Part shown: positions 1 to 64,000 of the stretch, in pieces
Numbering within the stretch: the stretch's first letter is position 1
Layout: each line of letters begins with the position of its first letter
Source of the DNA: Nereocystis luetkeana
Lineage: Eukaryota; Sar; Phaeophyceae; Laminariales; Laminariaceae
Length of the DNA stretch: 64,000 bases
Assembly (NCBI GenBank): GCA_031213475.1
Contig: JARUPZ010000020.1
Coordinates: 3,559,813 to 3,623,812, forward strand
Reading direction: 5' to 3'
The notes under the pieces: model-generated
Seen by the model: only the letters and a program-made list of their open reading frames with translations
Databases searched by the model: none
What the model was told of the DNA's origin: nothing
Position numbers and translations under genes: made by a program

Positions 1-411
1 GGGTGGTACTCGTTGACATGCATGGCTGTAGTCGTAAGGTCGTAGACCCTCGGGGATGGTGTTGTTGTTGGTGGTGGTGGTGGTGGTTGTAGGTGTGGTG
101 GTGCTGGAGGGGATTGGGGTAGCAGGGGGGGGGGGCTCGGATGGGGGTGGGGGTAGGTGGGTAAGTGGTGGTGGTGGTGGTGGTAGTGGTGATGGTGGTT
201 TTGGCGTAGACTAGGGTAGTGTTGGCGCGCTTGTCCCACGTAACACCAGCCCGAACCCCCCACCCCCCCCCCCCGCCAACCCCTCCCCCCCCCCCGTCTT
301 TTCCCTCCCTCCCCCCCACTTGCCTCGCCGTTGCCCCCCTCACCCCCCCCTCCTGTCCTGTCCTCTTGTCTTCTGCTGCCTCCCTTCCCATCGTCGTTTC
401 CTTGTGGTCAG
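1..411 (+). other. Low-complexity GTTGTT/GGTGGT and poly(G)/poly(C) stretch upstream of exon a
   Basis: The interval holds a (GTT)/(GGT) microsatellite at about 60-190 and C-runs at about 255-355. The first 60 bases resemble the reverse-oriented end of the poly(C)-ending family, with a GTACTC and CATGCATGGC segment. No exon was recognised; I read this as intron or upstream sequence of the SET gene. Confidence 0.5.
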
Positions 412-525
412 GCCAACGCGCGTGGACCCCACTCCAGCGTGCAACTGCACTGACGGCTGCGGTGACTCTTGCCTCAACTACATGCTGAGGACGGAGTGCG
501 TCTGTGGCAATGGTATCCGTGCCAA
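412..525 (+). CDS. SET gene exon a: AWS domain, first part
   Basis: An AG at 410-411 precedes the exon and GTGAGG follows it. It encodes PTRVDPTPACNCTDGCGDSC and continues to CVCGNGIRAK, the cysteine-rich start of an AWS domain. The exon ends in phase 2, completed by the first base of the next exon. The acceptor choice is the least certain of the gene because no conserved residue fixes the 5' edge. Confidence 0.75.
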
Positions 526-3500
526 GTGAGGAAATTGAGCTTTTTGTTTTCTGCTGTTAGTCACCAGATCTCTAGCGGGGGGGGGGGGGGGGGGTGTACT
601 CGATATCATACGTGGCCGTAGTCGTATGACCAGAGACCCTCGCCATCCCTGCAATGCCGGGACGGAACAACGTCGGGTTTTCACCGATCAGACAGACTTT
701 GCCTGCACCAAGCGCGAAGCGAAACGTGAACTGTTCGGCGAGTCGCATGAAGGGTGAGTTGCATCCTACTAAGAACCGCTTGTGAGGCGGACTTTCTTGT
801 TATATAAATAGCGTCGAGTACTTTGGGGGGGGGGGGGGGGGGGGGGGGGGGTAGGAGTATGTAGATGGGCGAAGGCTGATTTCCACGTTTCTAGCGCCTG
901 CGAAGGAGGGGTGTGAGCCTGCCTGCTTTCTTTCGTACCTGGTGGTTGGTGTTGTTGCTTTTGTTGTCAATGCGTTGTAAGTGTTTTTGTTGGTCGATCG
1001 TTTTGGTTGATCGGTATGTCGGTTGGTTGGTCGGTCGGTCGGTCTGTTGGGTCAGTTGGTCGGTCGGTCTGTTGGTCGTTCGGTCTGTTGGTCAGTTGGT
1101 CGTTCGGTCTGTTGGTCAGTTGGTCGTTCGGTCTGTTGGTCAGTTGGTCGGTCGGCCTGTTGGTTAGTTGGTCGGTCGGTCTGTTAGTCGGTTGGTCGGT
1201 CGGTATATTGGTCTGTTGGTTGGTTGATCGGTCGGTTGGTTGGTTGGTCTTGATCTCGATGGCAGCAACGTTGCATCGTTTCTTGTTTTTTTTCGTGTGA
1301 GTGGCACTACAAACTCGTACCTGCAACGCGCGAAAAGACAGCGCTGCTGCCGCTGGTGCTATTTTAGTAGACTATCATCTGACCAACAACAGTTTCGCTC
1401 GGTCAGAGTATTCGCGGTTTCTCGATATTTCTTCCGGGGGGGGGGGGGGGGGGGAAGGGTTGCACCCCACACGACCATCTTCGCCTTTTTTTACGAGGAC
1501 TGTATTGCTGTGTGTAGATATTGGCCCCCTCCAGCTAAACAGTTGAAATGCTTTGTTCTTGCCTTCTGAGGCAACATTTCTGGTTGCCGCAGGGGCGCTC
1601 CTTCCACCCTTTTAGTACTGTAGCCCCGTGGTGGGGACAAACCACTCATATTCCAAGTAGTTTGTCCCTAAAACGGGACTGCCGTCCTGAAAAGGTTGAC
1701 ATGTTTAGTATTAACACTGCACTCCCGCCGTTTGGAGTTTTTACTTGGAATTATGGTCAGATTCAGGTGAACACGTGTACAGTGCATTACTGAGAGGGTT
1801 AACCCGTTTAGGACTGCAGTTTCGTTTTGGGGACAATTGGGGCAAAAATTACTTGGAAGTTGAGTGGTTTGCCCCCAAAACGGGACTGGAGTTCTACAAG
1901 GGTTGAGTCCCAACACTGGTTCTGGTTCTGGTTCTAGCGCTGTAACCCCCGACCGTAGTGCAGGATTTGGATCAAGCAATTGATACGATACCGATATACA
2001 AGAGAACCAATCCATACGATATAATACCGATAAACAAAAAAAACTGTTCGATACGGTACGATTCCGATGAAGAAAAAAAAAACAGTCGATACGATACCGA
2101 TGAACCCCCCGAAAAATAATCGAGACGTTACCGATGAACGAAAAAAAAACGATACGATACCGATAAACCAAAAAAGTAGTCGATACGATTCCGATATACA
2201 CAAAAACTAATCGATGCGATACCGATAAACAAAAACAATCGGTAAGATACCGATGAACCCAAAATCTGATCGATACCGATAGAGTATACTACCATGGTAA
2301 AAAACTATTGCATACCAGGTACGATGTCAGTAGTAAAAAAAAACGAATTGTATACTATAACGGGGGATCATAGTTAATAGGACCTGTGGTATACATACAA
2401 ACCTATATATTTAACCATTTTTACTAACAGTATTTGGTCCTATTAACTATGGTCCCCCGTAATATATCGATAAACAAAAAATGTATGTAATCGATGTGTA
2501 CGATCTCGACATTTGATAGATTGGAAGCTTTCGTTCATGATCTGCATACGTGAAAACATGGGGATGCCACAAGTGATGGAGGGCAGAATGTTTCCGATAT
2601 CATACATGCGATATATCGACAGCAGTAGTTCGATAGTTCGATTTATTTGATCGAAAAATTCGAGACGATATCCAAAACACTACCCGACCTCCCGGAAAAG
2701 GTCTACGAGTACTGTGCTGTAGGAATGAAAAGGTAGATGAGGGGTCATAGGGTGGGCCATCAACAACTCCACATCTCGGACAAATCACGATTTGTAGATG
2801 ATCTGCAGATGATCTGTAGATGATCTGCTGCCGTAGATCCTAATCTGCCGCTGTGGAATGTTCTGCGGCATCTGTATCGTACAGCTCCAACCCAGGGAAC
2901 TTATCGCTACGAGTAGACCCTGCAGATTTTTTTTTGGGCGGCAACGAAGACCTGCTACGTACTGCTGTGGATCAATACAGATCAGGGATCTGTGGGATCT
3001 GTCTATACCCTGAAATATCTACATGTAGATAATGAAGTGTAGATGACTGCGGGTGATCTATCTATCTGTGCGAGCTGTGGAATACCAACCATTGTGCCCA
3101 AGCTGGGCCGTACATGGTCTTACTTAAAAGCGCCCGTACTTGTTTTTTGTTGTTTCTTATTTTTGTTCCTGTCGTTGTTGCTCGTGGTGGTCGAATCGGG
3201 TCGGTCGGGTCGGGTCGGAGAGCAGGTACCAGAACTGCACGCAGGGAGCAAGCTGCGGCAACCGTCGCATTCAAAACCGTGGCGTTGCGAAGGTGGGGGA
3301 TTTTTTTTTTTTTAATCTTTGTTTCTGTTTTTTTCGTTTCTGTTTTCTTTTGTTTCTATGTTTTTTTTCTCTCTCTCTCTTGTTCGTATATTGATAGGTA
3401 TGATGCTCCCTCTGTTTCCTGCATTTCACGTTTTTTTGTTTTTTGTACTTGTTGCACATTGGGTGATGGTGCGGTTGGTAGTTTTTGTTGCTTTCTCGTG

Positions 3501-5651
3501 CTTCGTGTTTTACTCCATCCGTGGTGGCCTGTTCTGTTTTCCTTTTTTCTAATTCGTTTTTCTTCTTCTCGCTTGTCGCTCGTCTCTGCTTATTTCTGTT
3601 TCCGTGACGTTTGCCCTAACGTTTACCGCTCTCTATTTGCCGTTCCGTAACGTTTGTTGCTACATTTGTTGTTACGTAAGGCGTTACGTGCGTCGCTTCG
3701 TTTTGCCGTTGCATTTGCGGTTACGTTAGCAGCTATTACGTTTTTGCCGTTACATCTCACGTCACTTCTTCACTCACGTTGGACATCACCTTCACCGCTA
3801 TATTTCCCGTCACGGTTGCCTCTGCGTTTGTCGATACCTTTGTCGTTACAATTTGTCGTTACTTTTGGGCGTTACGGTTTTCGTCACTTTTTCGGTTACG
3901 TTTTCCACGTAACGTTTTCCTACCGGCCGTTACGATCACCTCTACTTTTGTCTTTACTTTTGTCGTTTTCATTGTCGTTACATTTCGCGTGACTTTTGGC
4001 GCTACGATTGACGTTGCGTTTGTCGTTACATTTGCCGTTACGTTTCGACGACAGGTCGAAACGTTCCGCGAGCCCGGCATGGGATGGGGGCTGAGGGTGG
4101 CGGAAGACGTGTCGAAGGGGTCCCTCGTCGGCGAGTATGTCGGAGAGGTGAGCAGCGATACGTGGGATTGGTAAGGGGGGGGGGTGTATGATGTGACGCG
4201 GAGCTCGTTCGACGTTTCGTTTTTTGTCTGCGAGCCTGTTTTTGTCTTCCAGCATGTTCGTCTGTTTGTTCGTTCGTTTGCTGTTTTTTTTGTTCGTTTG
4301 CTGTTTTTTTTTTTTCTCGTCGTTGGCATTCGTTTTTTTCTGTGTGTCTTGTCTGTCGTGGTTTATCTTGATGGTTTTCATGCCCCCCCGCCCCCCGCCC
4401 CCACGACCTGGCGGTCAGGTTAGATCATTTTCATGCCCCCCCCTCGCCCCCCGCCCCCCGACCTGGCGGTCAGGTTAGATCATTTTTGTGCGGGGTGAAG
4501 AACCTTTACTCCGCACAAGGGGGATGGTCGCGTCACGTAGTGTGAATAGGGTGAGGTACCCACAAGGGAGTTATATAGTACACCCATTGCTGTATCTGGA
4601 AACTGGCTTCGCCAGAAAGTAAGTAAATTCATTGATGCTGTCATTCATATGCAAAGAAAGTGCGCCTCTAAAGCGGTTCTTAGTAGGATGCAGCTCACCC
4701 TTCATGCGACTCGCCCAACACCTCACGGTGCTTCGCGCTTTTGGTGCAAGCAACCAATGCCTGCCTGGTCGGTGAAAACCCGACGTGCTCCGTCCCGGCA
4801 TTGTAGGGATGCGAGGGTCTATGGTCATACGACTACGGCCATGTATGATAATGAGTACCCCCCCCCTCCCCCCCCCTCTCCCACCCACGTATTCTTCCTC
4901 CTGCTTGTGAGAGCCCTCGTATCTCCGTTCTACTGGTAACCCATCCACGTCTGATCGAGTGTGACACGACATGCAGAACGTAATACCGGTTCAGATAACT
5001 TGGACGTCAACGCCTGGTTTGTTGATGGAAAGGTGTGGTAGATTCCGGTATGAATACCCCGCCCTCCCCTCCCCCTTCTCCTATCTCCCCCCTTACCCCT
5101 CTATGGTCGTACTACTACGGCCATGAATGGTATCGAGTACAAGTACCCCCCCCCCCCCCCCCCCCCCCCCCTATCCTTCCCCCGCACCCCATACGACTAC
5201 GGTCATGCACAACATGAGCACACCGCCCCCTGTCCCCTGTTGAACTGAATAAGGCGAGTAACAAATGAGTACGCCCTTCCATCATCCCCCTCTCCCCCTT
5301 CCCTCCCCTCCCCTTACCCCCCCCCCCCCCCCCCTCCCGTCCACCTCCCTCCCCCTCCCCCCTCCCTCCTCCTCCCACCCCGCCCCCCGGCGCCTAACGG
5401 CCTCGCCAGGTGATTGACGAAGCGATGGTGGAGCATCGTATGGCGGAGCAGAGGCGGCTGCGTCCGAAAGACGGCGAGTTCTACATCATGGAACTGGCCC
5501 AGTCGTTGTTTGTGGACGCGAAAGAGAAGGGGAACCTCATGCGCCTCATCAACCATAGGTGAGCTGTTGCTGCTGCTGCTGGGGAGGGAGGGGGGGTGGT
5601 GGTAGGGGGGAGGCGTGGCGGTAGATGGTGTTGGTGTTGGTGGGGGTGGCT

Positions 5652-5693
<42 letters not shown>

Positions 5694-8600
5694 TTAATAG
5701 TAGCAGTCTACTTTTTCATTGCCGGCCTGCCACGGGTGCAGAGCCGACGTGCGTCCCACCGCGAGTCCATCATACGAAGCGATCGCTGACATAGCGCCAC
5801 AACGACATATACAGGAAACGTCTTGTCACTTTCCCGCGACGCTCCCGAACTAAAAACAGTTAACAAAACGGCATGCTCGCATTCCAGCAGTAGCGCTCAT
5901 CCCGCGTGCTTTATACATACATCCGTGGGATTTCTCCCCCCCCCTCCCCTCGCCTGCTTGTTCATGCGCTCGTTTGTTCGCTCGTGTGCTCGCTCGCTTT
6001 CGCGCGCTCACTTTGCTTGCTTACTTTTGTCTCTCTTTTTCTTGCTCTCTTGCCCCTCCTTGAAATTCTTCTTTTTCGGCAGTTGCGACCCTAACTGTGA
6101 CGTTCAGGCTTGGAACATTGCCGGCTACACGAGGCTCGGGATCTACGCGAAATCGGACCTGGCCAAGGGGGAGAGCCTGTCCTACGACTACAAGGTGACT
6201 TCATTTTGTGTGCAAATACCCCCCCCCCCCGTCCTTGCCTCCCTATCTATTTTTTATAGGTTGGGTTGGCGTCGGTTGGCAACGACACTGTAAAACATGC
6301 CGCTCATTACGTGAGCTAGACAACCAGGGTACCGTTTTTTTTTTTTTTTTTTGGCGGTCGCCCACTGCTGGTTGTCGAGTTAGATCATTTGTGCGAGGTA
6401 AAGAACCTTACTCCGCACAATTGGGAATGGTCGTATCACGTAGTGTTCAAGGTAAGGCACCCAAGAGGCAGTTACATAGTTCTCCCATAGCTGTCTCTGG
6501 AAATGCCTACACCGGAAATTAAATCAACTCATTGAAGCTGTCGTCCATATGCAAGTCCGCCTCAAAAGCGGTTCTTAGTAGGATGCTGCTCACCCTTCAT
6601 GCGACTCGCCAGACACCTCACGGCGCTTCGCGCTTGGTGCAAGCAATGTCTGCCTGGTCGGTGAAAACCCGACATGCTCCGTCCCGGCATTGTAGGGATG
6701 CGAGGGTCTATGGTCATACGACTACGGCCATGCATGAAATCGAGCACATCTCTCCTATCGAGTACACCCCCCCGCCCCCCGCCCCCCCCCGTCCTTGGCC
6801 TCTCCGCCTTGCCCATTCTTCCCCTGCTCTTTTCTTATACCCCCCCCCTCCCCGACCCTATTTTATATAGGTTGGGTTGGCGTCGGTTGGCAACGACACT
6901 GTAAAACATGCCACTCACTACGTGAGCTAGACAACCAGGGTACCGTTTTTTGTTTTTGTTTTTTTTTGGGCCGGTTACCCACAGCTGGTTGTCGAGTTAG
7001 ATCACTTGTGCGAGGTAAACAACCTTTACTCCGTACAAGTGGGAATGATCGTATCTCGCAGTGTTCAACGTAAGGCATCTAAGAGGCAGTTACATAGTAC
7101 TCCCATTGCTGTCTCTGGAAACGCTTACACCGGAAATTAAATCAACTCATTGAAGCTGTCGTCCATATGCAAGTCCGCCTCACAAGTGGTTCTTAGTAGG
7201 ATGCTGCTCACCCTTCATGCCATTCGCCCAACACCTCACGCTTCGCTTCGCGCTTGGGGCAAGCAATGTCTGCCTGGTCGGTGAAAAGCCGACATGGAAA
7301 ACCGACATGCTCCGTCCCGGCACACAGGGTCTATGGTCATAGGTACGGCTACGGCAATGCATGATATCGATCCCCCCATCCCCCTCCCCACTCCCGTTCC
7401 CCTCTCCGCCTTCCTTATTCCTACCCTACCCCTTTCTTGCCTTCCCCCCCCCCCCCCTCCCCCAACCTCAGCTCCTCACCCCTCTCTCCCTCTCCCCTCC
7501 TTTCCCTCCACTTCCCTCTTACCCCCCCCCCCCCCCCCCCCTCCCCCCTCCTTCGCCGTCTATGCATCCCCTCCTTCCCCCCCTCCCCTCCCCTTAAAAA
7601 GACAAAATCGAAATCAGAAACCTTCATTCCTGCCCCCCCCCCCCCCCCCCCCCCCCCTTTCTGGCTCCCTTTTCCGCCACCGCCTCCCCCGCTTTTTTCG
7701 TTGTTGGTTCCTTCGTGTGCTTCCTGTGATCGACGTGCAGTTTTCGACGAACGAGACCGCGAAATTTCGTTGCATGTGCGGAGCCGAAAATTGCCGGGGA
7801 ACGCTTGCGCCGAAGGGCAAGGAGGAAGAGCTTGTCGAGGATGTGAGACTTTTTGAGGGGGGCGGGGGGCAGTATCCTTCTCCGCATGGTTCGTTACAAG
7901 GTCGTAGATGAATTTTTTGGTTGTGTCGGTTGTGTCGGCGGTGTTGTTGGTTTTGGTGTTTTTGTTGTTGTTGTTGTTGTTGTTGTTGATTCTTGATCCT
8001 GTTTTTTTTTTTGGTGGAGGTGTAGCGGGTGTGTTCGTTGTGCCTGTTGTTTGCTGTTGTCGCAAGCAACGCCATAAAAAAGCCCGTCCTATCGAAGCGT
8101 ATACGCCGACCCCTCTGAAAAATCATTGGTTCTTGTACTATCCCCCCCGCAGCGGCCCTGCCACGCCACGCGTGTGCACGCGACGAGAAACCAAAAAAAA
8201 ATAACTGCGCTTTCCGTTCCACCAAAACACCCCCACATGCAAACGCCTCCCGCACCTCCTGTAACTCCCCAATTAATGGGGGAAGAACGCTCTAATTGCA
8301 CACCCGGGTACGCATATAAGACTCGGCACACCCTGTAGTGTCTGCTGGTTTGATTGGGTTTTGCTTTGTTTTGTGGCCTTTCGCTGGAAACCCTCGATGG
8401 CGGTGGCTACGGTCGTGGTGGGTCTAGGATACCATGTCGGCCCAGACGGCGGCTAATTATATACTCTGGGCGGAAGTATAAGGACAGCTTTAGACTCTAG
8501 CATTCATACAAAGCGTTCCTTATATTTCCATCCAGAGCGGTACCCAGTGTGATTGATAGGAGTAGGGCATTTTTTTTTTTGTCGAAACATTGTTGTTTTA

Positions 8601-11033
8601 GGTTTACGTGTGATTCGTTGTGCATGTATACCTATTCACAGGCCACATCGGGTTTGACGCACTTTCATCTCTTTTCAAATTCGGTTTCTGGGTGACTTAC
8701 TAATGACTCACTATTAGTGCAGAGCTCCTCAAGTAAGGACCCTCGGAAGGCAAAAGTGGGTGCCACCCCCTCTCTCGTCCCAGGTAGGACGTTTCCCAGG
8801 GATCAATTTGGAGGGAGGACTCAGATTCCGGTAGAATCAGGTCGGGGTGGGACCAGGAGGCGAAAACCGGGAGCAGGTTGAGGGTATGTATACAAGTTTG
8901 GTTTGCGTTTCCCCCCAGTGTATATTGCGGGGGGGCCGTAGTTAATAGGAGCAAATATTGTTGGTAAAAATTGTTAAATATTTTGGTTTTTATGTATACC
9001 ATAGGTCCTATTAACTATGGTCCCCCGTAATAGTTAAGTGGGTGGTCGTCCCTAACATCGCCTTCCGTTCCTACCGTATATAGCCTTGTATGTATTCCTC
9101 GTACCGCCCAAATAACGCCTTCTGTTCCTGCAGTTGCCCCCCAGATGTCGCCCTACCTGGTGCATATCTCCCGTACCCCCGCCCCCTCGAAATATCGCCT
9201 TCCGTGCCTCCTGTAAAACCCCTCAAACCCAGGAGTCCGGGCTGAAATACCACCTCACGTATTTCCCGTACTCGCTCAAATGTTGCCTTCCGTTTCTACA
9301 GTTGCCCCCCAGATATAGACTTACGTTTCCCCCCCCTCCCCCCGCCAAATATCGCCTTCCGTGCCTCCTGTAAGACCCCTCAAATCCAGGGGTCCAAGCT
9401 GAAATGTCGCCTCACGTAATTCCCGAACCCGCCCAATTATCGCCTTCCGTTCCTACAGGTGTCGCCCAAATACTGCCTCACGTATTATATCCCGTCCCCC
9501 GTGCCCCCCCCCCCGCCCCCCCAAATATCGCCTGCCGTGCCTCCTGTAAAACCCTTCACACCCAGGGGTCAAAGCTGAAGGGCAAGGCCCGAAGGGAGAT
9601 GCTCCAGAAGCGAGAGAGGCTGGCCAAGAACCGGCAGGCGCGGAGCCAGATAGACCAGCTGGTGACCTTCAAGCGGCTCTCCCTGACTGGAAGGGTGCTG
9701 CCCGGGGACAGGACGGCGGAGGTCAAGGCTGGCCCGCCGGTCAAGTACTTCGGCTTCGCGAGGGTGCGTACACTGCTGTGTGCCAGTGGTGGATACCGTA
9801 TGGAACTTTTCGATATACCAAGCTGTGGATGTCTCGGAATATCGAATTCTCGGCACATCGTATATATGTCATGTATCAAAACGCGTTTTACCCTCCGCCC
9901 CCTAGCATCCCCAACCCCAACCCCAACCCCAAACTCAACCCAATCCAACCCCAAACTCAACCCAATCCAACCCAACCCAACCCAACCCAACCCAACCCAA
10001 CCCAACCCAACTCAACCCAACCCAACCCAACCCAACCCAACCCAACCCAACCCAACCCAACCCAACCCAACCCAACCCAACCCAACCCAACCCAACCCAA
10101 CCCAACCCAACCCAACCCAACCCACCCTGGTGTGACACGTCTGTTTGTGCTCCGCAGGACCAGCGCATCTTCCTCCTCCGCAACGCTCGGGCTGGTGCCG
10201 ACCTCCTGACCCGCAAGCGACTGCTGGTGACAAAGGCGCAGTCGCGCGCCAAGAGGGCGGCGCTCGCCTCTCCCCCGCCCCCTCTCCCCTCCTCCTCCTC
10301 CTCCGCCCCGCCTCCGCAAGACTCCACCCCTGCGGTGCCGTGTGGAGGCGGTGGTAGGAGTAGTAAGAAGACTAGAGTTGTTGGCGCGGTCACGGGTTCA
10401 CCCTCCGGGGTCACCGTGGCGGCAGGAAGGGGACGGGGGGGAGAAGGGGGGGGGGCGGTTGGAGATGGGGGAGGGGAGGGACCGGTGCGAGAGCTTGGGG
10501 GGGAGGAGAGGGGGGGGGGGGGTGAGGTGGTGGGAGGAGAGGAAGTAGGAGGAGGAGGAGGAGGAGGAAAGAAAGGAGAAGACGTAGGAAAGGAAAGAGG
10601 AGAAGGAGGAGGAAGAGGAAGAGGAGGAGGAGAAGTAGGAGAGCCGGGGGTATTGATGGAACAAACCGCAACCCCCACAAGCGCTCCCGCTACGCCCGCT
10701 TTCCCCGCCACCACCACCACCACCACCACCGGTGCGGGCAACGCCGCACGATCATCGATACGCGCGCAGGGAGAATCTCCGACGGAGAGCGCGGCCGGCC
10801 TGGCGGCGCCTTCGACATCCGTGACCTCGGCGCCGCTGGTGGCGGCGCTGACGGCAGCGACAGCGGTAACGGAAGCGGTAGCACCAGAGGGGATGGAATT
10901 GGAGGGGGCGCGTGGGAGCGGCGGCGACGCAGCATCGACGGTCCACGGGGCCTCCCCTGGGGAGGGAAGAGGCATGGCAACGCCGCGCTCCGAAACGACA
11001 GGGGGGGAGGGGGGGGCGCGTTCACCGAGATGA
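412..11033 (+). CDS. SET-domain histone lysine methyltransferase (SET2/ASH1/NSD type), 5'-partial, at least 8 exons
   Basis: The exons join in frame as 412-525, 3226-3292, 4055-4147, 5410-5558, 6083-6194, 7741-7842, 9566-9763 and 10158-11033, all with GT-AG introns and compatible phases. Together they encode about 570 residues. In order these are an AWS cysteine cluster (CNCTDGCGDSC), a SET domain with GWGL, EYVGE, INHSCDPNC and the catalytic-tyrosine segment SYDYK, a post-SET zinc site (CMCGAENCRGTL), a basic helical segment, and a low-complexity tail. By family knowledge, AWS-SET-post-SET enzymes methylate histone H3, usually K36, using S-adenosylmethionine in the nucleus. No PHD, PWWP, bromo or WW domain is visible here; any N-terminal domain would lie upstream of the window. 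The introns are heavily invaded by repeats. The enzyme class is secure; the exact substrate and subfamily are inference. Confidence 0.9.
594..815 (-). mobile_element. Poly(C)-ending dispersed repeat, long copy 1 (truncated)
   Basis: Read on the minus strand this matches the 3' half of the copies near 4.7, 6.6 and 7.2 kb, including TTCATGCGACTCGCC, the CCCGAC block and the terminal GAGTAC followed by a C-run (seen here as a G-run before GTACTC). It lies in a SET intron, antisense to the gene. No ORF or transposase is visible. Confidence 0.7.
1007..1250. repeat. GGTC/GGTT-type tandem array
   Basis: About 240 bp of tetranucleotide-like repeats (GGTC, GGTT, TGTT) with a higher-order period of about 24 to 28 bp, seen in the recurring block GGTCTGTTGGTCAGTTGGTC. 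It lies in an intron. The long ORFs on both strands here are products of the repeat. Confidence 0.85.
1606..1697. mobile_element. R1 miniature inverted-repeat element, copy 1
   Basis: A hairpin-forming element whose arms contain GGGGACAAACCACTC and GTTTGTCCCTAAAACGGGAC. Ends are of the ACCCTTTTAG...CTGAAAAGGTT type. One of at least seven copies in the window. Confidence 0.75.
1800..1904. mobile_element. R1 miniature inverted-repeat element, copy 2
   Basis: Second R1 copy, about 100 bp after the first. It starts TTAACCCGTTTAGGACTGCA and ends TACAAGGGTTGA. The left edge carries a TTAA, as in the best-preserved copy at 22.7 kb. Confidence 0.75.
1975..2290. repeat. GATACGATACCGAT tandem array
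   Basis: Nine or so degenerate units of about 30 to 38 bp, each with TCGATACGATACCGAT followed by AAACAAAAA or AACCC-type spacers. It is intronic. The minus-strand ORFs (F/Y/R-rich) across it are repeat artefacts. Confidence 0.8.
2356..2465. mobile_element. R2 foldback element, copy 1
   Basis: Element with termini TATAACGGGGGATCATAG and ACTATGGTCCCCCGTAATA, with TTAATAGGACC and GGTCCTATTAA in the arms. It has the same structure as six other copies in the window. Confidence 0.75.
3226..3292 (+). CDS. SET gene exon b: AWS domain, second part
   Basis: A 67-bp exon between GAGCAG and GTGGGG. Joined to exon a it reads through CTQGASCGNRRIQNRGVAK, completing the AWS cysteine pattern and leading directly into the SET N-terminus in phase 0. 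The phase fit on both sides supports the call. Confidence 0.85.
3600..4050. repeat. Degenerate GTTACGTTTG-type array before exon c
   Basis: A pyrimidine- and GTTAC-rich array of about 12- to 15-bp units (variants of TTTGTCGTTAC) fills the 3' half of the intron and ends at the exon c acceptor. It probably supplies the polypyrimidine context for splicing. Confidence 0.65.
4055..4147 (+). CDS. SET gene exon c: start of SET domain
   Basis: Thirty-one codons, from VETFREPGMGWGLRV to SLVGEYVGE, flanked by ACAG and GTGAGC. It contains the GWGL and EYVGE motifs of the cofactor-binding half of the SET fold. The intron just upstream is a degenerate GTTAC-rich tandem array that runs into the acceptor. 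Confidence 0.9.
4379..4487. repeat. Tandem pair of 55- to 58-bp units with C-runs
   Basis: The block GACCTGGCGGTCAGGTTAG followed by ATCATTTT is present twice, each time preceded by a run of C and G. The second unit leads into the long poly(C)-ending repeat copy 2. Confidence 0.7.
4462..4872 (+). mobile_element. Poly(C)-ending dispersed repeat, long copy 2
   Basis: It begins near GGTTAGATCATTT, passes AAGAACCTTTACTCCGCACA, CGGTTCTTAGTAGGATGC and TCATGCGACTCGCCCAACAC, and ends CATACGACTACGGCCATG then GAGTAC and a C-rich tail. Same sequence order as the copies at 6.3 and 6.9 kb. Confidence 0.75.
5101..5240 (+). repeat. Short terminal cassettes of the poly(C)-ending family
   Basis: Two partial ends lie here in direct order: TACGGCCATGAATGGTATCG with GAGTAC and a long C-run, then CATACGACTACGGTCATGCA with GAGCAC and C-rich sequence. 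They lack the upstream 300 to 400 bp of the long copies. Confidence 0.6.
5410..5558 (+). CDS. SET gene exon d: SET insert and core
   Basis: The exon opens with VIDEAMVEHRMAEQRR and ends with GNLMRLINH plus two bases of the serine codon of NHSCDPNC. The donor is GTGAGC. Poly(C)-rich intron sequence precedes the CCAG acceptor. Confidence 0.9.
5650..5700. repeat. (GTA)n microsatellite
   Basis: About 15 GTA/TAG trinucleotides in the intron after exon d. Confidence 0.9.
6083..6194 (+). CDS. SET gene exon e: NHSCDPNC and catalytic segment
   Basis: The first base completes the serine of INHSCDPNC, and the exon runs to SLSYDYK, which holds the catalytic tyrosine. The acceptor is CGGCAG after a pyrimidine-rich tract and the donor is GTGACT. 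It ends in phase 0. Confidence 0.92.
6259..6790 (+). mobile_element. Poly(C)-ending dispersed repeat, long copy 3 (first of tandem pair)
   Basis: The most complete form. It starts GGTTGGGTTGGCGTCGGTTG just after TTTTTATAG, has an internal T-run near 6333-6352, and ends CATACGACTACGGCCATGCA, GAGTAC and C-runs. The next copy follows almost immediately with the same start, so the unit is tandemly duplicated inside the intron. Confidence 0.8.
6870..7385 (+). mobile_element. Poly(C)-ending dispersed repeat, long copy 4 (second of tandem pair)
   Basis: It repeats copy 3 from GGTTGGGTTGGCGTCGG to the CATGCATGATATCG end with few differences: a T-run broken by G, and small insertions near 7290-7330. 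C-rich intron sequence continues beyond it to exon f. Confidence 0.8.
7741..7842 (+). CDS. SET gene exon f: post-SET zinc site
   Basis: Thirty-four codons starting FSTNETAKFRCMCGAENC, so that YDYK from exon e continues into the usual Y-D-Y-x-F sequence. The CxCx4C post-SET cluster is intact. The donor is GTGAGA. Confidence 0.92.
7945..7990. repeat. (TTG)n microsatellite
   Basis: A run of GTT trinucleotides in the intron after exon f. Confidence 0.85.
8921..9032. mobile_element. R2 foldback element, copy 2
   Basis: Termini TATATTGCGGGGGGGCCGTA and ACTATGGTCCCCCGTAATAG, with GTTAATAGGA and TCCTATTAAC arms around an A/T-rich centre. It sits in a SET intron. Confidence 0.78.
9130..9595 (+). repeat. 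Tandem array that duplicates the exon g 3' splice site
   Basis: Three degenerate copies (spacing about 157 and 176 bp) share CTCCTGTAA, a C-rich step, CCAGG and a stretch corresponding to the first exon codons. The last copy contains the accepted splice site at 9565/9566. The first two have AG at 9231-9232 and 9388-9389. Confidence 0.75.
9566..9763 (+). CDS. SET gene exon g: basic region after post-SET
   Basis: Sixty-six codons beginning GSKLKGKARREMLQKRER and ending KYFGFAR before GTGCGT. The segment is rich in Lys and Arg and probably helical. The acceptor and the first codons are repeated, in degenerate form, twice in the intron just upstream. Confidence 0.85.
9905..10122. repeat. (CCCAA)n pentanucleotide array
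   Basis: About 40 near-perfect CCCAA units in the last SET intron, with a few AACTC or ATCC variants at the left. The complementary strand is (TTGGG)n and could form G-quadruplexes. The long ORFs on both strands (NPTQP or GWVGL type) are artefacts of the array. Confidence 0.92.
10158..11033 (+). CDS. SET gene exon h: terminal low-complexity exon
   Basis: After TCCGCAG the frame reads DQRIFLLRNARAGADLLTRK and then enters long Ser/Pro, Gly/Glu, Thr and Ala-rich stretches before the TGA at 11031-11033. The first 30 or so codons look like structured protein. The Gly/Glu-rich part (about 10430-10650) is an almost pure purine tract, so its length could vary between alleles. Phase 0 with exon g. 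Confidence 0.82.
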   Translation, partial: DQRIFLLRNARAGADLLTRKRLLVTKAQSRAKRAALASPPPPLPSSSSSAPPPQDSTPAVPCGGGGRSSKKTRVVGAVTGSPSGVTVAAGRGRGGEGGGAVGDGGGEGPVRELGGEERGGGGEVVGGEEVGGGGGGGKKGEDVGKERGEGGGRGRGGGEVGEPGVLMEQTATPTSAPATPAFPATTTTTTTGAGNAARSSIRAQGESPTESAAGLAAPSTSVTSAPLVAALTAATAVTEAVAPEGMELEGARGSGGDAASTVHGASPGEGRGMATPRSETTGGEGGARSPR

Positions 11034-12199
11034 GCAGGAAAGTGCAACGCGACGGGTCGTGTCGCACTTCATTGCAGGGGCGCGTGTGGAGGGGCGGGGG
11101 GGGGGGAAGGGGGATGGGGGGGGGGTTAAGTAGATAGGATTTTTATAGTAAAGTGTGATTCTTCTTCTTTTTGTGCTCGTTTGCCTTTGGAAATCGCGGG
11201 TGCCGGCTCTCAAGAGAACCCTTGACTTACGGTATCCTATGCTGAATGAAACCAGCATATTAAGGCCAACATAGGCCTTGGACGTGCCCAAAGAAGACCG
11301 ACCTCTTACTTAGTACCAGGGTAGCATCTTTTGATGGAGAGTGGGATGGAGTGATATTTGATCAAGGGGGGGGGGGGAGGGCGTTTTTTTTTCAGGCTGG
11401 CATCGGTGTCGAGGGTATGCGGAGGGTTCATGGGTGTATGCCTCCGTCGCCTTGAAACCTGAGTGTTTTGTTCTATGTCGAGGTTATGTCTCTCTAGAAT
11501 GCTGCTTTGCTGCGTGAGGAGCAGCTGTGCCGTGAGGAGGTGGCTTGCTTAGCATAGCAGTCACAACCCCCCTCCCCTCCCCCCGTACGTGCTCCCCCCC
11601 TTCATGATGATCATTTTGGAATTTTTGGTTCAGTTTTTTTTTTGTTTTTCCGATTTCGACACGAGACAGTGTTGAAATGGTCACGATGACGGCGCATACG
11701 GACGGATGGGGTTTGGAGGGTCGGCCGTAGTTGTGTGACCATTGGCGCTCGCGGGGTGGGGGGGGACTTGGCTGGCAGCTCATGTGGTTCTGCCATGCCT
11801 AGGGTGCGGATGTGGGGGAGGGGGACGGCAAGCCAGTTTCTAGCACTGCATATTCGATTCCCTCTCGCACTATTTTGTTTTACTCTTTGGAGTGTGAGAG
11901 ATTAACGGAGTGGGGGCGACTCTTTTCGCTGTCTGGGCACCGAGTGTCGTGCAAAGGACTCTCTTCTCTGTCTCGCCAGCTCTTCTTTTTTTTTTCAAGC
12001 GTTTGTCCGTTTTGTCTCTGTTATTTAGCTCTTTTTTGTCTCTGTTGTTCAGCTCTCCTCGCCCGTCTCTGTTTTTCAGCTCTGTCTTTGTTTGCTTGTC
12101 TATCTTTGTCCCTTCCTCACCAAATATCCTATCAACAGTATATTGAAAATATCAAAATCATCAGCTGCAAGATCGAGATAGGAAATCGGTCTGTTTTTC

Positions 12200-12625
12200 A
12201 GGACGCGTCGAGGCCTATTTCGGCCTTGACATACTAGCTTTTAGTGCTGGGGGGCGGTCAGTCAAGGGGTCAAACTGCGGTCTCCTAGAATCTTATTATA
12301 CTATTTGTAGTATAGAGGGCGGTCAGTCAAGGGATCCAACTGGAGTCTACTGGCATGTCTAAACCGCATGGCGTCACGTCACGCAGCCATGCGTTTTGGG
12401 CGCGTCAAGGCCTCTTTCGGCCCTAACATACTAGTTTTAGTGCAGGGGGGCGGTCAGTCAAGGGGTCAAACTGCGGTCTCCTATTAATAGCATCTGCATA
12501 TACTATTCGTAGTATAGAGGGCGGTCAGTCAAGGCGTCAAACCGCGGTCTACTGGCAGGTCTGAACCGCACGGCGTCACGCCACGCTGTCTACGCATTTT
12601 TTGGGCGCGTCAAAGCCTCTTCTTG
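12200..12625. repeat. Tandem repeat of about 195 bp with GGGCGGTCAGTCAAGG half-units
   Basis: About two and a bit units. Each contains the 16-mer GGGCGGTCAGTCAAGG twice (near 12252, 12318, 12449 and 12520), a CGGTCTC or GGTCTACTGGCA step, a GGCGTCAC block and GGGCGCGTCAAGGCCTC. A related fragment follows near 12790. Confidence 0.82.
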
Positions 12626-13439
12626 ACCTTGACATATGAATGCTGTTAATGTTACGAGGCCCTATGGTAATCAGAAGCCAAGATGGACCAAAAAAACATA
12701 CCAGGCACATATCACCATATTTTCTCATTACCATGTCCCCCCGCAGTAGTTTTAGTCCAGGGGGACCGTTGGCTTATGGGCGTTGAGGTTCATCAGTCAA
12801 GGGGGGTCAATAATCCGCCGTCCCCTACGAATAGCATGTTTGCTTTATCACTTGCCTTCTCTGCTCGAACGGTTGCGCCTTTCGCCGCCCGCGTTTTTTT
12901 TTCTTTTCTTTCGACTCCATTTTTCTTGTTTTTTTTTTTGTTTACTTTGTTTTAGCGAGATACGGTACGGTACCACTTTTGTTCGGAAATTAAGAGCGCG
13001 TTTGGATAAGCCACCCCCAAAGATCCAAGCTCACTCCGTGTTTCCGGACGTAACAAGCGGTGGTATACTATTCTGGGTGGAGAATGTAAGGCCCGATTAG
13101 GTTCATGTTCATCCCCCAGAGGTCCTTATATTTCCGATCATAGTGGTGTAGTACAAGAACAGAGGTTTCCCGACGGCAGTTTTGTGAGTGGTCGATTCTT
13201 TTTGGAGGGAAGCTCTCTGATTGGCCAAAAGTTATCTGGTGGACGTATGACGGCACTGTTAAAATAGTGGCCACGATGTCAGCCTTGAATCGGTGTATTG
13301 CAGCCGTGGTTGCTGGCTGCTGATTGGTTGGAGTAGTTGAATAATTGTCCCGAATCGGTGAGTAGATACTCCGAGGCTAGGTTCCGAAAGAGTTGGGCTT
13401 GATCGCGGTATGGTTGTCTGTTGTACTATGTTTTGCCAC

Positions 13440-13760
13440 GCTTTTTATGAGCAAATGCGGTGCTATGGTATTGTATGCTATGCTGCGCTATGGTATGGCA
13501 TGGTGTGCTTTTGCTAACTTTATGCCTGATAGCAATTAAGGTGCTATGCTATGCAGGTGCAATGGCATGCCATGGTATGGTATGCTTTATATCAATTGTG
13601 GCGCTATGGTATGCCTCGAGCCGTGGTCGGTTGGGGTATGGTATGCTACGCTGGGCAATGCCGCGGTTTAAGCATCGCTTTGCTATGTCAGGCAGTGCAA
13701 TGCTATGCAATACCGTGCAATGCTATCTGCAACACTGCTGTGGCATGCTATGCTGAGCCT
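13440..13760. repeat. TATGC/TATGG-rich cryptic repeat
   Basis: Many interspersed GCTATG, GGTATG and ATGCTATGC words without a clean period. The Met/Cys/Trp-rich ORFs it creates are not convincing as protein. Confidence 0.55.
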
Positions 13761-14364
13761 CGCTACGGGTTTGCCGTACTTGTGGCAGTCGTGTAAAGGA
13801 GGTGTCTTGAGGCGTTAGGCAAAGCCTGTCTGCGGCAGCGCGAGATGCAAACGATCGGGAGACACCAAACCACTACCAGTGTGAAATAATCCCCACTGGC
13901 GCCCGACCCTGGTCGACGAAAACCCGACGTGCCCCGTCCCGGCATGTGTAGCGACGCGAAGGTCTATGGCCATACGAAGTATGTACAACTACACTACGGC
14001 CATGCGAGTCACCCCACGGTAGGGGTTGCAATTTTTTGGGGCCGAAGGTCTCTGACCGATCGAGTCCCCCCCTAGGCGAGGAACCAGCAGCTAGGATGCA
14101 ACTTTTTACTGGTGTGTTCGTACACGACTAGCGCATACGAGTGCGGGTCGGGTGGCGCGAGCAGATTTCTTCCAAGTGCTGTATCGGGTGAGATATCGAG
14201 CTCCTAGTGTGAGGGGGTCAGAGACGTCTGGTGCACCCCTACCGTGACATGGCTCATGCATTACATGAGTACCCCCCCCCCCCTCCTCCCCCTTCTCGCT
14301 CGCACGTCAAAACGGTGGGGTAAATATATCACCCTTGTTTTTTTGTTAAGCCTTAGCGGTAGGT

Positions 14365-14545
14365 CAATACCGGGACGCCAATACTGGCGAGCCATTGCTG
14401 GTGAGAGCCGATACTGGTACTACGTCCATTACTGGTTAGTCAAATACTGGTGAGCCAATACTGGTAAGTACGCCAGCATACCGCCAGTTCTGGCAGGCGC
14501 TGAACACCGGTGTGTCAATACTGGCAAGACAATACTAGTGAGCCA
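14365..14545. repeat. Degenerate minisatellite with CCAATACTGGTGAG units
   Basis: At least ten variants of a 14- to 17-bp unit centred on ATACTGG or GCCAATACTGG, separated by GTGAG, CAAG or TACGTC. Confidence 0.7.
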
Positions 14546-15001
14546 GTTCTTTGCTCGCGAGCTATATAATAGACACCGGCCAGTCCACTTTGGCAAAAAG
14601 CTGATACTGGCATCATGAAGTAGAATGCATTCCGAGCGTAGTGAAGCGGCTGTGTACTGTGTAAAACAATTGTCGCCTATGGTGGAAGCGCGGTGCCCTT
14701 TTTTATCCCTCTGACCTCACATCTGGCAGTGTATTGAGGGATCTGGTGTGGCGGCCTCGAGGAGGGGGGACGGGGGGGGGGCGGAGGGGGGGACGGAGGG
14801 GCGAGATTTTTTCTCGCGCAGTGAGCAATAAATAAGTAACCCTGTTGCCGTAATGTTAAGGAACACTACAGTAGTGTATTCAGTGTCAGTGGAAATAAGC
14901 TGCGTTGCACGTGAGACCACACGCGAATATTAAAAAAGAAAAAAAGAAAATGTCTGTTTTCTTGCTTCTTCTCTCTTTTTTCCTTTTTTTTTGTTTCGTT
15001 G

Positions 15002-15045
15002 CCGCTGCTGCTGCTGCTGCTGCTGCCGCCGCCGCCGCCGCTGTG
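15002..15045. repeat. (CTG)/(CCG) microsatellite
   Basis: GCTGCTGCTG passing into GCCGCCGCCG, giving poly-Ala or poly-Ser shadows. Confidence 0.85.
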
Positions 15046-15514
15046 GCATGCGCTGCCGTCGTGACATACGCTGAAAAGGATGAGGCCCACGAGTTTGAAA
15101 GGAGGACATGATTCTCTGTTTTGTCGATGCGTGTACAAGGAGGTTGAGCCAAGGTTATAGCGCATAATGTTCAAGACCTAAGACTCTTGAAACGACTACA
15201 CATTACATGTGCTAGCCAAGCTCTGGCGTGTCCTATCGATGACCGAGTCTTGCATCAGCCGCGAGTCTTGGAATTGGTCGCTCGAATCGTGGATCTGTGG
15301 CTCGAATCTTGGGTTCGTGACGCGAATTTGAATTCAAAGGTGACCTTGCAGTAGATTCGTAGACAATCACTGACTGGTTGGTGGAGGTGGAAGCGAAACG
15401 CCTCTTTAGTTGGCTAGCTCACCGTGAACGAGCACCAACTCCTTCGGAGCAAGGCAACAAGAGAAACCAACTTATACAATGGTAGTTCGGGGGGGGAGAG
15501 GGGGGGGGTGGGGG

Positions 15515-15640
15515 GGGCGTACTCATGCATGGCCGTAGTCTATGGTGGGGGGGGGGTGGGGGGGGTGTACTCGATAGGAAAGATGTACCCAATTTCATGC
15601 ATGGTCGTAGTCGTATGACGATAGGTGTGGGGGGGGGTGA
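15515..15640 (-). repeat. Reverse-oriented short cassettes of the poly(C)-ending family
   Basis: Two G-runs are each followed by GTACTC and ATGCATGG(C/T)CGTAGTC, which is the family's 3' end read on the opposite strand. No long body follows. Confidence 0.6.
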
Positions 15641-16627
15641 TTCTACTACCACAGCGCGTTGTGGGTGCTGGGTCGATTCTACGATCGAAAGCGTTGCGGC
15701 CCGGGTCATTGTTCGATTGCTATTCTGTTTTACCAAATCAGATGCTACGGGCAACACATTATTTTAGTAGCTATAGGGGCAAGGGTGAGTAACTAAGTTC
15801 GCCTCTCATTTTTGTGAAGACTAGAGGGCCATGGAGTGTGTGTTGGTTGCCCCAAGCAGGGGGCGGAGGGGGGGGGGGGGGGGGGGGCTTGAAGCCTGAT
15901 GAGATATTTATTTTGCAGTAATCGACGTTCCTGTTTTTTTTATCACGGAGCGACAGCACAGCAGCAACTTTCGGCCAGATAAAAGAGGGGAGCCTGTCTG
16001 CGTGAGTTGATGTTATCGCCTTCCCTCAAGGCTGCTTACGCTACGAAAAACCAGAGTAAAAAAAAAAGCGCCCTTTCGTGGGAAGTTGTCCTCCTGGTCG
16101 TACTACAGTAGCAAAAAAATACTTGGCTACCTGGTACAGTACAAGAAACTGGAAATTCAAGCGCGTGGAACCACATTTTTAAATTTCAGCAACGAGGTCC
16201 GCCGCGAAGGGGGACACGAAAAGTGCGGTCGCTTTGGCACACTCACGGGAGTGCACCAAGGAGATCATATTTGCCCTGCCAAATTTTGGGTCGATTGAAA
16301 CATTCGGAGCTATTTATAGAGAAGACAAACGAAAATTCCTCGGAAAAAAAGGCGGCAGACGTGCTTCCAATGTCCTCGTCGTCGTGACTTTTTTGTGTTT
16401 TGTGGGTAGTGCAGCACAGCAGGTGGTCAGTCATCGTGACATTGTAATCCCAGTATCTAAATACCACTCGGAAGAAAACGCCTTCCACCATACATACACG
16501 TGTTCCATCGCACATGAATGTGCGATGCTCGCAGCTGCACTCCGAGCATTACTCAAAAGTTCTCGGCTGTACTCGTACGGTGTCTTTGTTTCTTTCGGGC
16601 ACTATCGAGTCGAAAGCGCGCACATAC

Positions 16628-16938
16628 CGCAAACGAGAGGCGTGACGCGAGCACGGGACCGGGGGAACCAGGAAGGCTGATTGAGGCACTATTAGAACCA
16701 ACAGACCCAATTTCTCGTGTTGGGTGTTCTAGTAGCGCCTCAATCAGCCCTCCTATTAGAACCAACAGACCCAATTTCTCGTGTTGGGTGTTCTAATAGC
16801 GCCTCAATCAGCCCTCCTAATAGAACCAACAGACCCAATTTCTCGTGTTGGGTCTGTTGGTTCTAATAGTGTCTCAATCAGCCCTCCTGGTTCCCCCGGT
16901 CCCGTGCCCGCGTCACGCCTCTCGTTTGCGGTCGCACA
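16628..16938. mobile_element. Foldback element with long arms and three 64-bp internal repeats
   Basis: The left arm (CCGCAAACGAGAGGCGTGAC and onward) and right arm (ending GTCACGCCTCTCGTTTGCGG) are reverse complements over about 80 bp. Between them a 64-bp unit starting TTAGAACCAACAGACCC occurs three times (about 16691, 16755 and 16819), each with its own small ACCCAA...TTGGGT hairpin. Confidence 0.85.
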
Positions 16939-16944
16939 ATCGGC

Positions 16945-17771
16945 ATGCTGCTCTCGTGCAGGATACGATCTAGCGGGGGCCGTTCAAGAAACAACATACC
17001 CTGTAAGACGCAGGATGACACTTTGCCGACCGCGCAAGCGGATTTAGAGAAGGCGGTGGCGGAGGGCCGCGCGAGAGAGGCTGAGGCGGCGAAACTCGCC
17101 GCCGACCGCCTCGAAGACCGCAAGAAACGGCGAACGTCTCACGCCGCTCAAGCTACTTCCATCAAACGACAGCAGAAAGAGGCGGACCGGACCACGAAGG
17201 CCGAAAAAGAGCGCCAGGGCGCCAGGGACGCGGCGGACCAGGAGGCATGTGCTCGCGACGAGGCCGGCATAGCGGAGCACCGCCACGCACTTCGGACCGC
17301 CGAAGAGGCCCTTCGGAGGAACACCGAAGAAATTTCGAAAGAGCAAACTCGTCGTCGTTGAAAGAGCAAACGCGTCGTCGCGAGGCTGCTGTTCCGGCTG
17401 CTGTGGCTGCTGCTGTCCCCGCGGGTGCTACGGCTGTTCCCCCTGAGTATGCCGCTCCCTCCGTGCCTGCTAGCTTCCCGCCGACCGCGTCGGGGACACC
17501 GCCCGTCCTACCGCCGGGTGATAGCTTCGAGGCTATGGCGGCGGAGATGGACAGGTACCTCCGAATCAAGGACTTCATGCGGGGCATGAAACCTGCCTTG
17601 AGAGACCGCGAGCTGGACCTGGTATTAAATAGTCGAAACCTACATCAGGAGCAGGGGTGCTTCACTTCCTCCTGTTCATCTTGCTCAGGCGCCTGGTTTC
17701 CCTCCGGCTCAACAAATTGGGCAGAGTTTCGGTTATTCTTTTCCTCCACCCGGGGACCATGTTGCGAGTAG
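16945..17771 (+). pseudogene. Coiled-coil, Pro/Ala-rich ORF, possible gag, frameshifted by a 23-bp tandem duplication
   Basis: From about 17038 the frame encodes a highly charged helix (AEGRAREAEAAKLAADRLED and following Arg/Lys/Glu-rich sequence), then KEQTRRR and a stop. The 23 bases 17337-17359 are repeated almost exactly at 17360-17382, and the frame after the second copy continues KEQTRRREAAVPAAVAAAV and then EMDRYLRIKDFMRGMKPALR. The duplication therefore explains the break. Position upstream of RT suggests gag, but no zinc knuckle or capsid motif was seen, so this is inference. Confidence 0.5.
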
Positions 17772-17874
17772 GTTTCCGGAACCGACGGCTGGTGGAAGGT
17801 GTGGGCCACCTCGGGGGATTGGATCTGCGAATGTTGGACCCGGTTCCAACAGGAGCGCTCGTGGTGCGCGTGGG

Positions 17875-18216
17875 ATGTCCTCGAAAAGGTACGAAGTAGT
17901 CCGACCGGAAGATAGCACGGATAAACATGTAGAATTAGTATGCAGGCCGCTCGTAGATGCCCCGACTTCGGCTGTAGACCGTTCGGTAGTTTCTTCCGCC
18001 AACCCTGCCGTTCTTCCCCCTGCTGTTCTGCCCGAGGTAGTCCCAGTAGTACAGACCGTAGCTCCTACGGTACCGCCCGTGGTTGTATCTGTACCGCCCG
18101 TAGCCGCCCCGGTCCCGTCCGTTGCTGCGACCGTTTCACCTGGCCTGACACCGGACCCCTTTGACGAACTACCTAGCCCTCAAGCAAATTGCTGCGTCCC
18201 GCAAATTATTCGCTAG
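17875..18216 (+). CDS. Pro/Val/Ala-rich ORF, possible gag continuation
   Basis: The frame encodes repeated PPV and VAAPVPSVAATV-type sequence, with an acidic DPFDELPSPQ end. It lies in the gap between the coiled-coil ORF and pol. The composition resembles a linker rather than a folded domain, and its expression is unknown. Confidence 0.3.
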   Translation: MSSKRYEVVRPEDSTDKHVELVCRPLVDAPTSAVDRSVVSSANPAVLPPAVLPEVVPVVQTVAPTVPPVVVSVPPVAAPVPSVAATVSPGLTPDPFDELPSPQANCCVPQIIR

Positions 18217-18229
18217 ATTTGAAACGAGT

Positions 18230-19330
18230 GTCCTCATGCCACTCCACTCATACCTTTTCCCACGGTTCTTGAGTGTATCTGAGTTGGTACAACTTGTTTC
18301 TGCACTCAAGAGATGGTCTATTTAGTCTGCGAATAGCATGTGATGATCAACACCCGGTAGAGTGGATACGTGGGTGGGAGAAATGCTGAGAGCGTCACGT
18401 TCTGCGTGCCCTCCGCTCTTCCACACCACAGGGGCCGAGGCTCAAATCGATGATCACGGAAGCATTTAAAGCCGCGGGTGCGATGTTAAACGAAGGTCGT
18501 CCAAGTCCTGAAGCATTTCAGGCCATCATCAGGTCGCTTAGTCGTAGTCTGAGCCGAGCTACACTAGCCTGCAGTCGTGCAAGCTCTGCAAAACTTGGTG
18601 GTGCCTGTAGGAACACCTTTTATTAATAGTATAGTAGTTACTTGTCTGATCTCCGGATAATAGTCGCAAGCGTGCGGTGTGTGGGACACGTCTCCCCCGA
18701 GGATGGTACAATGAAAGTTGCCGTCAAAACTGGGGTAGATGATCAGTTCCCGAGTCTGAGTGCTTTCATTTTTGGGGGGCGAAATACGCGTTCGCTGCCC
18801 TTTGATAGTGTTAACGATTTGTATACCCTTCATGGGGAATAACCTACGCAATTATCAGGGACGTGGTATCATAACTGTGCTGCACCTTTTTGTGTCAGAC
18901 AGTCCAGGAAGAGATGGCGATCGTTGATATTCGTGTGGTAGTAAGGTTCGATTGCTCCTTTTTTCACTGCATATCCGCGAGTCTTCACTCTGACAGCACT
19001 CCAGATAGCAGGCAGGTGTGTTCCTCTTTCGTTTTCACGACTACCGTGCGTTTCGTACGGTGCAGGCAGCACTTCAGACAGCATCCGCTGTAGTCAGCAG
19101 CCACGAGTTGGTTAGTGGTGGGAACGGGGGTACTCTTCTATATTATAGTTGAGAGGATATACCCGCGGCCATGTTAGTTCAGTTTTGCACATTGGTTTTA
19201 TCTTGTGTGCGCTTTTTCCGTCTCGTGTATTTTGAGGCAGCCGAATTTTCGTTTTTTTTTTGGTTTTTCGGATCTTCCTAGGGCTCCAGCACCTTTGTGT
19301 GACCACGGACTCCTTCGTCAGAGAGTTAAT
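18230..19330 (+). other. Interval between possible gag and pol
   Basis: Short open stretches occur (for example ISG- and FIFGGRNTRS-containing frames near 18.6-18.8 kb) but stops are frequent and no aspartic protease motif was found. A (CAA)n run sits at 19335-19357. Confidence 0.35.
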
Positions 19331-19372
19331 GTGAGAACAACAACAACAACAACAACAAGTGTTGACGATTTG

Positions 19373-19747
19373 ATGGGTTCTCTTGAGGATCTTTCATTGA
19401 ATCAGGCAAGAGCAACAGCTTCTGCACGGTTAGCTGGAGGTAGTATGACGACGCGCTCAAAGTCGTACAACCAGGCTTTCAGGAGCCAGCAATTCGGTGG
19501 GGTCATGTCTGTGGAGGTAGAGGTGGATCCTTTCGAGGATGAAGCGGAGGAATTTGGGAAAGTTTATGAGATTATGCGTAGTCAGGGTGGGTTTGGACGC
19601 AATAAAGATGACCCTCCATTTTATGTTTCTTTCAACTCTCGAGGAGAGAGAGATGCCGCCCGCCGTGCTTACGGTAATTTATGTCTTTTAAAAAGCAGAA
19701 GTATTAATTCCCTTCGAAACGCCGAACATAAGTACTGTAGAAGATGA
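19373..19747 (+). CDS. ORF upstream of RT in the gypsy element
   Basis: The readable part starts at about MGSLEDLSLNQARATASARL and runs to RGERDAARRAYGNL before a stop at 19747. It is rich in charged residues and precedes the RT frame by about 40 bp. I do not recognise a domain; it may be the pol N-terminus, separated from RT by a frameshift. Confidence 0.4.
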   Translation: MGSLEDLSLNQARATASARLAGGSMTTRSKSYNQAFRSQQFGGVMSVEVEVDPFEDEAEEFGKVYEIMRSQGGFGRNKDDPPFYVSFNSRGERDAARRAYGNLCLLKSRSINSLRNAEHKYCRR

Positions 19748-19787
19748 GGAATTTCCAGAAATTTCGACAGATGACCCACCAACAGCA

Positions 19788-20820
19788 GTGTTACCAAGTT
19801 TAAATCCTTTACAACGAGAAGCGTTTATTCGGCTACGGAAAAAGGTTCCTGCACACCTGCGAACGATTAATTTTGATTTCGAAGAGAGTCTTTGGACCGC
19901 AAGTGACATTGGCATTCTGGGAAATTTACTCTGCAAGTATTCACACCGTTTTTCAAAGCATAGCACTGATTTGGGTAATGTCACTGTTGATCATTTCTGC
20001 ACTATTCTTAAGAAAGATGCGCAACCGGTTAAGCAGCGACCATACCGTCATTCCCCGATGTAAGCGGCAAAAGTTCAAACCGAAATCGACAAACTGGTTT
20101 TAGCTGGAATTTTGCGCCGATCGTGTTCAAACTGGTCGAGCCCTTTGGTAGTGATAGCTAAAGCTGATGGTCGTATCCGGTTAACTTGCAACTATAATAA
20201 GAGATTGAACGCACAGTCTATTATACCGGTTATGCCATTACCGACTGTAGATTATTTGTTGTCTGATTTGGGAGGAGCGAATGTTTTTAGTACGATGGAT
20301 TTGGTTGGTGTTTTTTTTTCAGTGGTCTATACATGACTCTATTCCACTGACTGCGGTTTGTACCCAAGCAGGTAATTATGAGTGGACTGTAATGCCGATG
20401 GGTTTAGCTTCTAGCCCGGGATGGTTCCAGTCTATAATGTTGCGAGTTTGTGATGGGTTGCAAGCAGCGTGTATGATTCTTTATCGATGATATTGTATGC
20501 TTTTCGACGAATGGAGCAGAACATGTATGTGACCTGGACAATTTTTTCGATAGGCTTACATAATTCTATTTGAAACCAGCACCCAAGAACGCACATTTAG
20601 GTGTAAGGGTCATCAAGTTTATAGGTCACCGTGTGACAGCGAAAGGAGTAGAACCGGATCCACAGAAAGCAGAGGCTATGCCCAAGTTGCCAATGCCTGC
20701 AAACGTTAGCCAATTACGATCGCTTTTAGGTGCGCTTTCATATCACCGGATTTTTTGCCACACATGGCGACTATTACACGACCTCTTAATAGCCTCTAGA
20801 ACAAGGGAGAAACATACGTG
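19788..20820 (+). pseudogene. Ty3/gypsy reverse transcriptase domain (frameshifted)
   Basis: Across three frames the sequence gives LVLAGILRRSCSNWSSPLVV, RLTCNYNKRLNAQSI, FSTMDL, YEWTVMPMGLASSPGWFQ, FIDDIVCFS (20480-20506) and KFIGHRVTAKGVEPDPQK, the typical chain of gypsy RT motifs and thumb. An in-frame stop occurs near 20062 and frame changes near 20320 and 20480. The catalytic Asp-Asp pair is preserved. Confidence 0.88.
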
Positions 20821-20879
20821 TTGACGACTGAACATGTTGAGATCGTGCAACAGTAATAAAACGACTGTCCAGCCCAGAC

Positions 20880-21290
20880 GTTTTAGCTTTCCCGGATTTT
20901 AAAGCTGCCATTTCCGGAGAGAGGCCGTTCCAATTAGTCACCGACGCATCTGTAGGCGGTTCAGGCGCCGTAATTGAACAGCAACAACCGGATTTGTCCA
21001 CCAGACCTTTGTGTTTTCTAAGCAGAACAGCATTACCAAACGAGCGTAATTGGAGTGCCACTTCAGTGAATTATAATGTGCTGCTATCGTGTGGGCGGTC
21101 AAAAAGAACAGACAGTTGTTTTATGGAACACCTTTTGTAGTGATTAGTGACCATCAACCGTTGAAGATTTTAGAGAGCTTGTCGACGAAGGTCAACCGAG
21201 TACAGCGTTGGTTTGATTTTTTGAGTGCGCATACGTATACCTTAGAATATAGACCGGGGAAATTGAATGGAAACGCCGACTTGGCTTGAT
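20880..21290 (+). pseudogene. RNase H domain of the gypsy element (frameshifted)
   Basis: Motifs LVTDASVGGSGAV and LFYGTPFVVISDHQPLKILE and the closing LEYRPGKLNGNADLA are all present and typical of gypsy RNase H. A frame change lies near 21070 and another at the NADALS-type position near 21285. Confidence 0.85.
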
Positions 21291-21927
21291 GTCGAGATTA
21301 CCTTTGCCGACCACTGAAGCTGACCAGCAACCTGATATTCGATTATCTGACCCTGCAGATATCGATGTATACCTGATAGGTGCGAGCGGAGTGCAACCTG
21401 CACAATTGTCGGAACCACCTATTAATAGCTCAAGCTTCGAACAGCTGAACGAGTTGGACTCCGGGTTTGTTTTTGAGGAGGGGGAGAGAGAACTGAGAAC
21501 TTCCCTACTCACCACCAACGAGGAAGCTACGAGAGCTTGGAAGGTGATACAAAACGAACGCGTAAAACGGAAATCGATCGGAATAGAAAAACAACGTATA
21601 TTTGTAGTACCGGACGAGACACCTCTTGTGAAACCAACATCCCAAGTAGTGAGTGGTCAATGGGAGCCAGGGTTGATTATACATGCTTGTGCCATGACAG
21701 AGGAAGGTCAGGAATTTTCAAGTTTGGATAAGAAACAAATTGTTGCAGTTGTTAACCCTGAAGAGGATATTGATAGTGTTGCTGGCCTGGCTGGTAGCCA
21801 AAATCAAAATAATAACGAAGAACTTCCCGAGGAAGAATTGGATAGCGAGGAAGCCAGACAGTTTGGAGAGAGAAATTGTGCGAAATATCTGCTAGTGATT
21901 GGTCAGCAGCACAACTCAAAGATGTGA
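21286..21927 (+). CDS. Connection region between RNase H and integrase
   Basis: An open frame from SRLPLPTTEADQQPD to GQQHNSKM, acidic in its second half (EELPEEELDSEEARQFGE). Its position matches the variable tether before the integrase zinc domain. No catalytic motif is seen. Confidence 0.55.
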   Translation: MMSRLPLPTTEADQQPDIRLSDPADIDVYLIGASGVQPAQLSEPPINSSSFEQLNELDSGFVFEEGERELRTSLLTTNEEATRAWKVIQNERVKRKSIGIEKQRIFVVPDETPLVKPTSQVVSGQWEPGLIIHACAMTEEGQEFSSLDKKQIVAVVNPEEDIDSVAGLAGSQNQNNNEELPEEELDSEEARQFGERNCAKYLLVIGQQHNSKM

Positions 21928-22074
21928 CGGCCAGAATCGCTATACAATTTATACTTGCTGATGTTGCATTTGGAGATATTTCGAACGAAGCATTACCTGA
22001 CACGGTGGATAAGTTGGAAGTAAAACGGGTAGTATCGCAAGGTGAACTGATGGAACTCCCCAATTTCCCGAAAA

Positions 22075-22716
22075 TTGTTGGTAAAACGTCTTTCCTCGGA
22101 ACCTGCCAACCGCAAAGACAGGAACCCAGGACGGTTCGAGCGATTATTGGGAGAGGAGCCTGTGAGAACCTATGTGCCGCTATTGCTGAGGCCATGGGTG
22201 ATGGATTGCACTCACAAGGAATCCGTTCACTTGGGTGAGAATGTTACTCTGACATTGTTACAGCGGTATTATTGGTGGATAGGAATGGCGGATAGTGTAA
22301 AATGGTGGATTAGAAGGTGTTACACTTGTCAAGCAAAAAAAAGTGCGCGAAGTTCCGTCCGATGGCCGTTAGTTTCCTTGCCGTTACCTAGCCGCCCGGG
22401 ACAAAAGGTATCATTCGATTTATTGGGACCTTTGCCGGAGACGAAGAATGGCAATGTGTATGTGTTTTTAGTATTAACAGTCGATTTATTTAGTAGACAT
22501 GCTGAAGGGTATGCTATGACGAAAGACGAGAAAACAGCACGAAGCTGTGGGTCAAAACTAGTAGATGATCATATACCTAGATGGGGATGTCCGCATACGT
22601 TCTTATTAGATCGAGGTACCGAATTCATATCTCAAGTAAGTAGGGCGGTATATCAAACGTTGGGAGCTGTAAAGAAATTTACAAGTTCCTATCACCCGCA
22701 GACGAATGGAATGTTT
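22075..22716 (+). pseudogene. Integrase, N-terminal part (HHCC and first two Asp of DDE)
   Basis: An HHCC zinc region (THKESVHLGEN then CYTCQ) is followed by RYYWWIGMA, the core with VSFDLLGPLPE (first Asp), FLLDRGTEF (second Asp) and YHPQTNGM. The frame is then interrupted after GGAATG at 22714 by inserted DNA. By family knowledge the next residues should be a V-E-R containing the catalytic Glu. Confidence 0.9.
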
Positions 22717-23505
22717 CTTAACCCCTTTAGAACCGCAGTCCCGTTTGGGGACAAAACTACTTGAAATTTGACTGGTTTGTCCCCAGAACGGGACTGCGGT
22801 TCTAAAAGGGTTAAACAATGTGGTTTGCGTGTGTCAGCTCGTGGCTGGTATACGCTCAGATCCGCTTATCGATGGCCGATAAGACACAACCTGGAGAGGG
22901 CAAACGCTTAAGCTGCCGTTAAGCAAACTTGTATGTGTAAGCTTCTCTGTAAGATAAAGAGATGTTGTTGGCGACTCCTGGCCACAGTGTTGATTGATTT
23001 GCTCAGCTGGAAGCTGATGATGGTGAGCAAGAGTAGAGTGAGCTCATGTGGGGGGGGGCGATGCGTGCTTGCGCTTGCAACAAAAAGAACAAAAACAGAA
23101 AAGATACCACCCCAGTCAATCCATGACCCTAGCCGGTAGCCAATATTGTTACTCCAACAACTGAACTGCTAGGGTGCGCTCAAATCAGTACCCTTTGGCT
23201 AATCCCGAACCTTACCGGTTCTAAGAGGGATACTGGATATGACAGTCCCGCTACATGTACACATGTACTTCCGTACGTACGATACAGTACATATACTTTA
23301 TCACATATCAGTAACGACACAGCTTGTAAACTGTTGTTGTTTGTCACACATTCAAGCTACGTACGTACTACTTAAAGTAACTACAGCGACAATACGATAC
23401 ACGTCAAACAAGGCTGCTTGTGGTACGTATGCTACGCTATGTATACCAGATGACTCTGTATTATCAAGTGACGACAGATGGTTACTTACAAGTATCATCT
23501 CCAAT
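22716..23505. mobile_element. 790-bp insertion inside the integrase core
   Basis: The bases AATGTT occur immediately before (22710-22715) and after (23506-23511) this block and look like a 6-bp target duplication. The block begins with an R1 element and then carries unrelated sequence with repeated TACGTACG words. I see no terminal repeats defining a known class. Confidence 0.65.
22719..22814. mobile_element. R1 miniature inverted-repeat element, copy 3 (best preserved)
   Basis: It starts TTAACCCCTTTAGAACCGCA and ends GCGGTTCTAAAAGGGTTAA, a near-perfect inverted pair with TTAA at each edge. The interior forms a second arm pair (GGGACAAAACTACTTG and TTTGTCCCCAGAACGGG). TTAA edges recall piggyBac-type targets; this assignment is inference. 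Confidence 0.85.
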
Positions 23506-24375
23506 AATGTTGAGCGATGAAACCACACCCTTTGTCAGATGTTATCATATTTGATTGCGGATGACCAGAAAAACGGGGACGAAATGTTGATACATGCCGT
23601 AGCCGCGCATATTAATAATGTCGGTCGAGGTAGTGGGCTAGCTCCTAACGAAGTACTTATTGGAAGATACCCACGGTTACCTATGACGATATTAGAAGGA
23701 CGAGGTGTTAAGGGTCATCAAGGCCTGAAACAATACCCATTGGATTACCTTGAACTTATGCGAGATAGACACGTAAGAGCGTATGAACTAGTAAAAGAAG
23801 ATCGGTTAACCAAAGCCAGGCATGAATCTAATATTAAAAATCTGATTGAGTTGATCGATCGACGCCCAAAGTACGAAGCTGGAGGGTGGGGATGTATTTA
23901 TGACGATAAGAGTACCATTTCTGATGGTGGACAACACGTTCTGAAAAAGAGTGAAACCGATTCAAGGAGTAGGAAATTTAAATTTGCACTATCTGCAAAA
24001 TTAGCACAATGTTGGACAGGACCATATAAAATACTTTTTGTTGGACCGGGAACCGTAAGCAATGGTCAAAAAGTTGGACCAAACTTGTTATTGTTGGAAG
24101 TTCGTAAAGACGAACCTGGTAGAGAGATAAACCCGCGCGTATCGATGTATCGATGTAAGAAGTGTAATACTCCAAACGAAGGAGAAGACAGACCGAAATT
24201 TCTGACATGGGCTATGAGTAGCTATGTCTTAAATATGTATTCGGAACGCTCGCCTCCTTTTCATCTTACAGCCGAGGATGTTAGTATGGAATTAGATCAC
24301 TATCGTATACAGCCTACGCACATAACAAAACACAGGATTTCGAGGGGATTAGGTGAGAATATTGCAGTTCAATAA
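23506..24375 (+). pseudogene. Integrase, C-terminal part of the gypsy element
   Basis: It resumes with VER (catalytic Glu codon 23512-23514), a TGA, then NHTLCQMLSYLIADD, INNVGRGSGLAPNEVLIGRY, CIYDDKSTI and LAQCWTGPYKILFVGPG, a typical integrase C-terminus. It ends with a CxxC-containing segment (YRCKKCNTPNEGEDRP) and stops at 24375. It is the same gene as 22075-22716. Confidence 0.88.
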
Positions 24376-24882
24376 TTTACCAGTTGGGATGAGGTAACGG
24401 TAAAAACGTGGGAACATGAGACTGATTTGGAACAATACGGAAGTTTGGTGTCGAGGTATTGGGCAGGAGACCCAGTACAAGTAGGTGGAGAAAATGCCAA
24501 GTATGGGAGGTACAGACTGCAACTTGCCAAGCGCACCCTTGCATGTGCCAATGGGGAGAGATATGTTGCCACAGGATACAAAGTCTGCTGTGATACCAGA
24601 GGTAAACCTGGAATATATGATCGTGACATCATCGGTTCGTACATGTATTTCAAAACATCCCGTGCAGGTTGGCAACTGGCCCGAGTAGTCATGGTGGCTG
24701 AAGATGCGGAAAGCAAGGAACTACCGCATACCATCAAACTACTGGACCTAGGAAAGCGCTACAACGTCCATCTCTGTGAGGAAAAGCTGACAACAGTTAG
24801 CGAGGAAGTAGGAACCTGGTGTTGGCATGTACACGTCACCACTATTACTAAGAGTAGTAAGAAGTTTTTGCATGCCATTTGA
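24376..24882 (+). CDS. C-terminal domain of the gypsy polyprotein, function unknown
   Basis: The frame reads TWEHETDLEQYGSLVSRYWA, GERYVATGYKVCCD, IIGSYMYFKTS, ARVVMVAEDAESKELPHTI and ends WHVHVTTITKSSKKFLHAI. A decayed second copy at 26.85-27.25 kb keeps the same sequence order, so the region belonged to the element. I do not recognise it as a chromodomain or any named domain. A stop just upstream separates it from the integrase frame here. Confidence 0.6.
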   Translation, partial: FTSWDEVTVKTWEHETDLEQYGSLVSRYWAGDPVQVGGENAKYGRYRLQLAKRTLACANGERYVATGYKVCCDTRGKPGIYDRDIIGSYMYFKTSRAGWQLARVVMVAEDAESKELPHTIKLLDLGKRYNVHLCEEKLTTVSEEVGTWCWHVHVTTITKSSKKFLHAI

Positions 24883-24930
24883 AGTGTACCAATGAGGATT
24901 TTATGTGATCTCAGTGAAGGGAACTAGGCT

Positions 24931-25012
24931 TTAGGGTCAATCTTAACGAGGAGTGTTTTTCAGTTTTTTTCAGTATTTTCCCGAAATTTCGGTATTTTCC
25001 TGAAGTAAAAAG
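24931..25012. mobile_element. R3 element, left half only
   Basis: Begins TTAGGGTCAATCTTAACGAG and continues with TTTTTCAG, TTTTCCCGAAATTTCGGTAT. It matches the left arm of the complete copy at 35.35 kb, but the right arm is missing. Confidence 0.65.
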
Positions 25013-25295
25013 CAGTATCACAGCGAACCTGGTTGAACTCCCGATTTGGAGAGACAAGGAACCACTTTTTATCAGACGAGGTGGCTTTCAAAGGCTCGAG
25101 GGTGCTTCAATGAAGTCATACCAGGCAGCCCATGGCCTGGACCCCATGCCAATAACTACATGATAGTCATTGCCATTGCCTGGACCTGGGTCCGGCGGTG
25201 GAATCTGTAAATCTCAAGCCTTGAAACCGGCCGGAAAGCCCCACCTACTCAAAGGTGTAAAAGGAGGCCAACAATGGGAATGCCTATTATATTAA

Positions 25296-25403
25296 TATTA
25301 CGGGGGGCCATATTAAATAGGACCCACGGTATAGACAAAAACTTATACATTTCGCGACTTTTACTCGCCATATTTTGGTCCTATTTACTATGGTCCCCCG
25401 AAA
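25296..25403. mobile_element. R2 foldback element, copy 3
   Basis: Termini TATTACGGGGGGCCATATTA and TTACTATGGTCCCCCGAAAT, with AAATAGGACC and GGTCCTATTT arms. Confidence 0.78.
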
Positions 25404-25859
25404 TGGGCATTTCCAGAGGCAAAGGAGGGTGTTGGTCGCACCTCTACGCCCAGGGCAGAGGCCGAGCCTGTGATTGAAAAAGGAAAGCGGCGCAAGGCCA
25501 CGGTCGCAACGGATAGCGTGATGCCCAAGATTCCTTCGTCCGGGGAGGCTGAGAGGGAAGCTGAGAGACAGCCGGTACGTGCCGGCCCAATGGCCATTCC
25601 CATTGGGCCGACCAGATGGAGAACATGATAAGGTTCTTGGTCGTAAGACGGACTGTCTTTTGCGGACACGCAACTTACTACTGCTGTGGAATCCTGTGAG
25701 TTGCTTCGCATGAGTCAGGGATGGATGTGTTTTGAGACTGCAGCCGGAGCAGGTGGGTGCATTGTTCCCACAGGCCGCGTGGACGAACCAGGAATGCACC
25801 CGTCGGCAGTACCGCACCGCGCGCCGATGTATGGCGCAGATGAAATGCTAACACGGAGG

Positions 25860-27253
25860 TTGCAGGACGAGAAGAGCGCGTTGGGACGTATATCGAAACT
25901 ACGCCAGGCTTATTGCCTATGAAACAAGGGAAATCGTCTTATCCACTCCCGCCGGGAAAAAAAAACTTTGAGCGCCCGCCACGCGCTCCAGAGTGCACGG
26001 ATCGCGCCGAGACCTCGACCAATGTGTCCGGCCGGGCTTCCCGTGTCCGAGTACTTGGTGTTTTGCCGAAAAATGCTCTTAGGCAGAGAAAAGTTGGCAA
26101 AAGTACGAAACTTTGACAAACATACTTTTGATTAGAACGAGAGGAGGATCGACTGATAAAAGCGAAACACCAAGCAGCAAAATGAAAAATGTCTATGCGG
26201 CCTTGAACAATCGAACGAACTTGCGAAGCGGGAGATTGGGCGCGGGTTTACGATGACCACAACACTATGACGGGAGGGGGAAAACATGTGCATAGGCCAG
26301 CTAAGGGCAGCTCGGCCAGAAAAACGTTCGCAATGAGTAGCAAACTGTCACTCTCTTGGACTGGTCCGTGTAAGGTGATATACGTTGGACCAGGGAAGAC
26401 GGGCGGTGGAAAGGAAGTAGGGCCAAAGTTACTGCTGCCAGATACTCGAACGGATGAACCCGGTCGTAGGATGCACGCGGGGGTATCGGTACACCGGTGC
26501 AAGAGATGTTCTAACCCCCACGAAGGAGTAAACGCTCCCGATTTTTTTGCCATGGTCTATGAGCAACTACTGTATGTACTGAACAAGTCCTCGGAGATTT
26601 TTAATCCCCAGTTCACCTGACAGCTGATGATGTTACAGACGTAGTTAGACACCCACCGAGTTACGCCACACACGCTAGCCGAACATCGACTGACGAACGG
26701 GCTAGGTGGTACAATCGCAATCCAAACTGTACGTACTGGGATGGGACAGAAAGACCCCCGCGGGAGCATGAGGAGGAGTTAAGAGCAATACGGAACTCGC
26801 GTGGTTAGGTATTGGCCGGGGGGGGATCGTTCAAGTCAAGAAGAGAAATAAATGCAAAAGTACCGGTTGTACCGAGTAGAAATGGCTAGAAGAGCCATTG
26901 CCCGGGCGAAAGCCGAGAGACACGTACGGGCAGGCAGGATTTTTTGTTCGCTGCGATACACGGGAGAGAAGTTGAAACTGTATACACCTGACATCGTTGG
27001 TTCGTCTATCTTTCTCAATACGACTAAAACAGGTTAGCAGCAGGCGAAAGTCGTGGGGATCGCGGAGGACGCGGAAAGCAAGAGCCTTCCACACACCATC
27101 AATACGCTGGACTTGGGGGGGGGAAGCGGCACAACGTGCACCTATCCCAGAAGACGTTGGCAACTGTCGGAGAGGAGCGAGGAGAGTGGTGCTGGCACGT
27201 GCACCGGAGAACCAGAAGCGTCAAGAATTACAAAGCATCGCTGGAGTAGATAG
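25860..27253 (+). pseudogene. Second, decayed copy of the gypsy 3' region
   Basis: It gives YVGPGKTGGGKEVGPKLLL, HRCKRCSNPHEG, HLTADDV-like and VVGIAEDAESKSLPHTINTL segments in changing frames, parallel to 23.9-24.88 kb. Stops and frameshifts are frequent. The two copies are diverged, so this looks like an older insertion or an old tandem arrangement rather than a recent duplication. Confidence 0.8.
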
Positions 27254-27455
27254 GGCGTGGGAAGGAGGTTATAATATCGTGGATGGGGGGAGATGGTGAA
27301 AAATTCAGTATGCACTATCTGTACATGAGGCAGGGGGTTTGTTTTCCGTAGATAGTGTATGGGGGGGGGGGATGGTGAAAACGTCAGCATGGATTACCTG
27401 TACATGACCTGGGGGGTTTGTCACCGCAGTGAACGGGGGGGGGAAGGTAAAAAAA
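27245..27455. repeat. Tandem pair of about 95 bp
   Basis: A block with GGGGGATGGTGAAAA, CAGTATGCAC or CAGCATGGAT, CTGTACATGA and GGGGGTTTGT is present twice, and a third unit starts at 27435. Confidence 0.7.
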
Positions 27456-27481
27456 TATTATGCATTTGCCGACTTCCCCGG

Positions 27482-27565
27482 TGGCTTGGCAGGTGGTCCG
27501 TGTGCCTATCAAGATCAATTTCGTGGGTTCAAGTCTCACCGAGTCCATGCTCGTGGAGACTTTTT
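27482..27565 (+). other. tRNA-like A-box/B-box pair, possible SINE promoter
   Basis: TGGCTTGGCAGGTGG resembles a pol III A-box and GGTTCAAGTC a B-box about 44 bp downstream, with a T-arm-like GTGGG/CTCAC stem and a T5 run at 27561. The flanks do not give a 7-bp acceptor stem, so it is not a normal tRNA. Confidence 0.3.
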
Positions 27566-27569
27566 CTTG

Positions 27570-30020
27570 CATAAAAAAATGATTAGCGGAAAGCGCGAGA
27601 GCGAGAGTTAGCCACTTTCGATGAAAGTCGACGAGCAGTGGGAATGCTGAACCCTATGCGCGACAAGAAATAAAGGCACGTGCCGGGGGGGAAGAAGGGT
27701 AGACACCTGTGACCACGGCTTGTCCAGAAGCTCGTTGAGGGTAAAGCCTCCTACGAGTTAGGCTGGAAAGTAAAAGTGATGATTAAAAAAAATAACATGA
27801 AAAATTGTCTGCACATGAGTAAGGAGGTTAGAGCATAGTACTGGGGCAGGGTACTATTCCGGAGTCTCTACAGTGTGGTGAAGAAATTATAGTACACAGA
27901 AAACTTGTTCTTGCTCAACGATATTTTTTCAGCGCAAATTTTGGTGGATTTGTTTTTCTTCGGGTTTTTTGCTTCTGTCATACTGGTATACTTGATTGAG
28001 GTAACCGTAGAATAACTGACTATAAATAGCAGTTGTTGCAGGGAAAATACGATTGACGCCGAAACCAACAATCAATAAACCGAATTGCAATCGGCCTGAA
28101 TGAATTTCGAGTTAAATCGAACGAGGGAAGTTAGCCAAAGTGAGAGACCCAATCCCCCCCTCCCGACTCCCGACTGGTGAGCGGGGAGGGGGTGCAGCTG
28201 GTAAAAGACCATCTATCTGAACCAACCGAAAAAATATAAATCGCAACAGTTTTGCGATTTCGATGTGGACTAAATCGTACGATTGAATCGAACGAATCGG
28301 CCGCGATTCACAGAGAAGAGAGCCAGTCCTAAAACATTTTACCAGGGATGCACAGTAGTACGTTATTACCGCAGAGATAGAGAGTGAGAACGTGCTATTA
28401 ATACCTCAAAAAGACAAATTGTGAGAACCGCTCCCAAAAACCGCGGCCTCGAAACCTTAGGGCTTTTCTTTTTCAAGCAGGGGATTGATATCTAACATCC
28501 CCGTCTGCGGGAAAAATGGGCAATTTCGGGCCCTAGGGAGTGTTACATAACCCCGAATTCAAGAAACGCTGAAAAAACACGCGAATTTGGTAATCACGCG
28601 CAAAAATCGGGGCCGGAAACGACGTACGAATCTGCACGTGGGTATAGACATAATTGAGGTGGTACTACAACTAATAAAATGTAGCGTTAGCAACGATGGC
28701 ACAGCCTCCAAGAAAAACACTCTTCGAGCAGATGGTTGCACAAAAGTATCACGCCGGGTTTTGGCACAGACAAAGACTACACCCAGTTAAAAAATTACCA
28801 CCCCGTTCAGCCAAGAAGATAGTTTCCCGCCGAAAATTACCACCACCCCCTCCTATCCAGCAAGTGCGTTCCGCCGATATCACACCTTACCCCCAAAAAT
28901 AAATGTTTCCAAGTTGGAATTTTCTGTCCATTCCCACCGAGAAAATACATCCTGCTTGAATTTGCAATCCTATCCCGTAAATATCCCTTTCCCGCCGTCT
29001 AAACCCGTCAAGATAGTGACCTATCACCACACCATCAGGCCAAGACATTTTCCCGTCACAGGTCGCCATACGGTACAGGACACCCAACAAGAAGCAGAAA
29101 TTCTTACTCTGGCTGGGTTACATATTCGAAAGAGGGTGCTGACCACACTAACTTCAGCATCACGGCTCCCGGGTTTATCCTTTTGTTGTAAATCTCAGCC
29201 TGGGTTTATTATTACCTCGTGTCTTATGAGGCGTCCTGTACTGCAACGTTTTTGTTTTGTAGATTGTGACCCCTCACCCCCCCCGCCGTCCAGATATTCT
29301 GACCCGCGATCTGTCCTCTTATTTTCTTTCCGAGAAAAAAAAAACACGACGTGAAACACGGCCCTTCCCGGAAAAATCCACGTTTTTGCTGCCCCCTCTC
29401 CCGTCGAAACAAACATCTATTTTTTCATCCCTTCTCGTCAAGGCCCCATTCCCTTTTCCCATTCCTTGCCTCTGAAAACAAATATCCCGCCCCATCCCGA
29501 CAAGGAAATATTTCCTACCGGATATTCCCATCCCTTCCCGCCAAGGCAAGAAAGCGGTTCCTCCTGGATATTACCATCCCTTCCCCACAATAAAATATTC
29601 CCCCATCATATTTTCCTGCCCCTTCTCACCGGGAGCAGTTCTATCCCAGCTTCAAGTAAAACAGTATTATCTCAAAAGCACAAAATTACGAATCTACCAC
29701 TCTATCCTATCCCGCCCTACACATAATTCTCCCCGGCCAACGACAAAAAATACGTCCCATCCCTTCCTTTCACGGGCGGAGCCTTGCAAAATTACAAAAC
29801 AGACGTGGAATGAGCATCGCTCCAGAGGCTCTCCTTTAGGAGAGGTGCACAACTATGCAGAATCAGCGCGCGCACCACGGCTTTTGATTCGGACTTGCAT
29901 GGCGATGGAAGGCAGTGTTCTATTAATAGTGCCAACACCATGCATACTCCGCACTCGATAGCGCAACAATTTACTGGTATAAGCTATGCGCGCGCAGGGC
30001 AAACGGAAATCCGTCCACGC
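27570..30020. other. Gene-poor interval
   Basis: No gene supported. It includes a 204-bp open frame at 28699-28902 with a basic, Pro-rich product I do not recognise, and at 28.77-29.76 kb a pyrimidine-rich tract in which CCATCCCTTCCCG-like words recur. Confidence 0.4.
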
Positions 30021-30024
30021 AAAC

Positions 30025-30146
30025 TATTGCGGGGGGCCGTAATTAATGGGACCTGAGGTATAGATAAAAACCTACCTGCCATATATTTAACCATTTCTAC
30101 TATTAATAACAATATTTGGTCCTAACAGCTATTATCCCCCGTAATA
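30025..30146. mobile_element. R2 foldback element, copy 4
   Basis: Starts TATTGCGGGGGGCCGTAATT and ends ATTATCCCCCGTAATA. The right arm is more diverged than in other copies and contains an extra TATTAATAA. Confidence 0.72.
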
Positions 30147-31042
30147 CATTTCCCCCCCGAGATTCGATGCCGGCTCTTTGCATATATAGCAGGTACACCA
30201 TACCCTATAGCATGCCGGTGCGAAATCATGCTTCCACCGCCCCATCCCGCGGAAGCAGCAGCGGCCGTGCACAAACATCCACAATATGATCCCGCGGGCC
30301 GCCACCAAAAACCTGAGGCTCGGTTTGCGGTCACACAATCTGTATACGTATACGGTTTCGGTGCCCATCTCTGGTCACCGAGGCACCGTGCGAAACCGCC
30401 ACACGTCTCTTCTACTATTAATAAAACAAATAAGTCCCTCATGCCAATAGCGCAAGATCCATCGTCCCTCCTTTTCGTCGCAGAGCCAAGGATGCAGCAG
30501 TAGCAACAGAGGCAACAGCAGCAGCAAATCCCTCGAGATCAACGAAGCTCTCGCCTGTCAAGCGTAGGTTACATAGCTAATCCTTCGCGCACGGGAAGGG
30601 GCAGGCCGTTGTTGACATCCCTGAGGAGTCGGCAAAGGAGCAAGCCGGCGACAATAGAAGCAGCCGCGCAGAGCTGCAATGCGAGCACTACAACAGAACC
30701 GACATTTCAGCAAGAAACCGGGAGAACGGTCCAGACTAGATTTTAGATAGAATTTGATAAAGGGTGCGTTCCACACTTACTTCAGTATAAACGCTCAAAA
30801 AAATTATAATTTCCCCATAAACCTACATTAAAAAAATACTTCGGGCTGAGTTTGTTTTCCTAATCAGGGGGTCGGTGGCGTGCTGTTGCTGGTACTGGAA
30901 CAGTCGGTTCGCCCACTACTAAGGTGTACGCTACGTCCCCCACAGGAACAGCAGTCACACATGCGTTGACCCTTTTGACTACTGCAAAAAAATACCCCCC
31001 ACTAGCCTCAAGTGCTTTGGTCCCAAGTACGTGCGCGCGCAG

Positions 31043-31158
31043 TTCAACCCTTCCAGGGCAAAAAACTGCAGCCAGTCCCGTTTGGGGGACAAACCACTCA
31101 AGTTCCAAGTAACTTCGTCCCCAAAACGGGACTGCGGTCCTAAATAAAACGGTTTGAA
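31043..31158. mobile_element. R1 miniature inverted-repeat element, copy 4
   Basis: Contains AGTCCCGTTTGGGGGACAAA and CGTCCCCAAAACGGGACTGC as arms, with degraded ends TTCAACCCTTCC and GGTTTGAACGGGG. Confidence 0.72.
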
Positions 31159-31237
31159 CGGGGTTTGATAACCCTCTTTTGGGACGGACTGCAGAGGGGG
31201 AAAATTGACGGCACAAACTGACAACCACAGGGAAGGC

Positions 31238-31432
31238 CACTTCGTGATTGGGGGAATGATACAAAACGGTCGTCCGTGATTGGGTTATGATACAAAATGG
31301 TCGTCCGAGATCGGGGGGATGATACAAATGGTCATCCGTGATTGGGTGAAGAATACAAAATTGTCGTCCGTGATTGGGGGATGATACAAATGGTCGTCGG
31401 TGATTGGGGGATGATTCAATATGGTGTCTGAG
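31238..31432. repeat. Minisatellite of about 36-bp units
   Basis: About five to six units with GTGATTGGGGGATGATACAA and ATGGTCGTCCG, varying by small indels. Confidence 0.82.
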
Positions 31433-31616
31433 ATACAAAGCAATGAGTCTCACGGCACGGGCGCAACATGTGGCCTTGCCCGTGCTGCCGGGCGCTCACG
31501 CTGCTCAAAAACGGTTAACAAGGGCCGTTTCTTTTATCGAACAATTATTTTCCAGAATTTTCTCCCTTCCCCCCCCCCTCAAAAAAAAAAGGAAAAACAG
31601 GAAACGCTTTCAGAGA

Positions 31617-31674
31617 TTGCAACTCTCAAGAGAGATGGGCAAAATGCAACTCTCAAGAGAGATGGGCAAAATTT
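31617..31674. repeat. 28-bp tandem duplication
   Basis: TGCAACTCTCAAGAGAGATG followed by GGCAAAA occurs twice in a row. Confidence 0.85.
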
Positions 31675-31679
31675 TGGAA

Positions 31680-34075
31680 AAAAAGTTTGGGAAATCTAGA
31701 AAATTGGTATAAAAAGTCCTTCGATCAGGATGGCCCCAACACCACAGTTATCATGGTGGGTGTCTCGAGGTCTCCGAGGGATAAAACGACCCAAGTGCAC
31801 GGTACGTGCAGTCTGAGTCACGTGTCTAGCGTCAGCCCGCAGGAGTATGACAAGTATCATGCCGCGAGCGCGCTTGTAACGACTCCTTGCAGTGTCGTAG
31901 CTCGGACAATACGTTGCCATCCCTCAGCCAGGCAGCTCGGGACTGCGCCGGTTGGACAAGATGCATTGACAATAATAGCCGTCTTGCTTCGTTGCCTTTC
32001 CACTCTGTATGAGACTTCGGAGGGGGGAAGCAAAACGGAAGAATGTCGAATACAAGCATCGGCCAGGCGAGGCATACCCGGGCAGCTACGAGTGCTCGCA
32101 TAGGGTGAGAGATGGTCTGCTCAGTATCCGAACGCACAGCAAGACATGCGAGGCGCATTCAGTCACTACCTCTACAACAGTGGTGCTGCACGCTCACAGC
32201 AGGCGCTTGATACAACTACATTTACTTATGGTTGTATCTTGTCGCTCCATTTGGTCCCAGAAGGGTTCGCATATGTTACTGCGATGATACTACCGTAGCA
32301 GCTGCGGCAAAGCGCGGTTTACCCTCACAGGAGTTTTTCGCGCGAAAGACGTGCTTGTTTTTAGGCTATGGGTTCGTAAAATTCGATGCCTTTTTCGTCA
32401 TGAACCGGTCGTTCTAGTGCGGTGAAGGAGTCGCAAATAAGGCTCATTCTTATCGGAGAGCGTTTTTTCCAAAATTTCCAAAGTTTGAAAATAATTGGAC
32501 ATATGTATCGATATACGGAGGCATTCTGTCACTATTCGTGAAATGCTCCAAGAGGAAAAATATCAAGTTCGTTAACATTCCAATATTTGGAAAAAAAAAA
32601 CAGGAAAATATGGAAGATTGAAAAATTGCGCGAAAAAAATGTCGAAAAATTGGGAAAAAGCTCTCCGATAAGAATGACCCTAAGTACAGCTCGGCGCCAC
32701 TTGTCATGATCAAGGTCGGGATACTTCGTATCCCCAGACAGGTTATTCTATCGTGCAGGTACTCGTCGGTACTCACTTGTGTCGTTTGCTTAGAGATAAA
32801 AGAAGACCAGCCTTGTTCCTTTCGTGCACGGGATGAAAACTGAGAGCAACGCTCGCTCCTCGCTGGGAAACCCTTTGATTTTCCATCCAAGATACGCCTC
32901 CCAAGTACTACAACTACGATCCCAATACCCGAACCCAGGTAATCCCCGGGCTTTCAGCCTCATTCAAAGCAGTACCATAGAGGGAAAAAATGGGGTCACT
33001 TCGGATTTGGATTCGCAGGCAGGCTGATGCTTTCTTCACACCCCGTCAACATGCACAGAGCTTGGCAACGAGCTTTGTGGCGCTATTTTGTTTTTGAGCC
33101 GCCAATCACCCTGCTCACACGTGGCACCCTCCTCCTACGCCGATCGGACCCCACCCGGCCCCGAGCTCCCCAAACTGACCCTGGGTACAGATTGCCGCCG
33201 GCGGGGCGGAGAGCGAAGCGACTACGGTCGCCGGGTCGCCAACAACAAAAACAAAAACGAGGATCGGTCGCTGCCACAAAATAGGGACATGCACGATAGA
33301 AATTTTCCCGGCGGATCGGCCGCAGGCACTGAAAATCACAAACTGGGGTCGCCGAAGGCGTGCTTCCCGGGTTTCTAGGTTATGATACGCTTGTTTGGAC
33401 TGTGGTTCTACAAAAATTATAGCCGCACGTTGCACCCTACTCGAGCTGAGAAGATGAGAGTCCGAAGAATCCCGAATATTAGAAAAAAAAACAAAAAAAA
33501 AACAGGAGATGGGTTCAAAAAGAAACGGGCAGCACTTTTTCGGACCCATCACGTGTTCGTAGCGACATTTATTGCCTAGCTGGAACAATTCGTTCAGCGT
33601 GCGGTAGGCGACTCAGCGCTAGTCTCGAAAAGGGTCAGCTCCATGGGTTGAAAATGAAAACGCGAAAAACACCAGGGACGGTAGAATAGTTACAGCCCGT
33701 AACGAATTCGGCCGTACGTACAAAGAGTACCTGGGGGGGGGTTTTGCCGTAAAACACGTATCCCCTATCCCCGGTATGCAAACGCCTTCATATGAAGATG
33801 TAAACCCTTGCATAGAGACCAGGAGTATGACACCAGCAGCAGCACCCATAGCACACAACGAGAAGTAGTATGGCCGAAGGTGGCTCCTCCGGAGTCTCGC
33901 GGGGTCGGCTTCACAGCCTGTCACTCTGACAGCCAAATGACACGTACAGCAGCTAGCGTGGAGTGTGGGAGCACGAAGTCCACTGCAGTAATGGCGGGAG
34001 GGTATTGAAGTGGATCAATCTAATCAATGCACATTTGTCGTGCAGGCAATAAGGCAAATGCAATACAGCACTATT
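31680..34075. other. Gene-poor interval with one R6 element
   Basis: Short ORFs occur on both strands but none resembles a protein I know, and none shows consistent splice borders. The R6 element at 32.44-32.68 kb is the only structure I can define. Confidence 0.4.
32439..32682 (+). mobile_element. R6 inverted-repeat element, copy a
   Basis: Ends GGCTCATTCTTATCGGAGAG and CTCTCCGATAAGAATGACCC form a terminal inverted repeat. Interior A/T-rich, with AAAATTTCCAAAGTTTG near the left end. The same element occurs in opposite orientation at 40.63-40.87 kb. Confidence 0.82.
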
Positions 34076-34077
34076 CA

Positions 34078-34208
34078 TAATACGGGGGACCATATTAAAT
34101 AGGACCAAATATTGTTAGTAAAAATACTGTACCAGTAGGTAAACAGATAGGTTTTCAAAAACCTACCTGGTATCTTTTTGTGTCTAATTTACTTTGGTGC
34201 CCCGTAAC
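34078..34208. mobile_element. R2 foldback element, copy 5
   Basis: Starts AATACGGGGGACCATATTAA and ends TACTTTGGTGCCCCGTAAC. The centre is longer than in other copies and contains TACCTGGTA. Confidence 0.7.
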
Positions 34209-34249
34209 AACTGCATCGGAAAAAAATGGGGTAATGCTCTTTGCGACAC

Positions 34250-35065
34250 CGTTGTTGTAATTTCTTATTAGCGAAACCGCGCCACGTTCGCGGCACATAC
34301 CTCAGATTGGCTCCGCACCGCCAGGGATGTGTTGGCATGATGCAAGGCCATCATTGAAGCTGTCGCATGGCCGAGACCGGCCAGGACTCCAAGAGATATC
34401 TGGCATTCTGATGCACCCCCGGAACTTTCAGATCGTTGTCGCAAATAAACCTTATTTGCGACACCGAGACGTGGTTGCCGCATACGCTCCAGATCGGTAA
34501 AGCACTACCAGAAGAGTCTCGGCATGGTGTAGGGCTAGGGCTACCATTGAAGCCATCTTGTAGCCAAAACGGACCAGTACCCGAGGAGATATGGGGTATC
34601 CTGGTATGCCCGCAGAATCTTCTGGCTGGTGTCGCAAATAAGCCTCTTGTGCGAGACGCGTGTCGCAAAATACCGTAATTGCGACACCGTGCCGTGGTTG
34701 CCGCACACGCTCCGTCTTATTTGCGAGACGCGTGTCACAAAATACCGTATTTGCGACACCGCGCCGTGGTTGCCGCACACGCTCCGGATCGGCGACGCAC
34801 TGCCGGTAGATGCTCAGCATGGTGTACAGCTAGAGCTACCATTGAAGCTATCGAGTAGCCAAAACGGGCCATTACTCGAGGACATACAGCGTATCCTCGT
34901 ACACCCGCGGAATGTTCTGGCTGGTGTCGTTAATAATACCTGGTAAGCCTTTATTTTCGACACGCGTGTATCCAGAACGGGCCAGTACTCAAGGAGATGC
35001 TGTATCTGGTATCCTGGTGATCCTGGTGCACTGCCAGAATATTGAGACTGGTGTCGTAAAGCCGC
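34250..35065 (+). repeat. R4 direct array, about four units bounded by TGTCGCAAATAA
   Basis: Units of about 200 to 290 bp share CGTGGTTGCCGCACACGCTC, CATTGAAGC, AAAACGG(A/G)CCAGTACTCGAG-like and CTGGTGTCGCAAATAA steps. Junctions show the palindrome-like TTGCGACA/TGTCGCAA. Two further units lie inverted at 36.8-37.2 kb. Confidence 0.8.
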
Positions 35066-35352
35066 ATTCGACGACATCGCACGATGATCGTCGCGCGCCC
35101 CCCGTTTAGACCAGGACTACCACGGTTTGTTGCTAATAGCATGAGCTCGGACTGCCACTGTACAGCATGTTTCCACGAGTACATCGCTCTTAGCCTCGGT
35201 CACCTCGAATCAGTGGATTTGAAATTAACTTGCACATCGCCGCGCCGTGTTCTAAGTCGTACGTACTATTATAATTGAGAGTGCTGGTATCGTTCAAAGC
35301 GTCGGGTACTCTGTTTACGCGTCAACCAACATGGGCACAAATAACGGGCACA

Positions 35353-35510
35353 TAAGGGTAGTTATTAACGAGGAGTCTTTTTCAGTTTTTTTCAGTGTTT
35401 TCCCGAAAATTCGGTATTTTCCTATATATAGGAAAAAACCATGAAATACCGAATTTCGGGAAAATGACGAAAAAAAACTAAAAACAGCCCTCGTTAAGAT
35501 CGACCCTAAG
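35353..35510. mobile_element. R3 inverted-repeat element, complete copy
   Basis: Left end TAAGGGTAGTTATTAACGAG and right end CTCGTTAAGATCGACCCTAA are inverted repeats, and the interior continues as a hairpin (TTTTCCCGAAAATTCGGTAT against ATACCGAATTTCGGGAAAAT). About 158 bp, noncoding. Confidence 0.83.
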
Positions 35511-35603
35511 TAATGTTGTGCATGCTGCGCTCTGTATCCGTTTTTTGTATTAATACTAGTCTGTGGATGCGTAATAGGTGGGTATATGTCATCTACAGTA
35601 TCA

Positions 35604-35713
35604 TATTACGGGGGAACATAGTTAATAGGACCAAATATTGCTAGTAAAAATGGTTAAATATATAGGATTCTAAGTATAGCATAGGTCCTATTAACTATGG
35701 TCCCCCGTAATAG
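35604..35713. mobile_element. R2 foldback element, copy 6
   Basis: Starts TATTACGGGGGAACATAGTT and ends TATGGTCCCCCGTAATA, with AATAGGACC/GGTCCTATT arms. One of the best preserved copies. Confidence 0.85.
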
Positions 35714-36072
35714 TACCACGGTGAAAGCGGCGTTTGTTTCGTGCACCCATCATCACCCACCAATATGGTTGTTTAAATGCCCTTGAACAGTCGTGTAAAA
35801 GCGCCTATCTATCGCTCAGGCGTTTACCAACGACTCGTATCGTTCTGGCACACAGAACTGAGCAAACTTTCGAAACGCCGTGCACAGTTTCTGTCGGAAC
35901 AGTTAAGGCAACGAACACACCCCATACATGCACAGAGGGCGGCCATGCTACAGCTTGCCTAGTAGTTACGACGTCATGTTCGTTGTACGCGTTCTTTCCG
36001 ACACATTATCCTGCTTCTTGTTGCACCAACAGCAGTCCACAGTATCCGCACTGCAGTATTGACATATTATAC

Positions 36073-36182
36073 TATTACGGGGGACCATAGTTGATAGGAT
36101 CAAATATTGTTAGTACAAATAGGTAAGTACATAGGTTTTTATGTATACCATAGGTCCTATTAACTATGGCCCCCCGTAATAG
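36073..36182. mobile_element. R2 foldback element, copy 7
   Basis: Starts TATTACGGGGGACCATAGTT and ends TATGGCCCCCCGTAATA. It is only about 360 bp from copy 6, in the spacer between the two R4 blocks. Confidence 0.85.
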
Positions 36183-36769
36183 TACCAGGTAGTCTATAAC
36201 TTAGGGCACAAGCGTAGCACGTCGTTTGTAAACAGATTCCCGATGTTTATTTTCAGCGGTGGTGCACCCATACAAAAGAAACCCATAGCGGACTGCATGA
36301 GTTCAATGCAAACGGCAGAGGGGTCAGCCGTCTCGTTCATGGTGACCAAGAAATCGGTATGTGTAACGCGTGTACAATGTCGTGGGGTTCGTAGGCTGCT
36401 TGGAAGGTGTCCTTCGGTACCCTGCAGTATTGTGTAGAGTTCCCGCCGTGCTGCTGTATGCTGTACACCTGTGGTGCTGGTTGGGGGTTTCCATCAGTTT
36501 GGGCAGAATGTTTGCGGAGGGAACCCCAAGCACTATGAAAGGTTCACAACTTCCCGCAACTCCATCAGATTGTGCGTACCGACCTGCCCCACTCAAAGCA
36601 TGCGGAGTCTCCTCGTTCTGCTACGCAGTCAATTCCGGATTGCTTTAGATGCCCTGGTCGGCGAGGCAGTCTGGTGGGTTTTGTATAGTTTTCGCGCTCC
36701 TAGCCTATCGTTTTTTTTGTGTCTACTCTGTCACAGCAGTAGAAAAGTCACGTTGAATATTCTGACCGT

Positions 36770-37180
36770 CTCACGAGAATACCGCATATCTCCTCGAGTA
36801 CTGCCCCGTTTCGAATAAACGATGGCTTCAATGGTAGCCCTAGCCCTACACCATGCTGAGACTCTTCTGGTAGTGCTTTGCCGATCTGGAGCGTGTGCGG
36901 CAACCACGTCGCGGTGTCGCAAATTAGGTTTATTTGCGACAACGATCTGAACGTTTTGCGGGTGCACCAGGATGCCAGATATCTCCTGGAGTCCTGGGCC
37001 GTTTCGGCCATGCGATAGCTTCAATGATAGCCCTGCGCCATGCCAACACATCCCTGGCGGTGCGAAGCCAATATGAGGTATGCGCCGCGAACGTGCGCTT
37101 ATTTTCGACACCGTGTCGCAAATAAGAAATTACGACACAGGTGTCGCAAATAGCATTACCCAAAACAATGTGATTTCGAC
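36770..37180 (-). repeat. R4 inverted block, about two units
   Basis: Read on the minus strand it gives GTGTCGCAAATAAG, CATTGAAGCTATCGCATGGC and CAAGATCGTT-like R4 steps, matching 34.25-34.56 kb. Its last units overlap the open frame that continues from the ankyrin gene. Confidence 0.78.
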
Positions 37181-38903
37181 ACCGCGACACCGCGACAAGG
37201 AACACAATGGAGTCGGAACCCCATACAACCCCGCTCTGGGATGGATACGATCCATCCCCTCCCGGGCATGATACTGATTCATCCCCTCTATTGCGGTCAT
37301 TACGCGAACGCAACTCCAAATAGTGCTGACATCGGTAGTTGCCCGTGTTTGTTACCGTACTGATTTTCAACCGTGTACTACGAGTATGAGGAGACATTGG
37401 TACCATCGTACTATCCATGAAAAACACCGCCCACCTGCCGAGGACATTAACGAAGACCTTTCGATCGTTCGTTGTCCGGAAGATCCGCAAACCCACGGGG
37501 AGCTTCGGCGCTGCTGGCAGAGACGAGGGGGCGGTTTTGGCATCGCCGCGATCATCGCCATCCGCTTCTTCTGCCGGCCACGCCCACGACCGAGCTCTGT
37601 ACGCTGGGATTTGTTCCAGCATCCGGCGGATGGCGACTTCCTTCCCTCTGTCCATCGTAAGCCTCCCGAGGCCGAGGTCTGCTCTGATGACTTCTCGAGG
37701 GGTGCGCCCGCGCAAGTCACGCGCTGCCTCGTTCGTCCCCGCGGCGAGGAGAACGTTCACCGAGCCGGGACAACATTGGCCAGCGCTATAGTGAAGCAGG
37801 CTCCTGCCATCGAGGTTGGCGTTGGCCCACACCGGCTGCGTCAGCTTTCCGCTCACCTTGAGCAGCATCCGAAGGATTCTCGGGCGGCGGTAGCAAACGG
37901 CCCTTTGCAGAGACATGGGCAACGCTGCAGTGCCCCCCACAGCCTCGAAGCCTTCGTTGAGGAGGATCCGCACCACACCCTCGTAGCCCTTCTCTGCGGC
38001 CGCCGCGAGCGGGCATTCGCTGCATCGCTCCATGCGACAGAAGCCGGAGCACCACATTTTCGAAGCCGTGTGAGCTCGCCACAGAGAGCGGCGTTTTGCC
38101 GCCGGCGGAGTAGCGGTTCAGTATGGAGGGTGCTTTGGCATACAGCATGTCGACGAGGTCGATATGACCTTTTTGGGTCACCAGGTGCAGAGGGTAGTAG
38201 CCATGAGATTCTGGCAAGGTCGGATCGGCGCCCGCGTCGAGTAGCAACCTCACCACTTTCATGCGGTAGCTCGGGCACGCGCAGGTCAACAGGAGTGCGG
38301 CGCAGCCTGTATTATCAGTGGCATTGGGATCGGCGTGGGCCTTCTTCAGCAGGGAGCGGACGATTTCGACGTGACCCCTCATGGCCGCCGTATGCAGCGG
38401 CCGCTCCCCGGGCATGATAGGGGTGCCCCAGCCTGGGCATGGGACCTCTTTATCAGGAGGCTTGGCGGGATCTGCCCCTCGCGCGATTAGAAAGTTGGCT
38501 ATCTTGACTTCATTCATAGCAGCGGCGCCCGCGATCGGAGTGCAGGGCACCCACGGAGCTCCATCCACGCTCGCTCCAGAAGCTAGCGCGGCCTCCACTC
38601 TCCTCATGTTTCCATCAAACACGCCCTCCAACAACGCTATGTGAATGTCCTGAGCAGCCAAGTATCAGAAGGGAGCAGGACCCACCGGCAAATTAGGCCG
38701 CAAAAAAATCGTGTCGAACTCTCGTTTCGGCGGTCCACAGGTTGTATGACGAGAACAGAACGAAGACGCAAAGCTAGGCGACACCAACAAACGGTGACGG
38801 CGACAAGATAGCGACAACAGCAACCACACGGCGTGTACAGTGTAGTGTGTGTAGCGAGCGCCAGGCGTGCAAACAAACTCACGCTCATCCCCGCCATGAA
38901 CAT
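36930..38903 (-). pseudogene. Ankyrin-repeat protein gene, two exons, one frameshift
   Basis: The coding exons are 38883-38903 (MFMAGMS, donor GTGAGT) and 38649 downward, which starts DIHIALLEGVFDGNMRRVEA after GCTCAG. Repeats follow: RPLHTAAMRGHVEIVRSLLK, KVVRLLLDAGADPTL, GYYPLHLVTQKGHIDLVDML and GKTPLSVASSHGFENVVLRL. Near 38025 one extra base shifts the frame; the protein then continues CPLAAAAEKGYEGVVRILLN and GRSLLHYSAGQCCPGSVNVL. After GKEVAIRRMLEQIPAYRARS the frame stays open to 36930, but the part below about 37400 enters R4 sequence and is probably not native. Ankyrin repeats bind other proteins; the partner is unknown. The frameshift may be a real lesion or a base error. Confidence 0.78.
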
Positions 38904-40480
38904 TTCTTTAACCCACTTTCGAACTCCCAGTTTGAAATTTGAAATTTAAATTTTGAATTTAAAAAAACTGAAAAACATGGTATCCTCATTTATTACAAGT
39001 ACTCGTACTCGTCACCTGAACTACTTTATACCTGGTATTTAATACCTGGTACCTGGTACTCACTATTAATATTATTGTGTTCCTGGTACGTACGAAGTAC
39101 CAATTCGCCTTTTGTTCACCTCATTCATGTTTTTTTTCGACCCCCTCGCCTCGCCCCCCTTCAGCTGATTTTCCTTTCAACCCGCTGCCTCGTCGCCCCA
39201 ACGTTCAGGTCTATTTCATGGTGCCGAGGTAATCAGTAGTCACAGCGACTGTTACATGTACACAGTACGAGTAGTAGCAAACATTCAAGAGCTACCTGTG
39301 TACCTGTGAGGTGCGGTGATAATTTATAACCATAAAATACAGCCCCTACCCAGCCCCGACACTACTACAATTACGTAGTACAGCTAACTGCAGCAGTGCC
39401 GTACTTTATTCAAGCCAGGCTCGGCTGGATAGGGCCAGATATAGTCATCGACCTCTCTCTTTCCCGTTCACTACTACCTGGTATATGTTTGAAAGTAATT
39501 CCATACTACGATACTTCCCATGACTACAGCAGCAGTATACTCGTAGAGCTTTGAGTTGGATGATGCGGTAGTTTTTAATAATAGTAATAATAATGTGTTC
39601 AGAGGAAAAATTGGACTGCAAGGCAGATGATACTATAAAATGCATCAAGCACCAGCTTGGTAAAGGGCAATCGCCAACAGCAGCAGAAGTAGTCGTAGTA
39701 GAGAGTAGGACGAGGTCAACAGAATACAAACGAAAGGCTGTGGTGATGATGGAGCGAATATCGCTCCAAAGAAAGACCCTCCTTCAGTTCTTCAGCAGAG
39801 AGGCATATATATCATTGACAAAGAAAGAACGCGCGCATCACGGGCTGGCTCTGATCCTGGTGGTGGTGACGCGCAGCAGCAGAGCAGAGCAAGCATCACA
39901 ACAACGCATTGACTGCATGGATTTCAACAATAATAGTAATAGCATTAACGACCAAAGAGTCATAAATAGTGTATCACGCGTCGGACAGATCACCGATCGA
40001 TCCACGACGCATGCATGATCTACTGTTAGGTCTTCCACGGCAGATACATTCCTCATCTGCATGCCCTAACTCATCCTGCTGGGTGGGAGACGCAAAATCT
40101 GCATGAAGTGTAAATGTTTCCTGGGTTAGACTGTACTATGCAGATCCCGCACAACCTCGCACAACAACGGCAAGAAAGTGAGGAACTACTACTGTAGATG
40201 ATCTATTAGTAGTGCATGACCTGTCTGAGGTGTGCAATGTTTCTCAGGTACTTCGAACATGAAGAGAGCCTTTTGTATCTCACCCAAAAAACGATTCAGA
40301 AAAAAAACGCGCAATCTGACAAACAACCCCATCCCCTTGGCGAGAGCCCGTTGATCTCGAACTCTACACAACATGAAATATTATCCTGATGAATGGAGGT
40401 AGGTATGAATACGATCACATAGGGGGCTATCTACATGCCATTCTTTTTCACACCTTAGCCGAGGATTTCCCCTCAACATA
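38904..40480. other. Gene-poor interval upstream of the ankyrin gene
   Basis: No gene supported. An A/T-rich tract at 38.93-38.97 kb precedes a cluster of TACCTGGTA words at 39.02-39.07 kb. An ORF at 39593-40018 has no recognisable similarity. Confidence 0.4.
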
Positions 40481-40499
40481 CCCCCCCCCCCTCGGTTAT

Positions 40500-41525
40500 G
40501 ACTGCATATATATGGAAAAACGAGTACGCATCCAGGAGGAGAGAAGTAGTAGTAGTAAACTTATTCAAGAAAGGAGATAAGGCTGGCCCGGGGAACTATA
40601 AAGGGATATAACGCTGCTAAAAAAAAGGTGCCATTCTTATCGGAGAGCTTTTCCCCCGAATTTTCGACATTTTTTTCGCGCAATTTTTCAATCTTCCATA
40701 TTTTTCTGTTTTTTTTTTCAATATTGGAATGTTAGCGAACTTGATATTTTTGGTTCTGGAGAATTTCACGAATATTATAGTGACAGAACGCCTCTGTATA
40801 TGGATACATACCTCCAATTATAGTCAAACTTTGGAAATTATGGAAAACACGCTCTCCGATAAGAATGCACAGTAGTAGGGAAAACATTTTGTAAGATATT
40901 GAACGATAGAATGGGAACAATGATCGAGAAGGAAGACAAAATAAGCGAATGGCAAGCAGCGTTTAGGCCTAATCGTAGCTGCGTACGCCATGTGTACACT
41001 CTAGGTAAGATAATCCAAGGTAGGAAAGACGCGGGACTACCAACGTACTGTTTCTTTCTAGATGTACAGAAGGCCTACGACACAGTATGTATGGAGAAAA
41101 GGATGGTGGAAAAAACTATGGGAAATAGGCATCAGAGGAAGAAAAAGATGACGGAATGTGCGAGAAGTGCTGTGATGCTGGACGGGGAAATATCGAAGTA
41201 CCTGGTATGTTGATATTGTACAAGGAGTTGCACAGGGATATACATTGTCACCCAATCTATTCAAGATATATATTAATGACTTGATAGTAGCAGTCGAAGC
41301 AATAGAGTAGAACTTACATAGTAGGAGAATGCGAAACATACGAGGAGGAACGGGATATGTTAGAAGAGCTGAGTGAAATACGAATGTGACATGGGGGAGT
41401 TTGACACACTAGATAGCGAGAAAACGATCGCTATCCTAGGAGATAAATGGTGGCCACAGGCGGCCAAACAGAAAGGGGATAAGACTCGAAAAAAGTTTCC
41501 ATGTAATATCATATATGGAAATAAC
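40500..41525 (+). mobile_element. Non-LTR (LINE) reverse transcriptase fragment, degenerate
   Basis: In changing frames the sequence gives VNLFKKGDKAGPGNYKGI, then after an inserted R6 element VGKTFCKILNDRMGTMIEKE, WQAAFRPNRSC, YCFFLDVQKAYDTV (motif A), and GVAQGYTLSPNLFKIYINDL (motif B). The YADD motif C is absent, with a deletion or rearrangement after VAVEAIE, and a tail with GDKWWPQA follows. No endonuclease domain or poly(A) tail is seen. A dead 3' or internal fragment. Confidence 0.86.
40627..40870 (-). mobile_element. R6 inverted-repeat element, copy b, inside the LINE
   Basis: Ends GGTGCCATTCTTATCGGAGA and CTCTCCGATAAGAATGCAC match copy a in opposite orientation. It separates two halves of a continuous RT reading (GITLL and VGKTF), which proves insertion after the LINE arrived. 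Confidence 0.85.
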
Positions 41526-41529
41526 GTAA

Positions 41530-42850
41530 TGAGCGCCTAATTGTTGGAGGTCTCTATTAGGAGTAGGAAGGTGCTCCGTCTCGAAAGGCATGCGTGGTCA
41601 ATGGTCAGATGACTAAGGCAAGCAACAAATGAGTACGCCCCCCACCCCCCCCCTCCAAAGCCGAGACACCTTACCGCGGGCGCTATAATACCGGGTACTG
41701 GTACTTGTCAACAAATAATGAACGGTGCAGCCCCGTTAAAACAAAACTTTGCAGACCCCTGAATAACAATTTCAGGGGGAACGGGCGAGCTCTACAACAG
41801 CAGTATCGACCCTGTAACAAAGAACCGGAAATAAAACTGGCCTTTCAACCCTTTTAATGCACCACAGAACCACATATTCAACTAAAATTTCAAGTAATTC
41901 GTTCCCAACACGCGAGTGCAGTCCCAAGGGGTAAAATATACCAGGTACTGAATAAGCTATTAATAAATTTATTTTCTGAAGAGAGATGTAATTCCGCACT
42001 AAACTTTCGTGTACCGCCCGCGGCTGAGAAGCTTTCTCCGAAAAAAAAGCAAGTTTCTTGCGAGGCTCTTTCTTACGGGGTACCTTGTATACTGATACCT
42101 CGTGACAGCAGTACAGATGTACGTGGAATACTGTTCTGAGGAGAATGAAGTGATCACCATTTTCGGAAAAGATCATCAAAGTCATTAATACCGGAGACAG
42201 AAGGACATACCTGGTAGGCAGCAAAACTTCATCACCCAAAAAGATGGCGAGGCGTTTGAGGCGTGGAGGATCGACAGTGCCATTAAGTGTGGGCTGAGTA
42301 AATACCTCGCAACAGGCTCATAGAAGATCATGTGTGCTGAAACTTGAAGCCGGGAGCCAGACATAGTGCACATCGGCTTACGGTTCCAAACCGACCCGTG
42401 GAGGTCGAAATACGTGTATGCACCTGATCTCACAATGTGCATCGCAAAGTGATCGGTTTCGCAGGAAAACACGATATTTCGATCAGGCGCGATGCCTTGG
42501 GTGACCGAAAACAGTCAACAGTAATAATCCTGTTGTAATTTCTTCCATTATAACCTTTGACGAGACGATCCTGATCGACCACAGAGCAAGAATCCAGCAG
42601 ACGACTACCCCAACTTTACCGAAAGGGTTGTTTCCTTCAAGCGACAGCCAGTACGACCATACCCTGCCTACGGAAACGACGAACCCATAAGCAAACGACG
42701 CTACGAAGAACTTTCAACACAGAAAAATGTGCTCACATGAGCCAATTCCAGTAAAACAATCCTCCGCAAACGGTGCGCGGGTGCTACACGGGAGTCACAG
42801 CCCCAATTCAAACTCAGTCCTCCAAAAATCTCGACCCTCTTGTGCGCAAG
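41530..42850. other. Interval between LINE fragment and RPL27
   Basis: It contains a short poly(C)-family end near 41600-41655 (AAATGAGTACGCCCC), a decayed R1 copy, and no supported gene. It includes the RPL27 3' untranslated region next to 42851. Confidence 0.45.
41844..41936. mobile_element. R1 miniature inverted-repeat element, copy 5 (decayed)
   Basis: TTCAACCCTTTTAATGCACC at the left, AGTGCAGTCCCAAGGGGTAA at the right and AAATTTCAAGTAATTCGTTC inside match R1 with many substitutions. Confidence 0.55.
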
Positions 42851-42851
42851 C

Positions 42852-43032
42852 TTAGAAGCGGAGTTTGTCGAAGAAGTACTTGACACCGGTGGCCTTTTTC
42901 TCGGACTTGACGTCCTTCTGGTTCAGGTACCGGTCTTCGAAGATCTTCCTCACAGCCTTCTTCACGTCGGCAGGGGAAGCCTTGATGGCAGACTCGTCCA
43001 CCACCTTCTTCAGGTCGATATCTACCTGGTAA
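42852..43032 (-). CDS. RPL27: RPL27 exon 4
   Basis: It begins after GGAGCAG, completes the Arg codon of HLMPTR and encodes [20 protein letters not shown] through KYFFDKLRF and TAA (42852-42854). Confidence 0.95.
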
Positions 43033-46000
43033 CTGCTCCGAGTTCGAGTTTCATCACCACATATCATAGATACCCGAGGACGTGCAGGACGGAGAGAGAA
43101 AGGAATGGTAAATAGAGGGGAGGAAGGGTGTAGGGAGCCGAATGGTCAGCCAGTCTCTCTCGATTATTCACTTTCGTATCAAGTCGGGGCACGCCTTCAT
43201 TTACGTCGGGCCGATGCCACAACCCCGATGTCGCGCGAGAGTCACAAAGCACAAGAGCTGCAACGCAAAAAAACGAGTCTGCTTTATCGTTCAGCACACA
43301 AATCATACCTGGACCCAGATAAAGGACCGAATATATTACGTTTTTTTTTCCGTGATGAGTGTTTTTTTTTTACGAATCACAAGATGTAAAATTCGGTAAA
43401 AAATGGGGTATAGAGGAGACATATTACGCAGCTTGCGAAGCTGAATATCAACTATTCAATCAGTCGAACTCACAGCTGACGTATTCAATAATTTTATAAA
43501 ATCACAAAAAAGCGTCGACCGAACGCCACCCAAACCCAGGCTCTCGACCCGAGCGCCACTTCGCCGCACGTTTTGGGCAATCTGAAAAGAAATGTGCGGA
43601 CCACTACAAAAACCGTGATATTTGTGGTACTTCATCTGATGTGTTCACGAGTGTCAAAAACACGGTAAGGCTAAAAACGCCGGCATCGTACTAGACCTAT
43701 ATAAAACTCAGAAATATCGCGATATTTGGGGTTTAAAGCCAAATTATGTGCTTATCGAGTTTTATACCAACGGCGGGACATGCAAATATATGGCGCGATA
43801 TTTTCGCGATACGTGGTCTGCAACACACAAAAATATATGCTTGGGGTATTCTTACCCCAAGCATATATTTGTGTTATCTTTTTGTGTTGGTAGAGTCGAA
43901 TCTGGCTGACAAAATTGGAAACGCTTGTCCCCTCTACTCGGTCATCCGATCACCACCTTGCCAGCAAGGACAATAACAGCGGCAGTGGTGACCGCCACGA
44001 CTTTTGGTAGAATGAGTACGGCAGTCGGGTGCCCCCTCTTGGTCGGGCAGGGCGGATGCCCGGGTCTAGCGGCACCAGCACATCATCCAGTACTCCGGCT
44101 GGGCGTCTTTCTGCCGGCGCTGCCCCAAACCCACATGTCCCAAACACACGGCACGCCCCACCCTATCCGGGAACAACAACCGGGTAGCGCCAACCAGATC
44201 TTTGGTTTTTGGCGGACACGCCTCAGCACGAGCACGAGACGCGTCCGCGCTGCGGCCTCGTCTATGCCAACAGCCAAGTGGTGTACGCGGGCGCTGTAGC
44301 CTGCCGAGCTACCTAGAGAAGCAGCAGCAGCTATATGTCCTCCAGCCCATCCCATGCTGCATCCTTCGTGTTTGTTGCACTTGCTGACGACTATTCACTT
44401 CACCCATGTTTTACCTCACATTCTACTGGCAAAGAACCAGATATCGAGTTTTATATCGAGGGATTTGCGTAAATCGCGATATTGAATTCGGCGCAAAGAG
44501 TCGAAATATCACCTCCAGAGTTTTATGTAAGTCTACTGATTCGATGGCTGTAGCATCGAGCTATAACACGAACCTCGAGGGATAATCGTATTTCGGGAAA
44601 CTAACCGGCGTCAAGAAAACCAAGCGCTACAGAAGCAGCGGGCGTCGGACTCGCAACCTAAGTCAGGATGAATACGAGCGGTATCCTTTCAATGTTTCAC
44701 AGCAAACTCTGAATCAGCTACTCCCGAATAGAATGCGCGCGCGCTCAGCCCATGAAACCCCTTCCTGGGATCAGGCAGCTCATGAAACCCCTTCCTGGGA
44801 TCAGGCTTCGCCGCCCATTTAGTGGAAGAAAGATTCCCGCGTTAAGGTGTGCCGAGTTCAAATTGGCTTGGCACCGCGCGCATATAGTCGTAGCCGAACC
44901 GAGTACGGCATCGGGACTTCCAGGAGCAACACTGGGTTCCAGAGAAAGCCACGAGACGACATCAGCTCTCGATACACCGGACTCGAAACCCAAGAACTTA
45001 GGCGGTAGGCGACGACACGAAGAAGCGAGACCACCTGAAAGTACTGACACCGATGGCGCCGGGGCGCCCGGGCGATTGCTCACGTACCGCAATGCTTCTG
45101 TCAGCTGTGAAAAGGCTGTTCCCCGTCTTCGACATGGCAAAACATTTACTGAAGGCGCCCTACACACTCTGTGTACGGCTAGACAACACCAAAGACGCAC
45201 ATTGGCTTGCTCGGCAGAAGTATGCTTCCTGTTGTCTACACTTAAACTCCGCTCACCATAATTTCGCTTGCTTACTGCATACGACGCAAAAAGTGTCAAG
45301 GAGCAAAAATAAGCAGTATTCTTGAGGCCACAGGGTTGCCACAGGCAACACGACTGGAAACGTACGAGAGGACGTTTTACGGCCTTCTCCTACAGAAGAA
45401 CGACAGCAGGCTAGCTTGATACCCTCGAAAACGGCAACGATAGACCGTGGCTTTAATATTCAGGACGCACACCTTGCAGTTGGTGCCAAGGCGACAATCG
45501 GAGAACGCATAGATCACACCAAAGCAACATAATTATGCCGCAGAAGCATCGTGTGCCTATTTGGAGGAAAGCCTTCGTACATCGGACAGATCAGATCTCT
45601 GATTCAGCTGCACTGGATGAATGGGAGGAAGATCCCAAGTCCATTTGATCTGGAATATCTAGTTATATCTTTCGGGTGGGACATGTGTGACACGGCCCTT
45701 GCACACATGTTTTCCCCGTGGGCTCTGTATGATGTGGCTTTTGTACGTGTAGAGATAGCTGTAGACCGTGATATGTCCCATGATACGGCTTTTGCGGAAT
45801 TCATCGCAGCGGCAAAAATAGGATTTAAGAGTTGTACTTCAAAATATTATGTGTCCTACGCGCGAAAATGTTCACGACAAGAACACCGTCGACTGCGACC
45901 AATCTCATGAGAGGGAACGGTATCGCCTAAGGCCCAATCGCAACGTCATGTACGCTAATGTTGGGAGCGGCGATAGGGCAGATGTCAAGCGACGTTTTGG

Positions 46001-49000
46001 ATAGCGTTAGCTCTCGACCAGCGTGCGTGTGGCCGACGTTTCCATGCTAAACTTGGGAGATATCGTGCTCTATAGCAGACATATTTCAGCAGCATGAAGA
46101 CAGTCCGTCGATTTACCTTACAAGTGTCGTGTTTCATGACGACCTTAGCCCCTTCTGGACTGCATCCACGTTTTCGGGTATTTACTACAAATATAATGTA
46201 CCTGCAAAGAGTGTGAGGCCATTTTCGCGGTAGCAAATAGGTCAAGCCTATCGCTGGGCTTGTTGCAGTTCCTTGCGCTATTGAAAATGCAGCTTGCAGT
46301 TACGGCAATTGTTGCTATCCTCCACACCCTTCTCTGGGGGCACACACAGACACACTCAACAAACCTTCGTGTGTAACTGCATCAACGTTTTTCCGGGGTC
46401 GTGGTATGGTGTGAAAACGGCACGGTGAGGCCAGGGCGATTTCTTCTCACAGATGGCGACACGGAACGTTTACCCACACGCAAGAATATCATTGGACGCT
46501 ATCCAGAATGGCTAGTGGTGTGGGCTGGGTATCACTAGTAATAGCTCGCAGCTACACTCATGAGAAACAGAGATAAGCAAGCAAGTGGACGTCCTCAACG
46601 GACCACGCGATTTTCGAGTGCGCGATTCTCGTGAAGCTGCGGGTGTCTTGTGATATAAAACGCGTGAACTCCACCCTTTGCACCGATCCGACAACGTCAA
46701 TAAAAGCAAGAGGCAGTAGCCGCTAAAAAACGCGAGACGTTCGCCACCGGCCACGCCAATGTCCATGCTCATGCATGGATCCCTTGGGGTTTAACGCGAG
46801 AGCGCCCTAGTCCAAACCTTTGGTGGGAGCAATTGAGTCAACCTAAGCGATCGACGGGCGTGCCGACGGTTTCCCTCTATATATCGGCAGCAAATGATGA
46901 CAGCAATGAGCTGACACACAACTGGCAATGGATACTGAGACGACTCCACTCGAATGAAATTGTTGGGCAACTGGAGCGTTCGTGCTTTTCAGAAAGCGAC
47001 ATATCCTGGGTTTCCAACCAACACGGAAATCACGCTCCGGGAAGAGCCTTGCTTTCTCTTCATGTAACCAACAAAATAAACTGTATGCGAGCTGGGTCTT
47101 TGATGGACCGCCGCAATGTTGTTGCATCGATTTGGAACGTGGCCTCAATTGCTCGACGACATGCGGATTGCGTACAGTCGCGGACGGCTGTTGTTGCAAT
47201 ATACGCCGCTCTGTTGCCGTATCAGACGTAGGGCTGACTTGGGGGTAAATTGACAAATGAGGCAAGGCCTCGAGAGTTCATATTCTCACCATCACCCATG
47301 CATGGATGCATGCGCGAGATTGGCCACCCTACATAGCGGGCCATGAGCATGTATACACTCAAAAGCAAGCTGTTAGAGTTTGCACGCTTGGCTCTCAGCG
47401 AGGGAAGCTCAAGAAAAAACTCAACGCCAAGCCATATGCTGGGGAGACAGCCCCACCTTCACCCTGAAAACATTTCTGTATTATCCAAAGTACAACAACC
47501 GCTGGCAGATAGGAAGCAAGGCTGCAGGTGATGTGGCGGAAATGCCTTTGCACCACCAGCACAGCAACCACGTTTTAGGTACGGCCGCGCCCGATGAAGA
47601 GGCTTGGCGCAAGCACCATTTACTCGTGCCCACAAAAAAATCTACAGCAATACGCAGGACTGTTGTGCTCGGCTGTGTTCGGATTGCTAGCATAGTAGCA
47701 TAGTCCGCGAAGATCAAGCGCTACATAAGTACCTGGTAGTGCTTACGTAGGTTGTGCTGAACGGTTGCTTCGAGATACCCCTCGATAACATGAGGGGGAA
47801 ACTTACGGCGTTGCGTCGGACTCTGATAGCAACCGGAATATTCACGACGACCGCACCCAGATAAAAAAGCTCACGACCCAGGACCGGCTTCAGCCCCACA
47901 CCCCTACAACAAAATAAAATGGCGTTTCCTTGCCGGGAAAGGGTGGGGCGGGTGGGGGCCTATCTACACCGTTCCCGAGCCGGGGACTGCGTCGCCGCAC
48001 ACTGACCGCGCCAACCGCTTCTACGCCCCCTCCCCTTACCCCCATCTCCTTTTTGAACCCAACTCGTGTTTTTCTCGTGACTGAGAAAAAAAACGGAGGA
48101 GGGCGAAAAGGGAGAGGGGGTAGGGCGGGGTGACGGGTCGGAAGGCGCGCGTGCCTGAAAGTCCCGTGACTTACCGGGTGGGCATCAGGTGGTTGACGTT
48201 GACGAACTTGACGAAAGGCTTCAGCTTGGTGCGCTTCTTGATGGTGTCCTTGCTCATCGCCTTGGTCACCTGCAGGCGTCGAGGGACAGCCAGGGGATGT
48301 GGGGGGGGTAGACGATTGTCAGCGAGTGAGCAAACGCATCGCCACGAGGAAAATTCACGAGGCCCTTCTTAGGCGTATAGATTCGTTCGGAGGTGAGGGG
48401 AGTATGGGTATCAACGTATCAACACCATATCATATTGGAGGACACCACGCCTGTGCAGAAGGATACACGTACTACATGGCCGTTTGCGCCGGCCCAAGTC
48501 AAGCACCGTGCGAAAAAAAAAAACATGGAACCCCACACGAGCGTACAGCGGTACACTTGTCTGTAACAGCTCCGACCTGATGAATTAGTCGCATAGGTGC
48601 CAGCCGTGCGTTGCCTTACCCCCTGCCCTGATCTGATTACTTGTCTAAGTACTCACAACAATTATAGTACTGAGGCAAAGGGGAGTCGTGACTCGTGGCG
48701 TTTCAAGTCGCAACCGCCTATTGCACCGCGTTTTGTGAGGGCGGCCGTTGTGTTGTGTGCTGCACCACCGCTGTGCCAGGACAACGAAAGTATGACTTCA
48801 TACCCGTACAAATGATAAGATGCGGACGATACGTGTGTAGAGAGCGGAAGATCGCGATATAAATCTCACGCAGAGTTTCGAAACCGGGGACTACGTGTAG
48901 GACAGAGATAGTACATACCTATGAGTAATGAACCCATGACGTTTCGTCTCTAGTTTCTGATAATTTATTCAAAGCAGTAACTGGTAGCACACGCCTCCAC

Positions 49001-50440
49001 ATACACACATCACTGGAAACCTGGATTTTTTACATTTCTTGGTGACGCGGACGTATAAGCGGCTTTACTCTTTACGCGTACTCGTAGCTAGACTACTATC
49101 AATAATAGATTGATAGTGTGCGCAGGTGACACGCAACACAGGCTCTCTCGTGTTCGGCAGGGGAGTCGACGGTTATCCACGTACGGGGATTATATGGATA
49201 CATCCCCTGAATCAAACAGCCTTGCGGTCTTTCCGGCAGCGCTGATGGCGAGCAGTAACGAGTACATAACGAGGTTCAGCTAAAAACTCAAGACAGTGAA
49301 ACCGATACCGGTACGTCACAGCTCTAAATTGCGGGGACTACAGCTGCAGAGTACTATCCTTGCATATAATATAATCCTTGTGCCGGCTTGAACCCGTGTA
49401 CACCGACACACAAACCACGTACGCAGCGTTGTCTCTTAGATGTGGCTTGTCAAATTTGCGACACACATCGACATGTCTTCGTGAACTACGCACGTATGGG
49501 CCCATATCAATGTGTACCTTTGCAGCAGCGCTTACAGCAGCGCTTGCAACAGCCGCTTTAGTAGCGCGGAGCACGCCCCGCATGAATGACTGCCACTCGT
49601 GCGAAGACCACAATTCCAATGTTTCGATCGATATATCGTCCAGTGCTACACCTACGAGTAACCTGTTGGCGAAAACGCCCGTTCTGCGGGCCAAGCAGCA
49701 GGACGCACAGATCACGCAAAAACGGTAGGAACAACAAACCGCCGTGTGTACTCGTACGCCATCAAGAGAGTCTCTTTTGCAACTGCCGCCTGTACTTCGA
49801 AAGTATCAAGGCTTGCCTCAACCCAGCTGCCTCACCCTGCGAGGGTACCGGTCAATCCCGGCGACGATGGCGTGGCCGAACTTGCGGTTCTCGCTCCCCT
49901 CGTCGAAAGGCTTCACCACCACGGCCTTGCGGCCGGCGTAGCGGCCGGCCAGCAGGACCACAACCTTGCCAGACTTGATGCTGCGCACACGACAACATTC
50001 GTGCAAGCAGACACACAGCCACACGAGTCGGCAGCGTCGGTGGCGCTTGTGAAGCCAGGCAAAATAACTTGGTTTTTGGGCGGCGTGATCGAAATGAGAG
50101 ACCAAACACAAAACTGACGAGTCGAACAGGGCAAGAGAGAAACGGAGGAAGCGCTACAGTAGCAAATGATCACAACTGCATCCAAGGAGGAAAGAGAACA
50201 TTAGCAGCTGCCAGGTCAACGTACTGTCGATTGGTCGGGTTTTCCAGGCATTGCTCCCGCGGCAGCACAGCCAACCTTGCTTGGATGGGAGCGTGGAACA
50301 TCCAACACAGGGAAAGTGAACGAACTAGCACCTTCAAAACATCTTGCTACTGAGGACACCACCAATCGCGGGCTTCACAAAGGCACTCCATTACGCTCAG
50401 AACAAAAACTCGACTACCGTCCGGAAACTCACATCCCCAT
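42852..50440 (-). CDS. RPL27: Large ribosomal subunit protein eL27 (RPL27), 4 coding exons
   Basis: The join is complement(42852-43032, 48175-48269, 49836-49980, 50433-50440), all phases compatible, giving about 142 residues against 136 in animals. The protein reads [57 protein letters not shown] and ends [12 protein letters not shown], matching the eL27 KOW region, the conserved HLMPTR segment and the K-L-R-F C-terminus. It is a structural protein of the cytosolic 60S subunit. Introns are 452, 1566 and 5142 bp; the largest holds an inverted-repeat element. It is divergent from V-ATPase D with a 263-bp interval. The gene appears intact. Confidence 0.95.
43691..44536 (+). mobile_element. R5 inverted-repeat element, copy 1 (in RPL27 intron 3)
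   Basis: It starts CTAGACCTATATAAAACTCA and ends AGAGTTTTATGTAAGTCTAC, with a perfect internal palindrome around 43830-43875 (ATATATGCTTGGGGTA and its complement). The interior matches the reverse complement of 62516-63372 nearly throughout. Open frames across the G/C-rich middle are kept in both copies but I do not recognise a protein. Confidence 0.88.
44540..48170. other. Rest of RPL27 intron 3
   Basis: Several open frames of 60 to 140 codons on both strands (for example 45551-45910 and 46833-47265) were examined and none could be assigned to a family or shows exon borders. Nothing else supported. Confidence 0.4.
44752..44807. repeat. 28-bp tandem duplication
   Basis: CATGAAACCCCTTCCTGGGA followed by TCAGGC occurs twice, separated by two or three bases. 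Confidence 0.85.
48175..48269 (-). CDS. RPL27: RPL27 exon 3
   Basis: Ninety-five bases encoding [20 protein letters not shown] to HLMPTR, with acceptor CTGCAG and donor GTAAGT. Phase 0 in, phase 2 out. Confidence 0.95.
49836..49980 (-). CDS. RPL27: RPL27 exon 2
   Basis: It encodes [20 protein letters not shown] to [10 protein letters not shown]; acceptor TGCGCAG, donor GTGAGG. The KOW-like [12 protein letters not shown] is well conserved. Confidence 0.95.
50433..50440 (-). CDS. RPL27: RPL27 exon 1, coding part (8 nt)
   Basis: ATGGGGAT followed by the donor GTGAGT. The two last bases join the C at 49980 to give Ile, so the protein starts M-G-I-I-K. The start context GCCATGG and the phase fit support it; a transcript would confirm it. 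Confidence 0.7.
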
Positions 50441-50703
50441 GGCTTCTTGGAATAGGTGAGAAAACACAGGAAGTGAGGAAGGCCTAGCGCCTCGCCTCAC
50501 CTCAGCCACAACCACAAACAGCCATGTTCCACGATTTCGAACTTATGCCCTCACTTCAATAACGCCTCCGCAAGGTGTATGTTTTCGCCTGTCTTTATGC
50601 GGGGGGTTCTCGTTCTGCTGTTCTGCTATCGAAGCGGGCACGTTGTTCTCCTAGCCCTATTATTTACCTTCTCTTCCTCTTGAAGACACCAGATTGAGTC
50701 ACC
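50441..50703. promoter_or_regulatory. Shared intergenic interval of RPL27 and V-ATPase D (putative bidirectional promoter)
   Basis: Only 263 bp lie between the RPL27 ATG (minus) and the V-ATPase D ATG (plus), including both 5' untranslated regions. No canonical TATA box is obvious. A CTTCTCTTCCTCTTG pyrimidine stretch lies 5' of the V-ATPase start. The promoter role is inferred from position. Confidence 0.6.
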
Positions 50704-50817
50704 ATGTCAGCCCAACAGGTGGCGCCGACGCGCATGGCGCTGCAGACGTACAAGGGAAAGCTGCTTGGAGCGAAGAAGGGGTACGAGCTCCTCAAGAAGA
50801 AGTCTGATGCCCTGAAG
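50704..50817 (+). CDS. ATP6V1D: V-ATPase D exon 1
   Basis: MSAQQVAPTRMALQTYKGKL to KKKSDALK, the N-terminal helix; donor GTGGGT. The ACCATGT start context is the first ATG and matches the family start. Confidence 0.95.
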
Positions 50818-53800
50818 GTGGGTGCTTGCTGTGCCTCGGTTCGGTGCTTGACATGGCTCTGAACGACTAGCCATGGAGTCGGGAAGGAGCACCACCTGCT
50901 GCTTCACTGCCTGCAGCCTAGGGTAGGCAAGCCCCTTCCCTGCGAATGAGACACATTTCTCTTGTGCAAATGGATAACCCAACTGCAGTGCGATCGTCAT
51001 CCGAAGCACTCAAGGGTCCCCAAAACGCACCTAACGATGTTCCCGAACATTATCTGAACACGATCGACGATGCACGTGCCTGTCCTCACCTACTGCCGCA
51101 ACTGTGACCTGTGAAAGCGCGTACGCACGGATGACCTCTCTGACTTCCCGTCGGCCCTCTCATCACGTTTGTGCAGGCCCGATTTCGCAACATCGCCAAG
51201 CAGATCCACGAGCTGAAGCAAGTCATGCGCGACGATGCCTCAACCTCGTTCTTTTCTCTCACTCAAGCGGCCCAGTACGTAGCAGGAGACTTCCGGGCGA
51301 AGGTGAGGGGGTGAAATGATAGAATAGGAGCAGCAGCAGGAGCACGGAAGGGAGAGAACGATTGTCTCGCTTCTGATTCCTGGCCTCCATTCGCTTGAGC
51401 ACGTGAGTTTCAATGCAAGCCACAGAAGTAGTAGTTTATCGGTGTCTGACACCCAGGAGGCATACATATTGCTGAGTGGGACCCGAGCTATCTATTAATA
51501 GCCCTGTGTGGGCTTGCACAATTTTGGTGCCCCTTCAACGCACGAGGAATATGTTCATCGTGTATCGTACCTGCTATAATCACAACTTAAGTTTGCTTCC
51601 TTTTTATGTCGAGTCTCAGCCGCCGAAGTGCAACAACGTTCGAAGCAAGGTGTAGGCAGCTGCGCGCATGTGGAAAGCGTCGACCAGCGAGCTCACGGCC
51701 GCACGAGCCACGGGGGTGGTTGGAGTCGGGCGATTTTTTTGTTTTGCGCCTGCTGCTTGCTCAAGTCGTTGTGTCCCGGTAGCGTCTGATAGCTTGTCAC
51801 CTCCACGTGGGAGATGATGGCTCAGTATATGTAGCTCAGTAAGAAAGCTTTCCCCTCTTCGTCGTTCGTCATACAGCAAGCAGCAAGCAGTGCACTGAAG
51901 CTCTGAAGTTGTTTGGACCTCGGAAGGTATCGTAGCCATGCAGCAGTGCCGGATGTACGACGCGATGTGCCCTCCCTATGATAGGATGGCGTCGTTGTCC
52001 TTTGTTGTTTTTTTTGTTCAGCTCCGTTTATTACCGTTGCCGACGGTGGTTTAGTTTATAATCGTAATCGACTAAGTCGAAGACCCGAATACCCGTCTTC
52101 ATCCTGTTGGGCATTGGGAGCATGTTCTGTCCGTGCGTGTGCAGCGTCGGCCGCGCGATACCTTTGCCTTGACGACCCGGTCTGGTGCCGGCTGTGCTTG
52201 TGTTTATGCACATGTCGGATGTCGGAGGCCACCCCAATACCGTTTCACAGTTCCTGTGCGCTTGATGGCCATGACCATCACCTTCTATCTTCTGCTATAT
52301 ACCCCCTGAAGACGAGATGACGTCACGCAGTGTGTTATAAGAGGCAGAAAACACTACAAGGCAGTGTCGGCAGTGTCGGTAGTCCATGTTGAAGTTCGTA
52401 TGTACTGGTAAAGCTACGAGTATAATAGTCGAAGTATGACATCTACAATACCAGGTACATCAGTTTGTACGAAAAACGGCAGCCCTACTGCTGATGCGCG
52501 TATACGAAACGCGTGCACAGCATCGCGTGGCGCACTTCAAAATTATTGCGAGGGCTAAACCCATTTATAAGGCCTGTTCGAGCATTGCATACCTTTCGGG
52601 CTTCTCCCGGCAGCGTGACAGTGCAGATCGCGCCGAAACTTCCTGAGAGTCATCGGTGTCTGTTATTTTATTTTTTTATTTTTTCGGGCATCTTCTCGTG
52701 TACTTGAACGAGATACGAGTAGTTGTCGTTACATGCTCTCTCACGAGTTCACCCTTTCACCACTGCAGTCCCGCTTTGGTGACAAACCCCTCAAATTCTA
52801 AGTAGTTTGTCTCCAAGGCGGGACTGTAGTCCTACCCCGCGCCGTACACGTACGTGTAATGCCATGCATAACGTAGTCCCGTAATGCTAGGAAACAGACG
52901 CCCACATTGTTGGAAATGCCACCCGACGCCGACGATATAATAGTACACGTAATCCCGGAATTCCAGGAAACAGGAACCGAACGTGTCGGAAACATTCGGG
53001 AAGGCAAAGTGTCCTGTATTTTGATTCGGCGGTGGCGTAGCCATTCGCGAGCAAGTTGGGGCGCCGTTTTAGAGGCGAGGAGCGATCTGGCAGCGAGGCA
53101 ATTTTGGTTTATCGCAGAGGCCTTTTAATGGTTGGTGTCCAACAGATGGAGGCAGGTGGGACCGGGGCAACACGGCTGCGGGGGATGATGTGAGCGCCAG
53201 CGACCAACGTATTGTTCAACAACGGGACACGGTTGCCGCCTCCGGTTGGAGTAGTGGCAGCCTGTGCAGGTCGTGCGTTTCGAAACAGACGGCGATACAC
53301 ACCTGGTACCGATTTTGAGGTATCATATCATTTAGTGTGGTGGGTGCCCTGTTTGCTCTGCCGTGTCTTGTCCTTCCATTGATAATGGCTCGAGACGCCT
53401 TCACTATCCAGTACTATGTACATCACGTGATGGCAGCGACGACGTCTGTCTATGTGCTCTACCGCTCGGTTGTATCCTCACCCAATAAATGAAGCACACC
53501 AAAAACATAAATTGCATCAACCATCCGATCTGCCCCTCCTCCCCCCTTCCCGCCTCCTCTCTTTGCCGGTGATTCCCACTTTTGGCGATGGCGTGCGTCG
53601 TGACGGGACATTACGTCCTCTTTTATGATGGCAGGTTCTTGACACACCGCGGCCAGCGGCGGTGCGCTGTAGGGCTAGGACGGATAACGTGGCGGGTGTC
53701 AAGCTTCCTGTGTTCGAGTCGTACGAAACAGGATCGGAGGTACGTATTTTTCGTTTTCGTGCGGTCCACGCGCTGTCCAATTCGCACGATGTACTTTGCA

Positions 53801-56800
53801 GTACAGCCCTGCTACTCTGGAGGAGTCCAGCGAGGATTTGTGTGTGTGTGTTTTACACACATTACTGGTTGCTACATGTTCCCCGGGGTTTCAAGTTTGG
53901 CGTTTCATTATTCTCGTTGCTGTATGAAAACAGCCATCTCTTATCGGCGTTGCGTTCAGCGTCGAGCCTGTTGGACAAGGCGCCGATTTTGTTTGTTTTC
54001 TTCTCACCTCGGATGTCTGCTGGGCGGGCAGGTGGACGGGGCAATCTGTCTCGACGTCTCCTGTGCTGCGCTGCAGCTCTTGTGTCCTGGGTGTTTTTCT
54101 CTCGGCAGCACCAGCAGCGAAATTGACATTTTGTGAAAAAATGGACCTACCATCACGGGCGTTTGCGTTGGGCCCAAGGCTTTGTTTTTGAGGTAGCCGC
54201 CCAAAAACGTATTAACGAACCCATGGTCCTGCCGTCAGCGAAACTTTCTTTCCAATGAGCGAGCCGAGTGCCAGCCTTCTCCCATCTTTCACCGCTTTAT
54301 CTTGAAAGGGACGATATCGTGAGCGCGATCACGAAGGTTCTCACCAAGCGCAAGCGTTTCTCGACTTGGCCGACGGAGGCGCGCTCACCTCTTCTGTTGG
54401 TACAGCGGCTGCTATCCCCCCCCGCCCCTCTTCCCATGGCGAGAAGAACCTAATTATTTCTAGCGCGATCGTTACGGTCGCGTGTGAGCGACCGGATTGC
54501 GACGGCGGTCGCTTCCATGGCATAGGAACGTCTCCCGCTAGGGCTCGAGCGTCAGCTTAGGCGCGACGGGTCGCGCTTCGACCGCCAACGGCCACGCCTT
54601 GGTATTTTGATATTCACCAATATACCGCCCGTGGCCTGGTCTTGGGCGTACCCGTCGCCGCTCCTTGGCCACATTAATAGTATCATACCTGCTACTGGTA
54701 TGTTCGGTTGTGGTATGCCATGCTTTACGGTCGGCAGCTAGCAGTAGCAAAAAAATACTTCGGCAGCGCGTTTGTTCCGCTGGGATGGGGCAACCTTTGT
54801 TGGAAGCGGACGCTCCATACCCCCACCCTCATGGTTATACGACTACGGCCTTGCATGACGTGAGTACCCCCCGCCACCTTCCCTTCCCTCGCCCCCTTCC
54901 ATAATTTCCCTCCGCCTCATCATTGGTGCTTGTGGACACCACAGGCGAGGGACAACATCGGTCTCGCAGGGGGAGGGCAGAAGGTCGGGCAGTGCCGCGA
55001 CAAGTACAAGCAATGGGTGGAGAACCTCATCAAGCTCGCGTCGCTGCAGACGTCCTTCGTCACCATGGACGAGGCGCTCAAGGTGCGTTTTCAAAATCGC
55101 CGGGTGTCGCCGAAGCGATTCTGCCAGAAGCTCGTTCCAGTGCCGACGGTTTTAGTAGAACCAACTACCCCCGAGTAGAGCAGCAGTACAGAACAGAGCA
55201 GCGCGGGGCAGGGAAGCTCGAGCAAAGCTGCTCGAAGCAGGGCAGCGAAGTGGAATCACGTTGATCGCTCTGTCGCGTGTGTTGTTTTTTGCACCTCTTG
55301 GTGTTTGTTTTGTTGCTTTATTTACAAAGCATCCTTTTTGTGTGTGTTGTGGAGGGTGGTGAAAATCGCTGCTGTTGTGGCTGCTTCCTCCGATAGGAGT
55401 CCGGCTTGTTTTGGCGTTATCCCTCGGTGATACCCGGGAGTGCCTTGGCCGGAGGAGGGAGCGCGTGAAACGGTTTGAAGGAGACATTTTGGCGCCCATG
55501 ATTCAATTTTGCCAACGTCGTGTTTTTGTGTCTTCCCGTGCGATAATGTGGTGTTTTGCAAGACGAGGGGCGTGAGGGTGGGCCAACCATCGCCGCTCAT
55601 TGTGATGAGGCATGACCTCGTCGCCTTGCTCAGCCCAGCGCCGGCATTATATTGGGAGCGCGTGTGCGGTCAAATTATGCCCTTCCACACTTGTTGCCGT
55701 CGTGTCACGGGATACTATGGCACCTCGCCATAGTGCCGAGGAGGCTGCAGCAAACAGGATAGCCCAAGTTTCTCCGGGTGCCCCGGTGAACCATCCTGTA
55801 CGCACCCCATGCTATTGGAAAAACAGGAACGAAGGTTGATGGCACCCCCGCGTTTCTCCCTCTCCACCCCATCTTACCCATCCTCCTTCCCCATGCCCCC
55901 CCCCTCTGGTTGGAAGGAATGGGAACAATTGTTATTGCCACCCCTTCTCCAGTTTTTAGCGAGGTGCCATCTCACCCCTTCTCCTTCTTATCCGTTTTAT
56001 CCTCCTGGCGACCTCCTTGTCCGTCTTATCCTCCTGGCGAAATTGTGACAGGTGACAAACCGCCGCGTGAACGCGCTGGAGAACGTGACGATCCCGCGTA
56101 TGGAAACAGTCATCAGCTACATCAACAGGGAGCTGGACGAGCTGGAGAGGTAAGCCGAGTTTTGTTACGGTCCTCGCTATCTCTCTTCCTTGTCTTTGTC
56201 CTAGCCCCACAGTAGTCCTCTTCCCCCTTTGTGCGAGCGATGCATAAATGTCTCCGAGCCGCCTAGAGGTGCTGAGCATACGCCAGATGCTGTGGCTGGG
56301 TCCTGTGCGTTGTTTTGGCATCCGACAAAGAGAAACGGTTGCCTGAGGCTCTTTCGTACCGGCGTCGGTGGGAGTGGGGTGGGATGGTGTTTTCATGAGC
56401 GCATGGATAGATGGCTCTGAGAATGAACGTTAATCGTCATGACGTGTGGAGGTATCTGCCCCTTCGAAGCTTTGGTCCTGTTCGAGCTTGTCCGAGCTTT
56501 CTCGTGTATTTTTTGTCGAGGCACGATTGAGACCATCCAGCATACGGGGCCCACTCACACCGTCCGGGATTCCCGGCGTCGGGGTGTCTAGTTGGGTTAG
56601 GGTTAGTGCACGCAACCCGCGGTGCGAACGGTGTGAGTGGTAGCCCAAGATCGACCTAGTTTGGTCGATGACACTGGCCCACTGAGAGTTATCAAATTCG
56701 CGTACGCATCGGATGTATCGTAAGAAATACCGCTTTGATTTGATACTGTTGAAGCCCGATAGCGGCTCGCAATCACCCTACTTCCAGCAAGAAGAAAGCT

Positions 56801-59066
56801 AGGAAAGGAGTAGGTAGTGGTTTTCCCGAAGGGAGTACGAGCGCAGCGCTTGTCCGCCAGTCTAGGTGCGCAGGCAGCAAGCACCATGCCGGCGCTTGGT
56901 TTTCGAGATTTTTGTTTGCCTTTTACCGGGCCGCAAAGCAGAAATCATAAAACACGAGTATCAATGCTTTGTATTTATACATTGCTTTGTACTTTTACAT
57001 ACAGGAGCACATCTATGTTTTCACAGATACGACGTACCTGGTACATCCTAATTTCACTCTAATGTTGCTGCAGTACGCGTAATATCTACAGCAGCACATC
57101 TAGTCGACAACACGTACGACCGCACTCGCAGTCGAGCTCTGATAACAAAAGCAGTATCATGTACTGGTCCGTAGAAGGTACGAGAGCACCACGCCCCTCC
57201 CTAGAGTCTTCCTACCGTGCCCCTCATGGTTCCGAGGGTGTGGCGGTGCTGATGTGGCTGGAGTTGCCCCGGCATAGCTACACACAGGCACACAACAGTG
57301 TGTGCTTACATACTGTACCGGGTACATGTGATCATGTTCACAAATGCAGGGACCGATCTCGTTGCTTTCCCCGTGACAAATAGCCGTTCCATCAATCTCA
57401 GCGGAGTTATCACGCGATATTTAGGGCCCATCTTAACGGGGAACGCTATTTGGAAATATTTTTTAATTTCAATGAATTTTAATTTGATTTCGAAAAAAAA
57501 CGTGTTTGTGTCCTATGGGGAACGGCGTACTAATTGTCAAACAAAAAATAATTCGGAATAACCTGGAAGAACGCTCCGCGTCACAAAACGCCCAGCCGAC
57601 AAACCGCGACGAGCGTGGACGAGAGCGAAGGTTTGCGTTGCCGCGTGCGCGCCGCCACCAGCCTCTTTTTCTTTTCGGTGGCGCAGGATAGGAAGCTATA
57701 GCTCTCAGGGTGTCTTGGGTGGGCGGAGGGAGCCCTCAAGCGCCACGTGCGGAACAGCAGCTGCCGAGATCTCGAGCGCATCCTCCGTTTTTTTGCTCGT
57801 TTGCTCGGTTCTCGTGATTGTTGGCCGATCGAGCAGGCCGAAAAATTGGGCTTGCGGCCGCCATGATTATTTTTGAGGCGCCACCGCCGCGGTACGATGT
57901 GCTATGGTCTGTGGGCGTGGCCGCGTTGCTCCGGTCGCCTCTCGTTGAGATTCGCGTTTTATCGCCTCGATCGTTGTCACCAAAGCGGCCGAGAATCTCC
58001 CCAGACTCCCCCGGAGGTGCTGACCCACCACGAACATGCTACGTCAAGACTGATCAACCCAAATTCCAAGTTGAAATTAAAAAAATCACACGAAAAAAAA
58101 TCCCCAAAAGAGTTTTCACTCAAATTGAATTTTTCTAATCGCCTTGAGAATGCCTGCTTGGTGGTTCACTCTTCGGCCCATCAGATGCAAATTAAATCAG
58201 AACAAAAAAAAACATGTATGAATGTGAAAAAAAAAAGTCCTCGATACGATAAGATGGGCCCTTACGAAGAGCAGCAACTTCGAAAAGAGGAGAATACATG
58301 CCTTGTTTCATACCTGGGACATACGTACATACCGGGCTTGCTCCCTGAACCCGTTCAGGTCCGCAGTCCCGTTTTGGGGACAAACTACTTGAAATTTGAG
58401 TGGTTTGTCACCAGAACGGGACTGCGGTTCTGAAAAGGGTAAAGCGTGAATTGTGTTCTGAAAGCCAGTTTTTGTTTGAGTTGCCGATAATATCTAACAG
58501 AACACCTCTACCGCAGCATGCGTCTATCCGTGCCCCTCTCCACTTGGCTGGTGGATCGGAGGGAGGAAGCGCGCCGTGCATTACGGTGTGTGCCGCTGAG
58601 AGTTGAGACCTCACGCCTAAATTGTGAATCACACTTACTTGCAACCATGTTCGCGTCGCCCTCCCATAGCTTGACCGCTAGTTTGCTTTCGTTATTGTTC
58701 GACGTGCAACCCGGATGCCACACCAAAAACGTCAGCACTTGGTCCGCCTGCCCGCACTCCCATCCCCTCCCCGCCCAACCACGCGGGTTTGGTCATGGCT
58801 CTGTCGTCTAGACACGGGGGGTGTTTTTTGTTGTTGCTGTTGCTGAAACGTGGTCGTTTGTTTTTTCTCCTTGTCGTGGCTTCAGGGAGGACTTCACCCG
58901 GCTGAAGAAGGTGGTGGAGAAGAAACGCGAGGCCGCGGCGAGGGAGCGCGAGCTGCAGCTTGAGATGGACGCGGCGAACAAGGCGCTTGAGCTGGACTCA
59001 GCTCTCGTGGGCGAGACGATGCTCGACGAGTTCGACACGCAAGAGCAGGGGGACGTTTACTTCTAA
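50704..59066 (+). CDS. ATP6V1D: V-type proton ATPase subunit D, 6 exons
   Basis: The join 50704-50817, 51177-51302, 53635-53739, 54945-55082, 56052-56149, 58886-59066 gives 253 residues against 247 in human. Key segments are GYELLKKKSDALK, ARFRNIAKQIHELKQ, RARTDNVAGVKLPVFESY, LIKLASLQTSFVTMDEALK, VTNRRVNALENVTIPR and a charged C-terminal helix. Subunit D is the central rotor stalk of the V1 sector, coupling ATP hydrolysis in A3B3 to proton pumping through Vo at vacuolar and endosomal membranes. The long N- and C-terminal helices form its coiled coil. All introns are GT-AG and all phases agree. The gene appears intact. Confidence 0.96.
51177..51302 (+). CDS. ATP6V1D: V-ATPase D exon 2
   Basis: ARFRNIAKQIHELKQVMRDD to AAQYVAGDFRAK; acceptor TGTGCAG, donor GTGAGG. 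Confidence 0.95.
52748..52836. mobile_element. R1 miniature inverted-repeat element, copy 6
   Basis: TTCACCCTTTCACCACTGCA at the left and CGGGACTGTAGTCCTACC at the right, with GTGACAAACCCCTC and AGTAGTTTGTCTCC arms, in V-ATPase intron 2. Confidence 0.72.
53635..53739 (+). CDS. ATP6V1D: V-ATPase D exon 3
   Basis: VLDTPRPAAVRCRARTDNVA to ESYETGSE; acceptor GGCAG, donor GTACGT. Its first ten residues differ from the usual V-I-Q-N-V type sequence but the spacing to DNVAGV is exactly conserved. Confidence 0.92.
54826..54885 (+). repeat. Short terminal cassette of the poly(C)-ending family
   Basis: ATACGACTACGGCCTTGCAT, then GTGAGTACCCCCC, in V-ATPase intron 3. Confidence 0.6.
54945..55082 (+). 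CDS. ATP6V1D: V-ATPase D exon 4
   Basis: ARDNIGLAGGGQKVGQCRDK to SLQTSFVTMDEALK; acceptor CCACAG, donor GTGCGT. The LASLQTSF motif is the most conserved part of the family. Confidence 0.95.
56052..56149 (+). CDS. ATP6V1D: V-ATPase D exon 5
   Basis: VTNRRVNALENVTIPRMETV to ELDELE plus two bases; acceptor GACAG, donor GTAAGC. Confidence 0.95.
57421..57500. mobile_element. R3-related half element
   Basis: TTAGGGCCCATCTTAACGGG at the left edge resembles the R3 terminus; the right arm is missing and the interior has drifted. Confidence 0.4.
58346..58443. mobile_element. R1 miniature inverted-repeat element, copy 7
   Basis: TGAACCCGTTCAGGTCCGCA and CTGCGGTTCTGAAAAGGGT ends with CCGTTTTGGGGACAAACTAC and GTTTGTCACCAGAACGGG arms, in V-ATPase intron 5. 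Confidence 0.8.
58886..59066 (+). CDS. ATP6V1D: V-ATPase D exon 6
   Basis: EDFTRLKKVVEKKREAAARE to QEQGDVYF and TAA; acceptor CTTCAG. It encodes the C-terminal helix and an acidic tail. Confidence 0.95.
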
Positions 59067-62000
59067 CCCTTGCGCTACCGCCAACGTTGCAGTTGCCGAA
59101 CTGGTGGTTCTGTTGCGAAGTGTCGCCGCCACTCCTTGCCGTCGTGTGGTTTTTAGTTTTTGCGCGTGCGGCTGCCGAGTGGATTGGCCTGGGGAAAAAA
59201 AGACATTTTGTGCCCGCAGTTTTTCGATTGGTCATTTTTTTGAATGATTTTTTTCATTGGTGGAAAGTCCTTGGTCGACTGATGTCGTCATCCGCGGTCG
59301 TGGCGTCGCTTTTTGGGAAATATCTGCTGGATTTGGGGATGTAGTGTAGGTACTTCGCCTCCCCGTGGAGGTTGGGTTTGTACCGTAAAATCTAGCAGTA
59401 TTTTGACACTTTTTGATCGTCGGAACACCGTTCGTTGCTGCGGCGGATAGGGCCGCGGCGGGGATGGCCGTTTTATTTTTATTTTTCGTCTAAAGTTACT
59501 GATTTGTTATTGTGACCTGGGCGAGAAGGAGCAATTCGGTATGATAGCGCTCGTGGCCCGGTGCTACTACTTATACCAGTACATGTTAGCCATCGGTGAT
59601 GGCTACGCCGGAAATCAGCCCGTTGTTGGTGTGTTTGCGGCATTCGGGGGTGAGGGAAGGGGGTGGAGCGGGGCGTCTCTCGCTCTCCGTTGCGGCGCAC
59701 TTTTAAAGCGCTGCTGGTTGGGGAAATGAGCGCCGCTTACAGGTGTGGCGAGCGATTCTTCTCTGCTTTGAGGCAAGAAGCGCGCGCGCGTCTATTGCTG
59801 CTTGCTGTGGTTGACTCGACATCCGGATATGTTTCCGAATTTCAGTTTTTCGCAGAACCGACCGAATATTATATACAGTATCTGACTTCAGCTTATATCC
59901 ATGCGTCCACTCGTTCTGTGTTGTTTGTGTTTGTTTTTGTATAGATCAAGATCCTCGCCAACGTTCCCGTTGGTTACGTGCGTTGTGTAACGCAGGTGTT
60001 ACGCCTGCTGGAACAGCTACGTGAGGCGAATCGCAGCGAGCTAAAGCAGTCTGACAAGCATAACCTGTCCCCCTATATACACCAAAGGCGACGCAGCTGA
60101 AAACTGGACAAAGAAGCGTTCCGTGTTGGTTTCGACGTGCTAGGCAAAAATAGTACGCACTCGTATGTAGCACGGCAGCAATACATTGTGGGAGTCGAAC
60201 TTTGGTGCATGGTACCTCTCGTTTTTTCGAGATGAGCACGCTACGTGACCTCCGATGTGTATTATACGTGAAATTTATACCACGTTTTTACTCAGTCTAT
60301 CCCCCCTTAAAACTAATATATACCTGGTACAACGTAGCTAATCAGGCATAAATACCGGTACTTTTGGTGTCAGTCTAATGAGAGGGAGGTAGGGCGGATG
60401 TGGAACCTCAATGGCCCATACGGACAACCTCCTCGAATCTGACTCTTATGGCCGTCGGCCGATGGCTTGATTTAAGTGATTGACTGATGACCGACGACGT
60501 GATGATTGATTATTTCCGCCTATTTTACCCCATTTTTTTTTGTGGTCTACCCTGATTTCATGTGATACCAAGGCAAAGGGGTCGGGATCCCCCTCCTCCG
60601 ATTCCGATATCCTTTCCTTTCGCGTTCGTCACGAATTGACATTAGTTGCTACGACCCTGATGATGCGCGCATTTGTTCGCTGTTTCTTTTTCTTTTTTTT
60701 TCTCTTTTTTATCCTCCGGCGGATTGGTGAGGAATAAAGCTTAAGCTCACCACACTTCCACGTTCCCGTGTGTCGTGTCGTTTGTCAATTTAACCTACGA
60801 GGTATAGCTGTTTCGGTCACTTCCTACTCATTACGCTCGGTCGGGTCGTCGATTTTTCATCGGATCGAAGTGTACTCAATTCCTTCATCTACGTAGTTAC
60901 CTACCAGGTATGGTTCACAGTTCACAGACCAGCATCCCAACGACCAACAAAGTACAGCCCAAATAGCAGGTGGAAAGCGCTCACCAGAGGGCTCCTGCCC
61001 CGGCGCGCTCTGTGGTCAGAGAGCTGAGGCTCTGCCCTCGCTCGTCGCGCGCTCGCTCCTGCTCTGTCGCCCTGAAGGCATGCTCTCCTTGTTTGTGTCC
61101 TCGTATGGTTGGGCCCCTCAGGTGGTGTTGGTACAGCAGTATGGGTATGGTATGGTATGGTACGCCCGTGGTACGGTACGGTGCACGTATGCGTGCGCTG
61201 GCCCTTCCCGCGAGGCGGGATGATTGGAACATTGTGGCTTTTCTAGTTGACGTTGGCCGCAGCCTGCGAAATCAAAAGGCCCACCACCACGTACGTGATA
61301 TTACTGCTTGCTATGTGACAAACTTACACTCGTCAGCACCGAACTCATTATTTGCATGATGACCAACCGCGCGTGAAAGACTGCAGAGATACAGAGAGAC
61401 GCTGCGAATGGTACCATCCAGGGGGCCTGAACATAAACGTTAGCTTTTCTTCTGAAAACATTAGTACAGACAGTTATGAATTGCTCTTGGTTGTTACTGC
61501 TGCTGCTGCTGCTGTGCTTTACTGCTGCGCATACAAAATACATGTTGGCCGATTCACGATTCAGGTATCGCAAGGCAAAACACTACTCTAGACTGCACAC
61601 TGTAGACCCAAAGAGGACGTTCTCTATGTGATTGCTTGCATCGTCGCACATCATTCGCACAACAATAGCCGCGGGTGACGGACACTGCTTCTCCAGGCTC
61701 GCTTTCGTCGCAAGACATAAATATCTGGGATTTTTTCCAAGTGTTTTCCACTCTTTGTGAAAAGTACAAAAATAAAGCTTCAAACGGGAAACAGGGGTTC
61801 GTGGAAACCCCTCTCTAACTTCTCCGAATATGTTACTACGGAGTATAGTACTTCACAGCAGAGGCTCCTCGCTGCGCTAGGGGAGGGCAAACAGACCCGT
61901 AACTGCAGAAGGTGTGTCGTGTGGCTAATGAGGAGTGATGCGGGGTCTGGATTTGCTCAAATAGGCGCGGTGAGAGAGGTTATACCTAAGTCACTAGTGG

Positions 62001-62510
62001 ATGCGTACCTCTGAGCACTATACCAAAAAGACCACAAGACAGATCTTTCGGTTGGTGATTGGTGAGATAGACGCCTTTGTTATTATCACGATGTTCGTGG
62101 GTTTCGCCAGCGATGACCGTGGCATAGAGTCAAGTGTGTTTCCAACCCATTGCCAAAGGTTTGAGATTATTCCATGCAAACAAATCTAACCCCTTTGGAA
62201 CCCCGACAGTATTGACCCAAACTCAGAAGTGATAGCTTTGGCGTTATCAACCGTCATCAGGAGCGCCCAGCAGCACCGGCAGGATCATGTTGCGCCCGTG
62301 CCGTACGGCTCCTCGCCATTGTAACTCGGACACCACCGTGTACGTCTCACCCCCCAATCATGCAAAGGCCGTTGCTGTAGTCGTCACCTTTTATTGTCGA
62401 TGTTTCCCCTCAGAAGTCCCAGAAGGAAAATCTGGTGTCGAGTATATACCAGGTAGGTGCCTGCAAGTAGGCGTTTGGCCATAAACAATACCAGGTACCT
62501 GGTAGAGCAC
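59067..62510. other. Interval after V-ATPase D
   Basis: It starts with the 3' untranslated region. No further gene is supported. A half-R1-like edge occurs near 62186 (CTAACCCCTTTGGAACC), with TACCTGGTA words near 60.32, 60.90, 62.45 and 62.49 kb. Confidence 0.45.
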
Positions 62511-62515
62511 TACCC

Positions 62516-63372
62516 GTAGACATATATAAAACTCAGGAGAGGGTGATATTTCGTCTCTTTGCGCCGAATTCAATATCGCGATTTTCGTAAACGCAAATCC
62601 CTCAATATAAAACTCGATATCTGGTTCTTTGCCAGTAGAACGTGAGGTAAAACATGAGTGAAATGAGTAGTCGTCAGTAAGTCCAAAAAACACGAAGGAT
62701 ACACTGCTGTACAGCATGGGATGGGCTGGAGGACATATAGCTGCTGCTGCTGTTTTGATTGCTCGACAGGCTACAACGCCCGCGTACACCGCTTGGCTGT
62801 GGGCATAGACGAGGCCGCAGCGCGGACGCGTCTCGTGCTCGTGCTGAGGCGTGTCCGCCAAAAACCAAAGATCTGGTTGGCGCTATCCGGTTGTTGTTCC
62901 CGGATAGGGTGGGGCGTGCCGTGTGTTTGGGACATGTGGGTTTGGGGCAGCGCCGGCAGAAAGACGCCAAGCCGGAGTACTGGATGATGTGCTGGTGCCG
63001 CTGAACCCGGGCATCCGCCCTTGCCCGACCAAGGGAGCACCCGACTGCCGTACTCATTCAACCAAAAGTCGTGGCGGCCACTGCCGCTGTTGTTGCCCTT
63101 GCTGACAAGGTGATGATCGGATGACCGAGTAGAGGGGACAGGCTGTTTCCAATTTTGTCAGCCAGATTCGGCTCTACCAACACGAAAAGAGAACACAAAT
63201 ATATGCTTGGGGTAAAAACACCCCAAGCATATATTTGTGTGTTGCGGACCACGTATCGCGAAAATATCCCCATATATTTGCATATCCCGCCGTTGGTATA
63301 AAACTCGATAGGCACATAATTTGGCTCTAAACCCCAAATATCGCGATATTTCTGAGTTTTATATATGTCTAC
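62516..63372 (-). mobile_element. R5 inverted-repeat element, copy 2
   Basis: Its ends GTAGACATATATAAAACTCA and TGAGTTTTATATATGTCTAC are a perfect inverted repeat. The internal AAATATATGCTTGGGGT palindrome is also present. It is the inverted sister of 43691-44536, about 18 kb away and in an intergenic interval. Confidence 0.9.
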
Positions 63373-64000
63373 CAAGACCTATGCCAATGGGACAGCGAAG
63401 TTTCAATAAAAAGTTTGAATTTCAAAGATACCCGCCTAAAATTTTCAGAACACGCTTCCTATGGGCCACGTAAAAAAAAAAAAGTTCCTAACTTTTGGAA
63501 AAGCCCCAAAAAAGCAAATCTAGGGTCGATGTTGGGCCAACATCGGCTTCAGAAAAACTCAGGCCGATCTTTGATTCGAAGCGGCGAGATTCCGAGTCCT
63601 CGACAGACATCGATCAACAAAACCAACGATTGCGTCATGAATTCTGAACGGAGTGCGCTCGTTAGGGGCTCCGACCCACCCTAGGGTCACCGTCTTCACA
63701 CCATGGCCGGTGTCATGTGGCGGGAGCTGACCACGCGTATGATAAAAAAACATTTGGCCGCTGGTTTGCACAAAACAGAGGACAAAACTTCTCCATCGGT
63801 CTCGAATGGCAAAAAATAGACTTTTTTTTCAGGTTTGGGAGGATACCGTACGACGCCGCCGGCAAGCTGTCGCCCCCTCGACCGCGGATCCACCTAATAT
63901 CTTCGAGGCCGTCATATATATTCGTTGGCCTTGCCAGTTACCGAGCGGGTTGGTCGAGGGCTGAGTCTATGTCGAGATCGAGCGTCGATCGTGGCACGAG
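63373..64000. other. Right edge of the window
   Basis: No gene supported. A TTTTTTTTCAG at 63822-63832 is followed by an open frame (VWEDTVRRRRQAV and so on) that ends at a TGA near 63962. It could be an exon of a gene beyond the window but I cannot identify it. Confidence 0.3.

Follow-up and report, generated by a model that had tools for sequence, protein, structure and literature searches.

A SINE-like retroposon of Nereocystis luetkeana found mostly at C-runs, and a putative RTE-type LINE with a similar 3' end

The stretch of DNA analysed in this work (the window, 64,000 nucleotides) contains a SET-domain gene, whose introns hold three of the four long copies of a repeat; the exons flanking these copies, near 4148 and 7741, were placed by eye. 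The relevant features of the window are the following.

1-52, - strand: tail-only copy at the window edge
577-851, - strand: SINE-like copy, 5'-truncated (element 794-588), 87% identity to the 6247-6767 copy
4452-4872, + strand: SINE-like copy, 5'-truncated (element 4452-4867), 82.5% identity to the 6247-6767 copy, ending in ATGAGTAC and a C-run
5100-5141 and 5190-5229, + strand: two tail-only copies with C26 and C-rich sequence between them
5410-5558 and 6083-6195, + strand: two exons of the SET-domain gene, PF00856 on both (0.012, under the cut-off, and 1.1e-6)
6247-6789, + strand: SINE-like copy 1, full-length (element proper 6247-6767), alignment reference for the other three
6858-7385, + strand: SINE-like copy 2, full-length (element 6858-7370), 87.4% identity to the 6247-6767 copy
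15511-15624, - strand: tail-only copy (15565-15624) and a second short tail module, the latter recognised by eye, amid C-runs
40507-41643, + strand: LINE copy, broken and 5'-truncated, with reverse transcriptase motifs (RVT_1, 4.5e-8)
41572-41641, + strand: 3' module of the LINE (about 70 nt), aligning as a homologue with that of the SINE
54831-54870, + strand: tail-only copy (match 54831-54858) ending in GTGAGTACCCCCC

The copy at 6247-6789 consists, in this order, of a 5' end starting with CTATTTTTTATAGGTTGGG, a body, a LINE-like 3' module, GAGTACA and a C-rich run, and full-length copies at other loci begin at about the same point and stop at the same edge. The other three long copies are 82-87% identical to it. 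An earlier note on this DNA had described four long copies, and all of them are present. It had also stated that each copy ends with GAGTAC and a C-run, which is true for three; the copy at 6858-7370, which sits 3' of the first copy's C-rich stretch, ends without GAGTAC in GGCAATGCATGATATCGAT-CCCCCC, i.e. in ATCGAT followed by the C-run. The exact 18-mer CATACGACTACGGCCATG occurs only at 4826 and 6715, and the reverse copy differs from it by one mismatch. The long copies starting at 6247 and 6858 are arranged head-to-tail, 611 bp apart. The reverse copy (588-794) is flanked by a C-run on both sides, visible on the + strand as G18 at 577-594 and G27 at 825-851. A DNA transposon with terminal inverted repeats was considered for this copy (GTACTC/GAGTAC at its ends), a proposal opposed by the variable 5' truncation. 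It must be noted that the E-values of some tail-only copies in the window are weak when taken alone, near 1e-3 to 1e-4.

Judged from its sequence, the repeat is a genome-wide, non-autonomous, SINE-like retroposon of about 520 bp. The 16-mer CTATCGAGTACACCCC of the SINE tail has 6324 exact matches in the 465-Mb genome and its reversed control has none, which puts the repeat far beyond chance; the 16-mer itself includes CCCC, thus its count is no test of the tail. Whole-genome searches gave 785 exact matches for the SINE 5' end and 2794 for an 18-mer of the LINE tail, in both cases with zero matches for the reversed control. The copies are distributed across many contigs. Outside its own genome, the SINE was found neither in phage sequences nor, searched as a 21-mer, in genome_contigs; the reverse transcriptase protein was found in neither genome_contigs nor viral_contigs, and the tail motifs were not found in viral_contigs. 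Recent copies have one common 3' edge, ...TCGAGTAC[A]-Cn, beyond which the flanks differ among the copies of 30 loci. The 5' ends of full-length copies fall at one point, those of the remaining copies at many points. A common 3' edge, many 5' cuts and differing flanks together form the pattern that target-primed reverse transcription would leave. There are exceptions to the C end: an inner piece of the repeat at 13908-13977 of the window continues without a C-run, and the copy at L047:821-931 terminates in GGAGTACACAGG.

The earlier note had offered, as an alternative to a mobile element, a conserved edge motif beside an expandable C-run, i.e. a non-mobile satellite or regulatory edge. The tail-only copies lying between C-runs (window 5100-5229 and 15511-15624), which that note had not described, would suit such an edge, but the defined boundaries of full-length copies, the graded 5' truncation, the differing flanks, the target duplications described below and a LINE with the homologous 3' end contradict it, and we regard it as exceedingly improbable.

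The last about 70 nt of the SINE resemble the 3' end of the LINE (within the window 73 columns, 71% identity, E 7e-4); like other SINEs it has a 3' end in common with a LINE of its own genome. The earlier note had suggested looking for a source element with the same 3' end, and the LINE at 40507-41643, which was not in that note, has a similar tail, AACAAATGAGTACG-C6, with C11 at 40481-40491 in its 5' flank. A small-RNA origin of the 5' part was not seen in Rfam at the cut-off (three matches lay far below it, E up to 5), and no tRNA was found in the element; we therefore file it as a SINE-like non-autonomous element. The predicted RNA fold of the 3' module was not above that of shuffled sequences (z 0.11 and -0.05) and contained no unusual hairpin.

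The LINE possesses a reverse transcriptase domain (best RVT_1 match 2.3e-26); named Ectocarpus proteins, with 48-74% identity, are among the 120 matches listed, and the best relative of solved structure in the PDB is an R2 protein (1.1e-16), followed by L1 ORF2 (9e-11). In L052 an AP-like endonuclease lies 742 nt upstream of the reverse transcriptase match, with GDFNSRIG and TTDHCLIW recognised by eye; its own Pfam matches are weak (best 0.018, none for the second piece). Among the 14 endonuclease pieces scanned, which were the query and 13 of its 35 matches, six matched Exo_endo_phos_2 (best 6.7e-5) and two Exo_endo_phos (best 2.2e-4); a profile search found no PDB relative of the endonuclease. 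The 3' UTR is very short: the TGA that closes the frame is part of AACAAATGAGTACG-Cn or of a close variant, so that the stop codon is within the tail. Together with the reverse transcriptase and the AP-like endonuclease, this position of the stop codon, known from RTE-type LINEs, points to a probable AP-endonuclease LINE of that type. The coding region is known from pieces, which in C18 lie on either side of the endonuclease-reverse transcriptase interval, and the tentative RTE-X assignment is based on the Ectocarpus paper and on protein similarity; the best PDB relative, R2, speaks against it.

The C-runs in front of the element are likewise absent from the earlier note. In 34 of 42 copies the 30 nt next to the 5' edge contained a C-run of at least 6 (background 1.56%); the other eight had none in this flank, and an opposite-strand G-run of 6 was found in none of the 42. 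In the copies examined, the C-runs on both sides lie on the sense strand only. Genome-wide, CCCC directly precedes 505 of the 785 full SINE 5' ends and does not precede the other 280, the background being 0.5-0.7% (in the sample, two out of 367 CTATT sites). In an unbiased, older sample the preference was weaker, with a C-run upstream in 7 of 17 pieces (10 without) and downstream in 12; the opposite strand gave 1 and 0, respectively. Most insertions are at C-runs, and the data on this target-site preference come mainly from the SINE.

The duplicated target sequence begins within the C-run. In L051 a LINE is bordered on both sides by Cn-GGTACTTTA, and a SINE adjoins it directly in the same run; the duplication is Cn-TCTGCTCCT in L010, CnGCGCCATAAC with one base different in L007, Cn-TTCCC in L018 and CCCCAAAACCCCCCGCC in L020, and that of the LINE in L036 ends in CTCTGAG. 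The earlier note had proposed a test for duplications outside the C-run; these are evident in a part of the copies only. Flank alignment scores of at least 5 were obtained for 11 of 40 true pairs vs. 14% of mismatched pairs, and the mean score was 4.46 vs. 3.58, a value reached in none of 5000 permutations.

These observations have to be weighed against a retroposon with random targets and a poly(C) tail of its own, made by slippage or untemplated addition, in which the 5'-side C-runs would be due to chance or later expansion. The end motif is followed by at least 5 C within 15 nt in 42 of 46 rows, the tail lengths are variable, a few 5' flanks contain only short C-runs (five C in L017) with a longer run on the 3' side, and RTE LINEs of Lepidoptera are said to create simple repeats through slippage (PMC2887409). 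Such a tail does not explain the frequency of C-runs on the 5' side, nor duplications that start in the C-run, and we consider this explanation unlikely. The earlier note's dispersed retroposon is supported, in that recent copies nearly always have C at one and the same edge; a simple poly(C) tail is not. As the C-run is usually also found 5' of the element and the duplication starts within it, the run is probably mainly the target, with a matching RNA end probably paired to it, and much of the run probably predates the insertion. There is no correlation between C-run length before and behind the element (r 0.10, n=41), which argues that slippage or an RNA tail is also at work.

Clusters could have arisen by tandem duplication or by recombination between C-runs instead of repeated insertion. 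The head-to-tail order and 611-bp distance of the two window copies are compatible with this, as are four tail 16-mers spaced at 359-363 bp in C1:10522962-10524061 and two L010 copies that have an identical 5' cut and suffix despite 13% divergence. It may well account for individual clusters, for example L010. As a general explanation it is very improbable: 11 of 46 rows lie directly behind another tail, with differing 5' cuts, the neighbours in L051 are a LINE and SINEs with different cuts, and copies occur on many contigs.

The element was also supposed in the earlier note to explain many homopolymers. In a 200-kb sample 8 of the 46 C/G runs of at least 10 touch an element and 38 touch none found by the search, therefore the element does not account for most homopolymers, and most of these runs are unrelated to the GAGTAC junction, an outcome that the earlier note had listed as refuting.

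Very likely, in our view, each repeat is a copy of a non-autonomous retroposon that lands in C-runs and that an RTE-type LINE with an AP endonuclease and a common 3' module would mobilise in trans. We infer that the RNA would end in ...GAGTAC(A/G) and some C's, and that the LINE protein would nick the G-rich strand within a C-run, where the 3' end of the G-run could pair with the C's at the RNA terminus, thereby priming reverse transcription. A second nick 0 to about 10 nt past the C-run would yield a duplication consisting of the C-run and a short suffix. With the C-run present twice, one run would stand in front of the new copy and one behind it, either of which could be reused by later insertions, and repeated landing would build nested clusters like that found in the SET-domain gene. 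Tentatively, we go further and suggest that the endonuclease of this LINE/SINE pair might be adapted to nicking G/C homopolymers, the target letter being the letter of the RNA tail; C-runs would then be self-renewing docking sites, the pair would spread by forming chains at runs already there, and would thereby keep and multiply some of the long C-runs of such genomes.

The role of simple-repeat tails in RTE-type LINEs and SINEs is described as unsettled (PMC13295347). In our data the target agrees with the tail in most of the recent copies that were examined and, across the genome, in hundreds of full-length ones, so that the base-pairing model can be put directly to the test. The model offers a simple reason for the element clusters and for C-runs as intronic insertion hot spots, since landing in a C-run can leave a new landing site for the next insertion.

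It is instructive to compare this pair with known systems. Titles and abstract openings listed from the open-licence literature contained no report of a poly(C)-specific LINE or of a poly(C)-tailed retrotransposon; most likely the kind of element is a known one and its target preference is new. RTEX-N1_Ec32 of Ectocarpus, by its description in PMC12477816, is a non-autonomous element of about 600 bp with more than 6000 copies and a 3' end matching the autonomous RTE-X LINEs RTEX-1/2_Ec32. It resembles our element in being brown algal and non-autonomous, in its LINE-matching 3' end and in a 5' part whose source that paper leaves undetermined; the comparison is by description only, and this description mentions neither C-runs as targets nor a poly(C) terminus, 'poly-c' being absent from the main text. 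The microsatellite-seeding RTE LINEs of Lepidoptera, as described in PMC2887409, likewise have a short 3' UTR after the stop codon, a simple repeat at the 3' edge and many 3' fragments, but their sites are not sequence-specific and their duplications are 6-12 bp, whereas here the target is usually a tail-like C-run. An RTE LINE/SINE pair described in PMC13295347 is similar in its common 3' ends and target signature; targets resembling the 3' repeat rarely flank its copies, while here they usually do. Togen, specific for (TG)n, and some HERO families are microsatellite-specific LINEs and share the simple-repeat target (PMC4640811), but according to that source they belong to lineages with a restriction-like endonuclease, in contrast to the AP-like endonuclease and mononucleotide target seen here.

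The four long copies of the SINE-like retroposon which the earlier note had named are present in the window, with slightly shifted limits. According to that note each of them ended in GAGTAC and a C-run; this holds for three of the four, while the copy at 6858-7370 has ATCGAT before the run.

SINE, LINE and gene features in the window
588-794, minus strand, long SINE copy, GAGTAC before C-run
4452-4867, plus strand, long SINE copy, GAGTAC before C-run
6247-6767, plus strand, long SINE copy, GAGTAC before C-run
6858-7370, plus strand, long SINE copy, ATCGAT before C-run
1-52, tail-only SINE copy
5100-5141, tail-only SINE copy
5190-5229, tail-only SINE copy
15565-15624, tail-only SINE copy
54831-54858, tail-only SINE copy
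13908-13977, SINE piece without C end
5410-5558, exon of SET-domain gene
6083-6195, exon of SET-domain gene
40507-41643, plus strand, broken LINE copy

Three of the long copies are housed in introns of the SET-domain gene, whose next exons on either side of 5410-6195 were identified by eye. In a recent SINE subfamily the end motif is doubled (ATCGAG(T/C)ACATCTCTCCTATCGAGTACA), as at 6714-6766 in the window and at many 3' ends in the fetched genomic loci L001-L030; it is single in the copy 4452-4872 and in the LINE. The window also contains a further repeat in two inverted copies (43692-44470 and 62591-63371, aligned pieces 87-97% complementary), a 323-nt inverted repeat (34283-34605 / 36773-37095, 89% complementary) with more repeated parts around it, a dispersed repeat whose inverted arms flank GCAGTCCCGTTT.GGGGACAAAC (1603-1906, 22717-22815, 52747-52845, 58345-58443), and a CCCAA-unit array at 9901-10132.

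The SINE family is a mobile element. In 30 fetched loci its copies have different flanks behind one common 3' edge, and 42 of 46 aligned element copies have at least 5 C's in the 15 nt that follow the end motif, one of the four exceptions being cut off by its locus end. When the assembly (465,085,209 bases, 1987 contigs) was searched with a query of 181 bases, 961 candidates emerged at first look; the 40 that were scored all had 97-100% identity, and there were two partial matches besides. Full-length copies start with CTATT..ATATAGGTTGGG, the remaining ones at many internal positions. Exact whole-genome counts were 785 for the 5' end and 6324 for the tail 16-mer CTATCGAGTACACCCC, which includes CCCC and represents the recent subfamily only (reversed controls, 0 in both cases). 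Because the two patterns are of unequal length, their ratio (785/6324) indicates no more than roughly that full-length copies are few. A 200-kb genome sample, made up of twenty 10-kb stretches placed at round-number coordinates on nine of the longer contigs, contained 17 element pieces, 12 SINE and 5 LINE, two of which (L036) may belong to one LINE copy; the genome therefore probably has many more copies than were counted exactly.

C-runs are the main insertion target. Within the 30 nt upstream of the 5' edge, 34 of 42 copies had a run of at least 6 C and none had a G-run of that length, whereas a C-run of 6 occurs in such a stretch at 1.56% of random positions; with a threshold of at least 5 C the numbers were 38 and 1. 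This set, from which L001 (the locus of the window itself), L008 (which repeats the L009 site), alignments stopping before position 500 and copies near a locus end were excluded, came from the similarity search and thus comprises the youngest copies. The 200-kb sample and the whole-genome 5' ends agree with it. A C-run lay upstream of 7 of the 17 sample pieces (opposite strand, 1) and downstream of 12 (opposite strand, 0). CCCC directly precedes 505 of the 785 full 5' ends; in the sample, 2 of 367 CTATT sites directly follow CCCC, as do 0.71% of all positions. Pairing of tail and target alone, without an endonuclease preferring C-runs, could yield the same pattern. One insertion was found with the same flanks in two contigs (L008 in C284, L009 in C38), the small contig of which may be a second haplotype.

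Target duplications outside the C-run, a check proposed in the earlier note, were found in some copies. Where they are separable from pure C, they start within the C-run and extend by a short suffix. In L010 the duplicated sequence is Cn-TCTGCTCCT; in L018 it is Cn-TTCCC, where the following four letters also fit the element's own start. L007 and L020 are further SINE cases, and L036 is a LINE copy. Many copies have only C's in common between their flanks, which is indistinguishable from a tail. Over 40 copies, the 5' and 3' flanks match modestly better within a copy than between mismatched copies (mean 4.46 vs 3.58; 0 of 5000 permutations). The lengths of the runs before and behind the element are uncorrelated (0.10, n=41), therefore C-run length changes, via slippage or C's in the RNA.

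The order in L051 is SINE, C21-GGTACTTTA, 5'-cut LINE, C20-GGTACTTTA, 5'-cut SINE, C10-GGTACT and a further SINE piece, with some suffix end letters also matching the starts of the next elements. This arrangement argues that LINE and SINE share one site and use it in the same way. Eleven of the 46 copies directly adjoin the tail of an earlier copy (12 with L016, added by eye). Clusters may have formed by tandem duplication and not by insertion alone: two L010 copies, 86.5% alike, have an identical 5' cut and suffix, and four SINE tail motifs in contig C1 (10522962-10524061) are regularly spaced at 359-363 bp, perhaps as a tandem array. Both point to tandem duplication, which occurs or may occur alongside insertion.

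The idea of the earlier note that the element explains many homopolymers was not borne out. The 200-kb sample contains 46 C/G runs of at least 10 (230 per Mb), equal to the A/T number, and 8 of these are in contact with an element that the search detected; therefore most C-runs in the sample are independent of recognisable copies. Such runs could be potential targets.

The second family, whose last ~70 nt are similar to the SINE in alignment, codes for a reverse transcriptase (RT). The common tail pattern is GTGCTCCGTC..GGGATGCG..GGTC.ATGGTCA...GACTA.GG.....GAGTAC, then C. The reading frame of this LINE stops at a TGA within the tail, thus there is almost no 3' UTR; its tail 18-mer has 2794 exact occurrences genome-wide. 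In an RT protein search of the genome (150 of 4104 candidates scored) the longest open frame among the matches listed was 921 aa, in contig C18. The RT fragment matched named Ectocarpus proteins with 48-74% identity (among 120 of 396 matches listed), in line with a brown-algal genome, and its best solved relatives were R2 (1.1e-16), then L1 ORF2 and others. L052 (800 bases), analysed as a stretch separate from the C18 RT match and lying 742 nt upstream of it, has two AP-like endonuclease pieces separated by an insert with stops. The first piece alone gave weak Pfam matches (best 0.018), the second none. When the first was aligned with 13 of 35 relatives found, 6 of the 14 sequences matched Exo_endo_phos_2 (best 6.7e-5), and the profile of the alignment found no solved relative. 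The LINE is probably of the RTE type, judging by its endonuclease, its short 3' UTR and what is published on Ectocarpus (PMC12477816).

The insert in L052 (LIGPMGHIKTYIF...) has a look-alike in L004 near the start of the LINE stretch. The window LINE is interrupted at 40620-40875 by a short sequence, parts of which are found in inverted orientation at 32445-32659; a short stretch of it is also present at L048:3946-3987. Some relatives of the LINE RT and endonuclease (P0003, P0122, P0129) carry bacterial names (Hyphomicrobiales, Algoriphagus, Ekhidna), likely due to algal DNA within bacterial assemblies.

In kind the system is ordinary, probably a non-autonomous element paired with an RTE-type LINE; its target and tail, homopolymer C, are unusual. 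No poly(C)-specific LINE came up among the open-licence papers listed by the literature searches. The nearest described system is RTEX-N1 of Ectocarpus, likewise non-autonomous (~600 bp, >6000 copies) and with a 3' end common to RTE-X LINEs; unlike for our SINE, C tails or C-run targets are not mentioned in the passages compared (PMC12477816). In the parts of three other papers that were compared, Lepidoptera RTE elements seed microsatellites at their 3' edge, but their targets are described as non-specific (PMC2887409); tail-like targets are rare for Bov-B and Sauria SINEs, in contrast to the C-run target and C tail found here (PMC13295347); and simple-repeat targets are known for the restriction-like-endonuclease group of LINEs, whereas the LINE described here has an AP-like endonuclease (PMC4640811).
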